Below are positions 1-64,000 of a stretch of DNA of 64,000 bases, one piece after another. The DNA comes from Thalassomonas sp. RHCl1 (GTDB lineage: Bacteria; Pseudomonadota; Gammaproteobacteria; Enterobacterales; Alteromonadaceae). The notes beneath the pieces were generated by a model. That model was not told where the DNA came from. It did no database searches and saw nothing but the letters and a program-made list of their open reading frames with translations. The stretch lies in assembly GCF_947387555.1 (NCBI RefSeq), contig NZ_CANDNZ010000001.1:806001-870000 (forward strand), written 5' to 3'. The translations under genes were made by a program, and so were the position numbers. How positions within the stretch are numbered: position 1 is the first letter of the stretch; every line of letters begins with the position of its first letter.

Positions 1-473
1 CCGCCTGTTGTATGGCGTTTGCCCACGGCTCGAACGATGTTGCCAATGCTATCGGGCCACTGGCTGCGGTTGTTGGTATCGTCGATAACGGCGGTGAAAT
101 CGTCAAGAAAACCGCACTAGCCTGGTGGATCTTACCGCTTGGCGGCTTTGGTATCGTTGCCGGTTTAGCCATCTTTGGCCATAAGGTTATTGCCACTATC
201 GGTCAGGGCATTACCCATTTAACACCAAGCCGTGGTTTTGCTGCCGAGCTGGCTGCCGCCTGTACCGTTGTTATTGCATCGGGTACCGGTCTGCCAATCT
301 CCACCACACAAACCTTAGTTGGTGCGGTATTAGGTGTCGGCATGGCGCGTGGTATTGCCGCAATCAACATGGGGGTTGTACGTAATATTGTGGTTTCCTG
401 GGTGATCACCTTACCTGTGGGTGCCGGTTTGTCTATCCTGTTCTTCTGGATGATGAAGGCGGTATTTGCTTAA
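1..473 (+). CDS. Inorganic phosphate transporter (PiT family), C-terminal part
   Basis: This is the C-terminal end of a PiT-family membrane carrier that imports inorganic phosphate with a cation. The reading frame is open from base 3, so the gene begins upstream of the window. The first visible residues carry the family signature GSNDVANAIGPLAAV, followed by three to four hydrophobic segments and the second half-repeat motif ending in STTQTLVGAVLGVG. The stop is at 471-473 and a strong terminator follows 30 bases later. Whether the coupling ion is H+ or Na+ cannot be told from this fragment. The family call is secure. Confidence 0.95.
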   Translation, partial: ACCMAFAHGSNDVANAIGPLAAVVGIVDNGGEIVKKTALAWWILPLGGFGIVAGLAIFGHKVIATIGQGITHLTPSRGFAAELAAACTVVIASGTGLPISTTQTLVGAVLGVGMARGIAAINMGVVRNIVVSWVITLPVGAGLSILFFWMMKAVFA

Positions 474-502
474 GCTGCGTGCTTAAACCAAGATAAGCAG
501 TT

Positions 503-538
503 AAAACCGGGCCAGTGAAAAACTGGCCCGGTTTTTTT
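503..538 (+). terminator. Rho-independent terminator of the phosphate transporter gene
   Basis: A GC-rich stem (AAAACCGGGCCAGT pairing with ACTGGCCCGGTTTT, short GAAA loop) is followed by seven T. The first copy of the dispersed repeat begins directly in this T-tract. Confidence 0.93.
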
Positions 539-745
539 ATACATGGAAGTATTTCAGCCTTCTCTTCAGATAGAGAGGGCTCCTGGCGTAAGCTAAGTAC
601 TTACCTCCTGTAAGCAATCCTGCATTCACCGGAAGTGAAGGAGCAGGGTTATACATGAAAGTCTTTCTGCCTTCTTTTCAGATAGAGAGGACTCCGGGTA
701 TAAGCTAAATTGCTATATCCGGTAAGCAATCCTGCACTGATATGG
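539..745 (+). repeat. Two tandem copies of a dispersed intergenic repeat of about 100 bp
   Basis: Two diverged direct copies (about 539-650 and 651-745) share the blocks TATACATGGAAGTATTTCAG, GGCGTAAGCTAAGTACTTAC and GTAAGCAATCCTGC. The same unit recurs at 5582-5774 in reverse orientation and at 28467-28575. Each unit holds small inverted repeats, for example GTAAGTACTTAC. No open frame is conserved among copies. It is a REP- or MITE-like element rather than a gene. With the terminator it fills the whole space between the phosphate transporter gene and ppiC. Confidence 0.85.
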
Positions 746-793
746 GGGCGGAGAGAGGCGATACTTTTACAACCTGAAAGTTAAGGAGTGGCC

Positions 794-1075
794 TTACTCG
801 TTACGGGCAGTGACTTCCACCAGGTGATAACCAAACTGGGTTTTTACCGGGCCTTGTACGGTATTTAACTGGGCGCTAAAAACCACTTGATCAAATTCTG
901 CCACCATTTGTCCGCGGCTGAATGAGCCCAAGGCGCCGCCGTGCATTCTTGAAGGGCAGGTGGAGTGTTCTTTGGCAAGTTGCTCGAATGCTTCCCCGGC
1001 TTCAATTCTTTCTTTAATTTGCTGGCATTGTTGTTCTGTTTTCACCAAAATATGGCGGGCTGCGGCTCTTTTCAT
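794..1075 (-). CDS. ppiC: Parvulin-type peptidyl-prolyl cis-trans isomerase
   Basis: A 93-residue stand-alone parvulin, the same length as E. coli PpiC, which catalyses cis-trans isomerisation of prolyl bonds in the cytoplasm. The single Rotamase domain is visible from the N-terminal ARHILVK strand through the GGALGSFSRGQMV segment to the C-terminal FGYHLVEV strand that contains the family's active-site histidine. There is no signal peptide and no SurA- or PpiD-like extension. It is monocistronic: the repeat region lies downstream and a 460-bp spacer separates it from the divergent oxyR-like gene. Confidence 0.95.
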   Translation of the reverse strand: MKRAAARHILVKTEQQCQQIKERIEAGEAFEQLAKEHSTCPSRMHGGALGSFSRGQMVAEFDQVVFSAQLNTVQGPVKTQFGYHLVEVTARNE

Positions 1076-1537
1076 TGTTTATCTTCCTGATATCTTGTCC
1101 GTTGTTTTCTCCTGAGCAAAGGTTTTATTCATACCCTGAGCCAGACTCTATAAAGGCTTAGTCGCTAGCAGCAACAAAGCCTTTAATAAGCTATAAATGA
1201 TTATGCCTATAACTTATGTTTTAACCATATCCTAATTAAAAAAGAAATTAAAGTTTCACTTTTCCGGATCAATTTTCACCCTAAGAGCTTCTGGACTAAA
1301 AGCCTTACTTTGGACTTTATTATGACAAGCGGTGAATATTCTCCTGGCTGCTTTTCCGATCATCTTGCTTTATGCCAGTTGAACAATGCTGAAAGGTTTT
1401 GCTAGATAGCTGTTTTTAAGGAAAAGCTTGCGGCATAAAAAAGAAATACATGTTAATTTAACCGCTATCTTTAATTAAAATGAAATTTTTAATCGTTTTT
1501 ATTGTTTCTTAAATGGCGAAAAACGTCGGGGAAGAAC
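1076..1537. other. Divergent intergenic region between ppiC and the OxyR-like gene
   Basis: No open frame worth calling. The only structure seen is a hairpin at 1152-1184 (AAAGGCTT pairing with AAGCCTTT, 17-base loop). The region is AT-rich from about 1430 on and must contain the promoters of both flanking genes, but no box was clear enough to call. Confidence 0.5.
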
Positions 1538-2458
1538 TTGTTACCTAACTTAAAACACCTGAAATATTTATTGGCGCTGCACAAGCACCAGAATTTCAAC
1601 CGTGCGGCGGATGCCTGTTATGTCAGCCAGTCGACCTTAAGCAGCGCTATTATCAAGCTCGAAGAGCAGCTTAATTGCCAGCTGATAGAAAGGGATCACA
1701 AGGCGTTTATTTTCACCACACAGGGGGAAGTGGTGGTGGAGATGGCGCAAAAGCTGCTTCTTTCGGCGCAGGAGCTGCTCGATTACGGCAAGCAACAGGG
1801 AAACCCTGCGACCGGCAGTGTCCGTATCGGCTGCATCCCGACAATAGCCCCATATTTGCTGACGGATCTGGTCAAACAGTGCCAACAGACGTTGCCTGAT
1901 CTGGCTTTGTATTTGCGTGAAGACAGTACCGATAACCTCATGGCTATGCTTGCCAACGGTGAAATAGACACGGCAATTCTGGCGCTGCCGGTAGCGGATC
2001 ACAGTTTTCGCAGTAAAGTGGTCGGCAGAGATGCTTTTTATATCGCAGGGGATGCCGATTTAGTGAAGTTATATGCCAAAGACATGGATTACCAGCAGTT
2101 GCCGCAGCAAAGCATCTTCTTATTGACCCATGAGCATTGTTTAACCGAGCATGCGGTTTCTGCCTGCCAGCTGGCGGATGCCAGCCGCATCAATCATTTT
2201 TCCGCTTCAAGCCTGGCGACCCTGGTACAGATGACCGCCTATCACAAGGGCTTTACCTTCCTGCCGGAAATGGCGGTAAAGAAATCCCTGGGCATTGCCG
2301 AAGGACTGACTATCAAAGCTTTATCGCCTGACGTCTACCGGGAAATCGGCCTGTTATGGCGGCCGACCAGTTTGCGCCAGCAAACGTTTTTGCGTCTGGC
2401 GAATATCCTGGAGCAGTTGTTGTTGCCTGCTGAAAATGACAATAAAGTAAAAAAATAA
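1538..2458 (+). CDS. oxyR: OxyR-like LysR-family peroxide sensor/regulator
   Basis: A LysR-type regulator: N-terminal winged HTH (residues about 1-65, with NFNRAADACYVSQSTLS), then a substrate-binding-like domain. Two cysteines at residues 201 (in HEHCLTEH) and 210 sit nine apart, exactly as the redox pair Cys199/Cys208 of E. coli OxyR, and the surrounding residues also match. It therefore probably senses hydrogen peroxide and activates antioxidant genes. I place the start at TTG 1538, preceded by GGGGAAG at good spacing. An upstream TTG at 1502 would add 12 residues the family does not have. No catalase or peroxidase gene is adjacent in this window. Confidence 0.85.
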   Translation: MLPNLKHLKYLLALHKHQNFNRAADACYVSQSTLSSAIIKLEEQLNCQLIERDHKAFIFTTQGEVVVEMAQKLLLSAQELLDYGKQQGNPATGSVRIGCIPTIAPYLLTDLVKQCQQTLPDLALYLREDSTDNLMAMLANGEIDTAILALPVADHSFRSKVVGRDAFYIAGDADLVKLYAKDMDYQQLPQQSIFLLTHEHCLTEHAVSACQLADASRINHFSASSLATLVQMTAYHKGFTFLPEMAVKKSLGIAEGLTIKALSPDVYREIGLLWRPTSLRQQTFLRLANILEQLLLPAENDNKVKK

Positions 2459-2549
2459 AAAAACTTAAATTTTTTTCAAACTATTTTAGCGCCGCTTGCG
2501 ACATTAATAGTAAGTCGGAAATAACAACAAGTATAAAACGGGAAAATGC

Positions 2550-3098
2550 GTGTTTGAACGTAGTGATGAAACGTTAGTAAAACAAGCGCTGAAGGGGAAA
2601 AAGTCGGCCTGGGTGACGTTAGTAAAGCGTTACGAAAAAAGTGTCTATAACTACACCTATCGCATGGTGAACAATGGCGATGATGCCATGGATCTGATGC
2701 AGGATATTTTTATGGCGGTATTTCGTAACCTGGCCTCTTTTCGCGGCGACAGCCCGTTTAAAGGCTGGTTATTTAAAATCGCCCATTACCGCTGCATTGA
2801 ATTCTACCGTAAAAAGCGGCCGACCCAATCTCTGGATGAAGCGCCGGAGCAGCTCGCTGAGGGCGATGCTACCTGCCCCGAGTATCAAATGTCCAGCACC
2901 CAGCAGGCAAGTGAGTTGCAGCGGGCGATGCAATTTTTGTCCTTTAACCAAAAGCTGGTGGTGGAATTGAAGTTTTTTCAACAGTGCACCTTTGAGGATA
3001 TTGCCGCGCAGTTAGGCATATCCACCAATACCGCGAAATCGCGTTTGTACAGTGCACTGGATAAATTAAAAGATCAGTTGGAGGTCGGTTATGTCTGA
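2550..3098 (+). CDS. ECF-type RNA polymerase sigma factor
   Basis: A 182-residue extracytoplasmic-function sigma factor directing RNA polymerase to an alternative promoter set. Region 2 is seen at about residues 20-90 (YRMVNNGDDAMDLMQDIF, then FKGWLFKIAHYRCIEFYRKK) and region 4 at about 125-178 (FEDIAAQLGISTNTAKSRLY). The start is GTG 2550; an ATG four bases earlier is out of frame and closes at once. The stop overlaps the start of the next gene by 8 bases, so sigma factor and membrane partner are translationally coupled. The target regulon is unknown; autoregulation would be typical. Confidence 0.93.
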   Translation: MFERSDETLVKQALKGKKSAWVTLVKRYEKSVYNYTYRMVNNGDDAMDLMQDIFMAVFRNLASFRGDSPFKGWLFKIAHYRCIEFYRKKRPTQSLDEAPEQLAEGDATCPEYQMSSTQQASELQRAMQFLSFNQKLVVELKFFQQCTFEDIAAQLGISTNTAKSRLYSALDKLKDQLEVGYV

Positions 3099-3774
3099 TC
3101 AAGAGCAGAAATTTGCTGATTGGCTCGATGGTAAATCGTCACGGGCAAACAGCGGTAGCACTCAAGCAGATAAATGCTGGCAGGACCGGGAAGCGATGGC
3201 GCAGCAGTTGTTTCACCAGGCCAGCCTGGAAGGAGAAAAAGCGGTGCCGGCATGGGACCGGGGCAGTACCTTTGGCGGCAGTGAAGAAAAAAGCTGGTGG
3301 CAATGGTCGGGTTTACCTGTGTTATCTATGGCTTGTTCGCTGTTTGCCGTTGCCCTGGTGCTGCTAAAAGTTGAGCTGGTGGTGCAGGATGAAGGTATTT
3401 TATTGAGCTTTGCCGGTAATTCTCAGGCACAGCAGCAAGCGCAACAGACTTTGGTAAATACTCTGGTAGAGCAGAAGCTGAAAGAATTTGCCAGCGAACA
3501 GCAAGTGGTGCTGGCCAATTATGCCGCCGATATCGTCACCCGGCAGCAAGACAATAATCTGCAACTAGCCAGTTATATCCTCGATGCCTCCAGGCAGGAG
3601 CGCCAGGAAGATATCGGTGATTTTATCAGCTATATCAATGATCAGCGAAAAGATGAACAGTTAGCGCAGAAAATTAAATTCCAGCAGCTTGAACACAAGA
3701 TCAAATTGCAAACTATCAGTAATACATCATCGGCTAAAACAGCCAAACCCGCCAATTGGCGTTTAGAGGAGTGA
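3091..3774 (+). CDS. Probable membrane anti-sigma factor
   Basis: A 227-residue protein with a soluble N-terminus of about 70 residues, one transmembrane helix at about 76-93 (GLPVLSMACSLFAVALVLL), and a Gln-rich, coiled-coil-prone periplasmic tail. Position and topology are those of an anti-sigma factor holding the upstream ECF sigma at the membrane. The N-terminus lacks an obvious HxxxCxxC zinc motif, so it is not a classic ZAS protein. It overlaps the sigma gene and lies 4 bases before the next gene. The function is inferred from context. Confidence 0.7.
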   Translation: MSDQEQKFADWLDGKSSRANSGSTQADKCWQDREAMAQQLFHQASLEGEKAVPAWDRGSTFGGSEEKSWWQWSGLPVLSMACSLFAVALVLLKVELVVQDEGILLSFAGNSQAQQQAQQTLVNTLVEQKLKEFASEQQVVLANYAADIVTRQQDNNLQLASYILDASRQERQEDIGDFISYINDQRKDEQLAQKIKFQQLEHKIKLQTISNTSSAKTAKPANWRLEE

Positions 3775-3778
3775 TCAG

Positions 3779-4690
3779 ATGACAAAATTGTTAAAACTTT
3801 TTCCCTGTGCCGTACTTGCCTGCGCCGTCAGCACCGCCGCCCAAAGTCAGGACTATGCGGATATGCATAAACAGCTTGATATTATGGGCAATATCATCCA
3901 GTCGTCGGTGGCATCCGATAACAGCCGCAAGGGCTCGAGGATCACAGGTGTCGACAGCACTTATTTAAAGGGGCAGGGGATTGTGTTTACCGTTAATTCC
4001 AGCTCTATCAGAGGTAATCACGGCAGTTATAACTTTAATTTTGTTATCCCGCCGATCCCGGAAATTCCTGTGGTTAATTTTGGCTCGCACGAGCATGAAG
4101 AGCTTGTTGAAGTGGAATCTCAGGTGGCGCAGGCGTTGGAGTCAGCTTCGGAAAGTTATGAGCGGGCGCTCGACTCCCTGGATGATGAAAGAGATCAATA
4201 CCGGGAATTAAGGGAGCAGCAGCGGGATATGGCCAGGGAAGTGCGGGATATCGAGCGGGAAATGCGGGATTTGCAGTATCAGCTGCGTCATGTTGATGAT
4301 GAAAATCAAAAGGAACTGGCACAGGAAAAGGCCCAATTGGAAGCGAAAAAAGCGAAAGTAGAAAAGCAGCGCAAAGCTATTAAACAACGTGCTGAAAAAT
4401 ATAATGAAAAGCGAAAAGTTGCCAAGCAAAAGCAGCAGGCACAGCGCAGCGATTTTTACCGGGAGCTGTCGAGCAGTATGGCGGAAACCTTATGTTTATA
4501 CGGTAACGGCTTAAAGGCGCTGCCTAAAAATGAGAAAGTGACGGTGATTTTAAAGGCCGGTGGTGACAAGGATGGCCGTCGCTATAAAGATCAGATTTTT
4601 GTTTTCAACAAAAAAGATATCTCCGCCTGCAGCAGCGATAAGATCTCGGTGGCAAAATTATTGGAAAGAGGTCAGGGCTACCAGTTTTAA
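3779..4690 (+). CDS. Secreted coiled-coil protein of the sigma factor operon
   Basis: No family recognised. A signal peptide (residues 1 to about 23, cleaved near STAAQSQDY) is followed by a beta-like segment to about residue 100, then a long highly charged coiled coil from about 112 to 235 rich in E, R, Q and K, and a compact C-terminal domain of about 70 residues with two cysteines. It starts 4 bases after the anti-sigma gene, so it is the third gene of one operon and probably the periplasmic sensor or effector of that pathway. That role is inference. Confidence 0.75.
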   Translation: MTKLLKLFPCAVLACAVSTAAQSQDYADMHKQLDIMGNIIQSSVASDNSRKGSRITGVDSTYLKGQGIVFTVNSSSIRGNHGSYNFNFVIPPIPEIPVVNFGSHEHEELVEVESQVAQALESASESYERALDSLDDERDQYRELREQQRDMAREVRDIEREMRDLQYQLRHVDDENQKELAQEKAQLEAKKAKVEKQRKAIKQRAEKYNEKRKVAKQKQQAQRSDFYRELSSSMAETLCLYGNGLKALPKNEKVTVILKAGGDKDGRRYKDQIFVFNKKDISACSSDKISVAKLLERGQGYQF

Positions 4691-4760
4691 TGTCTGAAAG
4701 CCGAGTGCTTAACCTTGATGGCACATCAGCGATTAAACAAATTAGCGCCTGAAACGAAAG

Positions 4761-4784
4761 AAGCTTTACCTGAGGGTAAAGCTT
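4761..4784 (+). terminator. Hairpin terminator after the sigma factor operon
   Basis: A perfect 10-bp stem, AAGCTTTACC pairing with GGTAAAGCTT around a TGAG loop, lies 70 bases after the last stop of the sigma operon. The T-tract behind it is broken, so it may work weakly, or for both converging genes. Confidence 0.55.
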
Positions 4785-4817
4785 CTGTGTTTTGGGATAA
4801 GTAAAGCGTAAAAAGAC

Positions 4818-5246
4818 TTATAGGTTTTCTTTGGTTTCGCAGTCAAGCAGTGTCATATCATCGAAAAAGGCACTGTCTTCTTTGGCGGAAAAGCCGGAAA
4901 TGAACTGCTGCAGTTTATCGTTAAAGATATTGGCGATTTCAAATAATTGGTTCTTTTTTTCAATTGGCTTAGCAATAAAGTGTTCCCCCTGACTGACGGG
5001 GAGCTGGAGTAAAGGCTGGGTCAGCAACTGTCCCAGGGAAACCAGATCACTGTCCCTGGTGATATTCAGTGGCGAGCCGGTATTACCTGCCAAACGGACG
5101 GGCATGGTATAAACCTTAACGATTTGGCTGATAACTTTAACTTTTGGCTCCGCCGGGGCATTGGCTGAAGCAGATGAGACAATACCACATAAACCTAAGG
5201 TACTTAGTGATATATATAATAGTAAAGGCTTCAATGATAATTTCAT
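4818..5246 (-). CDS. Secreted protein of unknown function
   Basis: A 142-residue protein not recognised as any family. The N-terminus is a clear signal peptide (MKLSLKPLLLYISLSTLG, cleaved near ASANAPAE). The mature part of about 113 residues is mixed alpha/beta with one cysteine near the C-terminus. It converges on the sigma factor operon and has its own upstream region, so it is likely a single-gene unit. A periplasmic or secreted location is the only thing supported. Confidence 0.7.
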   Translation of the reverse strand: MKLSLKPLLLYISLSTLGLCGIVSSASANAPAEPKVKVISQIVKVYTMPVRLAGNTGSPLNITRDSDLVSLGQLLTQPLLQLPVSQGEHFIAKPIEKKNQLFEIANIFNDKLQQFISGFSAKEDSAFFDDMTLLDCETKENL

Positions 5247-5581
5247 TATAATATCCTGTTTAAGTAGTGTTTTCTCTAAGTTCGAGCTAAACCTGAATCA
5301 AACCCGGCTAAGGTAACCCCTGCTTAAGTTTTGGGTTTGGCCGGCCATTATATCTCAATAATCTCGTAAAAGATCCTAATAATTGATCGTTTTTGTGAGA
5401 TTTTTATATTTATTTGCTTACATTTTACTATAAACAGAAATATGCCTTGTCACGACCCTTATGGGATAAGCTGCCTGTTTTTTACGATTAAAGGATCTTT
5501 TTATTTTTGGGCCTTCTTTAATCAGAACCGGCATTGGTGATCCTTCTTTCAGTTTTAAGGTTTATTTTAGCGGGTGAAAGC

Positions 5582-5774
5582 CTCTCCATCACTTCCTGTG
5601 AGCGCAGAATTGCTTACAGGACATAAGTCCTTAGCTTACGCCTGGAGCGCATAGGCTGAAATACTTCTCTGTATAACCCTGCTTCATCACATCCTGTGAT
5701 CGCAGGATTGCTTACAGGAGGTAAGTACTTAGCTTACGCCTGGAGCGTGTAAGCTGAAACACTTCCCTGTATAA
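5582..5774 (-). repeat. Two tandem copies of the dispersed repeat, minus orientation
   Basis: Read on the minus strand, units at about 5774-5677 and 5676-5582 begin with TATACAGGGAAGTGTTTCAG and TATACAGAGAAGTATTTCAG, and both contain GGCGTAAGCTAAG and CTGTAAGCAATYCTGCG. They match the copies at 539-745 and 28467-28575. The first unit starts in the T-tract of the glcB terminator, in the direction of glcB transcription. The remaining spacer, 5247-5581, holds no gene that I can support. Confidence 0.87.
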
Positions 5775-5799
5775 AAAAACCGGGCATGTTAGCCCGGTT
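5773..5799 (-). terminator. Rho-independent terminator of glcB
   Basis: On the minus strand AACCGGGC pairs with GCCCGGTT across a 6-base loop and is followed by seven T. It lies 29 bases after the glcB stop. Confidence 0.92.
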
Positions 5800-5827
5800 A
5801 TGCTTATTTACCCCTTGTCTTGATAAT

Positions 5828-8008
5828 TCATGCTTCCTGGGATTTTTGCTTTTTTATTTTTCTGAAGTTGTGCAATAAAGGTTCGGTATAACCGCTGGGC
5901 TGTTGGGCCCCAGAAAAGACCAGTTCGCAGGCGGCGCGAAAGGCGATATTGTTATCAAAATCGTCCGCCATCGGCTGGTAGCTCTTATCCTGGTTATTTT
6001 GTTCATCAACAACGGCGGCCATTTTTTCCAGGCTTGCCCGTACCTGCTGTGGCGTACAAATACCATGGTATAACCAATTGGCCATATGCTGGCTGGAGAT
6101 GCGTAAGGTCGCCCTGTCTTCCATCAGGCCGACATTATTGATATCCGGCACTTTAGAGCAGCCGATCCCCTGGTCTATCCAGCGCACCACATAACCGAGT
6201 ATGCCCTGGGCGTTATTGTCAAGTTCGGCCTGTATTTCTTGCTCGCTCCAGTTTGTATCTTGTGCCACCGGGAAGGTCAGCAAGTCATCAAGTGAAGCGG
6301 TTTTTTCCTGGCTTAAGGGCGGATGCAAGGCAAAGACGTCCTGTTGGTGATAATGCAGGGCGTGTAAAGTGGCGGCTGTCGGTGACGGCACCCAGGCGGT
6401 GGTGGCACCGGCCTGCAAGTGGCCGATTTTTGTTGCCAGCATATTGGCCATTTGATCCGGCACTGGCCACATACCTTTACCTATCTGGGCTTTGCCGCTT
6501 AGTCCGCAGCTGAGGCCAATGTCGACATTATTTTTTTCATAAGCCGCTATCCAGCGGGTATCCTTGATATCGGCCTTACGCAGTACAGGGCCGGCGGCCA
6601 TAGAGGTATGAATTTCATCCCCGGTTCTGTCTAAAAATCCGGTATTGATAAACACCACCCGTGCTTTGGCGGCAAAAATACAGGCCTTGAGGTTGACGCT
6701 GGTGCGGCGCTCTTCATCCATAATGCCCATTTTTATCGTGTGCCGGGGCAAGTTGAGCATATCCTCTACCCGGTCAAACAAGGTATTGGCAAAGGCCACT
6801 TCTTCCGGGCCGTGCATTTTCGGTTTGACGATATAAATGGAGCCTTCCCCGCTGTTGCTAAGCCGGTTGTTGTTTTTGACATCATGCAGGGCAATTAAGG
6901 AAGTGATCACGGCATCTAAAATTCCTTCGGGAATTTCCCCGCCGGCCTGATCTAAGATGGCGTCATTGGTCATCAGGTGACCGACATTACGGACAAACAT
7001 CAGGCTACGGCCTTTAAGTGTCAGTTCGTCGCCGGCAAGCGTCTGATAATGGCGGTCGCAGTTCATGGTGCGGGTGATAACGGCGTCTTTTTTCTCTACC
7101 TGCTCACTGAGATCGCCTTTGATTAACCCCAGCCAGTTGCGATAAGCCAGCACTTTATCACTGGCATCGACGGCGGCAACTGAGTCTTCGCAGTCCATTA
7201 TCGTGGTTAACGCGGCTTCGAGCAGTATATCGCTGATACCGGCGGGATCTGCCTGGGCTATCGGACTTTTGCGGTCAAAACGGATTTCAAAGTGTAAACC
7301 GTGATGTTTAAACAGCAGGCTGTCGGGGATATTGATACTGCCGGTAAAACCGATCAGGGCATCGGGGTGACAAAGCTTGCTTTGTTTACCGTCGTTTAGG
7401 GTCAGGATCAGTTGCTGTCCGTCGAGCTGGTAATCGCTTACCTCCTGGTGCGAGCCTGACTCCAGCGGCAACACCTGGTCGAGGAAGTCCTTGGCAAAAG
7501 CCACGACTTTGGCTCCGCGCACCGGATTATAAGCCCCGGATTTTTCAGCTCCCTGGGTTTGTGCTATTACGTCTGTGCCGTATAGGGCATCGTATAGACT
7601 GCCCCAGCGGGCGTTTACCGCATTGAGGGCAAAGCGGGCATTCATGATAGGCACCACCAGCTGCGGACCGGCTAAGGTGGCGACTTCAGCATCAACTTTT
7701 GTGGTAGATATTTTGAAATCGGCAACTTCCGGAGCGAGGTAGCCAATGTCTTGCAAATACGCCTTGTATGCATCAAAGTCAAAAGCATCTCCGTTGTGCT
7801 CTTGATGCCAGCTATCGAGTTGTTGCTGCAGTTGTTCCCGCTTTGCCAGCAAGGCCTGGTTAACGGGAGTTAAGTCTGAGATTAAGCGGGAAAACCCTTG
7901 CCAGAAATCTGCCGGTGTTAATCCGCTTGATGGTAAGGCTTCGTCTTCGATAAAGTCATATAAGCAAGATGCAACCTGCAGGTTGGCGACTGAAATTCTT
8001 TGCTCCAT
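5828..8008 (-). CDS. glcB: Malate synthase G
   Basis: A 726-residue malate synthase of the monomeric G type, which condenses acetyl-CoA with glyoxylate to make malate in the glyoxylate shunt. Length and layout match the family: N-terminal clasp (about 1-110), TIM barrel with an inserted alpha/beta domain, and a C-terminal plug. Recognisable segments include [15 protein letters not shown], the [13 protein letters not shown] and [16 protein letters not shown] barrel segments, and [20 protein letters not shown]. The start ATG at 8008 is preceded by a purine-rich site. Isocitrate lyase, its pathway partner, lies 4 kb away on the other strand, so the two are not in one operon but probably respond to the same acetate or fatty-acid signal. 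Confidence 0.97.
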
Positions 8009-8721
8009 AAGTCCCTCTGTTAACGTTGAAAAGTGGCTGCCGGTGAGCTTTGGACTCTCGATGAAAGTCGTAACTGATGTTTTAACCTTAGCGACAAAAA
8101 CTGCCTAACCGGCACGTGCTTAGGGCAATGTATTGATTATTTTCTTGCGGTGCAATAGCGCAGCCGGAGCAGCAAGTGATATAAGCGTGTTAAAATCGTG
8201 TCTGAAATTTACCTGATGATATGGATGTTGATATTAACGTATTGAGTTTAATAGTTAATTTTTAGAAAAGAGGCTTCTGACTATCAATAATGATTAAAGT
8301 TATTACTCTAATCTATCTTTGTTATTCATATTGTGAATGTCTTTCTGTTTGATAATTATTAAATTTATGTTCTGATGCTTTTTACGGCTTAATCTCGGCT
8401 TTAATCAGGCCAGGCCAGTAAAGAGGCTATATTTGCGCTGACTGTTATTGCCCTGTAACAAGTCATCAATCCTTGTTTTTATTCATATCTTTCATATAGT
8501 TGATTTTTTCGTACTGCTATCAATACAGTGCGGGCAATTAACATAAACATTAAATGCCAACCCGGCCTGATTTTTCCGGTATTTTGTACTATCACTAACA
8601 GGTGAATTCTCATCAGCGGAGGTGTTTAAAGAAGAGAACCAGCAGATAAACCAAGCGCTGCCCCTAAGTGCTAGAGACACTCAGAGACAGCTAACCGTAA
8701 CAGATAACTGGAGTATCCATC
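8009..8721. other. Intergenic region upstream of glcB and of a small-gene pair
   Basis: About 700 bases without a supportable gene. A minus-strand frame at 8492-8680 has unnatural composition and was left out. The region is AT-rich, especially 8260-8480, and must hold the glcB promoter and the promoter of the small genes that begin at 8722. A purine-rich stretch near 8610-8640 resembles a ribosome-binding context but opens no frame. Confidence 0.5.
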
Positions 8722-8871
8722 ATGGCTAAATCTAATGATATGCCAGAGTTTCACTCGGTTAAAGTTTCTTTAACAGAAAATATACCAACCCTCATAACCA
8801 GGCTTCCATTGGCAGCTTATGCCAGCAACTATACGCAGTTAACCGGCAAGGGAGGAAACTGTCATGTCTGA
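8722..8871 (+). CDS. Small protein of unknown function, first of a pair
   Basis: A 49-residue frame with GGAG seven bases before its ATG. Its stop overlaps the start of the next gene (ATGTCTGA), the usual sign of translational coupling. The product is soluble, with no signal peptide or membrane helix, and matches nothing I recognise. The coupling and ribosome site are the reasons for calling it. Confidence 0.55.
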   Translation: MAKSNDMPEFHSVKVSLTENIPTLITRLPLAAYASNYTQLTGKGGNCHV

Positions 8872-9145
8872 GTCAAACCTACCACTCACGGAGGATGCAA
8901 TCAAAAGGGAACAGCTGTCGAGCGATTTTGTCAATCTTGGTGACGATTTTGCTAAATTCAGTGAAGAATGCGCCTTTCTGTTCGATGCATTCGCAGCGGT
9001 TACCCGCGAGCCCGAATGCATCACAGAGCACACCAGTGAAGGTATCAGGCACCTGTGCTATTGGCTCAAATATCAGGTTATCGGCTACCGGGAGAAAATA
9101 GGCGAGATGCAAGCGTGCTGGAGAGTGCTTAACCGCAAGAAGTAA
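8864..9145 (+). CDS. Small helical protein of unknown function, second of a pair
   Basis: A 93-residue, acidic, mostly helical protein with four cysteines. The body (about 35-90) has a helical hairpin with CAFLFDAFAAV and GIRHLCYWLKYQVIGYREK. It has some resemblance in size and helix pattern to the small DUF3077-type proteins of Pseudomonas, but I cannot confirm that. GGGAGG precedes the ATG. It is coupled to the preceding 49-residue gene. The function is unknown. Confidence 0.65.
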   Translation: MSESNLPLTEDAIKREQLSSDFVNLGDDFAKFSEECAFLFDAFAAVTREPECITEHTSEGIRHLCYWLKYQVIGYREKIGEMQACWRVLNRKK

Positions 9146-9187
9146 TGTTAACTACGTAAGATTGACTATGGCGTAAACGGAGCAAAA

Positions 9188-9241
9188 GCCGGGCGAGTTA
9201 ATAGCCATCATAGTTTCAGCTATGTCAGTAACCCGCCCGGT
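9188..9241 (+). terminator. Long hairpin downstream of the small-gene pair
   Basis: CCGGGCG (9189-9195) pairs with CGCCCGG (9234-9240), and the arms continue imperfectly inward to a TTTC loop. No T-tract follows, so a terminator or mRNA-stabilising role is tentative. Confidence 0.45.
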
Positions 9242-9443
9242 ATAAAATGCAATCCTGTCACCTCTGAGGGGCATGGTCTTCCTGTTAGCGCATGTTAACC
9301 TAAGCGCTAGTGTTTACCTGTCCGTCACTAGCAATCCATACCTTTTATCGCTACTGGCTACCAATCCTGATTTCGTGATAATTCCCCGTATAGCTGAACT
9401 TTTCATACCGCACTCTATAGCGTGTAAATAATTAACAGCAACA

Positions 9444-10178
9444 CTAAATGCCAACAAAGCCGGTAAAGAAAACCTGCAAGTAATCAATAAGTCCCGGGCT
9501 GATCAGGGCGGTGACTATGGCGGATATGATCAAAGCCAGCGAGCCATAGGCGCCGTGCTCGTAACTGGTTTTGCTGATGGTGGCGGTGCCCAGTGCGTGG
9601 CTGGCGGCGCCTATGGCCAGCCCCTGCGCCTTTGCTGAATGGACATTTATCGCTTTAAGCCAGGCAGGGCCCAATAAGGCGCCAAAAAGCCCGGCAAGGA
9701 TAATGGCAAAAGCGGTAACCGAAGTATCCCCCTGAAGTTCGCTGGTTAACGCCAGGCCTATTGGGGTGGTGATAGATTTAAGTGACAGGGAAACGGCGAT
9801 TTGCGGATAATTGAGCAATAACATAGTCAAGCAAAAGCTGATGCTGATCACCAGTAATGCCCCTAAGATCAGCAGGGAAAAGATCACTTTCCACTGTCTG
9901 GCTATCTGTGACAGCTGTTGGTACAGCGGGAAACCCAGGGCGACAACGGCAGGCTCTAGCAGCATATTCAGCGGCTCGGTGGCACGGTAAAACTGCTGAA
10001 ACGGCATTTCAGTCAACAGCAGGCAGGGAATGATCACTAAGATGGACAGTAACATGGGATTAAGCCAGATTCGCCCGCTGCGCTTTTGCAGCCAGGCGAA
10101 ACTCTGGTACAGGGTGATGGTGGCCAGGATTAACAACACCGAGGTCAAGATATCTGCTGCAGAGGCGGGAAATGACAT
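9444..10178 (-). CDS. lrgB: LrgB/CidB-family membrane protein
   Basis: A 244-residue integral membrane protein of the LrgB family, with six to eight hydrophobic segments and the family-typical stretch KSITTPIGLALTSEL near residue 133 and IGAASHALGTATI near 194. LrgB works with LrgA; the pair modulates murein hydrolase activity and, in several bacteria, takes up pyruvate or exports overflow metabolites. It follows lrgA by 4 bases in the same operon. Placement between the two glyoxylate-shunt genes fits a link to carbon overflow, but that link is inferred. Confidence 0.93.
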   Translation of the reverse strand: MSFPASAADILTSVLLILATITLYQSFAWLQKRSGRIWLNPMLLSILVIIPCLLLTEMPFQQFYRATEPLNMLLEPAVVALGFPLYQQLSQIARQWKVIFSLLILGALLVISISFCLTMLLLNYPQIAVSLSLKSITTPIGLALTSELQGDTSVTAFAIILAGLFGALLGPAWLKAINVHSAKAQGLAIGAASHALGTATISKTSYEHGAYGSLALIISAIVTALISPGLIDYLQVFFTGFVGI

Positions 10179-10182
10179 GCTA

Positions 10183-10605
10183 TCAGCCCCCTGGTTGTTT
10201 GTTTACGGTTTTGTTTTGGCAAAAATGCTCGCAGCACAGGCCAACAAAGGTTAACAGGATAAAGGTGGTGATAAATATAATGGCAACAATGGCCAGTCCG
10301 TGTTGTTGGATCAGCTCAAAATGATTGATAATGCCAACCCCTGCCGGGACAAAACACACCCCCATATGCTGGATAATCCAGGTGATGGCGGGTTTGATTA
10401 TTTGGGCATCGAATACCTGAAAATGCAGCAATACGGTAAAGACTATCATGCCGTGCAGGCTGCCCGGCAGTCCCTCCAGGGTTGCCGCCAGCATCTTACC
10501 TGCCCCCAGGCTGACGGCGATGGCAAAAATACTGTATAAGCAGATAAAGAGCGGTTTATGCTTGAAACGGCTGAATTTAGGCACAGGGGAAACTCCTTGG
10601 CTCAA
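10183..10605 (-). CDS. lrgA: LrgA/CidA-family holin-like protein
   Basis: A 140-residue membrane protein with four transmembrane segments, typical of LrgA/CidA. The family motif is visible around FKHKPLFICLYSIF, then GSLHGMIVFTVLLHF and FVPAGVGIINHFELI. It is the first gene of the lrgAB pair; the spacing of 4 bases to lrgB shows co-transcription. The start at 10605 has AAGGAG upstream on the minus strand. Which physiological role the pair has here, autolysis control or pyruvate transport, cannot be told from the sequence. Confidence 0.92.
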   Translation of the reverse strand: MSQGVSPVPKFSRFKHKPLFICLYSIFAIAVSLGAGKMLAATLEGLPGSLHGMIVFTVLLHFQVFDAQIIKPAITWIIQHMGVCFVPAGVGIINHFELIQQHGLAIVAIIFITTFILLTFVGLCCEHFCQNKTVNKQPGG

Positions 10606-10695
10606 ACAAATGAGCTGAAAAACATTTAGCTAAAACCACTTGCCCCAAACATTTGGCTTATACGCAGGACTGAAAAAGCAGGTTTAAGGTTCGTA

Positions 10696-11631
10696 TTAGC
10701 TTTGGGCGGCGGCTTCAATCACCAGCTGCCTGAACCAGATATGGCTGGCATCATGATGCAGCAGCGGACTCCAGATCATTTTTAACTCTATTTCGGGAAT
10801 ATCAAAAGGCGGCTTTAAAATGGTAAAGTTGCTGTCGTCCTTATGCAATAGTGCGGCTTTGGACGGCAGGGTAGCGATCAGATCATCTTCATAGGCCAGT
10901 TGCATCGCCACATGGTAATTACGGGTAAAGACCTTGATGTCACGTTTTTTGCCGAGCCTGGCAAGGGCTTCATCTACCCAGCCAAGTTTCTGGACATCTT
11001 TGGGGTCCATGCCGACGCCGACGCCGAAACCGGTTTTTGATACCCAGACATGCTTGGAGGCGAGATACGAGTTGAGGTTAAACTTTGATACCACAGGGCT
11101 CTCGGCACTGAGCAGACAGGAAAAGGTATCGCGCCAGATGGTTTTTTGATGGAACGACTGGGGTAACTCATCGAAGCGGTTAATGGCCATGTCGATTTTG
11201 CCTGCCTCAACATCATGAAAAGTGACGTCGCTCGGGGTCATGATATCTATGGTGATGTTGGGAGCAATCTGGTTGATGCGCCTCAATAACCCCGGCAATA
11301 AGGTGGAAGCGGCATAATCGCTGGCCATTAAGCGAAAGACCCGCTGGCTGTTTTGCTCGTTAAATTCTTCTTCTCCCTGCAGCGCCTCTTCCAGCTCAAG
11401 CAATATTTTTCTGATGGCGGGGGCCAGGGACCTGGCACGCTCTGTCGGCACCATGCCGTCTGAGGTGCGTACCAGAATAGGATCATTAAACAGGGTTCTT
11501 AGACGTTTAAGGCCATTACTCATGGCCGGTTGCGTGATATTTAACTGTCTGGCAGCACGGGTGACATTTTTTTCCCTTAGCAGCACATCAAGGTAAATCA
11601 ACAGGTTTAAATCAATCTTAGAAATATTCAT
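10696..11631 (-). CDS. LysR-family transcriptional regulator
   Basis: A 311-residue LysR regulator: HTH at residues about 1-60 (LLREKNVTRAARQLNITQPAM), then an effector-binding domain. The sequence style (DLNLLIYLDVLLREKN) is that of the NodD/LeuO-like branch. I start it at ATG 11631, because the family begins with MNISKIDLNLL; an upstream ATG at 11694 would prefix a spurious hydrophobic stretch. It lies 90 bases upstream of lrgA on the same strand and is divergent from aceA, so it may control either. The effector is unknown. Confidence 0.9.
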   Translation of the reverse strand: MNISKIDLNLLIYLDVLLREKNVTRAARQLNITQPAMSNGLKRLRTLFNDPILVRTSDGMVPTERARSLAPAIRKILLELEEALQGEEEFNEQNSQRVFRLMASDYAASTLLPGLLRRINQIAPNITIDIMTPSDVTFHDVEAGKIDMAINRFDELPQSFHQKTIWRDTFSCLLSAESPVVSKFNLNSYLASKHVWVSKTGFGVGVGMDPKDVQKLGWVDEALARLGKKRDIKVFTRNYHVAMQLAYEDDLIATLPSKAALLHKDDSNFTILKPPFDIPEIELKMIWSPLLHHDASHIWFRQLVIEAAAQS

Positions 11632-12021
11632 AGACTTAATGATCTTCAATAAAAATATAACTGATATAGATGTGACTACTATAAAGGCAAACAAGCCCGG
11701 GATTCAATCTATTACAAAAAAATGGCTGTAAATTATTCCCTGTGCCCGAACTGGTTTTGTAGTTTAGTTATTGAAATGTAATGTCTTTTACTTTATTTTT
11801 AATTAGAGTATATATACTAATATTTCTTTTGTGAATCTTGGTTATGTAATATATAAATTTTGTAAATGCCGATTTGCTGGAATAGTATTTTGCTTGTCCG
11901 ATGTGAAAGCTTTTATGTTGGGTTACATTTGGCTATTTGATTGAGTTGCATCTAGCCTGATTAAACCTGGCCCAGTTACATCAAAACTTTTTCTTAAAAA
12001 AGATTATCCAAAGGAAGTGTT
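11632..12021. promoter_or_regulatory. Divergent regulatory region between the LysR gene and aceA
   Basis: 390 AT-rich bases, no frame. They must contain the aceA promoter and presumably LysR binding sites (T-N11-A type), several of which could be proposed in such AT-rich DNA; none stands out. The only confident element is the AAGGAAG ribosome site six bases before the aceA ATG. Confidence 0.5.
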
Positions 12022-13617
12022 ATGTCTACCTACAACAGCGAAATTGATTCTTTAGCGTCACTTATTTCTTCTAAACAAGAAGGCTGGCAGGCAATCTCGC
12101 CTGAGTCAGTGGCACGGATGCGTTTGCAAAACCGTTTCAAAACCGGATTAGATATTGCTAAATATACCGCGGCGATTATGCGGGAAGACATGGCAAACTA
12201 CGATGCCGACAACAGCAAATATACCCAGTCTCTGGGCTGCTGGCATGGCTTTATCGGCCAGCAAAAAATGATTTCCATTAAAAAACATTTCGACAATACC
12301 GATCGCCGTTATCTCTACCTTTCCGGCTGGATGGTGGCGGCGCTGCGCTCTGAGTTCGGTCCTTTGCCGGATCAGTCCATGCACGAAAAAACCTCGGTAG
12401 CCGGTTTAATCGAAGAGTTATATACCTTTTTACGCCAGGCGGATGCCCGTGAATTAGGCGGTCTGTTCCGTGAGCTGGATCAGGCGAAAGCAGCCGGTGA
12501 TGCGGAAAAAGAAAAAGAAGTTCAGGCGGCCATCGACGGTCATCAAACCCATGTGGTGCCGATTATTGCCGATATCGATGCCGGCTTTGGTAATGCCGAA
12601 GCCACCTATTTAATGGCCAAACAAATGATTGAAGCGGGTGCCTGTTGTATTCAAATCGAGAACCAGGTTTCCGATGAAAAGCAATGTGGTCACCAGGACG
12701 GTAAAGTGACCGTGCCCCATGAAGACTTCCTTGCCAAGATTCGCGCAGTGCGTTATGCCTTCCTTGAACTGGGCATTGAAGATGGGGTGATTGTTGCCCG
12801 TACCGATTCTTTAGGCGCCGGTTTGACCAAACAAATTGCCGTGACCAAAGAGCCGGGCGACTTGGGTGATCAGTACAATGCTTTCCTTGATTGTGAAGAA
12901 GTGACCCCGGAGAACATGCAAAACGGTGATGTCATCATTAGCCAGGGAGGCAAGTTAATGCGCCCGAAACGCCTGGCCAGCAACTTGTTCCAGTTCAAGC
13001 CGGGCACGGGTGAAGCGCGTTGTGTGCTTGACTGTATTACTTCATTGAAAAACGGTGCGGACTTACTCTGGATTGAAACCGAGAAACCTCATATCGGCCA
13101 AATCGGGGCTATGGTGGATGCCATCCGTGAAGTGGTGCCGGATGCGAAACTGGTTTATAACAACTCGCCTTCTTTCAACTGGACATTAAATTTCCGTCAG
13201 CAGGTATTTGACCTTATGGTAGAAGAAGGCAAGGATGTTTCCGCTTACGATCGCAACAAGCTGATGAGTGAAGAATACGACAGCAGTGAGCTGGCAGTGC
13301 TGGCGGATGAAAAAATTCGCACCTTCCAGGCGGATGCCGCGAAACAGGCGGGTATTTTCCACCACCTGATCACTTTACCGACTTATCATACCGCGGCACT
13401 GTCCACCGACAACCTGGCCAAAGAATATTTCGGTGAGCAGGGCATGTTAGGTTATGTTAAAGGGGTGCAGCGCAAGGAAATCCGTCAGGGTATCGCTTGT
13501 GTTAAACATCAGAATATGGCGGGGTCGGATATCGGAGATGATCATAAAGAATATTTCTCTGGTGATGCTGCCCTTAAGGCTTCAGGTAAAGATAATACCA
13601 TGAACCAGTTCAGCTAA
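12022..13617 (+). CDS. aceA: Isocitrate lyase, long Pseudomonas-type
   Basis: A 531-residue isocitrate lyase, which splits isocitrate into succinate and glyoxylate. It is about 100 residues longer than E. coli AceA and fits the long subfamily found in Pseudomonas and marine gammaproteobacteria. The Mg2+-binding segment PIIADIDAGFGN is near residue 178. The catalytic loop reads KQCGH at about 218, where KKCGH is the usual form, so the catalytic cysteine and histidine are kept. WIETEKP and NNSPSFNW near 350-395 are also typical. Single gene with its own terminator. It works with the malate synthase G gene 4 kb away. Confidence 0.96.
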   Translation: MSTYNSEIDSLASLISSKQEGWQAISPESVARMRLQNRFKTGLDIAKYTAAIMREDMANYDADNSKYTQSLGCWHGFIGQQKMISIKKHFDNTDRRYLYLSGWMVAALRSEFGPLPDQSMHEKTSVAGLIEELYTFLRQADARELGGLFRELDQAKAAGDAEKEKEVQAAIDGHQTHVVPIIADIDAGFGNAEATYLMAKQMIEAGACCIQIENQVSDEKQCGHQDGKVTVPHEDFLAKIRAVRYAFLELGIEDGVIVARTDSLGAGLTKQIAVTKEPGDLGDQYNAFLDCEEVTPENMQNGDVIISQGGKLMRPKRLASNLFQFKPGTGEARCVLDCITSLKNGADLLWIETEKPHIGQIGAMVDAIREVVPDAKLVYNNSPSFNWTLNFRQQVFDLMVEEGKDVSAYDRNKLMSEEYDSSELAVLADEKIRTFQADAAKQAGIFHHLITLPTYHTAALSTDNLAKEYFGEQGMLGYVKGVQRKEIRQGIACVKHQNMAGSDIGDDHKEYFSGDAALKASGKDNTMNQFS

Positions 13618-13658
13618 AACCTTGCTGTTAGCTTAGCCGTGCAAGCGGCTTTTAGGTC

Positions 13659-13687
13659 AAGCCCGGCAGTTTTGCCGGGCTTTTTTT
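13659..13687 (+). terminator. Rho-independent terminator of aceA
   Basis: AAGCCCGGCA pairs with TGCCGGGCTT around a GTTT loop, followed by seven T, 42 bases after the aceA stop. No dispersed repeat follows this one. Confidence 0.95.
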
Positions 13688-13827
13688 ATCCGGTTCCCTT
13701 ATTCGGGATAAACTTGGCTGTAATGTCAGTTATTCAGATACTGGCTTGCCGGTAAATCCCGGCGTTTTTATTTCAATTCTTTGTTTTTCTGCTAACTTTA
13801 ACATCATACTCTTATGGATGAGATGTT

Positions 13828-16800
13828 ATGGCCAAACGACCTGTCATTGCCGATTTGTTTAGGATAAATACGTTTTTCAGCCAGCTCTCCCACCGCCAGC
13901 TTTACTGCTTGTTTGTGGTAATGATATGTGTTTTACCTGCCCTGCTAAATTTATCCGGAATTGATTTTGCTTCACCTAAAGCCGGGTTGCCGCCTGAAGG
14001 CGAGGGAAAGCTTACTAATGAGACGGTATTTTTAGCTTTTGCCGGGGCGTTTCACCATGCCTTACTAGAGTGGTCTTCGGTGGTGTTTGCCTTGTTGGCC
14101 TTTCTCGCGGCTATTTTGCATTATCGTACCCGTGGCGATATTGCCATCCCCATTTTAGGGATTGCGGTATTTTGTGCCGGTTCGGTCGATGTTTTTCATA
14201 CCCTGGCGGCGACCCGGATCATTGACGCCAATGCCAATAATACTGACTTTATTCCTTTTACCTGGGCCTTATCCCGCAGTTTTAATGCCATTATTATTTG
14301 TACCGGCTGCCTTATTGCCCTTTGGCTTTATCGCCAGAAAAAGCCGGCCGGTTTAGGCATGGATAAGCAACACCGGGAATTAAAACTTTTATTGCTCATC
14401 AGTGCTTGTTTTGCCAGTTTTGCCTATGTTTCTGTGCATTGGGCGGCGGTAAGCAATAGTTTGCCGCAAACCATGTTTAGCGATACCTTGCTTGCCCGTC
14501 CCTATGATATTTTCCCTTTAGGTTTATACATAGTGGCGGCAACTTTGTGCTGGAACCTTTACCGCTTTAATCCCTCATTAGCCAGGCTGGGGGTTTTACT
14601 TGCTATTATCCCGCAGGCTACCACGCAGGTGCATATGGCCTTCGGCTCCAGTGCCTTATTCGATAACCACTTTAATATCGCCCACGGTTTGAAAATTTTT
14701 GCCTATGCTTGTGTTTTGTACGGGATCATTATTGACTTGTACAAATTGCGCCGGTTCAGGGGAAACACTGAAAAAGACATAGCACCAGTGGAAACGACCA
14801 GGATGCCATCTGGCACAAGTCAACTTAGTGAGCCGGAAAATCTGCTGGATGTTGGCCAGGTCCGGCAATCTTTGGGGTTACAGATCCCTGTGGTAGCTTT
14901 TATCTTATCCATCACTATTGTGCTGTTGGTGAGTCTGATGTTTTACGGAGAAAGCAAACGCCTGCTATTGAGCCAGGAGTCGAAAAAGCTGGCGATCGAA
15001 GCCAAGCTGGTTGAGCCCCTGGTAGAGAAACTTTATTCCCAGGCGCATTCGGATGTACTGTTTCTTAGCAACACCCCGCCGATCATGGGGCTGGCCTATG
15101 CGACAATCAATAAAGATCAGCATGACTACGGTTTGTGGAAAGATCGCCTGGAGCAAATTTTTGTCGAGTTTATCAATGCCAAACCTTATTATTTAAAACT
15201 GCGTTATATCGGCGTGGCCAATGATGGCCTGGAGCTGGTGAATGTCAGTAGCTTTAGCAGCAATAAACCCATTCGTATTCCGCAAGCAAAATTGCAGCAC
15301 AAGGCGGACAGGGATTATTTCTCTGCTGCCCTGAAGGAAAATCTTGGTCAGGTTTATTTTTCAGGTATCAATCTGACCCGGGATCAAGAGCAGGTTTCCC
15401 TGCCTCATCAGCCTGTGCTGAGGGTGGCAACGCCGGTTTTTCATCCGTTGAACGGGCAGCCTTTTGGACTGGTGATTATCAGTGTTGACTTTAGTTATTT
15501 TATTAATGAACTGAGAGTGAACGAGCTCTCGGAGCTGCGCTTATATATTGCTAATGAACAAGGGGATTATCTTGTTCATCCGGACGGCGCTAAAACCTTT
15601 GGTTTTGAGCTCGGACAAAGGTTTTTAATGCAGGATGAATTTCCACAATTAACCGAAACCATTGCCGGAAATTATCAGGAGCAGAGCCTGCAGAACCTTG
15701 AAATTGAACAGGGGCAATTTTCTGGTCATTATACCCGGATAAGATTAGAAAAGTTTGATAGCCGTCATCCGCTCCGGTTGCTGGTATTGGGGGATAACCA
15801 GGACAGTTTACAGGCCTTTGCCCAGTTTAAAGAGCACAGTATTATTCTCGGGGCTGCGTTGGCGTTTATGGCGCTGGCGCTGGCGATTATCGCCGCCAGG
15901 CGCATTGCCAATCCGTTAACGGGCATTATCCATACCCTGGAAAACTATGATAAAACCGGTGCTTTAGGAGAGTTGCCGGTTAAGTCAAATAATGAAATCG
16001 GTGTGTTGGCGCGTAACTTTCATAATCTGTTTGCCCGCATGAACTTGTCCCTGACCAGGCAAATTGTGCTGGCCAATGAAGCGGAGCAGGCGGTGAACAA
16101 ACTTAATGCGGTATTTGACAGCGCTGCCGATGCCTTTATCACTTTGGATGAAAAGGGGAAAATCCTGTCTTTTAACCGGGCGGCGGAGTCTATTTTCGGT
16201 TATCAGCAAGAGGAAGTGATCGGCAACAATATCAAGTGCCTGATGCCTGAGCCGTATGCCAGTAAACATGATGGCTTTTTTAACCAATATATCGAAACCG
16301 GCGTCAGCAAGGTTATGGGGGTCGGGCGTAAGCTAGAGGCATTGAGAAAGTCCGGGGAAGTTTTTCCCGTCCATTTAGCTATTTCCGAAGTGAAAACCCC
16401 TCAGGGTTATATTTTTACCGGCATTATCCGGGATATTTCCGCTGAAAAACGTCTGGAGCACCAAAGGGATCTCACCGAACTGGCCCTTAAGCAGGCCAAT
16501 ACCCGCATTTCAATCGCCACAGATTCGGCGGGCATAGGCATCTGGGAATATGATCTACTTAACGATGTCTTAATGTGGGATGAATGGATGCTTAAGCTTT
16601 ATGACATTGCCAAAAGTGACTTCGGCGGCAGTTATGATGACTGGAAAAGGACCCTTCATCCCGACGATGTCGAGGCGGCTGAACAAGCGATTAAATCGGC
16701 GATTGAGCAGCATATCCCGTTTGATCATGAATTTCGTATTATGCTTGAAAACGGCGATGTTAAGTATATCAAAGCGGCCGCCCAGGTAAATTACGATGAA

Positions 16801-18987
16801 GACGGCAATGCGTTGCTGATGACGGGGGTAAATTATGATATTTCCGCCCGAAAAGAGGCTGAGTCGGTATTGATTCAGGCCAGGGAACTTGCCGAAGATA
16901 CCGTACGCCATAAGGCCGAATTTTTGGCCAGTATGAGTCATGAAATCCGCACGCCGATGAACGGTGTCTTGGGTATGTTGGGGCTGTTGCTGCGCAGTGA
17001 TTTATCGGAGCAGCAATATCACAGGGTTAAACTGGCCACTTCAAGCGCTGAATCTTTGCTGACGATCATTAATGATATTCTGGACTTTTCCAAGGTTGAA
17101 GCCGGTAAGCTGGATCTGGAAGTTATCGACTTTAATTTGTTGAGTTTATTGGGAGAGTTTACCGAGGGGATGGCCTTTAAAGCCCAGGAAAAAGGGTTGG
17201 AGATCATTCTGGATGTCAGCAATATCAAGTTTAGCCATGTTAAAGGGGATCCCGGCCGGATTCGACAGGTCTTAACCAACCTGGTCAGTAATGCCATTAA
17301 ATTTACCGCCAGGGGGGAGATACTGATCTGTGCTGAAGTTTTTGAACAGAGTGAAAAGCAAGTCATCTTTTCCTGCTCGGTTACCGATACCGGCATAGGG
17401 ATCCCGGAAGAAAAGCTCAGCTCTATTTTTGATTCTTTCACCCAGGTTGATGCTTCCACGACCCGGGAATATGGCGGTACCGGCCTTGGGCTGGCCATTT
17501 CCAAACAGTTATGCCAGTTGATGCAGGGAGATATTAAGGTCAGCAGTAATACCGGGCAGGGCAGCTGCTTTAGCTTTGAGATCATCCTTGAGCTTAGCGA
17601 ATGCTCATCTGTGGTCATACCCAAAGTTGATGTCAAGGATATCGATTTGCTCATTGTTGACGATAACCAGACCAACCGCCTGGTATTGAAAGAGCAACTT
17701 GAGCTTTGGGGGGCCAAGGTAACTGAGGCAGAAGACGGCCTGGCTGCACTTGGCCTGTTGCAAAGTCAGCACAGGCCGGATTTTAAAGTGGCATTTTTAG
17801 ACATGCAAATGCCTTATATGGACGGCGCCGAACTCGGACGCCGTATTCGCGAATCAAATGAATTAAGTACCTTGAAGCTGGTGATGATGACTTCCATGGC
17901 GTCACGGGGAGATGCCAGTTATTTTGCCGGTATCGGCTTTGACGGTTATTTCCCTAAGCCTGCGACCTTATCGGACTTGTTTGATACCTTGGCCTTAGCC
18001 CTTAACGATGATCAGCTCTCGTCGGAGGAACGCCCTTTGATCACTCACCATTACCTGCAGGGGCTAAACTATGATCAGCAAAAAATCCAGGTCTCGGAGC
18101 ATCTCAGGCAGGAAAAAGCCGACTCAGACAGCATAAAAGATTGCCGGGTATTGCTGGTTGAAGATAACCGTGTTAACCAGGAAGTGGCCGGTCATATCCT
18201 GGCTGAATTCGGCATTAATGCCGATATTGCCAATGACGGCCTTGAGGCGCTGACATCCTTGAAGCTGGCGCAGCAGGATACGCCTTATGATCTGATCCTG
18301 ATGGATTGTCAAATGCCGGAAATGGATGGTTATCAGGCAACCGGGGAAATTCGCCGGGGAGCCGGCGGTGAAATTTATACCGGGATCCCGATCATCGCCA
18401 TGACTGCCAATGCCATGAAAGGGGATAAAGAAAAATGCCTGGAGGCGGGCATGAGTGATTATCTTGCTAAACCGATCCAGGCGGAATTTTTAAAGAAAAA
18501 ACTGCTGGCCTGGTATAAACCTGATCTCAAAGAGGAGACAGGCAAGGTAAGTAAACCGGCAGTGAAGATCCCGGTTAAGTTCAATGTCGACTTGGATGAC
18601 CAGGAAAAAGTAAAACTTAGCTTAGCCGGCTCAACAACCGTTATCTGGAACAAGCAGGATTTGCTGGCCAGAATCAACCACAATACCGGATTTGAGCATA
18701 AGTTGTTGCAATTGTTTTTGGAGGAAATGCCGCGCTTAATCAATGATTTCACTCAAGGTTATCAGCAAGGGCAAAGCAGGGAAATGCTGGCCGGTTTAGA
18801 GAAAATAAAGGAAATGACTTTAAATATTTGCGGCACGGCCATGTATGAAAAAACCAGTATGGTGCTAAGCGCGATTGTCGAAGATAGTCTTGATGAAGAT
18901 GTCTACCGGGAGTTTATCCAGAGTTATCAGATGCTGCACCAAAGATTAAGCGAAGAGTTGCTGTTGTGTTCTCATGAGCAGGGCTAA
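13828..18987 (+). CDS. Hybrid sensor histidine kinase with MASE-type, Cache, PAS and two receiver domains
   Basis: A 1719-residue inner-membrane hybrid kinase. Order: seven-helix MASE3-like sensor (about 20-310, with HHALLEWSSVVFALLAFL and DVFHTLAATRII), a helix at about 355, a periplasmic Cache-like sensor to about 665, another helix, a HAMP-like linker, two PAS domains (about 755-880 and 895-1015), HisKA with phosphoacceptor His1038 in SMSHEIRTPMNG, HATPase (TGLGLAISKQL), two receivers (phosphorylatable Asp1325 and Asp1493), and a C-terminal HPt-like helical region. In the HPt region the usual AHxLKG motif reads LEKIKE, so the phosphoacceptor histidine is missing. It is a lone gene; the output partner is not nearby. 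Confidence 0.93.
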   Translation: MAKRPVIADLFRINTFFSQLSHRQLYCLFVVMICVLPALLNLSGIDFASPKAGLPPEGEGKLTNETVFLAFAGAFHHALLEWSSVVFALLAFLAAILHYRTRGDIAIPILGIAVFCAGSVDVFHTLAATRIIDANANNTDFIPFTWALSRSFNAIIICTGCLIALWLYRQKKPAGLGMDKQHRELKLLLLISACFASFAYVSVHWAAVSNSLPQTMFSDTLLARPYDIFPLGLYIVAATLCWNLYRFNPSLARLGVLLAIIPQATTQVHMAFGSSALFDNHFNIAHGLKIFAYACVLYGIIIDLYKLRRFRGNTEKDIAPVETTRMPSGTSQLSEPENLLDVGQVRQSLGLQIPVVAFILSITIVLLVSLMFYGESKRLLLSQESKKLAIEAKLVEPLVEKLYSQAHSDVLFLSNTPPIMGLAYATINKDQHDYGLWKDRLEQIFVEFINAKPYYLKLRYIGVANDGLELVNVSSFSSNKPIRIPQAKLQHKADRDYFSAALKENLGQVYFSGINLTRDQEQVSLPHQPVLRVATPVFHPLNGQPFGLVIISVDFSYFINELRVNELSELRLYIANEQGDYLVHPDGAKTFGFELGQRFLMQDEFPQLTETIAGNYQEQSLQNLEIEQGQFSGHYTRIRLEKFDSRHPLRLLVLGDNQDSLQAFAQFKEHSIILGAALAFMALALAIIAARRIANPLTGIIHTLENYDKTGALGELPVKSNNEIGVLARNFHNLFARMNLSLTRQIVLANEAEQAVNKLNAVFDSAADAFITLDEKGKILSFNRAAESIFGYQQEEVIGNNIKCLMPEPYASKHDGFFNQYIETGVSKVMGVGRKLEALRKSGEVFPVHLAISEVKTPQGYIFTGIIRDISAEKRLEHQRDLTELALKQANTRISIATDSAGIGIWEYDLLNDVLMWDEWMLKLYDIAKSDFGGSYDDWKRTLHPDDVEAAEQAIKSAIEQHIPFDHEFRIMLENGDVKYIKAAAQVNYDEDGNALLMTGVNYDISARKEAESVLIQARELAEDTVRHKAEFLASMSHEIRTPMNGVLGMLGLLLRSDLSEQQYHRVKLATSSAESLLTIINDILDFSKVEAGKLDLEVIDFNLLSLLGEFTEGMAFKAQEKGLEIILDVSNIKFSHVKGDPGRIRQVLTNLVSNAIKFTARGEILICAEVFEQSEKQVIFSCSVTDTGIGIPEEKLSSIFDSFTQVDASTTREYGGTGLGLAISKQLCQLMQGDIKVSSNTGQGSCFSFEIILELSECSSVVIPKVDVKDIDLLIVDDNQTNRLVLKEQLELWGAKVTEAEDGLAALGLLQSQHRPDFKVAFLDMQMPYMDGAELGRRIRESNELSTLKLVMMTSMASRGDASYFAGIGFDGYFPKPATLSDLFDTLALALNDDQLSSEERPLITHHYLQGLNYDQQKIQVSEHLRQEKADSDSIKDCRVLLVEDNRVNQEVAGHILAEFGINADIANDGLEALTSLKLAQQDTPYDLILMDCQMPEMDGYQATGEIRRGAGGEIYTGIPIIAMTANAMKGDKEKCLEAGMSDYLAKPIQAEFLKKKLLAWYKPDLKEETGKVSKPAVKIPVKFNVDLDDQEKVKLSLAGSTTVIWNKQDLLARINHNTGFEHKLLQLFLEEMPRLINDFTQGYQQGQSREMLAGLEKIKEMTLNICGTAMYEKTSMVLSAIVEDSLDEDVYREFIQSYQMLHQRLSEELLLCSHEQG

Positions 18988-19098
18988 CAGGCTTTCTGAA
19001 GTTATATTCGCAAGTGATATTGGCAAGGTTTAGTGGCAAGCTATATCCGTGATCAATCAGGCAGAGCAAACGCGTGGCCGCTCTGCCTGCCGATATTA

Positions 19099-19881
19099 TC
19101 AGAAGCTGTAGACTAAGGTCATTGCCGTTTGGGTATCGGTGTTTTCTTTATCGTCTTCCACTTCGGTATTGTGATCTATGGTGAAGCTAAATTTCAGCTG
19201 CAGGGTTTCGATCAGTTTGGTGGTAATGGAACTTTCCGCCTTATAGGTGCTGTTTTCACCGCTTTTTGGTGAATACTTGGCGGTAAACTGTTGTCTGAAC
19301 TCGACATGTTCATTCAGCTTACGTAAATACAAGGCCTGGGCCTGAATAATAAAGCTGTTGCTGGTCTCACCTGAGCTGTCGTCTGTGTCTTTCAGGACAT
19401 CTCGTTTGAAACCTGGTCCGATATCGGCGTCAAAACTTGCCGTTTCACTTTCATACCAGCGGCGACCCCAACCCAAAGACAGTGATGACTGGTTTTCAAA
19501 ACCGCTGAACCTGTCGTCTTTATAGGCGAAGTTACCATAGACATAATTTTTTTCTTCTACACCTAAGGTATAGTTAGTTTGTGATACCAGTTCCCATTTT
19601 TGATCGCTGGTGTCCATGCTGGTATCGCCGTCTTCATCTTCTGTTTCGGTTTTTTTCACCAGCAGATCGAATTCGAAAATGCTCTTCCATTTCTCTTGTT
19701 CATATTTGAGATCAAAACCGGTTTTAATATCCGCACTTTTGGTGTTGCCGGTTTGATAAAGAAAACCCAGCTCGGCCGATGTGGTAAAAGGGGAAGCCGG
19801 TTGTTCGCTGTTTTCGGCGGCGGTGGCTGCCAGGGGGACCAGGCAAAATACGGCGGTTGCCAGTTTTGATGTCATTAGCAT
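19099..19881 (-). CDS. DUF481 (YdiY-like) outer membrane protein
   Basis: A 260-residue protein with a signal peptide (cleaved near LAATAAENS) and a mature part made of alternating amphipathic strands ending in an aromatic residue (TLVYSF), the hallmark of an outer-membrane beta barrel. The segments ELGFLYQTGNTKSADIKTG and SLGWGRRWYES are typical of DUF481. The family's function is not established; members appear in salt- or acid-induced sets. Unusually acidic loops (TETEDEDGDTS, EVEDDKENTD) suggest calcium or salt adaptation. A perfect 9-bp stem (CAGGCAGAG with CTCTGCCTG, about 19061-19091) lies just downstream. Confidence 0.85.
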   Translation of the reverse strand: MLMTSKLATAVFCLVPLAATAAENSEQPASPFTTSAELGFLYQTGNTKSADIKTGFDLKYEQEKWKSIFEFDLLVKKTETEDEDGDTSMDTSDQKWELVSQTNYTLGVEEKNYVYGNFAYKDDRFSGFENQSSLSLGWGRRWYESETASFDADIGPGFKRDVLKDTDDSSGETSNSFIIQAQALYLRKLNEHVEFRQQFTAKYSPKSGENSTYKAESSITTKLIETLQLKFSFTIDHNTEVEDDKENTDTQTAMTLVYSF

Positions 19882-20034
19882 TCTCTTTATTAGTGTTTAT
19901 GAGTACGGAGTACAGAACTTTTGCCGGATTTTAACGTCGACACACATGACCAGGGCAAAATTTCGCGGTTATTATAGAGAAAAAGTGGCGGGTTAACTAT
20001 AACTAAACATATAAAAATGAGCGTTTGGTAACAA

Positions 20035-20056
20035 AAAAGGGCCGAAGGGCCCTTTT
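20035..20056 (-). terminator. Rho-independent terminator of the class II aldolase gene
   Basis: On the minus strand AAAAGGGCC pairs with GGCCCTTTT around a 4-base loop and runs into further T, 30 bases after the stop of the class II aldolase gene. Confidence 0.9.
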
Positions 20057-20086
20057 ATTTAGAGTATATGGCTTAAGAAAAGCTAC

Positions 20087-21151
20087 TTACTTGATTAGCG
20101 CCTTTAACTGGCCGCTTTGGTATTTCTGATACATTTCTTCCAAAGATACAGCTTTGATCTTGCTGGCATTACCTGCGGTATGGAAGGCTTCATAACGAGC
20201 CTTACAGATCTCATACATGGCCTGAGTGGAAGCTTTCAGGTATTTACGCGGATCAAATTCACTTGGGTTTTGCGCCATAAAGCGGCGGATAGCGCCGGTG
20301 GCGGCCAAACGCAAGTCGGTATCGATATTGATCTTACGCACCCCGTGTTTAATACCTTCCTGAAGCTGGTCTACCGGTACGCCGTAAGTTTCCGGGATCT
20401 CGCCGCCAAACTCATTAATGACTGCCAGCCATTCTTGCGGCACGGATGAAGAACCATGCATGACCAGGTGAGTGTTCGGGATGCGGGTGTGGATTTCTTT
20501 AATGCGGTCGATGGCCAGGATATCACCTGTCGGTGGACGGGTGAACTTGTAGGCGCCGTGGGAAGTACCGCAGGCAATGGCCAGGGCATCTACTTGAGTT
20601 TTGGCAACAAAATCGGCGGCTTCTTCCGGATCTGTCAGCATTTGCTCGGTGCTTAATATCCCTTCTGCGCCGATACCGTCTTCTTCACCGGCCATTCCGG
20701 TTTCTAATGATCCCAAACAGCCTAACTCACCTTCAACCGATACGCCGCAGGCATGCGCCATTTCTACGGTGCGGCGGGTAACATCAACGTTGTATTCATA
20801 GCTGGTAGGAGTTTTACCGTCTTCTCCTAGTGAGCCGTCCATCATGACCGAAGAAAAGCCTAACTGGATTGAGCGTTGGCAGACGCTGGGAGAGGTACCG
20901 TGATCCTGGTGCATAACCACAGGAATGTGGGGGAACTCTTCGATGGCGGCAAGAATTAAATGACGTAAAAAAGGAGCACCGGCATAACTTCTGGCACCGG
21001 CTGAGGCCTGCATGATCACCGGGCTATCGGTATCACTGGCTGCCTGCATGATGGCGCGAACTTGCTCTAAGTTGTTGACATTAAATGCGGGAATACCATA
21101 TTCAAACTCTGCAGCGTGATCTAGCATTTGGCGCATAGAAACTAAAGCCAT
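20087..21151 (-). CDS. fba: Fructose-bisphosphate aldolase, class II
   Basis: A 354-residue zinc-dependent class II aldolase (class IIB-like, related to CbbA) that interconverts fructose-1,6-bisphosphate and two triose phosphates. Zinc-binding and catalytic segments are visible: [15 protein letters not shown] near residue 78, [12 protein letters not shown] near 139, [11 protein letters not shown] near 194 and [11 protein letters not shown] near 229, plus [11 protein letters not shown] near 275. It is the last gene of the glycolytic cluster, but a hairpin terminator separates it from the class I aldolase gene and a palindrome lies 54 bases upstream, so it probably has its own promoter. Confidence 0.96.
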
Positions 21152-21204
21152 GAAACTACTCCTAAGTAAAATTTGTCATTAATTCGGTGAAAAGTGTATC
21201 TTGC

Positions 21205-21220
21205 GATGAAAGCTTTCATC
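21205..21220. promoter_or_regulatory. Perfect 16-bp palindrome upstream of the class II aldolase gene
   Basis: GATGAAAGCTTTCATC is a perfect palindrome 54 bases before the fba start. The core TGAAAGCTTTCA resembles the Cra/FruR operator TGAAACGTTTCA, with GC in place of the central CG. A LacI-family sugar regulator site is plausible but unproven. Confidence 0.45.
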
Positions 21221-21347
21221 TTGCGGGCCAGGATTATATCAGAACTCGCCGGTAACTGGCAGTGAAGTTTGCAGATAAGTGTATTTAAATCGAAGATTTT
21301 AAATTAAGCCGTATTTTGTTCGAAAATTACGAAAAAAGTAATGGAAA

Positions 21348-21367
21348 TCCCGGCTGTATCGCCGGGA
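21348..21367 (-). terminator. Terminator-like hairpin after the class I aldolase gene
   Basis: TCCCGGC pairs with GCCGGGA around a 6-base loop. On the minus strand a T-rich tract (ACTTTTTTC) follows at a short distance. It would separate the class I aldolase transcript from the class II aldolase gene. Confidence 0.65.
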
Positions 21368-21442
21368 ATACTGGTATTTATTGAAATTGCCGGTGAAAGT
21401 TAACAACAGGTGTTTTTGTTGTTTTACCGTGTTTTGGCCAGA

Positions 21443-22339
21443 TTAACACTTAGATGCCTGAAAAATACTTTCTATGGCATTATCCAATGCCGCATTAAAG
21501 TCCTGATCCGTTTGCTTTTGACTCAGCCCTTCGGTCAGTGCGCGGGAAAAACTGGCGATCATGCCACGGTTTGCCGCGACCTTTTCATTGGCCTGGGCCC
21601 GGCTATAACCGCCGGAAAGGGCGACCACTTTAAGGACTTTAGGGTGTTTGATGCATTCGAGGTAAAAGTTATCGCTCTCGGGTAAAGTTAATTTGAGCAT
21701 CACAGGTTTATCGCCGGGCAGGGCATCGAGTTGTGCCAGCAAGGCGGTTTTGAGCAAGGCTTCCGCCGCCGCTTTTTCCGGACTGTGAATATCTATTTCC
21801 GGCTCAATGATCGGGGTCAGCTCCTTGGCTAATATTTCTTTGGCCAGGGTAAATTGCTGCTCAACAATGGCCTTGATGCCAGCTTCGTTGGCGAGTTTGA
21901 TCACCGAGCGCATTTTGGTGCCAAAGACACCCTGGCCATTGGCTTTATCGAGTAACTTGCCTAAATCCGGTATGGTTTTCATTAGCTGAACGCCGTTTTC
22001 TTCTTCGACCAGGCCTTTATCGACCTTGAGGAAAGGCACGATATTTTTTTTCTGCCACAAATAGGCTGCGCTGTCTAAACCGGCGATTTTCCGGTCCAGG
22101 GTATTTTCAAATAAGATAGCCCCCAAGATCCTGCTGCCGGTAAAGACGTCACTGGTGATGATGCGGGTACGCATCTGGTGCACCAGGTCAAACATTTCGT
22201 CATCTCCCTGGTATGCATCTTCTGCTATGCCGTAAAGACGCAGGGCTTTTGGGGTGCTGCCGCCGCTTTGGTCGAGGGCGGCGATAAAACCATCCTGGTT
22301 TTTGATTTTTTCCAGCATATGAGCTTTAGCCATGTTCAT
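21443..22339 (-). CDS. Fructose-bisphosphate aldolase, class I
   Basis: A 298-residue class I aldolase of the bacterial Staphylococcus-like type, using a lysine Schiff base instead of zinc. Segments [33 protein letters not shown] and [11 protein letters not shown] (with the Schiff-base lysine candidate) are typical. It is not related in fold details to the adjacent class II enzyme, so the cell has two independent aldolases side by side. It follows pgk by 143 bases that carry three small hairpins. A class I enzyme that needs no metal could help gluconeogenesis or growth under zinc limitation or oxidative stress (inference). Confidence 0.93.
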
Positions 22340-22361
22340 ATTCCTTCTGTTTGGGCAGGAA

Positions 22362-22452
22362 GCAGATCAGTGAGACTACCGATCTGCTTTTATCGGGTCG
22401 TTAATCGAGTGCTTTATCGGCACTCATATTAATACTTGTTATTGCAAGTATT
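22362..22452 (-). other. Three consecutive hairpins between pgk and the class I aldolase gene
   Basis: Stems: GCAGATC/GATCTGC (22362-22387), GAGTGC/GCACTC (22407-22425) and AATACTTG/CAAGTATT (22431-22452). None is followed by a T-tract on the minus strand. They may be RNA-processing or stabilising structures, or protein sites, within the cluster. Confidence 0.5.
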
Positions 22453-22481
22453 AAACTATTTTCCCCTGAGTTCAAGAGGCA

Positions 22482-23657
22482 CTATTTGGCACGTTGCTCC
22501 AATATTTCTACTGCAGGTAATTTTTTGCCTTCAAGAAATTCCAGGAAAGCACCGCCGCCGGTAGAAATATAAGAAACCTTATCGGCAATATCATATTTAT
22601 CAACCGCGGCTAAGGTGTCGCCGCCACCGGCAATGGAAAAGGCGCTGCTGTCGGCAATGGCCCGGGCAATAACTTCTGTGCCTTTACCGAATTGATCGAA
22701 CTCAAATACGCCTACCGGGCCGTTCCAGACTATGGTACCCGCCTTGGCGATAATGTCTGCCAGTGCCTGGGCGGAATCCGGGCCGATATCGAAAATCATG
22801 TCATCGGCGGCAACCTGGTCGACAGGTTTCAGGGTCGCTGCGGCGCTTTCGGAAAATTCCTGACCGACGACAACATCGCTCGGTACCGGGATATCACCGT
22901 TATTGTCCTGCGCCTGCTTGGTTAAGCGCTGGGCTTCACTGACGAGATCTGCTTCATATAAGGATTTCCCTACGTCATGGCCCTGGGCGGCAATAAAGGT
23001 GTTGGCAATACCGCCGCCAACCACCAGCTGGTCAACAACACCGGCTAAAGACTCCAGAACGGTTAATTTCGTGGAAACTTTTGAGCCGCCGACAATGGCC
23101 ACCAGCGGGCGGGCGGGTTTGTCCAGGGCCTTGGCCAGAGCTTCAAGTTCACCTGCCAATAGCGGACCGGCACAGGCGGTTGGGGCATATTTGGCGACGC
23201 CATGGGTGCTGGCCTGGGCGCGGTGAGCGGTGCCGAAAGCGTCCATCACAAAGACATCACACAGTGCGGCTAACTGTTTAGCCAAGGCATCGTCATTGCT
23301 TTTTTCGCCTTTGTTAAAACGGATATTTTCAAAGATCACCAGTTCGCCGGCGCCAACTTCTACGCCGTCTAAGTAATCCGTTACCAGGCGGACAGGATAA
23401 TTTAATGCCGCTGCCAGATAGTCAACCACAGGCTGCAGGGAAAATTCAGGGTTAAATTCCCCCTCAACCGGGCGGCCCAGGTGAGACATCACCATGACCT
23501 TACCACCGGCTTCAAGCGCCAGTTTTATGGTGGGTAGCGCCGCTTTTAAACGGGCATCTGAGCTTATTTTACCGTCTTTTACCGGTACATTCAGATCTTC
23601 ACGGATCAGCACCCGTTGACCGGCCAGCGCCAGATCGGTCATTTTAATGACAGACAT
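22482..23657 (-). CDS. pgk: Phosphoglycerate kinase
   Basis: A 391-residue phosphoglycerate kinase, the usual bacterial length, moving phosphate between 1,3-bisphosphoglycerate and ADP. The N-terminal signature [17 protein letters not shown], the substrate-binding [13 protein letters not shown] and the C-terminal nucleotide segments [14 protein letters not shown] and [12 protein letters not shown] are all present. It lies 183 bases downstream of epd on the same strand, with a spacer that has no gene. The epd-pgk-fba order is a classical gammaproteobacterial arrangement. Confidence 0.98.
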
Positions 23658-23840
23658 GATAAATCTCCCTTAATTGCTTTGTTTAGGATTAAAAAGGTTA
23701 ATAAATAAAGATGAAAGAGGTTAATGGCTAATGCCTGGACAAACGCTATCACCCGGAGGGTAGGAAGGCCGGGCATAGCATTTGTTAAAAATTTTTGTAC
23801 AGAAACAGGTGCAGAAAAAACGTTAACGGGCGAGGGGCGA

Positions 23841-24854
23841 TTAAAGCGCATGGCCCATGACCTCTGCGGTGTCTAACATGCGGTTGGCGAATCCCCATTC
23901 GTTATCGCACCAGATTAATAATTTTACCAGGCGCTTATGGCTGACCCGGGTTTGATTGCCGTCGACGATACAGGAATGGGGGTCGTGATTAAAATCAATC
24001 GAAACCAGCGGCTCTTCGGTATAACCTAAAATCCCCGCCAGGCCGTTGGTTTGGGCATATTGGATGGCGTTGTTGATATCGGCTATGGTGACATCACTAT
24101 TGAGGGTTAAGCTTAAATCCATTGCGGTAACATTTAAGGTCGGCACCCGTACCGCTATCGCCTCAAAACGTCCGGAAAACTGGGGTAAAATCCGCTCTAT
24201 GCCGACCGCCAGCTTGGTATCCACCGGGATAATGGACTGGCTTGCCGCCCGGGTACGGCGCAGGTCGCTGTGGTAGGCATCTATCACCTGCTGATCATGC
24301 ATGGAAGAATGTATGGTGGTAATGGTGCCGCTTTCCACGCCAAAGGCGTCTTCGATGACCTTGATCACCGGGACCACACAGTTGGTGGTGCAGGAGCCGT
24401 TGGAAACCACTTTATGTGGTGCGCCGAGCTGCTGGTGGTTGATGCCGTAAATGATAGTAGCATCGATGTCCTGGGCACCGGGATGTGAAAACAGCACCTT
24501 CTTTGCCCCCTGGTTAATATGTTGCTGTCCGTCGGCCTGGGAGCCGTATTTACCGGTGCAATCAAGTACGATATCGACATTGTGAGCTTGCCAGTCAAGC
24601 TGGTCGAGGGCGTCGATATGCGTGAGTTTGACTTCATCCCCGGCGATGTTCAGTCCCTGCGGGGTTTGTTCCACGGCAAAGGAAAACCTGCCATGGGTGG
24701 AGTCATATTTTAATAAATGGGCGATGCCTTCCGGCGTGGCTAATTCATTGATGGCGACCAGGTTGAATTCCTGATTGCGGCCATTTTCATAGAGTGCTCT
24801 AACAATGCTGCGGCCGATGCGGCCAAAACCATTGATGGCAATATTTATGGGCAT
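23841..24854 (-). CDS. epd: D-erythrose-4-phosphate dehydrogenase
   Basis: A 337-residue enzyme of the GAPDH superfamily. The Rossmann start [15 protein letters not shown], the active-site segment SNGSCTTNC (catalytic Cys) and the segment [20 protein letters not shown] are present. The last, together with [19 protein letters not shown], is the Epd rather than the GapA form, so the likely reaction is erythrose-4-phosphate to 4-phosphoerythronate, the first step of pyridoxal phosphate synthesis. Its place between tkt (which makes erythrose-4-phosphate) and pgk supports that. A GAPDH role cannot be fully excluded. Confidence 0.9.
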
Positions 24855-24924
24855 AATTCATCGCTAGTAGAAACTAAAGTGAAGGGGGAGCAGCAACAAG
24901 TGTGCTGCTCCCTGTTTTGGGTGA

Positions 24925-26919
24925 TTAACCCAGGTTGTTTACTGTGTTAACAACATTGTCTGCGGTAAAGCCGAAATGTTCGAACAAGGCATTGCCCGGC
25001 GCCGACTCACCAAAGGTGGTCATGCCAACAACGGCACCTTGGAAACCGACATATTTATACCAGAAATCGGTATGGGCGGCTTCGATGGCAACACGCTTAG
25101 TGACGCTTGACGGTAATATAGACTCTTTATAATCGCTGCTTTGCTGGTCGAAAACATTGGTGGACGGCATGGAAACCACGCGTACCTGTTTGCCGTCAGC
25201 GCTCAGTTTTTCTGCTGCGGCCATCGCCAGGGCAACTTCTGAGCCGGTGGCAATCAAGATCACTTCTGGGGTAGCTTCACTGTCTTTTAAGATATAACCA
25301 CCTTTGGCAATATCGCTTACCTGGCTATCAGAGCGATCTTGTGCCGGCAGGCCCTGACGGCTAAATACCAGTGATGTCGGGCCATCGCGGCGCTCAACCG
25401 CAGCTTTCCAGGCAACGGCAGATTCGGTGGCATCACAAGGGCGCCAGGTCACCATGTTAGGCGTGGTTCTTAAGTTGGTTAACTGCTCGATCGGCTGATG
25501 GGTCGGGCCGTCTTCACCCTGACCGATACTGTCATGGGTATAAACAAAGACATTCTGGATCCCCATTAGCGCCGACATACGTACGGCATTACGGGCGTAT
25601 TCCATAAACATCATGAAAGTGGCGCCATAGTTGATGAAACCGCCGTGCAGGGAGACACCGTTCATGATGCCGCTCATACCAAACTCTCGTACACCGTAGT
25701 AGATGTAGTTACCGGCAGGGTCGGTTTCTATGCCTTTTGAGCCGGACCATAAAGTCAGGTTAGAGCCGGCTAAATCAGCGGAGCCGCCCAGTAATTCAGG
25801 TAACAGGCTACCGAAGGCTTCGATGGCATTTTGCGAGGCTTTACGTGAAGCGATGTTTTCGCCTTTTGCCTGGCACTCGGCGATAAAGGCATTAGCCTTT
25901 TCTTCAAAATCAGCAGGTAAGTTGCCGTCAATCACCCGGCGCTGGTATTCGGCGGCGAGTTCCGGGTGGGCATTTTGGTAAGCGGCAAATTTTTCGTTCC
26001 AGCTTACCTGGCTCGCCTGGCCTTTTTCTTTTTGATCCCACTTGGCATAAACATCGGCCGGTATCTCAAACGGGGCATGTGGCCAGTTTAAAAATTCACG
26101 GGCAGCGGCAATTTCTTCTTCGCCTAAAGGTGCGCCGTGACAGTCATGGCTACCGGACTTATTAGGAGAGCCGAAACCGATAATGGTTTTACAACAGATC
26201 ATGGTCGGCTTGTCGGTAACCGATTTCGCTTCTTCAATGGCCTTGGCAACGGCTTCTGAGTCGTGGCCGTCAACATCGCTGATCACATGCCAGCCGTAGG
26301 CGGTGAAACGTGCCGGGGTATCATCGCTGAACCAGCCTTCAACATGGCCGTCGATGGAAATACCGTTGTCATCCCAAAAAGCAATCAGTTTACCCAGGCC
26401 TAAGGTACCGGCTAATGAACAGGCTTCATGGGAAATACCTTCCATCAAACAACCGTCGCCTAAGAAACAGTAAGTGAAGTGATCAACGATATCGTGACCT
26501 TCACGGTTAAATTGTGCCGCCAGGGTTTTTTCGGCAATGGCCATACCTACGGCATTAGAGATACCTGCGCCTAACGGGCCGGTAGTGGTTTCTACACCCG
26601 GCGTGTAACCGTATTCCGGGTGGCCCGGGGTTTTAGAATGCAACTGACGGAAGTTCTGCAGTTCTTCAATCGGCAGATCATAACCGGATAAATGCAACAG
26701 GGAGTAAATCAGCATAGAGCCGTGACCGTTGGACAGGATGAAACGGTCGCGGTCGGCCCAGTTGGGATCGGCCGGGTTATGCTTTAAAAAGTCACGCCAT
26801 AATACTTCGGCGATATCCGCCATACCCATAGGGGCTCCAGGGTGACCTGATTTCGCTTTTTGCACGGCATCCATGCTTAGGGCTCTGATTGCATTGGCCA
26901 ACTCTTGACGCGACGACAT
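24925..26919 (-). CDS. tkt: Transketolase
   Basis: A 664-residue thiamine-diphosphate enzyme (E. coli TktA is 663) moving two-carbon units in the pentose phosphate pathway. The thiamine-binding GDG...N motif is seen as [15 protein letters not shown] to DDNGISIDG (residues about 152-190). The middle pyrimidine domain has [14 protein letters not shown] and [17 protein letters not shown]. The C-terminal domain is complete. GGAG precedes the ATG. It is the first gene of the tkt-epd-pgk cluster, 70 bases before epd. Confidence 0.97.
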
Positions 26920-27196
26920 AGGGACTCCAAATCTGAAATGTTAATAAGAAAAAAATTGCCCGTATTTTCTCTTAGTGTCCGCCTTAGCGCAAATGTTATT
27001 ACGTTATTTATTATATTTTTTCCCGTCACATTGTAACTTATTAATAACTAGGTACTTTATCTGGCGTTTTCTCTTGTATAGACAAGCTTTTCCACTGAGA
27101 TAGTGGTGAAAAATTACCGTTTTAACGGTATTATTGCCGTGATAGATATCTGTGCTTTTTAACTTATTCACCAAGATTTGATGGGGTAACCCTTAT

Positions 27197-28123
27197 ATGT
27201 CGATTGCATTGCTGGTCACAGACAGGGATTTAACTGTATTGGCACAAGGGCTTAAACAGGCCTTGCCGGGAGTAAACATTCAATGCTGGCCGGATATCTC
27301 GCAACCGGAAGAGGTTGAATTTGCCGTTGCCTGGCAGCAGCCCAAAAATTGTTGGGCCAAGCTGCCTGGACTTAAGGTGATCAGCTCATTGGGGGCCGGC
27401 TGTGATGCGTTGTTCTCGGATCCCGATTTGCCAAGCAATGTTCAGATCACCCGTATCGTAGATCCCGGCTTATCCGGGCAGATGGCGGAATATGTGCTTG
27501 CAAGCATCTTGATGCTTAAGTGTCGTTTTGTTGCCTATTTCAAACAGCAGCAACAAGCCAACTGGCAGGTTTTGCCTAAAGAGAATAGACGGCAAAAAGT
27601 CACCATACTAGGGGTCGGCAGCATAGGGGAGGTGGTTGCCAAGCGCTTGATGGACAATGGCTTTGAAGTTAGCGGCTGGCGCCGGTCACAGAAGGCACAT
27701 CCGGATTACCGGGTATATTATGGTCAGGACCAACTGGAGCAGGCGGTTGCTGATGCCGATTATGTGGTGAGTATTTTACCCAACACCCCCGCCACCCAAG
27801 GATTAATCGACAAAGGCTTTTTCGAGAAGTTAAAATCAGGCTGCTTTTTGATAAATGTCGGACGGGGTCAAGCGGTGAACGATAGTGACTTAATTGATGC
27901 CTTGGATAAACAGGTGATTGCCGGGGCGGTATTGGACGTTTTCAACCATGAGCCCTTACCTGAAGATCATGCCTTTTGGCGGCATGAATCTGTGATATTA
28001 ACCCCGCATATTTCAGCAATTACCGATCAGCAAGAAGTGATCGCACAAATTGCCGGCAACTATAAAAAATTTCAGCAGGGACAGTTATTGGATAACCTGG
28101 TGGATATTGATAAGGGTTATTAG
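27197..28123 (+). CDS. ghrA: Glyoxylate/hydroxypyruvate reductase A-like dehydrogenase
   Basis: A 308-residue D-2-hydroxyacid dehydrogenase. The NAD(P)-binding GVGSIGEVVAKRL motif is at about residue 137, followed by GWRRS, which suggests an NADPH preference. Catalytic residues are seen as Arg in NVGRGQAV, Glu in VFNHEPLP and His in LTPHISA. Overall it matches GhrA, which reduces glyoxylate and hydroxypyruvate. Glyoxylate would be produced by the isocitrate lyase encoded nearby. It is divergent from tkt; the 277-base spacer contains a TACCGT/ACGGTA inverted repeat near 27115-27135 that could be an operator. Confidence 0.88.
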   Translation: MSIALLVTDRDLTVLAQGLKQALPGVNIQCWPDISQPEEVEFAVAWQQPKNCWAKLPGLKVISSLGAGCDALFSDPDLPSNVQITRIVDPGLSGQMAEYVLASILMLKCRFVAYFKQQQQANWQVLPKENRRQKVTILGVGSIGEVVAKRLMDNGFEVSGWRRSQKAHPDYRVYYGQDQLEQAVADADYVVSILPNTPATQGLIDKGFFEKLKSGCFLINVGRGQAVNDSDLIDALDKQVIAGAVLDVFNHEPLPEDHAFWRHESVILTPHISAITDQQEVIAQIAGNYKKFQQGQLLDNLVDIDKGY

Positions 28124-28282
28124 TTGTTAGCATGATTTTGTTAGCAGTTAACTAGCATCTTTGACATGAAACTGTAAGAAAAGGGTAAACAAAGATTGTA
28201 ATCAGTACCCGGATAGGTTAAGTTTTGAGCTGTTGTAGCTCATGCTAAAAAATAGAATAACCTGACTTTACAGGAATATAAA

Positions 28283-28417
28283 ATGAATAAGCCATCCTCA
28301 AGGGGATTTAAGCTGACAACAGTAATATTTGCAGTGTTAATATTAGCCTTGTCAGCCGTATTGAGTAATACCTCAATCGCTGATGACATCAATAGCAAAG
28401 TAGAAACATTAAAATAG
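28283..28417 (+). CDS. Small single-helix membrane or exported peptide
   Basis: A 44-residue frame with CAGGA seven bases upstream of its ATG and its own strong terminator 27 bases after the stop. A basic N-terminus (MNKPSSRGFK) is followed by a hydrophobic helix (TTVIFAVLILALSAVL) and a short acidic tail. It is either a membrane miniprotein or a secreted peptide with a 20-residue mature part. The isolated, well-punctuated unit argues that it is expressed. No family recognised. Confidence 0.6.
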   Translation: MNKPSSRGFKLTTVIFAVLILALSAVLSNTSIADDINSKVETLK

Positions 28418-28443
28418 TATTTATTTGTTATCAAGATAACTTC

Positions 28444-28472
28444 AAAGCCCCGTTCCGGGGCTTTTTTATACA
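28444..28472 (+). terminator. Rho-independent terminator of the 44-residue gene
   Basis: AAAGCCCCG pairs with CGGGGCTTT around a 3-base loop and is followed by more T. The third cluster of the dispersed repeat starts in this T-tract. Confidence 0.93.
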
Positions 28473-28575
28473 TGGAAGTATTTATCCTGCGATTACAGGA
28501 TGTGATAAAGCAGGATTTATACATGGAAGTATTTCAGCCTCCCGGCATAAGCTGAGCTTTTATATTACAGCATAT
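28467..28575 (+). repeat. Two degenerate copies of the dispersed repeat
   Basis: TATACATGGAAGTATTT occurs at about 28468 and again at about 28518. The first copy lacks the middle of the unit but keeps ATCCTGCGATTACAGGATG and the AAGCAGGATT end; the second keeps TTCAGCCTCCCGGCATAAGC and then decays. Same unit as at 539-745 and 5582-5774. Confidence 0.8.
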
Positions 28576-28638
28576 AAGCCTACGTTTTTTCTAAAAAAAC
28601 TTCCAATATATTCATATCTCCCGGCAAAAGATTTACTG

Positions 28639-28717
28639 CGGACACTGAACTCTGAACAAGTGTCCGCCTGAGTGTTCGCGGACACCGGCGGACAGCTTGA
28701 AGTGTCCGATCGGACAC
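28639..28717. promoter_or_regulatory. Array of GTGTCCG/CGGACAC sites, probable enhancers for the sigma54 activator
   Basis: Half-sites: CGGACAC 28639-28645, GTGTCCG 28660-28666, GTGTTCG-CGGACAC 28672-28685, CGGACAG 28689-28695, and the perfect 16-bp palindrome GTGTCCGATCGGACAC at 28702-28717. They lie 65-140 bases upstream of the -24/-12 promoter, a normal distance for binding by an NtrC-type activator, which this operon itself encodes. Confidence 0.8.
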
Positions 28718-28779
28718 AGTTGTTAGAGCGCCTTTAAATAAAGTTAAGTAAAAACAATTGATTACGTTTTTTGAAAACT

Positions 28780-28795
28780 TGGCATCCCAACTGCA
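28780..28795 (+). promoter_or_regulatory. Sigma54 (-24/-12) promoter of the efflux operon
   Basis: TGGCATCCCAACTGCA has GG (28781-28782) and GC (28793-28794) separated by exactly 10 bases, matching the sigma54 consensus TGGCAC-N5-TTGCA. Transcription would start near 28805, 40 bases before the first gene. Confidence 0.85.
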
Positions 28796-28844
28796 ACCTT
28801 AAGGGACAAGTGTTATTTCTTTATCAAGGTTCAAGAGTTTAATT

Positions 28845-30116
28845 ATGATAGCGGGTACCCAAAGTCAGGATGAAGTTATTCAAAGTTCTAAAAAAAATTG
28901 GTCATTCAAGCCGTTGTTGCTGTTGGCTCTGGCGATATTGCTAGCCTATCTGGCGATGCCGACTTTAAGCCAGTGGTATTCCTCTATTCCCGATGTCGAC
29001 GCTCATGATTTAGTGATTGCGCCTGTGCTGCGTGGTGAACTTGTTCGCGAAGCCTCGGTTTCGGGTAAGGCGGTGGCCGCCAATGCCCCACGCTTATTCA
29101 GCAGTGAAGCGGGCAAAATTACCTTGCTGGCCAAACCGGGGGAAGCGGTGGAACTCGGTCAGTTGGTGGCGCGCCTGAGTAGCCCGGAACTTGATGCCGA
29201 GATCAAACAGCAGGAGTCGACCTTAGAGCAGCTTAATATCAATGCCAGCCGGGGGCTGTTAGAAGATAAAGAAGCGCAGCTTGAGCTGGAAAGCCAGATG
29301 AATGCTGCCTTGTCGAGCCTGAATGTTGCCAGGCGTGAACAGCAGCGGGCAGAGATTTCTTTTGGCAAACAAATCATCAGTGAAGTGGACTGGATGAAAA
29401 GCCAGGATACCTTAACCGATGCAGAGCGCTTTTATCAGCATGCGAAAAAACGGGTCGAACTGGCGCGGGAGCGGTTAACCTTTGAAACCCGCCATCGGGA
29501 GTTTTTAGTGAAAAAACAGCAGTTGATCTTGGATGAACTACTACGCAGACACCAGGCTTTAGCGATCACCGCCCCCGTTACCGGGGTGGTGGGCAACTGG
29601 CTGGTGGCGCAAAAAAATGCCATTGTCGCCAATACCGAGATCATGACCATAGTGGATTTGTCCGAGTATGAAGCCGAGCTGAGTGTACCAGAATTTTATG
29701 CCGATGATTTAGGGCTGGGGTTGACTGTGATGATGAAGATTGCCGGCGTTGATGTCGGTGGTGAGATCATTGCTATTTCGCCGGAAATCAAAGATAACTT
29801 GGTGAAAGTCAGGGCGAGTATAAAAGCGGGAACAGCTATTGCCTTAAGGCAAAATCAGCGTATCAATGCCCGTATTGAGTTTGAAAAGAAAACGAATGTG
29901 CTGATGGTGAAACGTGGCGCTTTCATCGGGGCTTTAGGCGGTAAGTTTGCCTATAAGGTCGGTGAAGATAACCAGGGCAGGAAAACTGCCATTAACACAG
30001 GGATCAGCAGTTTGGATTATATTGAGTTGACCTCAGGACTAAAGGAAGGGGAGCTGGTGATTATTTCAGATTATCAGGATTTTAGCGCATCGGAGCAAAT
30101 CAATATCAGCTATTAA
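28845..30116 (+). CDS. Periplasmic adaptor (HlyD/MacA-like) of an ABC export system
   Basis: A 423-residue membrane fusion protein. One N-terminal helix (about 24-43) anchors it in the inner membrane. Then come a lipoyl-like half (LLAKPGEAVELGQLVARL), a coiled-coil hairpin (about 125-235), the second lipoyl half (ITAPVTGVVGNWLVAQKNAI) and beta-barrel domains. Such adaptors connect an inner-membrane transporter to an outer-membrane channel. No TolC-type gene is in the operon, so a shared channel is likely. First gene behind the sigma54 promoter; the ATPase gene follows after 59 bases. Confidence 0.92.
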   Translation: MIAGTQSQDEVIQSSKKNWSFKPLLLLALAILLAYLAMPTLSQWYSSIPDVDAHDLVIAPVLRGELVREASVSGKAVAANAPRLFSSEAGKITLLAKPGEAVELGQLVARLSSPELDAEIKQQESTLEQLNINASRGLLEDKEAQLELESQMNAALSSLNVARREQQRAEISFGKQIISEVDWMKSQDTLTDAERFYQHAKKRVELARERLTFETRHREFLVKKQQLILDELLRRHQALAITAPVTGVVGNWLVAQKNAIVANTEIMTIVDLSEYEAELSVPEFYADDLGLGLTVMMKIAGVDVGGEIIAISPEIKDNLVKVRASIKAGTAIALRQNQRINARIEFEKKTNVLMVKRGAFIGALGGKFAYKVGEDNQGRKTAINTGISSLDYIELTSGLKEGELVIISDYQDFSASEQINISY

Positions 30117-30175
30117 CCGGGCTATTGCCATAGAAAAATAAAGCAGAGAAAAAAATTAATTTATAAGAGGGCACA

Positions 30176-30907
30176 GTGATGCTTAACATGAACAATATTT
30201 CACGTATTTACCGCACCGATACTATTCAGACCCATGCCTTGCGGGATTTTTCCCTGGCGGTCGCACCGGGGGAGTTTGTCGCGGTTACTGGCCCTTCCGG
30301 CTCTGGTAAGTCGACTTTTCTAAATGTGGCCGGTTTGCTGGATAACTTTGATCAGGGGGAGTACCAACTCGACGGTGTCAGTGTCAAGGGGCTAAAGGAT
30401 GATGAGCTGTCCCGGTTAAGAAATGAAAAAATCGGTTTTATTTTTCAAAATTATAACCTGATCCCCGACTACAGTATTTTTGACAATGTCGATATGCCCT
30501 TGCGCTACAGGGGGTTTAACGGCGCCGAGCGCAAACGCCGGGTTGAGCAGGCGCTGGAAAAGGTCGGCCTGGCCTCACGGCTGAATTATTTACCCAGCCA
30601 GCTATCCGGCGGCCAGCAGCAGCGGGTGGCCATTGCCCGGGCGCTGGCGGGGGAGCCGAAAATATTACTGGCGGATGAACCGACAGGTAACCTGGACTCT
30701 TTAATGGCGCGCCAGGTAATGGAGTTGTTGCATAAACTCAATGAGGAAGGTACCACCATTATCATGGTCACCCATGACCCGGATCAGGCACGGGAAGTAA
30801 AACGTAATGTCCAGGTGATTGACGGCCAGATCTCCGATTTCAGTATCTATGCGCCGCTGCAACCCCAAAGCTCTGCCGGTGAAAAGCAGGAGTTGAGCCA
30901 TGCTTAG
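30176..30907 (+). CDS. ABC transporter ATP-binding protein (MacB/LolD-like)
   Basis: A 243-residue ABC ATPase. Walker A GPSGSGKST is at about residue 40, the Q-loop IFQNYNLIPDYSIFDN at about 90, the signature LSGGQQQR at about 143, and Walker B ILLADEPTGNLD at about 163 with the H-loop TIIMVTHD after it. This belongs to the LolD/MacB subgroup that works with FtsX-type permeases. It overlaps the next gene by 8 bases, so ATPase and permease are coupled. Confidence 0.95.
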   Translation: MMLNMNNISRIYRTDTIQTHALRDFSLAVAPGEFVAVTGPSGSGKSTFLNVAGLLDNFDQGEYQLDGVSVKGLKDDELSRLRNEKIGFIFQNYNLIPDYSIFDNVDMPLRYRGFNGAERKRRVEQALEKVGLASRLNYLPSQLSGGQQQRVAIARALAGEPKILLADEPTGNLDSLMARQVMELLHKLNEEGTTIIMVTHDPDQAREVKRNVQVIDGQISDFSIYAPLQPQSSAGEKQELSHA

Positions 30908-32183
30908 TTATTACCTGAAATTAGCCCTGATCAGCTTTAAGCGGGCGCCGTCTTTATATTTTTTGGTGATCCTGACCTTATCCATCGGGGTCGGCCTGTT
31001 ATCTGCCAACCTGGCCCTGGTTAATTCCATGGGCAGTGATCCCATTCCGGATAAGAGCGACCGTGTCTTTCATGTCAGCATGAATACCTGGCCCGATGAT
31101 CAACCCGGTGCTGAGCCCATGCATATATTACGTTATCGCGATGCCAGGAAAATCACCGAGTCCGGCATACCCGAGCATAGTGCGGTTTTTTATGCTTCCG
31201 GCGTCTATGCCAGAGACGCCGAGTCAAAAAGTTTAACCCGTTATGATTCAGCGGTCAGGGCAACGACCCCGGGATTTTTCCCGCTGACTCAGGCGCCATT
31301 TGCTTACGGCAGTGCCTTTAAGCGCAGCTCGGGTATGGAGGTGGTGATTGGCGATGACTTAAACCAGAAAATATTTGCCGGAGCCAACAGTGTCGGTAAA
31401 ACCTTAGAGCTTAATGGCGAGTTATTGACCATTGTCGGGGTATTAAAACCCTGGTTATTAAGGCCGCTGTTTTATCATGCCACCGAAGGACGGGCTTTTA
31501 ACGCTACCGATGATATTTATGTACCCCTGGAAACCTCGATAGATCTGGGGTGGCCGATCCATGCCCGTAGTTCAACCACAGAGGAGAATGGCAGTGTCGG
31601 CAACAGCCGGGATAAAAATGTTTATTATCTGCAAGCCTGGGTAGAGTTGCCGGTAAAGAATAACCTGCAGGCGTTTCAGGATTATCTGGATCATTACAGT
31701 CAGACCCTCAAAGACGCCGGTGAACACCCTTTAGCTATTCGTAATGAAATAGATGATGTTAATAGCTGGCTGTTAAAGCTAAAGGTGGTCGATCAGAAAG
31801 TGTTGGCCTTTACCTTAGCGTCAGTCTTGTTTTTATGTGTTTGTGTCTTCAACGCCAGTAGTTTGCTGTTATCCCGTTTTCATGCGGGCAAATTTGAAGT
31901 GGGGCTGCGCCGGGCTGTCGGTGCCAGCAACAGGCATATGCTGATGCAGGGATTGATGGAAAGTGTCCTGGTGGGCTTGATTGCCGGTGTGCTTGCCCTG
32001 GCCTTAAGTTGGCTGTTTTTAAAATTCTCCGCCAAGTTTTTACCCGATTTGTCGAATATTGCCGTACTGGAGCCAAAAATTCTGCTGTCCGGTGTGTTGC
32101 TGGCTTTAGTAACGGCAATAGCCAGTGCCTTGTATCCCTTATACCGGGCAAGCCGCTATACCATCAGTGCCGAACTTAAATAA
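30900..32183 (+). CDS. ABC transporter permease (MacB/FtsX type), first
   Basis: A 427-residue permease with one N-terminal helix (about 20-40), a large periplasmic domain (about 45-300, MacB_PCD-like) and three C-terminal helices forming the FtsX domain (from about 300: LAFTLASVLFLCVCVFNASS, then GLRRAVGASNRHMLMQGLMES). The motif RRAVGAS is typical of MacB/FtsX. These are mechanotransmission transporters that drive periplasmic export rather than forming a pore. It pairs with the next gene as a heterodimer. Confidence 0.92.
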   Translation: MLSYYLKLALISFKRAPSLYFLVILTLSIGVGLLSANLALVNSMGSDPIPDKSDRVFHVSMNTWPDDQPGAEPMHILRYRDARKITESGIPEHSAVFYASGVYARDAESKSLTRYDSAVRATTPGFFPLTQAPFAYGSAFKRSSGMEVVIGDDLNQKIFAGANSVGKTLELNGELLTIVGVLKPWLLRPLFYHATEGRAFNATDDIYVPLETSIDLGWPIHARSSTTEENGSVGNSRDKNVYYLQAWVELPVKNNLQAFQDYLDHYSQTLKDAGEHPLAIRNEIDDVNSWLLKLKVVDQKVLAFTLASVLFLCVCVFNASSLLLSRFHAGKFEVGLRRAVGASNRHMLMQGLMESVLVGLIAGVLALALSWLFLKFSAKFLPDLSNIAVLEPKILLSGVLLALVTAIASALYPLYRASRYTISAELK

Positions 32184-32199
32184 TAAATAAGGAAATCCC

Positions 32200-33414
32200 A
32201 TGAATTTAAAAGCCTTAGTTAAATCCTTATTGCTGCGAAAATTCACTACAGGACTCTTGATATTGCAGCTGGCCATTACCCTGGCCTTAGTGGTCAACAG
32301 CGTGATACTGGCGCTGGATACCCGGGAAAATTTATCCCGGGATACCGGCATGGATAACGAGAATATTTTGCTCGTTTCCCTGCATCCGACCTCCGGCAAT
32401 TACCGGGATTTTGACTATTACCGCTCCGTGGTTGCCGAGGATCTCAGCCAGCTTGCCCGTTTGCCCGGGGTCAAGTCTGTTTCGGCGATGAATCAGCTGC
32501 CGATCAGGCCCAGGGGGGCCCAGAGAAATGTCCATGATCTGGACAACCCTGAGCAGGAAAGAACCGATACCTACTTGCAGGACGTGAAGGTGTTTTTTGG
32601 CAATGAAAACCTGGCGGACGCCCTGGGCTTGTCTTTGCTTGAAGGGCGTTACCTGAACCAGAGTGATCAGCGGGACTTTGGCAGCGATGAAAGGCCCAAT
32701 ATTGTGATCAGCCAGTCTCTCAAGCAAAGTCTTTACGGGGATAACTCGGCAATAGGGCAGGAAACTAACCGGGGACGTATTGTCGGGGTAATAAGGGATA
32801 TTACTTTCAATCCTACCCTGCCCGAGGATAAACAGTATGCGGTATTTGATAGCACCCTGATGGAGTATGTTTATGTTGCCCGCTACTACGTTTTATCGGT
32901 TGAACCGGGACAAATGTCCAGCGTGCGTAATCAGGTCAGCGATACTATCCTGGCGGTACAGCCGGAGCGGGATATTTTCAGGGTTTTTACCATGGCGGAG
33001 CATTTAAAACGCTTCTACCGGGATGACCAGGGACTGGCGGATTTATTTTTATTATTATGCGGCTTAATGCTGTTGGTGACGGCGATTAGCAGTTATGCTT
33101 ATGCGCAATTTCATATTTCACGACAAAAGAAATATATTGGTATTCGCCGGGCGCTGGGGGCGCGTAAAAGAGATATCTTGCGCTATGTGCTAACGGAAAA
33201 CGCCCTGATCTGTGGTTTGGGCTGTTTACTGGGTATAGTGACGGTGATTGGTTTTAATATCTTGCTCAGTCAGTATATCGATTTGAGTAAACCAGAGCCT
33301 TTGCTGTTCTTGCTGGCCAGTGGCATTATCTTTGTTGCCGGTCTTGTGGCGACCTGGTTACCCGCGGTCAGTACCAGTAATATTCCTCCGGTTATTGCTA
33401 CCAGAACGGTGTGA
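32200..33414 (+). CDS. ABC transporter permease (MacB/FtsX type), second
   Basis: A 404-residue paralogue of the preceding permease with the same layout: N-terminal helix (about 16-38), periplasmic domain (about 40-285), and an FtsX domain with three helices and the motif GIRRALGARKRDIL near 315. It starts 16 bases after the first permease. Two different permeases with one ATPase suggest an asymmetric transporter, probably for a peptide, lipopeptide or toxic amphiphile. The substrate is not evident. Confidence 0.92.
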   Translation: MNLKALVKSLLLRKFTTGLLILQLAITLALVVNSVILALDTRENLSRDTGMDNENILLVSLHPTSGNYRDFDYYRSVVAEDLSQLARLPGVKSVSAMNQLPIRPRGAQRNVHDLDNPEQERTDTYLQDVKVFFGNENLADALGLSLLEGRYLNQSDQRDFGSDERPNIVISQSLKQSLYGDNSAIGQETNRGRIVGVIRDITFNPTLPEDKQYAVFDSTLMEYVYVARYYVLSVEPGQMSSVRNQVSDTILAVQPERDIFRVFTMAEHLKRFYRDDQGLADLFLLLCGLMLLVTAISSYAYAQFHISRQKKYIGIRRALGARKRDILRYVLTENALICGLGCLLGIVTVIGFNILLSQYIDLSKPEPLLFLLASGIIFVAGLVATWLPAVSTSNIPPVIATRTV

Positions 33415-33438
33415 TGCCAAACAAGATAAAGGATACAG

Positions 33439-34752
33439 ATGATTAAGGTTTTAGTGGTTGATGACAACCCGGATATTATTGCGGCGCTTGACTTATTGCT
33501 GGGTTTGCATGGCTATCAGGTGTTGACCGCTGCCACTAAAAAACAGGCGTTAATGATAGCTTGCCACCAGGTCATTGATTTGGTGATCCAGGATATGAAC
33601 TTTGAGCAGGGGCTGACCTCAGGCAGTGAAGGCCAGTGTCTGTTTCATGAGCTCAGGGCAATGAAACCGGAGCTTCCCGTTATCCTGATCACCGCCTGGA
33701 CCCAGCTTGAAACCGCCATTGAACTGGTTAAGGCGGGGGCGGCGGATTATCTGCAAAAGCCCTGGAATGATACCAAGTTACTGGAGCTGGTTGAGCGTTA
33801 CTCAAGTGAAGGACGGGATAAGCTCAATGCCAGGGAGTATGAAACAAGTCCGGGCGGAAATGCCAGGGCACAGCCGCAGTTTATCTATCAAAGCCCGGTC
33901 ATGCTGGCGTTAATGGCGGATGCTGAAAAAGTGGCTTCGTCTCAGGTGAATGTGCTGATCACCGGTGCCAACGGTTCGGGTAAGGAAAAGCTGGCGGATC
34001 ATCTGCACCAACATTCGCCCCGTAAAAGTGCGCCGCTGATCAAGGTGAATATGGGCGCTATCCCCCAGGAGTTGATGGAAGCTGAGTTATTCGGCGCCGA
34101 AAAAGGTGCCTACACCGGCGCCAACCAGGCAAGAAAGGGGCGTTTTGAAGCCGCCGACGGCGGCACCTTATTTTTGGATGAAATAGGAAACCTGTCGTTA
34201 AGCGGACAAATGAAACTGCTGCGGGTACTGCAAACCGGTGAATTTGAACGCCTTGGCTCCAATGACACCCTTAAGGTGGATGTGCGGGTGTTAAGTGCCA
34301 CCAACAGCGATTTGCCGCAGGCGATAAAGCAGGGGGAATTCAGGGAAGATCTCTATTACCGCCTGAATGTCATTGAACTGCACCTGCCCGAGTTAAAAGC
34401 ACGTAAAGCCGATATTCTGCCGCTGGCGCAGTACTTTATCGGCAGTGACTATCAGCTCAGTGATGATGCCAAACAATATCTGCTATCCTGCCCCTGGCCC
34501 GGCAACGTCCGTGAACTGGAAAATGCCTGTAAACGGGCCCAGGTCTTTGCGCAGGATGCCTGTATCAAGGCGGGGGATTTTAAAGGTGTTTCTACGGGAA
34601 ATAGCGCCGGCAATGAAAAGCAGCAGATTGAGCAGGTGCTGGTCAAACATGGCGGTATTATTAAACATGCGGCAACTGAATTAGGCCTGAGCCGACAGGC
34701 CTTGTATCGGCGTTTAGAGAAGTACCGGATAGATCCCGGTGCGCTGGGTTAA
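33439..34752 (+). CDS. NtrC-type sigma54-dependent response regulator
   Basis: A 437-residue activator: receiver domain (1 to about 120, phosphorylatable Asp52 in VIQDMNF), AAA+ domain (about 150-370, Walker A GANGSGKEK, the sigma54-contact loop as GAYTGA instead of GAFTGA, Walker B GTLFLDEIG), and a C-terminal Fis-type HTH (about 395-432). It should open sigma54 promoters when phosphorylated by the kinase encoded next. The operon's own -24/-12 promoter and the GTGTCCG sites upstream make it a likely autoregulator of the whole efflux cluster. Confidence 0.95.
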   Translation: MIKVLVVDDNPDIIAALDLLLGLHGYQVLTAATKKQALMIACHQVIDLVIQDMNFEQGLTSGSEGQCLFHELRAMKPELPVILITAWTQLETAIELVKAGAADYLQKPWNDTKLLELVERYSSEGRDKLNAREYETSPGGNARAQPQFIYQSPVMLALMADAEKVASSQVNVLITGANGSGKEKLADHLHQHSPRKSAPLIKVNMGAIPQELMEAELFGAEKGAYTGANQARKGRFEAADGGTLFLDEIGNLSLSGQMKLLRVLQTGEFERLGSNDTLKVDVRVLSATNSDLPQAIKQGEFREDLYYRLNVIELHLPELKARKADILPLAQYFIGSDYQLSDDAKQYLLSCPWPGNVRELENACKRAQVFAQDACIKAGDFKGVSTGNSAGNEKQQIEQVLVKHGGIIKHAATELGLSRQALYRRLEKYRIDPGALG

Positions 34753-34772
34753 CGCACAAGTCTGGGAATTTT

Positions 34773-36236
34773 ATGTTAACTTTTAAGCTTGCTCTTCTTA
34801 ACCTGCTGTTTATATTGTCTTTTATTCTTGTTCTTCCCGGCGCTCCCGCTTTGTTTGCCCTGAGCAGTTTGTTGCTGCTCTTCCTGGCTTTGATATTATT
34901 GCGCCGAGGCCACCAGAGGCAAGCGCTGGTGCTGCAGACCCTGGAAGATGGTTTGCGCAATCTCCAGGACGGGGATTTTGCCATCAGCTTGGCGGACAAA
35001 CCTTTTGAAAAAGAACAACGGCATCTGGCAGTGATCCGGCTTTTTAATCAGGTTGCGGATAAATTGCGCGCGGAAAAACAAGCCTTGTACCAGCGGGAGT
35101 TGCTGCTGGATAAAGTCGTCAATGCCTCCGATGTTGTTACTGTCTTGGTAAACCACAGGGACAAGATCATTTTTGCCAATCAGGCGGCCCGGCTTTTTCT
35201 GGAAAATTCAGGTGTTAACCGCGCCTCTTTATTGGGGCAGGAATGGACGGCGTTAATTAAACAGCACAAACCCGGGTTACTGGCTTATATCGGAGAAAAT
35301 GCTGCCGGGGTAAGTACTGGTAGGGAAAGTTCGCGCGAAGAAAGCTTAACGGCAGATCATCTTGCCGATAACCCTGAAAGGCAAGACTTTCATTCTCAAA
35401 GTATGGGGTCTCAAGACATGGGCTCTCAAGAATCGCCTTATCAAGCACAGGCGGGGCAGAGCAGCGCCATTGTCCAGTTAAAAGAAGATGAAAGTACAGG
35501 GATGGAGCAAAGCTGGCATTTCTCCCGCCATCAGTTAAAACTTCACGGCAGCCGGCATCAGCTGATGTTACTTAAGCCTATGACCCGGGAGTTAAACCGC
35601 CAGGAATTGCAGACCTGGAAAAAAGTGATCCGGGTGATCAACCATGAACTCAACAATTCCATTGCCCCTATCAGCTCTATGTGCCATAGCGGCAAAGTGT
35701 TGGCGCAGAGAATCAATGAACCCAGGTTAAACCAGGTTTTTAGCACTATCTCCGGGCGGATAAACAAGTTGTCGGAATTTATCCAGAATTACAGCCAGTT
35801 GGCGCGGTTATCTTCTCCGAAAAAGCAGTCATTTGATCTCCTGGCTATGCTGGGGCAGCTGCAATCCCTGTATCCTTTTACCGTCAATTGCCGGGATAAG
35901 GAGCTTTTTATCAAGGGGGATATCAGCCAGCTGGAGCAGCTGGTGATCAATTTATTGAAGAATGCCCGGGAGGCCGCAGGAGAGATTCCGAGTCAGGTGA
36001 CTTTAACCTCCGGGATGCAAGGGATAACCCTGGTGATCCGGGATTTCGGCCCCGGGATGAAGCCAGAAGTGATGCAGCAGGCTTTTCTACCTTATTATTC
36101 AACCAAGGCTGATGGCAGCGGCATAGGTTTGAGTATTTGCCGGGAGATCATCGATGCTCACCAGGGACAAATCAGTTTAAGTAACCCTTCGGGAGGCGGA
36201 TTAGCCGTTTTGATCTCTTTGCCCCGGGGAGTATAA
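34773..36236 (+). CDS. Sensor histidine kinase paired with the sigma54 activator
   Basis: A 487-residue kinase. Two adjacent N-terminal helices (about 1-50) with almost no periplasmic loop suggest it senses within the membrane or takes its signal from the transporter, as BceS-type kinases do. Then follow a linker, a PAS-like domain (about 108-255, holding a low-complexity stretch of Ser, Gln and Glu around 175-225), the H-box VIRVINHELNNSIAPISSM with His291, and an HATPase domain ending in SGIGLSICREIIDAHQG. It is NtrY-like. It is the last gene of the operon, 20 bases after the activator. Confidence 0.92.
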   Translation: MLTFKLALLNLLFILSFILVLPGAPALFALSSLLLLFLALILLRRGHQRQALVLQTLEDGLRNLQDGDFAISLADKPFEKEQRHLAVIRLFNQVADKLRAEKQALYQRELLLDKVVNASDVVTVLVNHRDKIIFANQAARLFLENSGVNRASLLGQEWTALIKQHKPGLLAYIGENAAGVSTGRESSREESLTADHLADNPERQDFHSQSMGSQDMGSQESPYQAQAGQSSAIVQLKEDESTGMEQSWHFSRHQLKLHGSRHQLMLLKPMTRELNRQELQTWKKVIRVINHELNNSIAPISSMCHSGKVLAQRINEPRLNQVFSTISGRINKLSEFIQNYSQLARLSSPKKQSFDLLAMLGQLQSLYPFTVNCRDKELFIKGDISQLEQLVINLLKNAREAAGEIPSQVTLTSGMQGITLVIRDFGPGMKPEVMQQAFLPYYSTKADGSGIGLSICREIIDAHQGQISLSNPSGGGLAVLISLPRGV

Positions 36237-36288
36237 GCCGGCCATTGTTTATGTCAGTTTACCCCCGGGACAAATTAAACGAACAGCA

Positions 36289-37743
36289 TCACTGAATGAT
36301 TTTGATCCAGTCCCCTGGCTCCGGCTCTCCCCTGGGATAAAGGCCATTGATCAGCCTCAGCTGTTGCGGAGCATAGGCGCCGATTTTCAATTGCTTGGCG
36401 AGTTGCTCTATGTTGGTATTTTCATTGGCTTTGACATAATGCAGTGTTTTCGACTTCTGCTTGCGGGCACTGCTTTTTTGCGGTTTGAAACTGTGGATGC
36501 TTTTTAAAAACAGCTCGTCATAATTGACATCGGCTTTGGCTGCGAGCACAGAGCCGGTGAGCATATAGGCGCGGCGACCCTGGTAGAGTACGGCGACCCT
36601 TTGCTGATAATCACCCTTTTCGTTAACAATAATGCCGGTATGGCCGATCAGGCCGTTTTGGGCAAAATCTTCCGAGCGCTGCAGCATTTGGGTTTTCATC
36701 ATGCCGCGCAGGTAATCCCCGGGAGAAATGCCTTTTTTGTTCAGGGCAACCGTTAGTTTTAATTCCGCTGATTTATCTTCCGGCTGGCCGACAATGGCCT
36801 GACGGGTATTTTCAACTTGCCATTTCTCCGGAAACTGTAGTGAAAACCCTAATTTATCATGGGTGTACAGACCGGGAATTTTCGGCTGTGCTTTGAGTTT
36901 GGCATCATAGTTGACGCCGTAAACCAGGCCTTCGGTATGTTTGCGGTATTCGCTTTTATTGTGGGTACTGTCCTGGTTTTCGGGAAACTCTCCGGCTTTG
37001 GCGATCACCTCTTTAAGGCGGATGTCATTACGCGGGTGGCTGGCGAAAACGCCGTGATAGCTTCTGGCTTTTTTGCCTTCTTCTTTTGCCCGGTAGCGGG
37101 AGAATTTTTCCTGGTCTTTCAATACCCCTATGGTTTCTACCATGGCCAGGGGATCATATCCGCTGTTAAACAAGTATTCGGCGCCAAAACCGTCTGCTTC
37201 GAGCTCCATTTCCCGGCCATAACCCTGGACGGCGGCGGTACTCCAGAGGTTAGTGACATCGCCTATAACTGTGCTGCCGGTGGTAAAGACCGAGAAGATA
37301 GATAAGATGCCGGCGCCTTTGCGGGCGGTATCCTGGCGCACGACATGCCTGGCGGTGACATGGCCGACCTCATGGGCCAATACCGCCGCCAGCTGGGCTT
37401 CTGAGTCAAGGTAGGCAAGCAGGCCGCGGTTGATATAGATATAACCGCCGGGCAGGGCAAAGGCATTGATATCCGGGGCATCGATGACGGTGAAATGATA
37501 TTTGATATCCGGCCTGTGGCTGTTTTTCGCCACTTTCTGGCCGATCCGGTCGATATAGGCGGCCAGGGCATCATCGTGATAGACAGGGACGGACTTGAGC
37601 AGTTTTTCATGCATTTCCTTGCCCATGGCGATTTCTGCCTCTTCAGACATCAGCACCAGATCCGGGGTACCTGTAGCCGGGTTGATCGAACAGGAGGCTA
37701 AGGCCAGTAGCAGCAGGGGAATGGATAAAAGTCGGTAGTTCAT
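36289..37743 (-). CDS. M48-family metalloprotease lipoprotein (BepA/LoiP-like)
   Basis: A 484-residue zinc protease with a lipoprotein signal (LLLALASCS). The M48 catalytic motif HEVGH is at about residue 124, inside VLAHEVGHVTARHVV, and the third ligand region ELEADGFGAEYL is at about 180. A middle domain of unknown type follows, and the C-terminus (about 425-484) looks like a LysM-type peptidoglycan-binding module (NTNIEQLAKQL to GDWIKII). It probably works in outer-membrane quality control. It sits 78 bases behind the vWA/TolQ gene cluster and may be co-transcribed with it. Confidence 0.9.
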   Translation of the reverse strand: MNYRLLSIPLLLLALASCSINPATGTPDLVLMSEEAEIAMGKEMHEKLLKSVPVYHDDALAAYIDRIGQKVAKNSHRPDIKYHFTVIDAPDINAFALPGGYIYINRGLLAYLDSEAQLAAVLAHEVGHVTARHVVRQDTARKGAGILSIFSVFTTGSTVIGDVTNLWSTAAVQGYGREMELEADGFGAEYLFNSGYDPLAMVETIGVLKDQEKFSRYRAKEEGKKARSYHGVFASHPRNDIRLKEVIAKAGEFPENQDSTHNKSEYRKHTEGLVYGVNYDAKLKAQPKIPGLYTHDKLGFSLQFPEKWQVENTRQAIVGQPEDKSAELKLTVALNKKGISPGDYLRGMMKTQMLQRSEDFAQNGLIGHTGIIVNEKGDYQQRVAVLYQGRRAYMLTGSVLAAKADVNYDELFLKSIHSFKPQKSSARKQKSKTLHYVKANENTNIEQLAKQLKIGAYAPQQLRLINGLYPRGEPEPGDWIKIIQ

Positions 37744-37821
37744 TGTAAACTCCTGTTCATATTAACGGGTTTTTATCGCTACTTAGATATTAATCTCAGT
37801 AATGTCTTTACTATTTTTTTA

Positions 37822-38505
37822 TCACTCATTTGCCTGGTTTTGCGAACTGCTGAAAAAACTTTGCAACTGGTTGGCCATGGCGCTGCAGGCCTGACTTTGC
37901 ACTTGTGCCAGCAAGGGGATGGGAATCACGATGGCCGGCATATAAGAGGTGCCGTCGGCAACACTGCTGACTTTGCCCACCAGTTTTTTGGTGCGGTAAT
38001 CCCAGACGGAGGCTTCATATTCGGCTTTTTCATCCCAGGTGCCAAAACCGAAACAGCTGACCCCGGCGGGTGAAAGGCCGCAGCTGATGCTGCCGCCGCC
38101 CCGGGTTTTTTCGGTGACGCCGTCGATCCAGACAATGTAGTGAACATTATATTCATCGATGATTTGTGCGATATCATCAAAGGACAGCAGCCTTTGTAAA
38201 TCCCAGACATGAACCGGGGCGGTGCGGGCTTCAAACCAGGGATAAAGGCGGTCGACAAACTCCTGCTCCGGAATGACATTCATGGGGTTATTACCCTTGA
38301 GCAGGGTCTTGCCGATGCAGGAAATCAGTTCCGGTTCGGTTTCATAATCATTACCGCTGCGCCTGCCGATAACCACGATGGACTCACCGTCTTTCAGTTC
38401 GCTCGGCACGTGTTTTACCTGGTCTATGGTGACCGAAGTACAGGCACTGAGTGCCAGGGTTAACAACAGATATAAAGTACTTGTTTGTTTAAACAGGTTT
38501 TTCAT
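37822..38505 (-). CDS. Lipoprotein of unknown function in the vWA/TolQ cluster
   Basis: A 227-residue protein with a clear lipobox (LTLALSAC, Cys22). The mature part is alpha/beta with the core VHYIVWIDGVTEKTRGGGS and a strand-rich stretch that ends in a probable C-terminal helix. It resembles periplasmic lipoproteins that read out as hypothetical. It lies 56 bases after the upstream gene of the same operon. I do not recognise a family. Confidence 0.75.
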   Translation of the reverse strand: MKNLFKQTSTLYLLLTLALSACTSVTIDQVKHVPSELKDGESIVVIGRRSGNDYETEPELISCIGKTLLKGNNPMNVIPEQEFVDRLYPWFEARTAPVHVWDLQRLLSFDDIAQIIDEYNVHYIVWIDGVTEKTRGGGSISCGLSPAGVSCFGFGTWDEKAEYEASVWDYRTKKLVGKVSSVADGTSYMPAIVIPIPLLAQVQSQACSAMANQLQSFFSSSQNQANE

Positions 38506-38561
38506 TTCACTTCACCTTTGTTACCTAAGTTAGACCCCTAGATGAATAAAATTACTTATTA

Positions 38562-39191
38562 TTATTGCAGCTGGCCGTGTTTATTGAGCCAGCTGTTGAT
38601 TTCCGGGATATGGCTGAACTTTAGCGATAAACCGGCACCGACATCCCGAAGGGCAATGATCATCGCCTCATTTAAGGCATTTTCTTCTGATTTCATAAAA
38701 GCGGTGGGGGTTTTGCCGTAGGCGGTCAATATCCAGTCGGCGATAAGCAGCCCCTGGCCGTCATAGACTTTCATATTGTATTTGATCCACACTTCGAACA
38801 TATTGACCTTGGTTTCCCTGGGCATATTGTATTGAAACTCTTCAACATAGGGTTCAAAGAACAAGTCTATATCGGCATTTTCCTGCGGGCCGATGTTTGA
38901 TACCTGCACCACATTTTCAAACATGGCCGGCAGCACGGTATCGAATAAAGCCACCTGGGCATTGCCGATGTTAATTTCCCATTTACTGCGTTTTTCACTT
39001 TTTTCCACATAGCGGTAGCGGCGAAAATCATCCTGGTAGTGGACGGCAACTTGCAGGGGCAGTTGGTGGATCACCGGACGGGGAAAGTCTCCTTCTACCT
39101 GCAAGGTGCTGGTACAACTGAGACAGCCGAGTAATAAAAGCGTTGAGGCCAGTTTCAATAATTGCTTGATGTGCTGTTTAATCGTTGCCAT
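38562..39191 (-). CDS. Lipoprotein of unknown function in the vWA/TolQ cluster
   Basis: A 209-residue protein with a lipoprotein-type signal (LLLLGCLSC). The mature part begins with strands (QLPLQVAVHYQDDFRRYRY) and includes VDLFFEP-like and VWIKYNMKVYDGQG segments, a pattern seen in TolB- or DUF-type periplasmic lipoproteins. It starts 15 bases after the vWA gene and is clearly part of the operon. Function unknown. Confidence 0.75.
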   Translation of the reverse strand: MATIKQHIKQLLKLASTLLLLGCLSCTSTLQVEGDFPRPVIHQLPLQVAVHYQDDFRRYRYVEKSEKRSKWEINIGNAQVALFDTVLPAMFENVVQVSNIGPQENADIDLFFEPYVEEFQYNMPRETKVNMFEVWIKYNMKVYDGQGLLIADWILTAYGKTPTAFMKSEENALNEAMIIALRDVGAGLSLKFSHIPEINSWLNKHGQLQ

Positions 39192-39206
39192 AAGTTTATC
39201 CGTCCA

Positions 39207-40208
39207 TTAAGGCCTGAAGTCATTGAGGCCAACAAAAGTGCCGCCGTTTCTGTAGCTGAGCTCTCTCATCAAGGTAGCGAAGCGTATGCCGGTTTTTTGC
39301 AGGTATTTTGGGCGCATAAACTGCACCGGAAAGCCAACGGCATGGATACGCACCAGGCGTTCGTTATTGGCGCTGACTTTGTTGATGCGCTCTATGGTTG
39401 ACAGGACATTTTCTATCGAGCGTCCCGAAAACTCGTCTCCCATGACATAAAGGCTGATTTTTTTGTCCTGGGCAAAAAAGGTGCGGATAGCTTTTTGTAT
39501 GCCTTCGACCGGGCTGGAGTTGCTAAAGGGGTTCCAGCTTCTTAGCCGTTTGATAATCGCCCTGCGCCTGGCTTTGGTATCCGGGATCCATTTGCGGCGA
39601 TAATTGTTAAACATATAGTTGCCCATATCGTTCATGATCTGTATGCCTTTGACTTCTGGATAAATATTCAAGGTGGCAATGATCTCTTCCTGCATTCTTT
39701 CCCAGGCGTAGTTATACATGCTGCCGGAGGTATCTATGATAAAGATTAAGTATTCGCTATCGACCGGGATCCCGCCAATTAAATCGTTTTTACTTTTATA
39801 GTCCTGGCCGAGTAAGCGCTCCATTTCTTCGGAGAGGCTTTGCAGCGCCAGTGCCAATTTGCCTTTTTCCTGACTGCTGAAGGAGGCGGCACGTGACACC
39901 TGGGCATGTTGGGCTTCTATGGTGGCCAAGCGGGTGCGCAATATCGCCAGGCGTTTTTTTTCGCTGTCGATTTGCTCGTGTTTTGCCGTCAGGTCCCGGT
40001 TATAAATGGTGGTTTCCCCGCGTATGGTAAACAGGGTCTCCTGCAGTTCTTTTAGTTGGGCGTCGAGGTTGATACTCGATTCTTCCAAGACAATCGGTGC
40101 CATGGTTTTGGTGATCATCAAGAGTAAAATGATGGCACCGAAACCGCAGCAAATTACGTCCAGGAAGGCGATGGAGAACTCTTCGGAGCCGCGACGTTTT
40201 CTGCTCAT
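39207..40208 (-). CDS. Membrane-anchored von Willebrand A protein with TolR-like helix (second)
   Basis: A 333-residue protein. The N-terminus has one transmembrane helix in the form FSIAFLDVICCGFGAIILLL (about 11-30); the Asp sits where TolR/ExbD/MotB carry the proton-binding aspartate. A coiled coil (about 45-130) follows, then a vWA domain (about 145-330) with the MIDAS start DTSGS and a later Asp in MGDEFSG; the middle MIDAS Thr appears to be Ser. The start at 40208 is chosen because AGGAGG lies 5 bases before it; a longer frame would overlap the upstream gene. It lies 8 bases behind the first vWA gene. Confidence 0.88.
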   Translation of the reverse strand: MSRKRRGSEEFSIAFLDVICCGFGAIILLLMITKTMAPIVLEESSINLDAQLKELQETLFTIRGETTIYNRDLTAKHEQIDSEKKRLAILRTRLATIEAQHAQVSRAASFSSQEKGKLALALQSLSEEMERLLGQDYKSKNDLIGGIPVDSEYLIFIIDTSGSMYNYAWERMQEEIIATLNIYPEVKGIQIMNDMGNYMFNNYRRKWIPDTKARRRAIIKRLRSWNPFSNSSPVEGIQKAIRTFFAQDKKISLYVMGDEFSGRSIENVLSTIERINKVSANNERLVRIHAVGFPVQFMRPKYLQKTGIRFATLMRELSYRNGGTFVGLNDFRP

Positions 40209-40216
40209 ATCACCTC

Positions 40217-41293
40217 CTAGGGCCAGTCTTTGGACGGACTCATAAACGAGCCGAGTGAATGCTGGGCCAGCTTCCAGAAAGCCGATGCCGCCATGGGATC
40301 GCCTTCCATCGGCCATAATAAGATATTGACCGGGATGCCCTCGGGTAAGGTTTCGACCGCCAGGTTAAACAGCTCTTCTCTTTCCTGGCCGGAGACGGTA
40401 TGTCCCTTAGGTGCCTTGAGTCCCTGGGTGGGCAAGCCGTCGGTGAGCAAGACGATATTGTCGGGCAGGGGGTCGAGAAAGCTGACGGCCCGAAAGGCGT
40501 TTTCAAGGCTGGTGCCGCCACCCGGCACCAGCTCATGCAGGGCGGTAATCCCGGTATTTAATTTTTCTTCGTCGGCGATAGCAAGCCATTGATGTGTGGT
40601 GTCAGCCAATAAGGCCCGGGTTTGGGTATTAAAGACATAAAGTTGGTACTGGCTGCTCAGGGGAAATTTTGCCACCAGCCATTCCACCGCCCGTATTGCC
40701 CTTTGCCATTTTTTTGATTGTTTTTTACTTTCATCGGACATGTTTTTGCGCCGTATGATATTGACGATATGGTTGTCAAGCATGCTGGCGGAGACATCGA
40801 GCAGGATTAAGGTTCTGGCACCGCCGAGCTTTAAGCCGGTAAGGTATTGCCGCTCTCCCTGGCCGATAAAGCGCCTGGCATCATTGCCCTGGGCCTGCTC
40901 GTCTTCGAGTTTTTTCTTCTCCAGCATCAGGGTTCTTAGCTGTTCTTTCATCTTGATGATCTGCTGGTCGTCGCTTTCCTGATCCAGTACGGCAATTTTA
41001 TTGGCGATGGCATCGATTTCATCATTGATGCGCCGGGCAAGGCCGCTGGCTTCCACCAGCTCCTGGTCCAGCAGGGAAAGGGTATTTTTAATTTTCACCA
41101 ACTGGGCTTGTCCTTCGGTGACTTCTTCATCCAACAGGTTAACTTCGGCCTGCAACTCAAGGTTTTGCTCTTCCACCTGGGTATTGACATCGTGTTTGAT
41201 AATTAAAAACACCAGCACCACCGCGCCGAAGCCGCAAGACATAATGTCGAGAAAAGACAGGCTGAAGGTGGAAAATTTTCTTTTGCCGGCCAT
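40217..41293 (-). CDS. Membrane-anchored von Willebrand A protein with TolR-like helix (first)
   Basis: A 358-residue paralogue of the next gene's product. The N-terminal helix reads FSLSFLDIMSCGFGAVVLVF (about 8-27), with the TolR-type Asp. A coiled coil (about 40-125) spans the near periplasm, and the vWA domain (about 150-355) has a complete MIDAS: DVSAS, GGGTS and LTDG. It sits between the Hsp70-like gene (2-base gap) and the second vWA gene. I infer that the two vWA proteins form the TolR/MotB half of a stator whose TolQ half is encoded three genes upstream. Metal-dependent binding to a periplasmic ligand is likely. Confidence 0.9.
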   Translation of the reverse strand: MAGKRKFSTFSLSFLDIMSCGFGAVVLVFLIIKHDVNTQVEEQNLELQAEVNLLDEEVTEGQAQLVKIKNTLSLLDQELVEASGLARRINDEIDAIANKIAVLDQESDDQQIIKMKEQLRTLMLEKKKLEDEQAQGNDARRFIGQGERQYLTGLKLGGARTLILLDVSASMLDNHIVNIIRRKNMSDESKKQSKKWQRAIRAVEWLVAKFPLSSQYQLYVFNTQTRALLADTTHQWLAIADEEKLNTGITALHELVPGGGTSLENAFRAVSFLDPLPDNIVLLTDGLPTQGLKAPKGHTVSGQEREELFNLAVETLPEGIPVNILLWPMEGDPMAASAFWKLAQHSLGSFMSPSKDWP

Positions 41294-41295
41294 AG

Positions 41296-42636
41296 CTAAT
41301 GCAACGCCTCTTCGACTTTAAGCAATAAAAACATCGCTTGCTCCCGGCCGACACTGATAGTGTCTCCCCTGTAAAGCAGCTGGTTGTCCCGGGCGGGTTT
41401 GCCATTAATCCGGACCTGAGGTGAGTTTTCTCCGCCTGACCGGCTTATGAGGCTCAGTTGCCAGCCTTTGCCTGTTCGAATTAATTTTGCTGCATCACCC
41501 TTCCCGGGATTAAGCGAGAGGGCATTGCTATCGGCAGTGCTCAGGTAAAGTGGTTTATCCGTTAACGGATAGGCGTGCCCCTTATATGCCAGGTGAGAGC
41601 ACGCCAGGTGAGAGCGGTTAGCGTCCGGGGCTAAATCAGAAGGCCGGCTTTTACTGTGTAAGCCGTCAGTATCTGCTTTGTTTACGTTAAGATTAACCGG
41701 CAAGCGTGTGATCAGGGCTATTTGTTTATTTTTCGTCAGGTTATTGAGGTGGCATTCGATATTTGTTTCCAGCTTGCTTTCATCAAGCAATAACATGGCT
41801 TCAAGGGCTGTCTCGGTTGTCAATACTGCCTTTAACCTTGGGGTAATATAGACAGTGGGATACTCACTGGCGGAAGCCAGAACCGGGGCAAAAAAATGGT
41901 TTATTTGTTCCCGGATTTCCCGGGCAGAAACTTTAAGGGTTTTATCGCTGATATTTAGCTGGTAGCTGGCCTGCTCGCAGGGGATGATGTCGTTAAAATA
42001 GTTATAAACGGTTTGCTCGGCCCTGGCGGTGGCAAAGATGTCGTAGCGGCATTCGATGATAAATTTTTTATTGAGCCAGGCAGCCAGGTGTTTATAAAGG
42101 TCGTGAAGTCCCTTGTGGGGGATCACATGCGTATTCACCAGGGAGAGGTGTTGATCGGCGTATAGTTCATTCAGGTTGCAGTGATGCAAACCCAGATCTA
42201 ACAACGCCAGCTTGCCTGCCTGCTGGTGATGGGCAAGCTTGATAACGGCTTCATTGATAACGGCAATAATTTTTAATTGGCATGAGCCAGCAATGCCCAG
42301 CAATAAAGACAGTTGCTGCTGACTGTAGTTGGCGGGCACCATCAAGATGGTATCCTGGATGTTGCTGCATTGCTCTGTCAGGGCTTTAAGCTGTAAATAG
42401 GCGAGGTCGGCAAAATGCCTGACCTGGGCATTTGGGGTAGCAATTTCTTCATAACCCAGCTGTTGCCAGTAGCGGCAATAAAAGTTGGCAGGGGAGAGCT
42501 TGCCCCGGGTAAAAGCATCCTGGCCGAAGAGCAGTTGATCTTTTTCAATCAGGGCATAACCGCTTTGGCTTAGGGATTTTTCCCCCTGGCGGAGCGTCAG
42601 CTGGTGATCATTAATTTCTATCAGGGTTAAAGGCAT
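41296..42636 (-). CDS. Hsp70/actin-fold protein with C-terminal FHA-like domain
   Basis: A 446-residue cytoplasmic protein. The first 300 residues follow the Hsp70/actin pattern: ILMVPANYSQQQLSLLLGIA, then VINEAVIKLAHHQ and a phosphate-2-like strand LALLDLGLHHCNL, although the glycine-rich loops are altered, so ATPase activity is uncertain. The C-terminus (about 370-442) has the FHA pattern: SLNPGKGDAAKL, SRSGGENSPQVRING, LLYRGDTISVG. FHA domains bind phosphothreonine. It is flanked without gaps by the TolQ-like gene (1 base) and the vWA genes, so it is likely the cytoplasmic regulator of that complex. Confidence 0.75.
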   Translation of the reverse strand: MPLTLIEINDHQLTLRQGEKSLSQSGYALIEKDQLLFGQDAFTRGKLSPANFYCRYWQQLGYEEIATPNAQVRHFADLAYLQLKALTEQCSNIQDTILMVPANYSQQQLSLLLGIAGSCQLKIIAVINEAVIKLAHHQQAGKLALLDLGLHHCNLNELYADQHLSLVNTHVIPHKGLHDLYKHLAAWLNKKFIIECRYDIFATARAEQTVYNYFNDIIPCEQASYQLNISDKTLKVSAREIREQINHFFAPVLASASEYPTVYITPRLKAVLTTETALEAMLLLDESKLETNIECHLNNLTKNKQIALITRLPVNLNVNKADTDGLHSKSRPSDLAPDANRSHLACSHLAYKGHAYPLTDKPLYLSTADSNALSLNPGKGDAAKLIRTGKGWQLSLISRSGGENSPQVRINGKPARDNQLLYRGDTISVGREQAMFLLLKVEEALH

Positions 42637-43449
42637 CTAATCCACCTTGTTGATATCGGTTTTCAGGTGGTTGAGCAGGTTACCGTCACAGTAGTCCTGG
42701 GTGTTTTGTACCAAACGCTCCTGCATAAGTTGTAACTGGTGGGTGAAAAACATAATAAAGATACTGATCACCAAAGCGATAAAGGTTGAGTTAAAGGCGA
42801 CCCCCAAACTGTTGGTTACGCCGATAATATTGCCTTCCACTGCCTGGTGTGCCTGGCCAAGGGCTTCGCCTATCCCCCTTACGGTACCGATAAAACCTAT
42901 TGAGGGGATTGCCCAGGAAATATAGCGGACCATGGCCAGCTCGCTGTCGAGGCGATCGGCTTCGGCCTCGCAAATATCTTTTATGGCGGTGGCGACGGCG
43001 GCGACATTGGCGGTGGCAGAAAAGCGTTTTAAGGCAACCAGTAAGGTACGCGGGGCCAGCATGCCTTGTTTTTCCGGCGATAATCCCTGCAGCGGCCTGC
43101 ATAATGCCCGGGCATCTTCGGGTAATATACTTGCCCCTTCCTGCACGTCTAATATCGACTGAGCCAGCATATGTTTTTCCTGCAAGGCCAGTCTGGCCTT
43201 ATAACCCATGATCATCATGGCCCATAACATTAAAATCAGACAGGTTTCCTGCTCATAGTCTTTTAAAACGACATATAAGGATCTCTGGTTGGTGACGCTC
43301 GCTCCGGCAAGTTGCTGCGCTTCTTGTTGTTTGATGATGGCTTCTGCTTCCGGTCGAACCAGGGTTACATAAACGGCATGTACAATAATTACCGAGAGCA
43401 GCAAGGCAAAAAGCTGGTATATAAATTCTGAGCCTAGATCACGTTTCAT
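42637..43449 (-). CDS. MotA/TolQ/ExbB-family proton channel subunit
   Basis: A 270-residue inner-membrane protein. Helices are at about 10-30, 66-84, 183-203 and 220-242. The family core is visible in the last two: SIGFIGTVRGIGEALGQA and GVAFNSTFIALVISIFIMFF, with the conserved Thr and Ser facing the proton path. A cytoplasmic domain lies between helices 2 and 3. TolQ-type proteins use the proton-motive force to move a partner with a TolR-type helix; here the partners would be the two vWA proteins. It starts 21 bases after the small secreted protein. Confidence 0.92.
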   Translation of the reverse strand: MKRDLGSEFIYQLFALLLSVIIVHAVYVTLVRPEAEAIIKQQEAQQLAGASVTNQRSLYVVLKDYEQETCLILMLWAMMIMGYKARLALQEKHMLAQSILDVQEGASILPEDARALCRPLQGLSPEKQGMLAPRTLLVALKRFSATANVAAVATAIKDICEAEADRLDSELAMVRYISWAIPSIGFIGTVRGIGEALGQAHQAVEGNIIGVTNSLGVAFNSTFIALVISIFIMFFTHQLQLMQERLVQNTQDYCDGNLLNHLKTDINKVD

Positions 43450-43470
43450 CTGCTTTCATCCTGGTGGTTA

Positions 43471-43761
43471 TTAAATATCTACCGGGAAAGAGACGGCTAA
43501 GTCTTCAGAAATCTCTTCCGTCGGGGTAAAAGTGTCCTGTTGCTTATCTGCTGTTTTCACCGTTTGTTGTTTTTCAGTGTCTCCCTTTTTCTCGGTTTTA
43601 TTTGTGTTATCACCGGTAACTTCTTTATCCCGGGGAGTTTTTACCTGTTCTTGTGCCGGCTCTGCCTGGAGCTGGTTAATTACCGGCTGGTTATTGAGTG
43701 CCTGCGCAGGGACCGAAACCATCAAGATAAGTATCGCTGTCTGGTAGTGATGTCTAACCAT
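43471..43761 (-). CDS. Small exported Lys/Thr/Glu-rich protein
   Basis: A 96-residue protein with a signal peptide (cleaved near VPAQALNNQ), followed by a low-complexity hydrophilic tail rich in K, T, E, D and Q, and a short C-terminal segment EDLAVSFPVDI. It sits in the operon 17 bases after the PEGA/FGE gene and 21 before the TolQ-like gene. Probably a disordered periplasmic linker or substrate. No family recognised. Confidence 0.65.
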   Translation of the reverse strand: MVRHHYQTAILILMVSVPAQALNNQPVINQLQAEPAQEQVKTPRDKEVTGDNTNKTEKKGDTEKQQTVKTADKQQDTFTPTEEISEDLAVSFPVDI

Positions 43762-43778
43762 AACTTTCTCCGCTTTCC

Positions 43779-45872
43779 TTATAGTGCGTTGCGCGCAATT
43801 CTAAACCCGAGATCGTCACGTTTATCATTGCCGTAATCGCGAAACGATAAGCGCAGCTCAGTTCGGGTGCCGTGGGCCCAGCTGGCTCCGCGAATGACAT
43901 GGTAGTCCCCGGACTCAGGCCCAGAGGGATCTTTTTCTGTTTTTAACGATAACCCGGTCTGGATTTGATAATAATCGTGGATCCATTCGGCAACATTACC
44001 CGGCAGATCATAAAGGCCTTTTTCATTGGCGGTAAAAGAAGCCACGGGAGCTGTGGTAATATAGTGATCATTATAGGTGGGCTGAATTTCGCCCAGGATG
44101 GCGGCACCGGCGATATCGCCGATGTTTGCCGAGCCTTCTTTGGGGGGTAACGACTCTCCCCAGGCATATTTCAACATTTTGCCGCCCTGGTAGCGGGCGG
44201 CCCAAACCCACTCGGCTTCTGTCGGCAGGCGATAACCGTTGGCATCAAGGTTGATGCCGGTGAGCTTGTTATCCGTTATTTGATATACCTGCTCCAGTTG
44301 CTCTTTTTCCGATAACCAGTTGCAAAAAGTAACCGCTTCGAGCCAGGTGATCCTGACCACAGGCTGCTTGCTGGCGTTAAGGGAGTTCCCCTTGACATGC
44401 CCGGACGAGTGGTCTTTTTTAAATAGCCGGAATTCTTTATTGGTCACTTCCGTCAAGCCAAGATAAAAAGCCCGGGTAAGTTTGATCTCCCTTCTGACTT
44501 CATTGGCCCGCCGGCCTTGTTCCCGGCGGGAGGCGCCCATCACAAAAGTATCATTGGGTTTAAATAACTTGAGTTTACTGCCTGTGCCGCTTGCGATAAC
44601 AGGCGCTAAGCGGTCGAATTTATCCTGGGCCAAGGTTTTTAGCTGTACTGAAAAAACCTGCTCCATCGAGGGGTTGGGCAATATTTGCGTTTTATAGTCG
44701 ACAAAACCTTCCTTGACTATCCGGACAGTTTGCTGTTTTGCCGGTAGGGTCATTTGTTGGTTTGCCCGTCCCATCAGGCGCTCGTCGATATACAGCAGGG
44801 CATCGGCGGGGGTAACTTGGAAGTTGATCTCGCCGACAATAGGTTGCAGGTTAAAGGCCTGATTAACCGTTTGCCCGGAAGGTACTTTTAATGAGGTGGC
44901 ATATTCCTGATAGCCATCTTTAAACAGCAGCAGGGGCTGGCTTGAGTCAGGTTTGACGGCGGCAGTTAAGGGGGTTGTCCCCAGGTATTGATCGCCGTAA
45001 GTAACACTGACCCCGGCAGGAGTTGAGGTAATGACCAGTTTGCCCGTGAGCTTAAACAGGGAGACGGGGTCGAGTGTCATGTCGATACCTGCCGTTACCT
45101 TGAGCTCCCGTTGAGTTTGTTTGTAACCGGCTTTTTGATAACTTATCTGATACTCTCCCTGGAGTACTTCGGCAGATAAGGGGGTTATGCCCAGTAATTT
45201 GTCCAGATGATAAACTTGTGCCCCTGAAGGCTGCGAGTTAAAGCTGATATTTGCCCATGCCGGGGTAAGTTTTACTTCAAGGCTTTGTTCTATTTCTTTG
45301 CCTTCAATCTGCACCTCAGTGGTAAAAGGTAAAAAGCGCTCGCTGTTAAGGGTTAACAGGTGCTTGCCGGCAGCTATATTACTGATGGTATTTTCTATCT
45401 GCTTAACGGGCTTGCCGTCGATAAAAACTGCAACAGGGGTTTGCGGCTGAAGGGCTAAAGTGAGTTTGCCAGGCAGGCGGGTAAATTCAAAGTTCAGCTG
45501 TTGGTTTTGTAACTCGCTGACGGTAAAGGATTGTTTTAGGGGAAAATGCCCTTTTAAACTCGCGCTTAACTGGTATTCCCCCGGCAGCATAAGAAAGTGA
45601 TCTGCAAGTTCAAAATGCAGTCCGCCGGATATTTCGAGTTTACTTGCCTGGGGGAAAGTGATCAGAACAACAGATTTTGCGGTAAAAAGGTAAGCTAGAA
45701 TCAGGCAGGCGAGTAAAAGTACGCTTGCGGTCACATAAACATAAGGCCGGTACTGTTTTTTAACGGTTTTGGCTTTTGTGTGGGCGGTCGGGGTAAAAGG
45801 CGCCGGGATAATAATGCCGGACTGATCGGCATTGGCGCTATCCTTTATGCTGCTTTGAAGGTATTTGTTCAT
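43779..45872 (-). CDS. PEGA-repeat protein with C-terminal FGE/SUMF1-like domain lacking catalytic cysteines
   Basis: A 697-residue protein with a cytoplasmic N-terminus (about 1-45), one transmembrane helix (about 46-68), four to five PEGA repeats (about 75-410; for example GTTPLTAAVKP and GITPLSAEVLQ), and an FGE-sulfatase/SUMF1 domain (about 420-697). The FGE fold is clear from EVTNKEFRLF, VRITWLEAVTFCNWLS, GYRLPTEAEWVWAAR, GLYDLPGNVAEWIHDYY and RGASWAHGT. The two active-site cysteines normally found after RGGSW are absent, so formylglycine formation is unlikely. A structural or binding role, as for GldJ/GldK of gliding bacteria, is more plausible. Overlaps its upstream neighbour by 4 bases. 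Confidence 0.88.
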   Translation of the reverse strand: MNKYLQSSIKDSANADQSGIIIPAPFTPTAHTKAKTVKKQYRPYVYVTASVLLLACLILAYLFTAKSVVLITFPQASKLEISGGLHFELADHFLMLPGEYQLSASLKGHFPLKQSFTVSELQNQQLNFEFTRLPGKLTLALQPQTPVAVFIDGKPVKQIENTISNIAAGKHLLTLNSERFLPFTTEVQIEGKEIEQSLEVKLTPAWANISFNSQPSGAQVYHLDKLLGITPLSAEVLQGEYQISYQKAGYKQTQRELKVTAGIDMTLDPVSLFKLTGKLVITSTPAGVSVTYGDQYLGTTPLTAAVKPDSSQPLLLFKDGYQEYATSLKVPSGQTVNQAFNLQPIVGEINFQVTPADALLYIDERLMGRANQQMTLPAKQQTVRIVKEGFVDYKTQILPNPSMEQVFSVQLKTLAQDKFDRLAPVIASGTGSKLKLFKPNDTFVMGASRREQGRRANEVRREIKLTRAFYLGLTEVTNKEFRLFKKDHSSGHVKGNSLNASKQPVVRITWLEAVTFCNWLSEKEQLEQVYQITDNKLTGINLDANGYRLPTEAEWVWAARYQGGKMLKYAWGESLPPKEGSANIGDIAGAAILGEIQPTYNDHYITTAPVASFTANEKGLYDLPGNVAEWIHDYYQIQTGLSLKTEKDPSGPESGDYHVIRGASWAHGTRTELRLSFRDYGNDKRDDLGFRIARNAL

Positions 45873-47392
45873 CCGTTGCTCACTTTTTCACTGCAGGCTA
45901 TGGTGATGGTTTTGGCTGGGTTGCCGGGCATCAAGGTAAACTCCTGGCGTACATCCCGGTAACCGTCTCTTGAGCCTGTGATGGTGTATTGTCCCGGGGT
46001 TAAAGACAGGTCTTTGGCGAGAAAGTTACCTAATTCACCGACTCGATATAAGGTGACTTTGGTGTGGTTGTCTGATTGGATTCTTAACGATACCGGCTGT
46101 TTTATTTGTGCCAATAATTTTTTTACGTCAACTATTTGTTGCTGGAGCTTTGCTCCCGGAGTCTTTATTTTTAAAGCATCGCTATATACTTTCTGTGCCT
46201 GGGCAAAAACTTTGTCGCTGGCCAACCGCGTTGGCTTTTCCAGGATCAGGCTAAGATTTTCGTCCAAATCTGCCCGGGCTTGGCTGCGTAACTGACCAAC
46301 TTTTGCCGATATTAAGGTTTGATCCAGGGTTAAGGCCTGCTGGTAGCTCTTTTGGGCAAGTTGCCAGTTTTCTTCCTGCTCCAATTGTTTTGCCTGTTGC
46401 ATCTTTTCTGTGATGGCGGCTTTTAATGCCTGACTTTTCGCCTGTAAGATGGCTTTTTGCGGGTCGGTTGCCGAGGGTAAAATTTTTCCGGCGGCGGTAA
46501 AATGGCTAATTGCGGATGGATAATTTTTACTTTTGAGGTTTTTATAGCCGCGAGACATGGCAAGTGAGTAGTCCCTTTCTTTAATGGCGTTGTTAACCCG
46601 GGTCAGCTCTGCGATGACCAGCGGGGACTGGTTATCAAGGGCGGCAGCCTGCTTGAGTATTTTTATGGAGGCTTCAAGCTGCTGTTCATCCATCAAGACT
46701 TCGCCTTGTTTAACCAACTCCAATACCTGATCCAGTACCAGGGCGCGGTCAAAGGCCTGTTGCGCGCTTTCGTTGTCGGGCATCAGGTGCAGGGCTATCT
46801 GTAATTGCTGTTTTGCTTGGGCGGCATTATTGGCTGTTAATGCTGTTTGCCCCTGCGCCAGGTGACGGGCAAAAACGTCGGGGATATCGGCTTCTATGGC
46901 TTGCAGTTGGCTCAAGGTGCTGCGGTAGCTCTGCATTGCCTGCTCAAACTCCTGACTGCGATAGAAAAGATCGCCGTTTTCTGCATTTTTAATGGCTTGG
47001 GAGAAGGCTGCTTCAGCCCATAAAGTAACTTTTTTTTCTTCCAGGGCTTTTTGTCTGGTCAGTACCTGGGAGAGGATTTCCTGGGCCTGGCGTCTGTGTT
47101 TGGCTAACTGGGCTTCCTGCCAGGGAGATTCGTCTATCGGTTTTTGTGCCTCTACCGCCATCAGGCTTTTGGCATCTAACTCGACTTCAGGCTCGGATAC
47201 CGAGGCGGGCAGTTGCACTATGACAAAATATAATACCGCCAGCAGAGTTAGCAGTAATAAAAGAATAAGATAATGACTGACAAACCAGTTAAGGATATTT
47301 TTCTTAGACAATAACCCCTTGTGGTCAAAGTTTAAAGAAACGGTTTGTTGTGTTTTTTTGTTGTTCTCTTTTGCGTGCTCTACCGGTGCCAT
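45869..47392 (-). CDS. Membrane-anchored TPR/coiled-coil protein with C-terminal PEGA-like domain
   Basis: A 507-residue bitopic protein with a cytoplasmic N-terminus, a helix at about 36-60 (HYLILLLLLTLLAVLYFVIV), then helical repeats (TPR-like, with Ala/Leu/Gln-rich motifs such as ARHLAQGQTALTANNAAQAK) to about 420, and a PEGA-like beta domain at the end (SLTPGQYTITGSRDGYRDV). It overlaps the PEGA/FGE gene by 4 bases (ATGA type), so the two are translationally coupled and probably partners. It is likely a periplasmic scaffold. Confidence 0.82.
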   Translation of the reverse strand: MAPVEHAKENNKKTQQTVSLNFDHKGLLSKKNILNWFVSHYLILLLLLTLLAVLYFVIVQLPASVSEPEVELDAKSLMAVEAQKPIDESPWQEAQLAKHRRQAQEILSQVLTRQKALEEKKVTLWAEAAFSQAIKNAENGDLFYRSQEFEQAMQSYRSTLSQLQAIEADIPDVFARHLAQGQTALTANNAAQAKQQLQIALHLMPDNESAQQAFDRALVLDQVLELVKQGEVLMDEQQLEASIKILKQAAALDNQSPLVIAELTRVNNAIKERDYSLAMSRGYKNLKSKNYPSAISHFTAAGKILPSATDPQKAILQAKSQALKAAITEKMQQAKQLEQEENWQLAQKSYQQALTLDQTLISAKVGQLRSQARADLDENLSLILEKPTRLASDKVFAQAQKVYSDALKIKTPGAKLQQQIVDVKKLLAQIKQPVSLRIQSDNHTKVTLYRVGELGNFLAKDLSLTPGQYTITGSRDGYRDVRQEFTLMPGNPAKTITIACSEKVSNG

Positions 47393-47510
47393 GGCTACCC
47401 CATTAAAGTGTTCACCCTCAGTACGTTATGCTTGAGTTTTATTAGTATCTATTTTTATTTATAGTCCAAAAATCACTCTCACCCACGGTTATTTTTACTT
47501 TAAGGCAAGG

Positions 47511-48695
47511 TTAATTTCCGGTTTCTGATTGATAAATCTCTTGTAATATTTTTTTCCATTGCTGGTATTGGTTATCGACTGTACCGGATAGCGTGACGGT
47601 TCTGTCTTCGAGTTCTATTACCTGAGATTCGATACTTGCCTGTAATGAATCCCCCAGCTCCTGCAGCGCTTCGATATGAATTTGTGCATCGGCATCACGC
47701 TCAAATCCGTCTTTGAGCACATAGGCGCCTCCGGCAACGGCAACACTGCTTGCTGCCCTGGCGGAGCCGGTGGAACTGCCCGCACCATAGATACCGGCGA
47801 TAATGGCGGCGGCACCGATCATTTTCTGATTTAAGGCTTTGTCTTTCATTTTTCGCATGGCGATCACTTCGTTATAACTCTCACTGCGCCACTGTTTGTA
47901 AGGGGCTTTCATCTCTTTAGCGTAACTGCTGTAATATTCCTGCAAGGTATCTACGAACAGGTAATCGCGCTCGCGAATTTGCTTGATGCGTGCCAGCATA
48001 GGGTCGTTTTCGGCGGGCAGGCGGTTGATAAGATAAAGGCCGGATTCATCTTGTGATAAGTGCTCTGAGAAGGTTTGCGGCGAGAAGTCTCTGGCGAACT
48101 TTAATTCCGAGACCAGTCTTAATTCCACCAGTTGTTGTGAAGTAAGTGATTTTCGGTATTCGTTAAGATCATTACTGATACGGTTATAAATATTCTGAAA
48201 AGGCTCAAACCTTAACTGGGTTTTCTTATCGTAAGAGTAGCGGCTGGCTTTTTGGGCGTATTGCTTGTTAAACCAGTGATGCCCCCGGGAGTCGACGACA
48301 TCCACCATGACAATGAGCTGTTCGCCGTCGGACTGGATGATATCCCCTTTGACCAGGACATCCACCGAGTCATGGCCTGTAGGCACAACCCGGACGGCCC
48401 CCCAGGCGCCGCTCGACTGTAAGGTTTCCATTAACAGGTAAGGGAAAAAACTGGCTTCGGCTATGCGGATCTCGGGGAAAACCAGGGTATCTTCATCTAA
48501 TTGCTCCAGGTTTTCCAGGCCGGGATCAAAAATGCGTATGCCGATATCGAGTAACTCGTCCTCCGGGATGTCGGCTGTTTCATGAACTACGGGGATCTGT
48601 TCGGTGGTTTTTATTTCTGTTGTTTTGCACCCGGTAACTGACAAGGTCGACAACAGCAACAAGAAAATAACTGTATTGGACAATAGTCGGTTCAT
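47511..48695 (-). CDS. Lipoprotein with C-terminal BON-like/glycine-rich region
   Basis: A 394-residue lipoprotein (lipobox SVTGC, Cys23). The N-terminal half is alpha/beta and TolB-like in flavour (FPEIRIAEASFFPYLLMETL, VLVKGDIIQSDG). A glycine/alanine-rich hydrophobic segment follows (about 285-330, IGAAAIIAGIYGAGSS), like a glycine zipper, and the end (ESQVIELEDRTVTLSGTVDNQY) looks like a BON-type motif. It sits 3 bases after the Ser/Ala-rich gene. Probably periplasmic or outer-membrane. Function unknown. Confidence 0.78.
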   Translation of the reverse strand: MNRLLSNTVIFLLLLSTLSVTGCKTTEIKTTEQIPVVHETADIPEDELLDIGIRIFDPGLENLEQLDEDTLVFPEIRIAEASFFPYLLMETLQSSGAWGAVRVVPTGHDSVDVLVKGDIIQSDGEQLIVMVDVVDSRGHHWFNKQYAQKASRYSYDKKTQLRFEPFQNIYNRISNDLNEYRKSLTSQQLVELRLVSELKFARDFSPQTFSEHLSQDESGLYLINRLPAENDPMLARIKQIRERDYLFVDTLQEYYSSYAKEMKAPYKQWRSESYNEVIAMRKMKDKALNQKMIGAAAIIAGIYGAGSSTGSARAASSVAVAGGAYVLKDGFERDADAQIHIEALQELGDSLQASIESQVIELEDRTVTLSGTVDNQYQQWKKILQEIYQSETGN

Positions 48696-48698
48696 AGC

Positions 48699-49913
48699 TT
48701 AATGGCCTTTGGTTTGGTTTTTGTATTTACGGTATTCATCCCAAAGCTTCTCCCGTAATTTGGGGTCGGCTTCTTTTAATGCCGCTTCCCTGATTTGCCG
48801 GGCAACGACGTCATCATCGTTACCGCTTGGGATATCGGCAGGGGGGGTATAAACGGTTTGGTTGTGCTGATAATCACCTTCCCTTTGGGAAGAGGGCAAT
48901 TCCGGCATGCCACCCGAACTTGAAGGAAAGGCGGTTTGTTCCGGTGCGCCCGATGTTTTTGCCGTGGCACTGGCCTCTGCGCCATTTAATACATCATCAT
49001 ATAAAGGTCCTGCGTTGGCGACCGCTTGTTCGCTGCCCTGCTCGGCGCCTTTATTTTGAATATACTCCCGTTCGCTTAAAATCATGCCGTCGTAATCACT
49101 CATTGAGCTGTTAAGCCGTTCATCAAGCTCGGCTACTTGCTCGCCCCGGGTTCGGGTATTGATCATTCCTCCGGCGGGGGCTGCATTTCCCCCTGGCTGC
49201 TGGCCCGGGGAAGCGGCCTGATTCGAACTTGTCGATTGAGTTGAAGCATGTCCCCCGGCAGCAGCGCCAGGTTGGGATGAGCTATTTGGGTTTGCGTTAG
49301 AACTAGATGATGATTGGCTTGCCTGACTGGCACTGGCACTGGCACTGGCACTGGCACTGGCACTGGCACTGGCACTGGCACTGGCACTGGCACTGGCACT
49401 GGCCGAAGATTGAGCCGAAGATTGAGCCGAAGCGCTGCTTTCACTTGCTTGAGATTGACTGGATGAGCTGGAGGCCGTGACTTCTTCTTCCGAAAAATCA
49501 ATATCGTCACTGGAGCTTTCTGAGTTAGTACCGGCCATATCTTCGTTATTTTCAGATTGTTCATTGTTATCCCTGCTATCGCCGCTTTGCTGCGTTGACG
49601 CGGACTCTGTGCTGCCGGCATCGGCTTGTGGAGAACCATCAGATTGATTGCCCTGGTTAGCCGAAGTATTGCCGGTGCTCGCTGACGGGCCTTGCTGTTG
49701 AGACTGAGCCGAACTTGGGCTGGATGAAGCGCTGGAGTCAGACGAACTGGAACTGGATGAAGAGCTTGAGCTCGAACTCGAAGGACTACTGGGAGATGAA
49801 CTGCTGGGTGATGAAGTCGGTGGTTTGCTCTGTTGCTGTTGTGTTGATTGACAGCCGGACATACACAAGAGTAAAGAAGTTATTATTATCGTAATGGTAG
49901 ATTTATTCATCAT
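48699..49913 (-). CDS. Ser/Ala-rich low-complexity lipoprotein
   Basis: A 404-residue lipoprotein starting at the double ATG 49913/49910, chosen because AAGG lies just upstream; a longer frame from 49943 would overlap the upstream gene. Signal with lipobox CMSGC, then a very long disordered region (about 20-260) of Ser, Pro, Gln and Asn with a stretch of Ser-Ala dipeptides, and a conserved-looking C-terminal part (about 260-404: TRTRGEQVAELDERLNSSMS, then QIREAALKEADPKLREKLWD). The layout suggests a flexible tether with a small functional end, spanning the periplasm or reaching outward. Next gene starts after 3 bases. Confidence 0.8.
   Translation of the reverse strand: MMNKSTITIIITSLLLCMSGCQSTQQQQSKPPTSSPSSSSPSSPSSSSSSSSSSSSSSDSSASSSPSSAQSQQQGPSASTGNTSANQGNQSDGSPQADAGSTESASTQQSGDSRDNNEQSENNEDMAGTNSESSSDDIDFSEEEVTASSSSSQSQASESSASAQSSAQSSASASASASASASASASASASASASASQASQSSSSSNANPNSSSQPGAAAGGHASTQSTSSNQAASPGQQPGGNAAPAGGMINTRTRGEQVAELDERLNSSMSDYDGMILSEREYIQNKGAEQGSEQAVANAGPLYDDVLNGAEASATAKTSGAPEQTAFPSSSGGMPELPSSQREGDYQHNQTVYTPPADIPSGNDDDVVARQIREAALKEADPKLREKLWDEYRKYKNQTKGH
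49326..49403 (-). repeat. Perfect hexanucleotide tandem repeat coding for Ser-Ala
   Basis: ACTGGC on the plus strand (GCCAGT on the coding strand) is repeated 13 times in a row, without error, inside the lipoprotein gene. Since the unit is six bases, changes in copy number would lengthen or shorten the Ser-Ala stretch without a frameshift. Confidence 0.95.
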
Positions 49914-49926
49914 TCTGGCCTTGTGA

Positions 49927-51234
49927 TTATTCAGGAAATACATGCAGCTGCAGTTGCTCGGTAAAGATGGTCATGCCATCAGAAATTTGAGGACGAAACT
50001 TTGTTGTTCTTAATGACTTCAATGCCTTGGTTTTGATTGGGCTGTTATCCGGCGGATTAGAGCTGACAATCTTAATGTTTCTTGCCTTACCATATTTTGT
50101 AACATCTAAAGTGGCGTGGACATACCGTACATCGGTGGTGAGTTCGGTATCACTTTTAATGGCACGGGTTCTTTGTTGCAGGTTGGGGTAATGGGGCAAA
50201 GCCACAGGCTGACTGAATAATTGCTCAAGAAATTCTTTGTTTTTATCTGTTGCCACTGCGTAGTCATAGGCTTCCTGGTAATGACGCAAGGCTGTTTGTC
50301 TTTTATTATGCATCAGAAACCAGTCGGCCAGTTTGAGCTTGACCTTGGCAATTGCCTGATGATCAACTTGCGTCTGTCCTTGCAAAACTGTTAATTTTCG
50401 CTGGATGATTTTTTTTCCGGTCACAAAGCTTTTACGCTTCATTTCTGCGATGAGAATATCGGATTTTTTCATTTGCACCTGAAGTTGTTCGTTCATGGCA
50501 TAAACCTTTTCAACCGAACTGCGCATGACATGGGAGGCAATAAAGTAATTGGTCAGCATCAGGCCATTTAACGGTGTGATCAAGCGTTCATCTGTCTCAC
50601 CATAGGTATTGGTGATTAGGTTGACCGCCCGATCAAATAAAGAGTAGGAATAGATCAAGTCCTGAGTCGGATCCGGTAATAGTTGCATGGCATAAGCTTC
50701 TAAATGCCAGTTGGCGATTTGCAGTTCCATATCAAGGCGGTTTATATCCATATCATCAAAATTTCTGGCATATAACCAGTACATGTAATAATACTTGTCA
50801 TTCACCTGCTCCCATTGCTTTCTTTTTTTGTAGCTTTCGATCATTTTTTCTAAAATTGGGATTTGGGTTAATGAATACAGGCCTTCATTAATCCGGCTCA
50901 GATGCAGTGCCCGTTTATATACCTGAACCGCATCTTCATGTTTTTCGTAATGTTGGTAAATATTGCCCAGGTTGACCAGTTTTTGCGCAATCTGCTCGCT
51001 GTACATGCCTTCTGTGGATTCTATTTTTTCAACAGCAGCCTGGTATTTATCAATTTCATCACTGAGTTTTTGTATGCCGGCCTGCCTGACATCTTTACTT
51101 TCGCTTTGCTTTGTATTGCTGCTTGGAGCAGTTGAGTTACCGGTTATTTCGGCATCGAATGGCACGGCAATAACTTTTTGACTGATCAGGAAGATAATGA
51201 AGGAAAGTACCGAGCAGGCGATTAACAACCTCAT
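49927..51234 (-). CDS. TPR-like periplasmic protein with TonB-like C-terminal domain
   Basis: A 435-residue protein with an N-terminal signal or anchor (residues about 3-23), helical TPR-like repeats (about 60-340; for example LVNLGNIYQHYEKHEDAVQV and WFLMHNKRQTALRHYQEAYD), and a C-terminal region (about 355-435) with the TonB-C pattern: ATLDVTKYGKARNIKIVSS, then LKSLRTTKFRP. It is the promoter-proximal gene of the long minus-strand operon. TonB-like ends contact outer-membrane partners, consistent with an energy-transducing envelope system. It lies 13 bases from the next gene. Confidence 0.83.
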   Translation of the reverse strand: MRLLIACSVLSFIIFLISQKVIAVPFDAEITGNSTAPSSNTKQSESKDVRQAGIQKLSDEIDKYQAAVEKIESTEGMYSEQIAQKLVNLGNIYQHYEKHEDAVQVYKRALHLSRINEGLYSLTQIPILEKMIESYKKRKQWEQVNDKYYYMYWLYARNFDDMDINRLDMELQIANWHLEAYAMQLLPDPTQDLIYSYSLFDRAVNLITNTYGETDERLITPLNGLMLTNYFIASHVMRSSVEKVYAMNEQLQVQMKKSDILIAEMKRKSFVTGKKIIQRKLTVLQGQTQVDHQAIAKVKLKLADWFLMHNKRQTALRHYQEAYDYAVATDKNKEFLEQLFSQPVALPHYPNLQQRTRAIKSDTELTTDVRYVHATLDVTKYGKARNIKIVSSNPPDNSPIKTKALKSLRTTKFRPQISDGMTIFTEQLQLHVFPE

Positions 51235-51756
51235 AATTAATCCTCATAGATATAATTAGGCCACGACACATACCGTTATCTGATGTCAGATAAAAGCACT
51301 GCCAGCTATACGAAGATTTTATTTCCCTGGAAAACTCTAATTAGTATTTAAATTTTTCGGCATGACACACGAGCCGTCATAATAAAAAGTTTAGTAAAGG
51401 GAGGTATTTGAGAGAGTTTGTTTATATATTGACCACCCGATAAATTTAGTATAGATAGCTTTAAATTGAAGTAAAGAATCGGGGTTATAAAAACAATGAT
51501 TAATTTTTCTGTCTAAGGAGAAGGAAATGCTAAGGGATTTTTTTGTAACATGTTGCTTTACAAAGTGTTCTTTTGCCTTTCGCGGGAGAGAGTTTAGCTG
51601 CTAGGTCTGTTAATCAGTGATTACTGTTATAGCGAATAATGATGAGGTATTTCTCTAACAATTCGCAGCAAGCAGGCTACAGGATGCTGCATAATCACAT
51701 GCTTATGTTATTTAAAATTAGTGTCAATTTATTATTTGCTGGTATAGATAGGAAAA
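51235..51756. other. Intergenic region between the vWA/TolQ operon and the prophage
   Basis: About 520 AT-rich bases with no gene supported. It must contain the promoter of the minus-strand operon (its first ATG at 51234 has a GAGGA site at 51239-51243). A plus-strand frame from 51639 runs into the tRNA fragment and is not a gene. Confidence 0.5.
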
Positions 51757-51806
51757 TGGCGACCTCGGAGGGAGTCGAACCCACGACCTGCCCCTTAGGA
51801 GGGAGG
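51757..51806 (-). other. 3' tRNA-Arg(CCU) fragment: phage attachment site
   Basis: Read on the minus strand, the sequence holds an anticodon loop CTCCTAA (anticodon CCT), its 3' stem GGGGC, a T-arm with GGGTTCGACTCCC, an acceptor end GAGGTCG and CCA. The 5' half of a tRNA is missing: the bases before the loop (AACCTCC) do not restore the anticodon stem. This is what integration into a tRNA 3' half leaves on the distal side. One T-stem pair is mismatched. The complete tRNA should be at the other end of the element, beyond 64000. Confidence 0.65.
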
Positions 51807-51897
51807 TTTTCTGTTACTATATTTAAGGGGCTAGATTGAAGTTTGGTGCAACTCTGGTACACTTTTGTAAGAGCTTAGCGCTAAAAAGGGGGCTAAA

Positions 51898-52962
51898 ATG
51901 GCAACCTACCAAACTCGAAATGGCAGAGTTCGTGCTACGATTCGCAGCAAGCATCTGGCCCAAAATAGCCTGTCAAAAACGTTTGATTCTCAAAAAGAGG
52001 CAAAAGCATGGGTCAAGAAGGAAGAGGCCAAAATTACGCTTGGCCAACAGATAAAAGCGCAGCCCTTATCGAACATTTACTTTAATCAGCTCGTTGACCA
52101 CCATCAAGTCAAAATCTTAAAAATCTCCGAAAGTAAAGCGGAGGATATCGCCGATAAGAAAAACCGGAAAAAGTTTAATGAGTTAGCTCGGCTAAAAAAG
52201 AACTTTCAAGGTTACACCCTATCAGAAATGACCCCGCAGGTAATCGCCGGTTATATCGCTAAAAGAATGTTAACGGATGAGGTGTGCTGGGATACAGTAA
52301 AGCGAGATATGCAAGATATCACGGCTGTGTTGGAAACCGCTGTCTTTGACCTCGAGTATAACGTTGACTATGAAATAGTTAAAAAAGGTGTAAAAGTTTT
52401 TGATAAGAAGCATAAAACAGTTAAACGTAAATCTGTTAAGCGCACTCGTAGGTTAAGTGATGAAGAATTTGAAATACTAGTCAAGTGTAAAAGAAAGTAT
52501 GCCACAGTTGTTTTATTCGCAGCTGAAACATCAATGCGAAGGGGGGAATTGGCCAGGTTAATTGGTGCTGATGTGGATTTAGATAAAAAGTTGCTTAAGA
52601 TCAACAGATCGAAAATAGATGAGCACTTGCTTGATAAAGGCTTGGAAGCTGGACGAGTCATTCCGTTGTCTAATAGAGCTATAGAGTTATACAAGAGGTT
52701 GGAAAAAAAGAATCCAGAAGCTTTAGTTTTAGGTTGTACAGATCCCGGCAGTATCACACAAGGGTGGGATCGTTTAGCCAAAGATTTAGGTTTTACAGAT
52801 TTGCGATTTCATGATATGCGACACGAGGCAACGAGCAGGCTGTTTGAAAAAGATTTAGCTATTCCAAAAGTTTCGGCTATTACAGGTCATATGGATTGGG
52901 AGTCATTGAAGCGGTATACACAGCTTAACCCTGAAAAGTTGGTGGATTTGCTAAATGATTAA
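51898..52962 (+). CDS. int: Tyrosine recombinase (phage integrase)
   Basis: A 354-residue tyrosine recombinase. An N-terminal arm-binding part (with AT-rich AP2-like start MATYQTRNGRVRATI) and a core-binding domain precede the catalytic domain (about 180-350). Catalytic residues are visible: Arg in TSMRRGELARL, His-x-x-Arg in FHDMRHEATSRLF, His in ITGHMDW and Tyr in LKRYTQL. It lies about 90 bases inside the tRNA fragment, the usual position for an integrase acting there. Many filamentous phages instead use host XerCD. Confidence 0.95.
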   Translation: MATYQTRNGRVRATIRSKHLAQNSLSKTFDSQKEAKAWVKKEEAKITLGQQIKAQPLSNIYFNQLVDHHQVKILKISESKAEDIADKKNRKKFNELARLKKNFQGYTLSEMTPQVIAGYIAKRMLTDEVCWDTVKRDMQDITAVLETAVFDLEYNVDYEIVKKGVKVFDKKHKTVKRKSVKRTRRLSDEEFEILVKCKRKYATVVLFAAETSMRRGELARLIGADVDLDKKLLKINRSKIDEHLLDKGLEAGRVIPLSNRAIELYKRLEKKNPEALVLGCTDPGSITQGWDRLAKDLGFTDLRFHDMRHEATSRLFEKDLAIPKVSAITGHMDWESLKRYTQLNPEKLVDLLND

Positions 52963-53225
52963 AATATAAAGTTCTTTTTTTCGCGTACCAATTTTATTTT
53001 GGGTTGGTGAATATAATGAGCAACTTCAATAGTAGGGATTATGTAAGTATTACCTTCATGTTGGTAATTTATATTTAAATTACCGTGTTTTAGCTTTTCT
53101 TTAGTTTTTCTTAAACTCATTTTTAAAACCTCTGAAAGCTGTTCTAAGCTCATGATTACTCCATACTTTTTTACTAAAGCTTGGTTTGTCACTTGCACAA
53201 ATTCACTTATCATTTTTTTATCCAT
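52959..53225 (-). CDS. Small DNA-binding protein, possible excisionase or regulator
   Basis: An 88-residue protein with a helix-turn-helix-like middle (MSLEQLSEVLKMSLRKTKEKL) and a basic C-terminus. Size, position convergent with the integrase (4-base overlap) and the HTH suggest a recombination directionality factor or a regulator of the cargo operon. An ATTACA-N3-TGTAAT site lies 11-25 bases upstream of its start, so it is probably under control of the phage repressor. AT-rich. Confidence 0.65.
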   Translation of the reverse strand: MDKKMISEFVQVTNQALVKKYGVIMSLEQLSEVLKMSLRKTKEKLKHGNLNINYQHEGNTYIIPTIEVAHYIHQPKIKLVREKKNFIF

Positions 53226-53235
53226 AAATTAATGT

Positions 53236-53250
53236 ATTACAATATGTAAT
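53236..53250. promoter_or_regulatory. Operator-like dyad ATTACA-N3-TGTAAT
   Basis: ATTACAATATGTAAT is a perfect 6+6 dyad just upstream of the minus-strand HTH gene. It has the same sequence and spacing as the two dyads between the XRE repressor and replication genes. Confidence 0.65.
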
Positions 53251-53395
53251 TATATGTGGTTTTTTTTTAAGTAATATTTTAAAGTGTAATTTTTGTGTTT
53301 TTTGTTCCATGTATACATTCCTATAATGTTGTGTTAGCTTTTGAAAGTTTACATTTTATCAATGTTTTATTGCTATGAAGGCATAAAGAGGGAAC

Positions 53396-53563
53396 ATGAA
53401 AATAACACATGAAATTGCAAAGTTAATTTCTGGTGGTTGTGGCTCTACTAATGTTGCAGATGAAGAGATCTTTAACGTTGAAAAGCAAAATGAGGATGAG
53501 TCGCAAAGAGTTGCGCGAGGGGTAATTTTGGAGGCAGGTAGTGGGCCAAAAGATCCGCCTTAA
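53396..53563 (+). CDS. 55-residue Gly-Gly-motif peptide, first gene of a cargo operon
   Basis: A 55-codon frame with AGAGGGA six bases before its ATG. The product has an amphipathic N-terminal helix ending in a double glycine (KLISGGCGS, residues 9-17), then an acidic middle and an unusual tail GSGPKDPP. A leader of about 14 residues ending in GG is the mark of secreted bacteriocin-like or modified peptides. No processing peptidase or exporter is seen beside it; a 5-helix membrane protein gene follows after 63 bases. It is unrelated to any phage structural gene. Function unknown. Confidence 0.55.
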   Translation: MKITHEIAKLISGGCGSTNVADEEIFNVEKQNEDESQRVARGVILEAGSGPKDPP

Positions 53564-53626
53564 TTTACAAGTTATTTAAAAATAAAATGGAAATGCTAGG
53601 TTTAGTGCATCGCGAAAGGGAAATCG

Positions 53627-54220
53627 ATGGAGTTAGATTATAATTTTTTAACGGACATAGTGCATGGTAGTACTTTTCTTGCTGTTTTTATTGGCCTTTG
53701 CTTGGTTGCATGGAGAGCTAGAAAGCCTGTTAAAGAATTGGGGTTGATGGGATGTACTGAAGTCTTGTCAAAAGATTTAAGTGCCCTTATTGCTTTCATT
53801 TGTATAGTCTTTTGCTTTTGCGCATCATTAATTCTTGAAGAGCAACTGATTGCTTATCTTTACATGGTAGATGAGCTCACTTCTAAATTAGTACCTGCTA
53901 AATTCTCACTCGGTACTAGTAGACTAATTATTTATGCTGGCAAGATTTTCACAGAATCATTGTTGATGGTTATGTTATTTTTCTTGCATAAAAAACTAAA
54001 AGTAAAGCCATGTTTTATGGTGAAATATATTGTATGTATCGCTTATGTGATCATTATTTTTCATTTTGTAAGAGCCGTTGATAGGGTAGTTATAGGTTCA
54101 GGATTAACAGATAGTTTGTATACGCCCTCAATACTGATGTTAAACCTTTTAACTGTATTAATTATGTTGGTTTATATTCCAGCTATTACGTTAAAAGAGA
54201 GAGCAAGGATGACAGCATGA
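53627..54220 (+). CDS. Multispan membrane protein of unknown function in a cargo operon
   Basis: A 197-residue protein with five predicted transmembrane helices at about 10-28, 48-70, 105-125, 130-150 and 165-188. No family recognised. It lies behind the Gly-Gly peptide gene and its stop overlaps the next start by 4 bases (ATGA), so the three genes form one unit. Codon use is AT-rich, unlike the phage structural genes. Immunity to, or export of, the peptide is one possible role (inference). Confidence 0.75.
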   Translation: MELDYNFLTDIVHGSTFLAVFIGLCLVAWRARKPVKELGLMGCTEVLSKDLSALIAFICIVFCFCASLILEEQLIAYLYMVDELTSKLVPAKFSLGTSRLIIYAGKIFTESLLMVMLFFLHKKLKVKPCFMVKYIVCIAYVIIIFHFVRAVDRVVIGSGLTDSLYTPSILMLNLLTVLIMLVYIPAITLKERARMTA

Positions 54221-54528
54221 CAATACATATATTTTTTATTCTTTCAGGCGCAATTTTAATTGCAGCATTAGCTGTTCTTATAAGGAAGCTGCTTCTTATT
54301 CAGGCTCAAATTAGTGAAATACAAAGGCCTACAAGTGATGAATTATTGAGAATTTTTCTTCACATTAAAGACTCAAATAAAGGGAATCCTAAAAAGCAAA
54401 TTAAATTATTCATTGAATGGGAAAAAGATGTTAGAGAACACATCAAAATAGAGGAAGATAATAAAAAGGTATTACTCTTTAAACAACGAAAATGCAGTGA
54501 TCCAAAGATAATCGACCTTTGGGGTTAA
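54217..54528 (+). CDS. Single-helix membrane-anchored protein of unknown function
   Basis: A 103-residue protein with an N-terminal helix (about 3-22) and a soluble charged tail (about 30-103) that is probably cytoplasmic and helical. Coupled to the preceding gene by an ATGA overlap and convergent with the XRE repressor gene (4-base overlap). AT-rich like the rest of this operon. No family recognised. Confidence 0.7.
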   Translation: MTIHIFFILSGAILIAALAVLIRKLLLIQAQISEIQRPTSDELLRIFLHIKDSNKGNPKKQIKLFIEWEKDVREHIKIEEDNKKVLLFKQRKCSDPKIIDLWG

Positions 54529-54938
54529 TTTGCAACTGTTTTCTTAATAAGTGAAGTCATTTTGTCATCTTTCTGATTAAACAACTGTTTCATTATGTCA
54601 TCTGCGATTAAATCTCTCATCGCAGCAGGGTCACTAGTATATTCTGCCCAACCCATTTGGTTAAACCGGACTAACCATTCTTCAATTATGGTATTTAAAA
54701 TACTTTTAATTTGAGTTGAATCTGTTTCTACTTCGAAATCTAGCAATGTATTTGGGTCTGTATTTAGACTCTTGGATAGCTTAACTAGTTGTTCTATATC
54801 CAATGGATATTTACCTGTGAAATAATGGCTAACTCCGCTTTGTGTGGTGACTCCTAATGCATCAATCAAATCTTCTTGTTTTAATCCTTTGTCTTTTATG
54901 ATTTTTTTTGCTTTATCTACCCAATCTGGAATGCTCAT
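54525..54938 (-). CDS. XRE-family phage repressor
   Basis: A 137-residue regulator with an N-terminal HTH (about 10-68: IKDKGLKQEDLIDALGVTTQ, SGVSHYFTGKYPLDIEQL) and a C-terminal helical dimerisation part without a LexA-type protease domain. It is divergent from the replication genes, the standard position of RstR-like repressors of filamentous phages. Two ATTACA-N3-TGTAAT dyads lie in the 237-base divergent region and are its probable operators. Without a self-cleavage domain, induction must come from an antirepressor or another signal. Confidence 0.88.
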   Translation of the reverse strand: MSIPDWVDKAKKIIKDKGLKQEDLIDALGVTTQSGVSHYFTGKYPLDIEQLVKLSKSLNTDPNTLLDFEVETDSTQIKSILNTIIEEWLVRFNQMGWAEYTSDPAAMRDLIADDIMKQLFNQKDDKMTSLIKKTVAN

Positions 54939-54966
54939 TCTGTATCTGTCTCAATGAAGTAATTAC

Positions 54967-55063
54967 ATTACATTATGTAGTAAAACACTCGGATAAAACA
55001 CAAAGTTAAAAATAATATCATCTTATTTTTGACATTTTTCTTATTTAGATTACATTTTGTAAT
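54967..55063. promoter_or_regulatory. Two operator dyads in the repressor/replication divergent region
   Basis: ATTACATTATGTAGT at 54967-54981 (one mismatch) and ATTACATTTTGTAAT at 55049-55063 (perfect) share the ATTACA-N3-TGTAAT form of the 53236 site. One lies 29 bases from the repressor start and the other on the side of the replication genes, an arrangement fitting autorepression and control of phage replication. Confidence 0.7.
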
Positions 55064-55175
55064 ATATGTTGGTTTTTATTACGTATTGAAATGTGGGGTC
55101 GTTGTTTATTTTAATTGAGGCAAATCTTGTTTAATTGAGGTTCGTGCCGGTATTTGATTTTTTAGGTTATAACTC

Positions 55176-55379
55176 ATGACCCGAATTACGATTTATTACG
55201 AAGATTACAAAGTCCAGGGTGTCAACGTCACTTATGACCTAAACGGCGAACGCATCTATGACTACTTTTCATCGATGTATAAATTTAATTGCTGGGTCAA
55301 CTATGAAATGGCGGGTTCTGCCACAGTAGAGATTACGGACACAAACTACGCGGATTTATCGCAAAGAGGTTTGATATGA
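55176..55379 (+). CDS. Small protein coupled to the replication initiator
   Basis: A 67-residue, mostly beta protein (ITIYYEDYKVQGVNVTYDLN) with no cleavable signal. It is the first gene to the right of the operators, and its stop overlaps the replication gene start by 4 bases. Small genes in this position are common in inoviruses. Function unknown. Confidence 0.7.
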   Translation: MTRITIYYEDYKVQGVNVTYDLNGERIYDYFSSMYKFNCWVNYEMAGSATVEITDTNYADLSQRGLI

Positions 55380-56545
55380 AAAGTGAAGCTGTATTTCAAT
55401 CACCCCAAAAAGGCCCGGACTTTAAACCTTATTCACCGCTTGCTGAGCGCCTTATTGCCAATCGCATTAGCGGCAAAAAAAGCACGGTAAAGGTTGACCA
55501 CTTAGCATTTAGTTTCCGTCTGGCCGAACTGCGCCATTGTCACAAAGCCGGGTTCATGGGCAAGAGCCATAAAACTCAAACCCTTTTCCCGCTTCCCCCA
55601 AAAATTGAAAATACCTCTGGCAAGTCTATCGAAGAAATCGACCGCCATCGCCTCAAAATAGAAAACATATTGGCCGAGTTTTATTTTCAATCCCTTAAAG
55701 TGTTCGTTGAACATATCCTGGGCTTTGATATCTCTATTGCCCGGGGCAAAGGTTTCCATGGTTATACCGACTCCATGACTATGAAAACTCGAAACGGTGT
55801 TGATATCGGCTTCATCGGTATCGGTGGCCAGAACAATACCGTTTATATCCAGATATCCGGTCAGGGCTGCAAGCACCTTTTCGAACACACCGATGCTTTT
55901 GTTTTACATCATTGGCTCAATACCGTGTTATCCGTCACCCAGCTGTCCCGCCTCGACTTATGCAAAGACGATTTTGACGGTAACTTTGATTGTGACTATG
56001 CCCGTAAAGCTTACATTGACGGCTTCTTTCGCAGCAGCGATAAAGGCATGAGTCCGGGCTTTGGTGACAACAACAAGTACAGCCTTGATAAAGACCTCAA
56101 CAAAGTCTTTACCCAGGAAATGGTCACGGTTGGCTCTCGTACCTCCGTGATTTACTGGCGCGTCTATAACAAGAAACTAGAGCAGGGCATCAAAGAGGAT
56201 GACTTTATCTGGTACCGCTCAGAAGCAGAGCTGAAAAAGTGGAATGTAGACGCATTGCTTGATATCGATGCCACCTTTGCTGGTCTGTGTCCTTTTGCCC
56301 AATCCATGATAACCACACAAGGCGTTGTTACAAAATCCATGAGCAAAGCCAAAGATGCCTGCCTTGAACTGGCTGGCCGGGTTCGCTGGTTCCGCCGCAT
56401 GGCCGGACGCGCGCTTGGTGATGTTTTAGAAATTTTTGAAGGCGATATTGAAAAAGCCTTTGGTGTATTGCTGCCTGACGATACGGGGCAGAAATTAGGC
56501 ATACCCCCAACGTATCAGAACCTCATTAACCAAGTACTTAACTGA
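55376..56545 (+). CDS. Phage replication initiation protein (RstA/gpII-like)
   Basis: A 389-residue rolling-circle initiator of the Rep_trans / replication initiation factor type that nicks the double-stranded phage DNA. Family features are seen as LSRLDLCKDDFDGNF near residue 195, VIYWRVYNKKLEQG near 260 and WYRSEAELKKWNVDALLDI near 283, plus the aromatic-rich FHGYTDSMTMKT near 123. Its presence with Zot defines the element as a filamentous phage. The cognate origin is not obvious; the hairpins at 63137-63449 are the best candidate region. Confidence 0.9.
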   Translation: MKSEAVFQSPQKGPDFKPYSPLAERLIANRISGKKSTVKVDHLAFSFRLAELRHCHKAGFMGKSHKTQTLFPLPPKIENTSGKSIEEIDRHRLKIENILAEFYFQSLKVFVEHILGFDISIARGKGFHGYTDSMTMKTRNGVDIGFIGIGGQNNTVYIQISGQGCKHLFEHTDAFVLHHWLNTVLSVTQLSRLDLCKDDFDGNFDCDYARKAYIDGFFRSSDKGMSPGFGDNNKYSLDKDLNKVFTQEMVTVGSRTSVIYWRVYNKKLEQGIKEDDFIWYRSEAELKKWNVDALLDIDATFAGLCPFAQSMITTQGVVTKSMSKAKDACLELAGRVRWFRRMAGRALGDVLEIFEGDIEKAFGVLLPDDTGQKLGIPPTYQNLINQVLN

Positions 56546-56597
56546 TTACGTACCCGGTTAGCTGCGTACTTAATAAATCACATACTGGAGCATTATT

Positions 56598-56981
56598 ATG
56601 TCTATTGTCATTGCAGGTATAAGTATCACTCGATTCCCCGAGTCTAAAAACCCCACGGCAGAAACTGGCAAGCTGGAAGTGCTTTATCCGCTTGAGAATG
56701 TCGATGCCCCTAAGTTTCATCGTAAAGCTGCCGGTCGAACAACCGATACCCCTTTTAATAAAGAGCCGATATCGATCAATGTCTCTTATGCTCATGTGCT
56801 TATCGATACCGGCGCGTTTGTCGGGGATAAAGAATATGACCTTAAATTTTCCTTCAATGACCAGACCTTTGAAAATGAAGTCATTGAAATAACCCCTGTT
56901 GACCCGGCCCTGAAAAAGCATTTTGACGATTGCTTAAACCCATCAACGGCGACTTTAAAAAGGGTGAAATCTAATGGCTGA
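56598..56981 (+). CDS. Small phage protein in the ssDNA-binding (gpV/RstB) position
   Basis: A 127-residue beta-rich protein (KLEVLYPLENVDAPK, PISINVSYAHVLIDTGAF) directly after the replication gene, where inoviruses keep their ssDNA-binding protein. I see no clear family match, so the role rests on position and size. Its stop overlaps the next start by 8 bases. Confidence 0.65.
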   Translation: MSIVIAGISITRFPESKNPTAETGKLEVLYPLENVDAPKFHRKAAGRTTDTPFNKEPISINVSYAHVLIDTGAFVGDKEYDLKFSFNDQTFENEVIEITPVDPALKKHFDDCLNPSTATLKRVKSNG

Positions 56982-57174
56982 TACCGTGGTTATCCGTGAG
57001 CGGGAGTTAAATATCACTTCGCAAATGAGTAGTACCGCTCCGTTTCATTGTGAATGCGGTTGGTCAGGCGTAGCGCGGGACTTGGCTGAAACTAACGGGC
57101 TTAGCACCTGCCCCAGGTGCCAGAACCTGGATGTTCGCCTCGACCTGGAAAAGCACTACGGATATTTAGCATGA
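56974..57174 (+). CDS. Small zinc-ribbon-like protein
   Basis: A 66-residue protein with two paired cysteines in CECGW and CPRCQ, spaced as in a small zinc ribbon. It overlaps its neighbours on both sides (8 and 4 bases), so it is part of the translated phage operon. Zinc-ribbon proteins of this size are frequent in the module between replication and coat genes. Function unknown. Confidence 0.75.
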   Translation: MADTVVIRERELNITSQMSSTAPFHCECGWSGVARDLAETNGLSTCPRCQNLDVRLDLEKHYGYLA

Positions 57175-57473
57175 AATATATAGCCCTGTTGTTATTGCTC
57201 ATTGTCACCCAGTCACACGGGGCTATCTGTGTACACGTTACCGCCACCGGCTCAGTAAGAAGCACCGGCGTACCCATGGAAGAATGTAGTGATTTTGTCC
57301 TGGTATCCAGGACGGAATATGAATCAATGAATGTTCAAACGGTAGTGGCAACACTCATTGATTTATTTGGATTCTCGGTCGAAGACTTTGCTTATTTTAA
57401 TGCGATTTGTTTGATCGGGTTTATCGGTGGCCATTCTCTTGGCCGAGTTGCCCGTTTACTGGGCAAAACTTAA
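57171..57473 (+). CDS. Secreted small membrane protein, probable minor coat protein
   Basis: I start this at ATG 57171, which overlaps the preceding stop (ATGA); a longer frame from 57117 would have an unnatural N-terminus. The 100-residue product has a signal peptide (MKYIALLLLLIVTQSHGA), a short periplasmic part with two cysteines and a C-terminal hydrophobic helix (AYFNAICLIGFIGGHSLG) followed by basic residues. The layout is that of a phage minor coat protein or assembly factor. Confidence 0.7.
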   Translation: MKYIALLLLLIVTQSHGAICVHVTATGSVRSTGVPMEECSDFVLVSRTEYESMNVQTVVATLIDLFGFSVEDFAYFNAICLIGFIGGHSLGRVARLLGKT

Positions 57474-57490
57474 TAGAAGTGAGAAGTATC

Positions 57491-57715
57491 ATGAAAAATG
57501 TAATCAAAATGGTTAAAAAAGGTGGTGTTTGTGCTGCGGCAACAGGTTCAGCCATGTTTGCTTCAACAGTGGTTTTTGCTGCCGACCATACGGCGGCTAT
57601 CAATGCTGCCGGTACTGATGGCCAAACCAATACCGGGGCAGCGGTTGTTGTTGTCCTGGGCATTGCAGCCGTTGTCACTGGTGTTGGCATTGTGATTAAG
57701 CTCTTGAGTCGCTAA
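57491..57715 (+). CDS. Major coat protein (pVIII-like)
   Basis: A 74-residue precursor starting at ATG 57491 with GAGAAG upstream. A long signal peptide (about 31 residues, cleaved after VVFA) leaves a 43-residue mature protein: an acidic/polar amphipathic start (ADHTAAINAAGTDGQTN), a hydrophobic helix of about 20 residues and a basic end (KLLSR). This is the exact plan of filamentous phage pVIII. The virion would be built from thousands of copies. Confidence 0.92.
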   Translation: MKNVIKMVKKGGVCAAATGSAMFASTVVFAADHTAAINAAGTDGQTNTGAAVVVVLGIAAVVTGVGIVIKLLSR

Positions 57716-57717
57716 CC

Positions 57718-57798
57718 ATGCTGACTTCATTGATGTTTGCGACAATTTTTACTTACTGTTTTGTAGAGGGCTTTAGTAGTGCAATTCGTACCAGTTAA
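57718..57798 (+). CDS. 26-residue hydrophobic peptide, possible pVII/pIX-like minor coat protein
   Basis: A 26-residue frame starting 3 bases after the coat protein stop and overlapping the adsorption gene start by 20 bases. The product (MLTSLMFATIFTYCFVEGFS...) is a hydrophobic helix with a short polar end, similar in size and pattern to the 32-33 residue pVII and pIX tip proteins of Ff phages. No clear ribosome site was seen, so coupling to the coat gene would be needed. Confidence 0.35.
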   Translation: MLTSLMFATIFTYCFVEGFSSAIRTS

Positions 57799-59248
57799 AA
57801 ATTGCCGCAGCATACATAAGGCGGCTGTGATGGCCGCTTTTTTTGGCCCATTTTTTACTCAGGCCAGTATTTTTACTGATGGCACTGTACCTGTTCAAGC
57901 GCCGACCATGATTTACGGCGTTAATGTTGATTGCCTAACTCCATATGGTGAAAAGTTGGGATCTGTTTTTATGGAGGGCCAGCCCAGTGAAGATGCCCAA
58001 TATCAGGCATGTCATGGTATTTTTGTAAGTTACGTTAATAGCCTGGCAATTGCTTATGGCTGTAAAGTGACCTCTGCGAGCTGGAGTGATGTTAGAACAT
58101 ATAAGCGAACACACCAGACAGGGCTTTATTGTGATATGGGAACAACGACCAGTATCCACTTATTAGGTAAAGCCTCAGAAGTCATTGAGAAAACCTATTG
58201 TCCCCCTGAGGAACTACCTTCTTTTACTTATAGTATTAAGAATGCTGAAGGGGATACCACAAGTTGTGCAGATCCCAACGCCATACCAATGTTCGATACT
58301 TGCCCGGCTCCCAGCTCTGCCATCTTGCCTGCTGGCTCTAATACCGCCGATGAGATGTGTTACTCCCTTGCTGATGGCTCTGTTTGTTCGGTTTCCAGGC
58401 GTTCAAGCGGTACGTATACTTTTTCAGAAGGCAATTGTTATGCTGTCCCTCAAGATAATTTTGAGTTGCCAACCGGCCAAGATGATGGGCAGGGCTGTAC
58501 TGACTATGGCTCTGCCAAAGCCTGTGTTACCGACCCGGCGGATGTTTGTTCAACCGGCCCGACAATTGACGGCTCAGCATATTATACTTGTGCAGCCGGT
58601 TGCGGTGATTATAACGGCGAGTTTGTCTGTTTTGATGATGACTCCGCCGCCCAAGAAGAAACCGACCCTTTTGAACAGGATAACCCCGATAGTAATGATG
58701 ACGGTGTTGTCGATACTTCGGACACTAACCGGATACTCGGTAAGCTCCAGTCGCTGACCAATGACGGTAATGCCAGCCTGCGCCAGATGAAATCTTCTCT
58801 TGATGGCATTAAAACCAATACCGATATCATTTCCTCTTTTGGGCAGGGCTTAAGTGAAATCTCCAAAGGCATAGGTGAGGCCAACGCCAAGCTAGAAGAA
58901 CAAAAAGAAAAAGAAACCTACACCACCACCTTAACGACTCCCGATAAAACCCTTTATAACGGCCTCTTTGATGATGCACATATTGCCGAGGTCAAAGCAA
59001 AAGTAGAAGAAAAAAAAGAAGAAATGAAAGCATACATCGTCCAGGTGCGGGGGGAAGCGGCGGCCATATTATCCGTCACTGTCCCTAATGCTGCCGACTA
59101 CCAGGACAGAACCCTAACCTTAACACAGGGCAGCTTTGACCTTTCCTTAAACCGTTTTAGCGATTTCTTTAAATTACTGGCAGGCCCAATCATGTTGGTT
59201 TGCTCTATTCTCGCGGCTTTTATTTTATTAGGAGGTAAGGACCGATGA
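57779..59248 (+). CDS. Phage adsorption protein (pIII-like)
   Basis: A 489-residue virion protein at the pIII position. The GTG start at 57779 has GAGGG upstream. A signal peptide (to about residue 31) is followed by a long cysteine-rich domain (about 30-290, more than a dozen cysteines), an acidic linker (DPFEQDNPDSNDDGVVDTSD) and a coiled-coil-rich part, then a C-terminal helix (AGPIMLVCSILAAFILLGG) that anchors it until virion release. pIII binds the host pilus and TolA. The linker resembles calcium-binding thrombospondin-type spacers. It is coupled to the next gene. Confidence 0.88.
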   Translation: MQFVPVKNCRSIHKAAVMAAFFGPFFTQASIFTDGTVPVQAPTMIYGVNVDCLTPYGEKLGSVFMEGQPSEDAQYQACHGIFVSYVNSLAIAYGCKVTSASWSDVRTYKRTHQTGLYCDMGTTTSIHLLGKASEVIEKTYCPPEELPSFTYSIKNAEGDTTSCADPNAIPMFDTCPAPSSAILPAGSNTADEMCYSLADGSVCSVSRRSSGTYTFSEGNCYAVPQDNFELPTGQDDGQGCTDYGSAKACVTDPADVCSTGPTIDGSAYYTCAAGCGDYNGEFVCFDDDSAAQEETDPFEQDNPDSNDDGVVDTSDTNRILGKLQSLTNDGNASLRQMKSSLDGIKTNTDIISSFGQGLSEISKGIGEANAKLEEQKEKETYTTTLTTPDKTLYNGLFDDAHIAEVKAKVEEKKEEMKAYIVQVRGEAAAILSVTVPNAADYQDRTLTLTQGSFDLSLNRFSDFFKLLAGPIMLVCSILAAFILLGGKDR

Positions 59249-59655
59249 AAAAGCTGTTTCTTTTTTCTCTACTGCTGTTGCCGGCTTTGGTTTATGCCAA
59301 TACCCAAACCTATCAAGACGCTGCCGGCACTTCTCAAATGCTGGCCGATAGTATCGGTGATTTCTGGACCTACCTTTTTACCGATACCCCTAACATGCTG
59401 CATCGCTTTGCGGCTTGGCTGCTCGAATACTGGGTACAGCTAAAGTTATATGTTTATCTGGAACTGATGAAATTCTCCTGGGGCGTGGCTAAGGTCATCA
59501 TTGAAGACCTGAGTATTATGTCCCAAATCACCGCCCAAATGAGTTTATTACCTATCGATGTTCGGCAAGCCTTTGTTGATATGCGCTTGTTTGACGGCAT
59601 CAATCTCATACTCAATGCCTATGTCACCAAATTTGTCATGAGGTTATTACCTTAA
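59245..59655 (+). CDS. Minor coat protein (pVI-like, DUF2523 type)
   Basis: A 136-residue protein with a signal peptide (cleaved near VYANTQ) and two to three hydrophobic segments (AAWLLEYWVQLKLYVYLELM, INLILNAYVTKFVMRLL). The position between pIII and Zot and the ATGA overlaps on both sides identify the pVI place, which caps the virion end together with pIII. Confidence 0.85.
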   Translation: MKKLFLFSLLLLPALVYANTQTYQDAAGTSQMLADSIGDFWTYLFTDTPNMLHRFAAWLLEYWVQLKLYVYLELMKFSWGVAKVIIEDLSIMSQITAQMSLLPIDVRQAFVDMRLFDGINLILNAYVTKFVMRLLP

Positions 59656-60941
59656 TGGCCGCTTCAATCTTTCATGGCGCACCGGGGTCTTTTAAGTCGG
59701 CTTCCGCTTTTTGGTTTGAAGTGTTACCGGCGCTTAGACAAGGCAGGGTAGTTGTCACTAATATCGAGGGCATATTGCCGAAAGAGTCTATTGAGATAGA
59801 ACTTGATGAGGTCTTCCCGGAGACAGCCGATGTTTGGCGGCTATCTTCGCAAACTGACAAAGGCTTGTTTCTTTGGCGCCGGTGGTTTTGGTGGATGCCG
59901 GTTGAAGCGTTTATTATCCTTGATGAAGTCCAGGACGTCTTTCCCAATGACTCAACCGTCTTTAAGCCGGTTGAACTCGATAGCCAAGGCATAGGAGCCA
60001 TCAAAGACCAGCTGCCAGACAAATACTATGACCATTATCAAACGGCCATTGCCAACTATACTCCACCCAATGATGAAGGATCGATTGATGATACTGGCGA
60101 AATTGTCCTCGATGAAAACGGGCATATCATTTACCCCAAGAATATGCGGGAAGCCAATATGCGCCACCGTAAATATAACTGGGACATTATCTACTGTACG
60201 CCGGAGATTACCGAAATTCATAAACTGGTGAGAAGCGTTTGCCAGTACGCCTATAAGTACAAATATTTTGATTCACTAGAATTTATTCCTTGGTTTAAAA
60301 GGAGGCCCAGATATCATGAGCACAGCCCTAAATCCAGCGGAGAAACCCTCAACAAAGGACAGCCAAAAAAATGGCGAAGAATCCCCGAAGCAGTTCACAA
60401 GTGTTACCGCAGCACAAGCACAGGACAAATTACAAAGCGAAGAGGAGCTAACGGCCTTAAAGACCCTACGCTTATTTTTGCTATCGCCTTACTACTTTGT
60501 TGTTTCGGTTATGCGACATGGTGGTTATTTCTTAAGCCAGAGCGCCAAGACCCTTTTTCGACTGAGCTGGTATCTAAAGAAACCACTGAAAAAACTCGGT
60601 CGAATACTGCTGCGAATAATCCTTTTAGTCCTGATAATGACAGTCGTCCGGCTGCTGATGAAGTTCCTGTTCCTATAGAACTGCCATTCCAGGCGACCGA
60701 TATAACCTTTAACGGCTACTTGGATATCACCGATAACAATCAAAAGTACCGGGAATACTTCTTTACCATGCGTGTTGGTCATCAAGACGTTTATGTCAAT
60801 CAGGACGATTTACGTAATTTTGGCTTTAAGGTCAGCTTTATTAATCAGTGCATGGTGAGGCTTAAGAAAGGAGAGTTTTTTAAACTTGTTACTTGCAATC
60901 CTCGGCAATTAATTAACACCGAGGAAAAAGATGGCGTTTAG
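59655..60941 (+). CDS. zot: Zot-family assembly protein (gpI-like)
   Basis: A 428-residue inner-membrane ATPase for phage assembly and extrusion. The Walker A GAPGSFKS is at residue 8-15 and a Walker B-like IILDEVQDVF at about 88. The C-terminal half has the YRSTSTG motif at about 255, a transmembrane helix at about 275-294 (TLIFAIALLLCCFGYATWWL) and a periplasmic tail. The Zot name comes from the cholera phage; the C-terminal enterotoxin peptide of that protein is not evident here, so no toxin role is claimed. Confidence 0.93.
   Translation: MAASIFHGAPGSFKSASAFWFEVLPALRQGRVVVTNIEGILPKESIEIELDEVFPETADVWRLSSQTDKGLFLWRRWFWWMPVEAFIILDEVQDVFPNDSTVFKPVELDSQGIGAIKDQLPDKYYDHYQTAIANYTPPNDEGSIDDTGEIVLDENGHIIYPKNMREANMRHRKYNWDIIYCTPEITEIHKLVRSVCQYAYKYKYFDSLEFIPWFKRRPRYHEHSPKSSGETLNKGQPKKWRRIPEAVHKCYRSTSTGQITKRRGANGLKDPTLIFAIALLLCCFGYATWWLFLKPERQDPFSTELVSKETTEKTRSNTAANNPFSPDNDSRPAADEVPVPIELPFQATDITFNGYLDITDNNQKYREYFFTMRVGHQDVYVNQDDLRNFGFKVSFINQCMVRLKKGEFFKLVTCNPRQLINTEEKDGV
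60316..60678 (+). CDS. Overlapping frame inside zot with a strong ribosome-binding site
   Basis: A 120-residue frame shifted by one inside zot. AAAGGAGG stands 11 bases before its ATG. The first half is plausible (polar, EEELTALKTLRLF), but the second half is Leu/Arg-rich in the way out-of-frame sequence often is. The zot frame is clearly real here, so this could only be an overlapping gene. Listed because of the ribosome site. Confidence 0.22.
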   Translation: MSTALNPAEKPSTKDSQKNGEESPKQFTSVTAAQAQDKLQSEEELTALKTLRLFLLSPYYFVVSVMRHGGYFLSQSAKTLFRLSWYLKKPLKKLGRILLRIILLVLIMTVVRLLMKFLFL

Positions 60942-61238
60942 CTCTAATAGACGGTTTGTTTTGCTTTATCTTCTTCAACCCCTAGATAAAGTCATATTTG
61001 ATTGTTCAGGCTATATCTTCTTCCGCATATGAATCCTGTGTGTAAAACATTTCTATGCTTATCGCTTTGTTTTATACAATGGTTGATGAGTCTTTTAGTA
61101 AATAAGCAATTGGCTGAAATTTAGTTGTTTATTTTCTATATTAAAATAGGATTAATTTTTGACTTATCTTTCATGTAAAGGTTAATGCTTAATGATTAGA
61201 GCATACTGAGCCACCAAAGATCATAAATGAGATGTTAA

Positions 61239-62456
61239 TTGAAAGGAAATGAACCTAATAAAGTTGATGTAAGTGAAAACTCGACAAAGCCTAAATCGTG
61301 GCATTGGCATTCAACCCCTGAAACAACATTTCGTTTGGAGGTCAGTGTTGTTGCACTTATTGAAACCATATGTGCGGTTGGATTCTACATATGGTTAGCT
61401 ATTAATGACCACACTTTACACATTATTGCAAGTGCATTTGTAGCTCCACTTCTTTTATTTAGAACGAGTGAGTCAACTGATTTTGCTTTGAGGGTGGGAC
61501 AAACTTGTTTGTCCCATATGTTTGATTTTACAGAAAAAATTCTTTCATTACTGGAGCGGCAAAGTAAGTTTTCAGTATTGCTAATAGTAATAATAATGAT
61601 GGTATTCATATCAATAGTAGCTCTTGTTTTATTAGGAATTAAAATCGGTACAACCATAATCACCGTGTTCAAAAACCCCAAGGACTCACTATTAGCAATA
61701 CCAGGAAATTGGTGGAGAATAATTGGTTGTATAGATATTTTTCATCCACCAGAGCCGTTGCCAGGATATCTTATGCTTGAAAAAAAAGCTCTTTGGGTGG
61801 AGTTTGAGGCTTTTGTTGATCCCATGAGAGAATTGCCAAATATCTATTTTCAGATGCCAAGAAATCATGATGATTGGTTTGCTGCCTTATTCTTAATGCC
61901 TATGTTAATTATATTCATAGTTCTTCCTGCATTTTTATATAGATTGTCGCTAAAAGGAAGTTCTATTATTTATCTGCCTCTTCTGTGGATTGTACGAATT
62001 TCTATGGGGGGAGATGTCCGTAGCCGGATGGAAGAAATTAAAGATCTCAGTTTTCATAAGCTAAGGAGGTGGTTTGGGTTTCTTATTATTATATTCTTAG
62101 TGAGCAAGTTACTTTTAGCTAAACTGTGGGACAACGCTAATCATTTATGGTTGTCAAACGATGCTTATGGATTTGTATCATTATTTATCGCACCCTTAGA
62201 AATTCCCAGATGGCAAATCGCTTCAGCTACTAATGGACTAATCGTTTGGATGATTTTTTTTATCGCGGAGTTTGCGTTACATAATGCAAACAGAAATAAT
62301 CTACCTGTAATTAGTAAAGGGTACGATGTTGCCGTTAGAGTATTATGGTTTTTGGGCTGTATTCTTACACTGTATACACTGTCAATTCTTTTATATAACG
62401 CTGGCACAATACAGTGGGGCTTTATTCCTATCGGTGAAGACTGGTTTCCTTGGTAG
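61239..62456 (+). CDS. Multispan membrane protein of unknown function (phage cargo)
   Basis: A 405-residue protein starting at TTG 61239 (GAG upstream, no in-frame ATG before residue 90). It has about seven to eight hydrophobic helices (near 25-45, 50-70, 110-145, 215-240, 245-260, 280-300, 320-345 and 370-390) and a soluble loop around 145-205 with PNIYFQMPRNHDDWF. AT-rich, unlike zot before it. There is a 297-base spacer, so it likely has its own promoter. No family recognised. In this position inoviruses keep accessory genes for superinfection exclusion or defence. Confidence 0.75.
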   Translation: MKGNEPNKVDVSENSTKPKSWHWHSTPETTFRLEVSVVALIETICAVGFYIWLAINDHTLHIIASAFVAPLLLFRTSESTDFALRVGQTCLSHMFDFTEKILSLLERQSKFSVLLIVIIMMVFISIVALVLLGIKIGTTIITVFKNPKDSLLAIPGNWWRIIGCIDIFHPPEPLPGYLMLEKKALWVEFEAFVDPMRELPNIYFQMPRNHDDWFAALFLMPMLIIFIVLPAFLYRLSLKGSSIIYLPLLWIVRISMGGDVRSRMEEIKDLSFHKLRRWFGFLIIIFLVSKLLLAKLWDNANHLWLSNDAYGFVSLFIAPLEIPRWQIASATNGLIVWMIFFIAEFALHNANRNNLPVISKGYDVAVRVLWFLGCILTLYTLSILLYNAGTIQWGFIPIGEDWFPW

Positions 62457-62560
62457 CTCAACCAGCTAAGTTTTTTGTTTTTAAGAACTTGATTAGCAGG
62501 TTGAAACTGGTTTTGGTCGACATTGTTCTTTCAATTTGTGACGCTTCTAGTGTGGCACTA

Positions 62561-62590
62561 TTAGACCTAATGTTTTAGAGTTAGGTCTAA
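62561..62590. repeat. Perfect 10-bp inverted repeat
   Basis: TTAGACCTAA at 62561-62570 and TTAGGTCTAA at 62581-62590, separated by 10 bases. It lies between two convergent genes and may be a terminator stem (no T-tract) or a protein site. Confidence 0.6.
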
Positions 62591-62655
62591 ATGTACATTT
62601 TAACAATGTTACATCAACTATGAATCATAGCAGTTTAGTTAAACCGCTATATTTA

Positions 62656-62916
62656 TTACTGATTAATACCTTTCATACGACCTGTCTTAATACTTCTCAT
62701 AGTACAAGGAACTAGGTCTTTATCTTCACGGCATAAAGTAGCCATTAATTTAAAATCATCCTGGCAATGGTTAGGTACCCATATGGTGATTTTACTAAAA
62801 TTATTTCTTCGCATTTCCTGTTCATACTTGGCATTTCTGCTGATCTTTTTAGGTACTGTCACTGGTGACACTATTTGGTTTTCAAAGTTCAGTTCCAGTT
62901 GTTCTTCCTCCCTCAT
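62656..62916 (-). CDS. Small basic protein of unknown function
   Basis: An 86-residue basic protein with RNAKYEQEMRRNNFSKITIW and a C-terminal RSIKTGRMKGINQ. It may bind nucleic acid. Its start overlaps the stop of the upstream gene by 4 bases (ATGA), so the two form an operon running against the phage structural genes. No family recognised. Confidence 0.65.
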   Translation of the reverse strand: MREEEQLELNFENQIVSPVTVPKKISRNAKYEQEMRRNNFSKITIWVPNHCQDDFKLMATLCREDKDLVPCTMRSIKTGRMKGINQ

Positions 62917-63101
62917 GACAAAATATCCTTCTTTATGGTGTTACCTGGTAGCAGCTGCTCCAGTTCTTTAGTTTTGATGTGTCTTTGTTCTTCGGTTAAC
63001 TGGCAATAGTTGTGGCAGATACCATCGTGATATCTAACACAAAGGTTTTGGCATGGTTTTATTGGGTCTTTGGTTTGTGAAGTATTAATAGGTTTAGCCA
63101 T
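62913..63101 (-). CDS. Small cysteine-rich protein, DUF1289-like
   Basis: A 62-residue protein with cysteines in PCQNLCVRYHDGICHNYC, resembling the small DUF1289 proteins (PCxxxC...DGxCxGC). The family function is unknown, possibly metal binding. First gene of the two-gene minus-strand operon; the ATG at 63101 has AGAGGAA upstream. It reads out from the hairpin region. Confidence 0.6.
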   Translation of the reverse strand: MAKPINTSQTKDPIKPCQNLCVRYHDGICHNYCQLTEEQRHIKTKELEQLLPGNTIKKDILS

Positions 63102-63136
63102 GTGCAGATTCCTCTTAACTGTATCAAATTAAGGAA

Positions 63137-63449
63137 GTCCCGCTGCTTGCAGCGTAGGGGACGGCCTTGATTTGTTACAAACAAATCAGATTTCAAACGG
63201 GAATTGGTCAAGGGAAATCTCGGAGTGTCTGACAGCTATTTTTTGTCTCTTTAAAAAATCGCTGTTAGAAACCGTTATTTCCCTTGACCAAGTCACGTTT
63301 GAAGTCTCCAGCAATTAATTGCTGGCATGAGCTGATGAGGGGCTGGCACTTAGCTTATCTTTTGAATTTTCGCGCGCAGCGGCGAGAGGGCGAAGCCTGA
63401 GCACCGCGCGCCGCTGTGCGCGCGAATCCCCCGTGCTGTATTACGGGGG
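63137..63449. other. Run of six hairpins: probable phage replication and packaging region
   Basis: Within 313 non-coding bases: (1) GTCC-CGCTGC/GCAGCG-GGAC, 63137-63162; (2) TGATTTGTT/AACAAATCA, 63168-63188; (3) a 112-base structure, 63192-63303, with TTCAAACG plus TTGGTCAAGGGAAAT pairing with ATTTCCCTTGACCAA plus CGTTTGAA and an inner stem CTGACAGC/GCTGTTAG; (4) perfect palindrome CCAGCAATTAATTGCTGG, 63308-63325; (5) TTCGCGCGC-AGCGGCG pairing with CGCCGCTGTGCGCGCGAA, 63369-63426; (6) CCCCCGT/ACGGGGG, 63428-63449. Filamentous phages keep packaging signal and plus/minus origins in just such a hairpin-rich intergenic region. No gene is seen from 63102 to 63584. Confidence 0.75.
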
Positions 63450-63584
63450 TAGATTAGGTTAATTAATGTGGGGTATAGAATTAATTATTGAATTAAGTAA
63501 AAAATGACCTGTATTTCTATTTTGATTAGTTTTATTCTTGTTACTGAAGGACTAATCAGTACTTTTGTTTAAGATAGGTATGTT

Positions 63585-63746
63585 ATGCGAACTGAAAATA
63601 CACAGCAGTTAATAAAAGAACTAAAGGCTTCTTTGTCCCGTAGCGAAGCCCTTGTTCTTGAATCTCTTGAGAGGCTAGGTATTACCTATGAGCAGTTTTT
63701 ATTGCTAAAGGCTAGTAGCTCACGTCAAAAGGTGTCTGTAAACTAG
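63585..63746 (+). CDS. Small helical protein of unknown function
   Basis: A 53-residue frame with ATAGG upstream of its ATG. The product is helical and charged (TQQLIKELKASLSRSEALVL), with no signal peptide. Its end overlaps the convergent gene at 63712 by 35 bases. It may be an early gene of a further module, such as a small regulator. Function unknown. Confidence 0.5.
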   Translation: MRTENTQQLIKELKASLSRSEALVLESLERLGITYEQFLLLKASSSRQKVSVN

Positions 63747-63975
63747 ATTGCGTACTTTCTAATTCTTCAGTTACAGCTTTTATTTTTTTGCGAGTGTCAT
63801 CGATTTTGAAGAGTAAGTTTATTTCTTGCTCTTCATCCTCAATAGATAAAAGCTGATGTTCGGTTTCTAAGTTACTCAACTGTATTTGTAGTTTGTGTGC
63901 TTGCTCTGCAAGTACATCAATTACGTTGTAACTTAGTTGGCTATTTTTGTTTTTTACTGGTTTAACTGTGTTCAT
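63712..63975 (-). CDS. Small coiled-coil protein of unknown function
   Basis: An 87-residue protein predicted almost entirely coiled coil (heptads of L, I and E from about 15 to 75: EQAHKLQIQLSNLETEHQL). AGGAG stands before its ATG at 63975. It overlaps the convergent 53-residue gene. Near the window edge, so its operon context is not visible. No family recognised. Confidence 0.6.
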   Translation of the reverse strand: MNTVKPVKNKNSQLSYNVIDVLAEQAHKLQIQLSNLETEHQLLSIEDEEQEINLLFKIDDTRKKIKAVTEELESTQSSLQTPFDVSY

Positions 63976-64000
63976 CGTACGTTTGTACTCCTTAAATTAT

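Follow-up and report, generated by a model that had tools for sequence, protein, structure and literature searches.

To our knowledge, few proton-driven 5:2 motors are understood, namely MotAB, ExbBD, TolQR, GldLM, Agl and Zorya. In Zorya, ZorAB consists of a MotA/TolQ-type channel and a dedicated axle protein. The Bat (aerotolerance) operons encode vWA and TPR membrane proteins together, and we know of no TolQ partner of the Bat proteins. The closest described motor is that of Williams-Jones et al. 2025 (PMC12204202), who reported TolQ homologues with heterologous vWA pairs carrying a TolR-like transpore helix and its Asp, along with AlphaFold3 models of the TolQ-vWA pairing. In the text of that paper the motor has neither a name nor a phenotype, the second vWA family is found around Idiomarina loihiensis, and no deletion phenotype is on record for the first vWA family. 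PEGA, formylglycine and sulfatase were not found in its main text (gene clusters are shown in its figures, which lie outside a text search). The open-access literature, to which the search was confined (subscription papers and preprints being outside its scope), yielded, among the papers listed, no deletion phenotype for the second, TolQ-paired vWA family and no description of the motor besides PMC12204202. TolQ, ExbB and MotA were not found in the text portions of PMC7159879, which concerns vWA-MoxR systems, and a term search of the text portions of PMC9389320 did not find vWA. A different kind of relative is PorK of the type 9 secretion system (T9SS), whose FGE-like fold lacks the cysteines and, as described in part of PMC12421860, is the docking hub of a ring attached to the PorLM motor.

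The window, a stretch of 64,000 nucleotides from Thalassomonas sp. RHCl1 (contig NZ_CANDNZ010000001.1, positions 806,001 to 870,000), contains a run of twelve minus-strand genes from 51234 to 37822 in which the largest gap is 118 bases, and the gene for an M48 protease follows directly. The first-pass annotation had read the run as an operon with the protease gene behind it, and both points were confirmed. The genes are listed below with positions in the window; core genes are marked as such, and clades A and B are defined in the following paragraph.

49927..51234, minus strand: exported TPR protein with a weak TonB-like C-terminus, clade-A accessory (TPR_12, 5.9e-10)
48699..49943, minus strand: Ser-rich lipoprotein with a motif conserved at the C-terminus (clade B has exported counterparts in this position)
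47511..48695, minus strand: core, LipoC, lipoprotein with a Gly-rich hydrophobic segment (by sight) and a weak BON-like end (BON, 0.037)
45869..47392, minus strand: core, TPR_N, periplasmic TPR protein anchored in the inner membrane, with a PEGA-like end by sight (TPR_2, 3.9e-6; hydrophobic segment 32-68)
43779..45872, minus strand: core, PEGA_FGE, PEGA repeats and a pseudo-FGE domain, anchored in the inner membrane (FGE, 4.6e-42; PEGA, 4.5e-39; hydrophobic segment 41-76)
43471..43761, minus strand: small exported or anchored protein of clade A, poorly conserved (E<=1e-5 in 16/20 fetched clade-A loci and 0/44 clade-B loci)
42637..43449, minus strand: core, TolQ/ExbB/MotA-type channel with Thr189 and Thr222 (MotA_ExbB, 4e-13)
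41296..42636, minus strand: degenerate Hsp70-fold protein with an FHA-like end, clade-A accessory (L004, L006 and clade B lack it)
40217..41293, minus strand: core, vWA1, transpore helix (Asp16), proline-free stalk of about 100 residues and vWA head with MIDAS (VWA_2, 1.4e-7)
39207..40208, minus strand: core, vWA2, transpore helix with the same Asp, stalk and vWA head with DxSGS (start corrected from 40316)
38562..39191, minus strand: LipoD, clade-A accessory lipoprotein (no Pfam match)
37822..38505, minus strand: LipoE, clade-A accessory lipoprotein (no Pfam match)
36289..37743, minus strand: M48 peptidase lipoprotein, clade-A accessory, last in the conserved run (Peptidase_M48, 6.9e-35)

A scan of bacterial genomes with vWA1 identified nine relatives with a matching gene order, in Pseudoalteromonas, Colwellia, Algicola and an Alteromonadaceae MAG. 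One of the nine, L008, is a short contig with a partial gene set. Whole-genome searches, in which the own genome was included and a limited number of candidates was scored for each genome, making absences less than absolute, recovered the gene set from 45 of 295 family genomes sampled (17 of 52 genera), from 4 of 295 in the order and from 16 of 398 in the phylum. Thirteen of the 16 phylum positives fell in one family of another class, suspected to be the Zetaproteobacteria, and 13 of 78 genomes of that class were positive. Loci were fetched from all family-sample positives, from G016 and G408, which represent two further families, and from 12 of the 13 positives of the other class, leaving out the fragmentary positive genome G410. 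The 69 fetched loci were reduced to 64 by removal of five duplicate contigs, giving 65 with the window, and four of the 65 (L008, L140, L142 and L146), being cut by contig ends, were excluded from the count of gene order. LipoC, TPR_N, PEGA_FGE, TolQ-like, vWA1 and vWA2 occurred in this order on one strand in 61 of 61 uncut loci, which bears out the earlier view of a co-inherited gene set around a TolQ-like motor and two TolR-helix/vWA proteins; the core spans 7.5-10.1 kb on open frames in 60 fetched loci and the window. A tree of the six concatenated core proteins (FastTree, midpoint root, no outgroup) separated clade A (20 loci, with the window) from clade B (41 loci), labels that had first been assigned by the presence of LipoE and were then split by the tree. 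The clade totals are 21 distinct loci for A, including the cut L008, and 44 for B. Besides occurring in both clades, the core extends to no fewer than four families, of which one belongs to another class.

Co-occurrence across genomes had been set as a test beforehand, and the gene set passed it: the LipoC profile matched exactly the 45 of 295 family genomes that have vWA2, the two samples of 295 genomes appearing identical among the rows listed, which do not extend to 230 of the negatives. LipoC was present in two copies in G713 and G714, where full-length vWA2 is also present twice, and in one copy in the other carriers; these two genomes carry both clades, one copy each. Presence was patchy within genera, as in genus g6, where positives stand beside the negative genome G090, and because of this patchiness shared ancestry alone is insufficient to account for the co-occurrence, albeit in genomes that are not independent. 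Plasmid carriage was rejected, as a tblastn search of 72,556 plasmid records gave no match to vWA2. When the surroundings of the cassette were compared in 20 loci, neighbour families recurred in 4 loci at most, apart from the counterpart of the Ser-rich exported protein (6 loci), which is encoded just before LipoC in clade A and has a positional counterpart in clade B.

The TolQ-like channel has four hydrophobic segments by sight, two of them above the hydropathy threshold, and one match in its own genome. Its GTVRGI- and AFNST-type Thr motifs, which we take to align with the pore threonines of TolQ and ExbB, are kept in 64 of 64 TolQ-like proteins. The Asp of the N-terminal FLD-type helix is present in 64/64 vWA1 proteins (L130 reads LLD) and 65/65 vWA2 proteins; in five loci of the other class the vWA1 reading frame had been called too late, and there the Asp is encoded in frame ahead of the called start, with no standard start codon. 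The MIDAS signature was found in all 30 vWA1 proteins aligned and DxSGS is kept in vWA2, in motif alignments that, like the Cys alignment below, used 29-30 loci, not 65. From the transpore Asp to the MIDAS Asp there are 149-151 residues in vWA1 and 142 in vWA2 of clade A, and 135-140 and 133-138, respectively, in clade B; the stalk lengths of the two proteins correlate with r = 0.98 over 63 loci, mostly through the one split between A and B. The vWA1 stalk of the window has no proline and the vWA2 stalk one at either end only, and clade-B stalks have several prolines. In loci not cut by contig ends vWA1 and vWA2 are always paired, and a TolQ homologue stands beside the heterologous pair in 64 of the 65 distinct loci, L146 being cut by a contig end. 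No TolR/ExbD gene was found beside the operon: a PF02472 search of the genome gave five matches, none in the window, the nearest of this family about 170 kb from the operon. The genome has 11 MotA_ExbB and 5 ExbD/TolR matches, and MotA_ExbB/ExbD pairs stand at no fewer than three other places (C4:4.3-5.2 kb, C1:518 kb and C5:447 kb). A profile search with the TolQ-like family found no related PDB sequence at E 0.1. Taken together, the pore threonines and two TolR-type helices with their Asp, with no TolR/ExbD gene nearby, indicate at the level of sequence that the operon encodes the components of a proton-driven 5:2 motor.

In having a TolQ homologue and two different TolR-helix vWA proteins with the Asp, and no TolR/ExbD, the operon agrees with the text description of the published motor, so the motor core itself is not new but was described computationally in 2025 (PMC12204202). 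The window, in contrast, lies in a separate clade with an add-on module, and no PEGA/FGE partner was found in the text of that paper. The statement of the first-pass annotation that no named system has these parts holds for the name, whereas the combination of TolQ with paired transpore-helix vWA proteins was already in print. The present analysis adds the six core genes in their fixed arrangement, the co-occurrence of this core, its division into two clades and the add-on of clade A. Compared with TolQRA-Pal and ExbBD-TonB, the operon has the same channel family and the transpore Asp/Thr residues, but vWA heads replace TolR, TolA or TonB, and no TolB or Pal match was found. It resembles Zorya ZorAB in having a MotA/TolQ-type channel with a dedicated axle protein, but the predicted axle here bears a vWA head and the operon gave no effector match. 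Bat operons likewise hold vWA and TPR membrane proteins in a single operon, whereas the operon described here has no MoxR or DUF58 match and a BatC match only at E 0.0089.

The PEGA_FGE protein was compared with T9SS components and with catalytic FGEs. At what we take to be the position of the FGE active-site cysteine pair, the stretch is without any Cys in 29 of 29 PEGA_FGE proteins, and a catalytic FGE enzyme was rejected on this ground. The best PDB match was the Treponema variable protein (1.5e-16), followed by two chains annotated 'Lipoprotein, putative' (1.2e-15 and 1.3e-15) and then by T9SS PorK (1.7e-15), with true FGEs ranking behind PorK (2.4e-14 and weaker). As in PorKLMN (GldKLMN) of T9SS and gliding, a predicted PMF-driven 5:2 motor is encoded next to a pseudo-FGE protein that lacks the FGE cysteines. 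It differs in that PEGA_FGE has PEGA repeats and an N-terminal membrane anchor, whereas PorK is an outer-membrane lipoprotein, and in that the predicted axle is a heterologous vWA-headed pair. Membership in T9SS was rejected: the GldK model matched PEGA_FGE at 3.2e-30 with 105.8 bits, far under its cut-off of 350, and GldL, GldM and GldN had no match in an NCBIfam scan of ten operon proteins (those other than LipoD, LipoE and M48). SprA/Sov (PF14349) had no match in the genome, and the control genomes likewise gave none. FGE-like domains are found in many contexts. The parallel with PorK and T9SS is drawn here by analogy, not as a claim of membership, and may be superficial, because the Treponema variable protein outranks PorK and FGE-like domains are widespread. 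At the predicted outer-membrane side of the core, a lipobox was present in 26 of 29 LipoC proteins.

Clade A carries further genes around the core. LipoD, LipoE and M48 are present in 21 of 21 clade-A loci, with M48 after LipoE in all 20 fetched distinct loci and in the window, and were absent within the stretch in the 36 of 44 clade-B loci that extend at least 4 kb after vWA2; the other eight have less than 4 kb there, and downstream accessories were judged on the 36. Of the 20 fetched clade-A loci, 16 have the TPR/TonB-like gene, which several stretches are too short to reach, and of the 44 clade-B loci none has it; the L010 orthologue of its product matched TonB_C at 0.0074. The Hsp70/FHA gene sits between the TolQ-like gene and vWA1 in 19 of 21 clade-A loci, window included, and is missing from the two loci named in the list. 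In clade B the site can be read in 43 of 44 loci (TolQ-vWA1 gap of 42 bases or less), and none of the 43 has the gene. A genome-wide search of the 295 family genomes found it in 13, each a carrier of clade A, corresponding to 13 of the 15 clade-A genomes sampled. Its product has the fold of an Hsp70 nucleotide-binding domain, and DLGTT- or DLGGGT-type motifs, presumably the nucleotide-binding phosphate loops of Hsp70, were found in 0 of 8 of these proteins. No Pfam FHA match was obtained for the window protein or two orthologues, and the Arg/Ser/His residues that we assume to be the canonical phosphopeptide-binding residues of FHA domains are not invariant among the eight. Identity among relatives was 29-36%, among the lowest of the operon, versus 72-82% for the channel. 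The proposal that the motor is gated by a phosphopeptide-sensing FHA protein was rejected on account of the gene absences (2 of 21 clade-A and 43 of 44 clade-B loci), this low conservation and the loss of the Hsp70 phosphate loops and FHA residues; a role in clade A as a degenerate scaffold or assembly factor suits the protein better.

We favour, with a probability of roughly 0.55, a reading in which the operon encodes a dedicated PMF-driven trans-envelope 5:2 motor with a vWA1/vWA2 axle acting on the pseudo-FGE scaffold, much as PorLM acts on PorKN in T9SS. The axle, made up of one vWA1 and one vWA2, would sit within five TolQ-like subunits, and the two stalks would form a coiled coil lifting the two vWA heads through the periplasm, and proton flow would rotate this axle. 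Two homodimeric motors may exist in place of the heterodimeric axle. The heads would engage the PEGA/pseudo-FGE and TPR assembly, driving or remodelling it, with the pseudo-FGE domain acting, by analogy with PorK, as a structural docking hub and with a putative contact of the heads to LipoC at the outer membrane. As to the output, our best guess is that the motor moves or assembles a structure of the outer membrane or one associated with peptidoglycan. The clade-A add-on (Hsp70-fold/FHA-like protein, two lipoproteins, TPR protein and M48 protease) would assemble or service the motor.

It is unlikely, in our estimation, that the operon instead encodes a motor-energised chaperone or an assembly and quality-control machine, in which the vWA heads bind clients or lipoproteins with no movement along a track, and an outer-membrane product is folded and turned over along a line of Hsp70-like protein, TPR proteins and M48. 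Numerous vWA systems serve as assembly factors, and the Hsp70 fold, the TPR proteins and the constant final position of M48 in clade A (20 of 20 fetched loci and the window) agree with such a machine; the Hsp70-like gene, however, is absent from clade B, as are LipoD, LipoE and M48 from the 36 clade-B loci judged, so the latter three cannot be its essence unless located elsewhere, and no MoxR ATPase was found in the operon. A Tol-Pal-like system, in which LipoC would take the place of TolB or Pal and the outer membrane would be tethered or constricted as cells grow or divide, appears quite improbable: the combination of a TolQ-type motor with lipoproteins speaks for it, but the genome holds the further MotA_ExbB/ExbD pairs given above, the operon gave no TolA, TolB or OmpA-type match, and a patchy presence (45 of 295 family genomes) poorly fits a housekeeping role. 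A Zorya-type system against phages or competitors is highly improbable: a ZorA match (E 7.8e-4), confined to the channel domain, and the patchy distribution speak for it, and against it stand the lack of ZorB-ZorE matches at E 0.01 in the ten scanned operon proteins (those other than LipoD, LipoE and M48), the large periplasmic and outer-membrane machinery and a gene order stable across families. Weak matches to the defence proteins LmuB (0.0011, in the vWA1 stalk region) and PDC-M10A (0.0094, in the Hsp70/FHA protein) were taken for chance.

Returning to the trans-envelope motor acting on a pseudo-FGE scaffold, a wider version of it is put forward tentatively and with more doubt than confidence: the operon could represent a further trans-envelope rotary class, in which an obligate vWA1/vWA2 heterodimer axle drives a PEGA/pseudo-FGE/TPR assembly coupled to the outer-membrane lipoprotein LipoC. 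Such a class would follow the principle of the T9SS/gliding motor within Pseudomonadota, and clade A would add an accessory module. A vWA-type motor that was noticed only recently has a fixed set of partners in these genomes, which makes its function testable. Should the pseudo-FGE protein prove to be what the motor drives, a design principle of type 9 secretion and gliding would recur in another phylum.

The operon around the TolQ-like channel is flanked on one side, beyond its M48 protease gene, by an exporter and two-component gene block, and on the other by what its domain content identifies as an integrated element. The neighbouring features lie in the window as follows:

13828-18987, hybrid histidine kinase (1719 aa) with MASE3, PAS and receiver domains
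28845-36236, strand opposite to the M48 gene, genes for HlyD, ABC and two FtsX-MacB exporter proteins, then a sigma-54 response regulator and a histidine kinase; adjoins the M48 gene
51898-62456, filamentous-phage-like integrated element (domain content)

The integrase gene of the element starts about 660 bases outward from the point where the operon's first gene begins. Its genes encode an Integrase, an HTH protein, a Rep_trans replication protein, DUF1293 and DUF2523 proteins and a Zot-family protein, and the region was regarded, from predicted domains, as an integrated filamentous-phage-like element.

Within the operon, the Ser-rich lipoprotein (48699-49943, minus strand) contains a long alternating Ala/Ser run.

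Among the related loci, the match to vWA2, a core motor protein, contained one stop codon in three clade-B genomes, G670, G649 and G859 (loci L114, L119 and L120). In the loci of five second-class genomes (L083-L087), vWA1, the other vWA motor protein, had no standard start codon ahead of its transpore helix, and a CTG was found in frame upstream of this helix, suggesting that vWA1 uses a non-standard start in these genomes.
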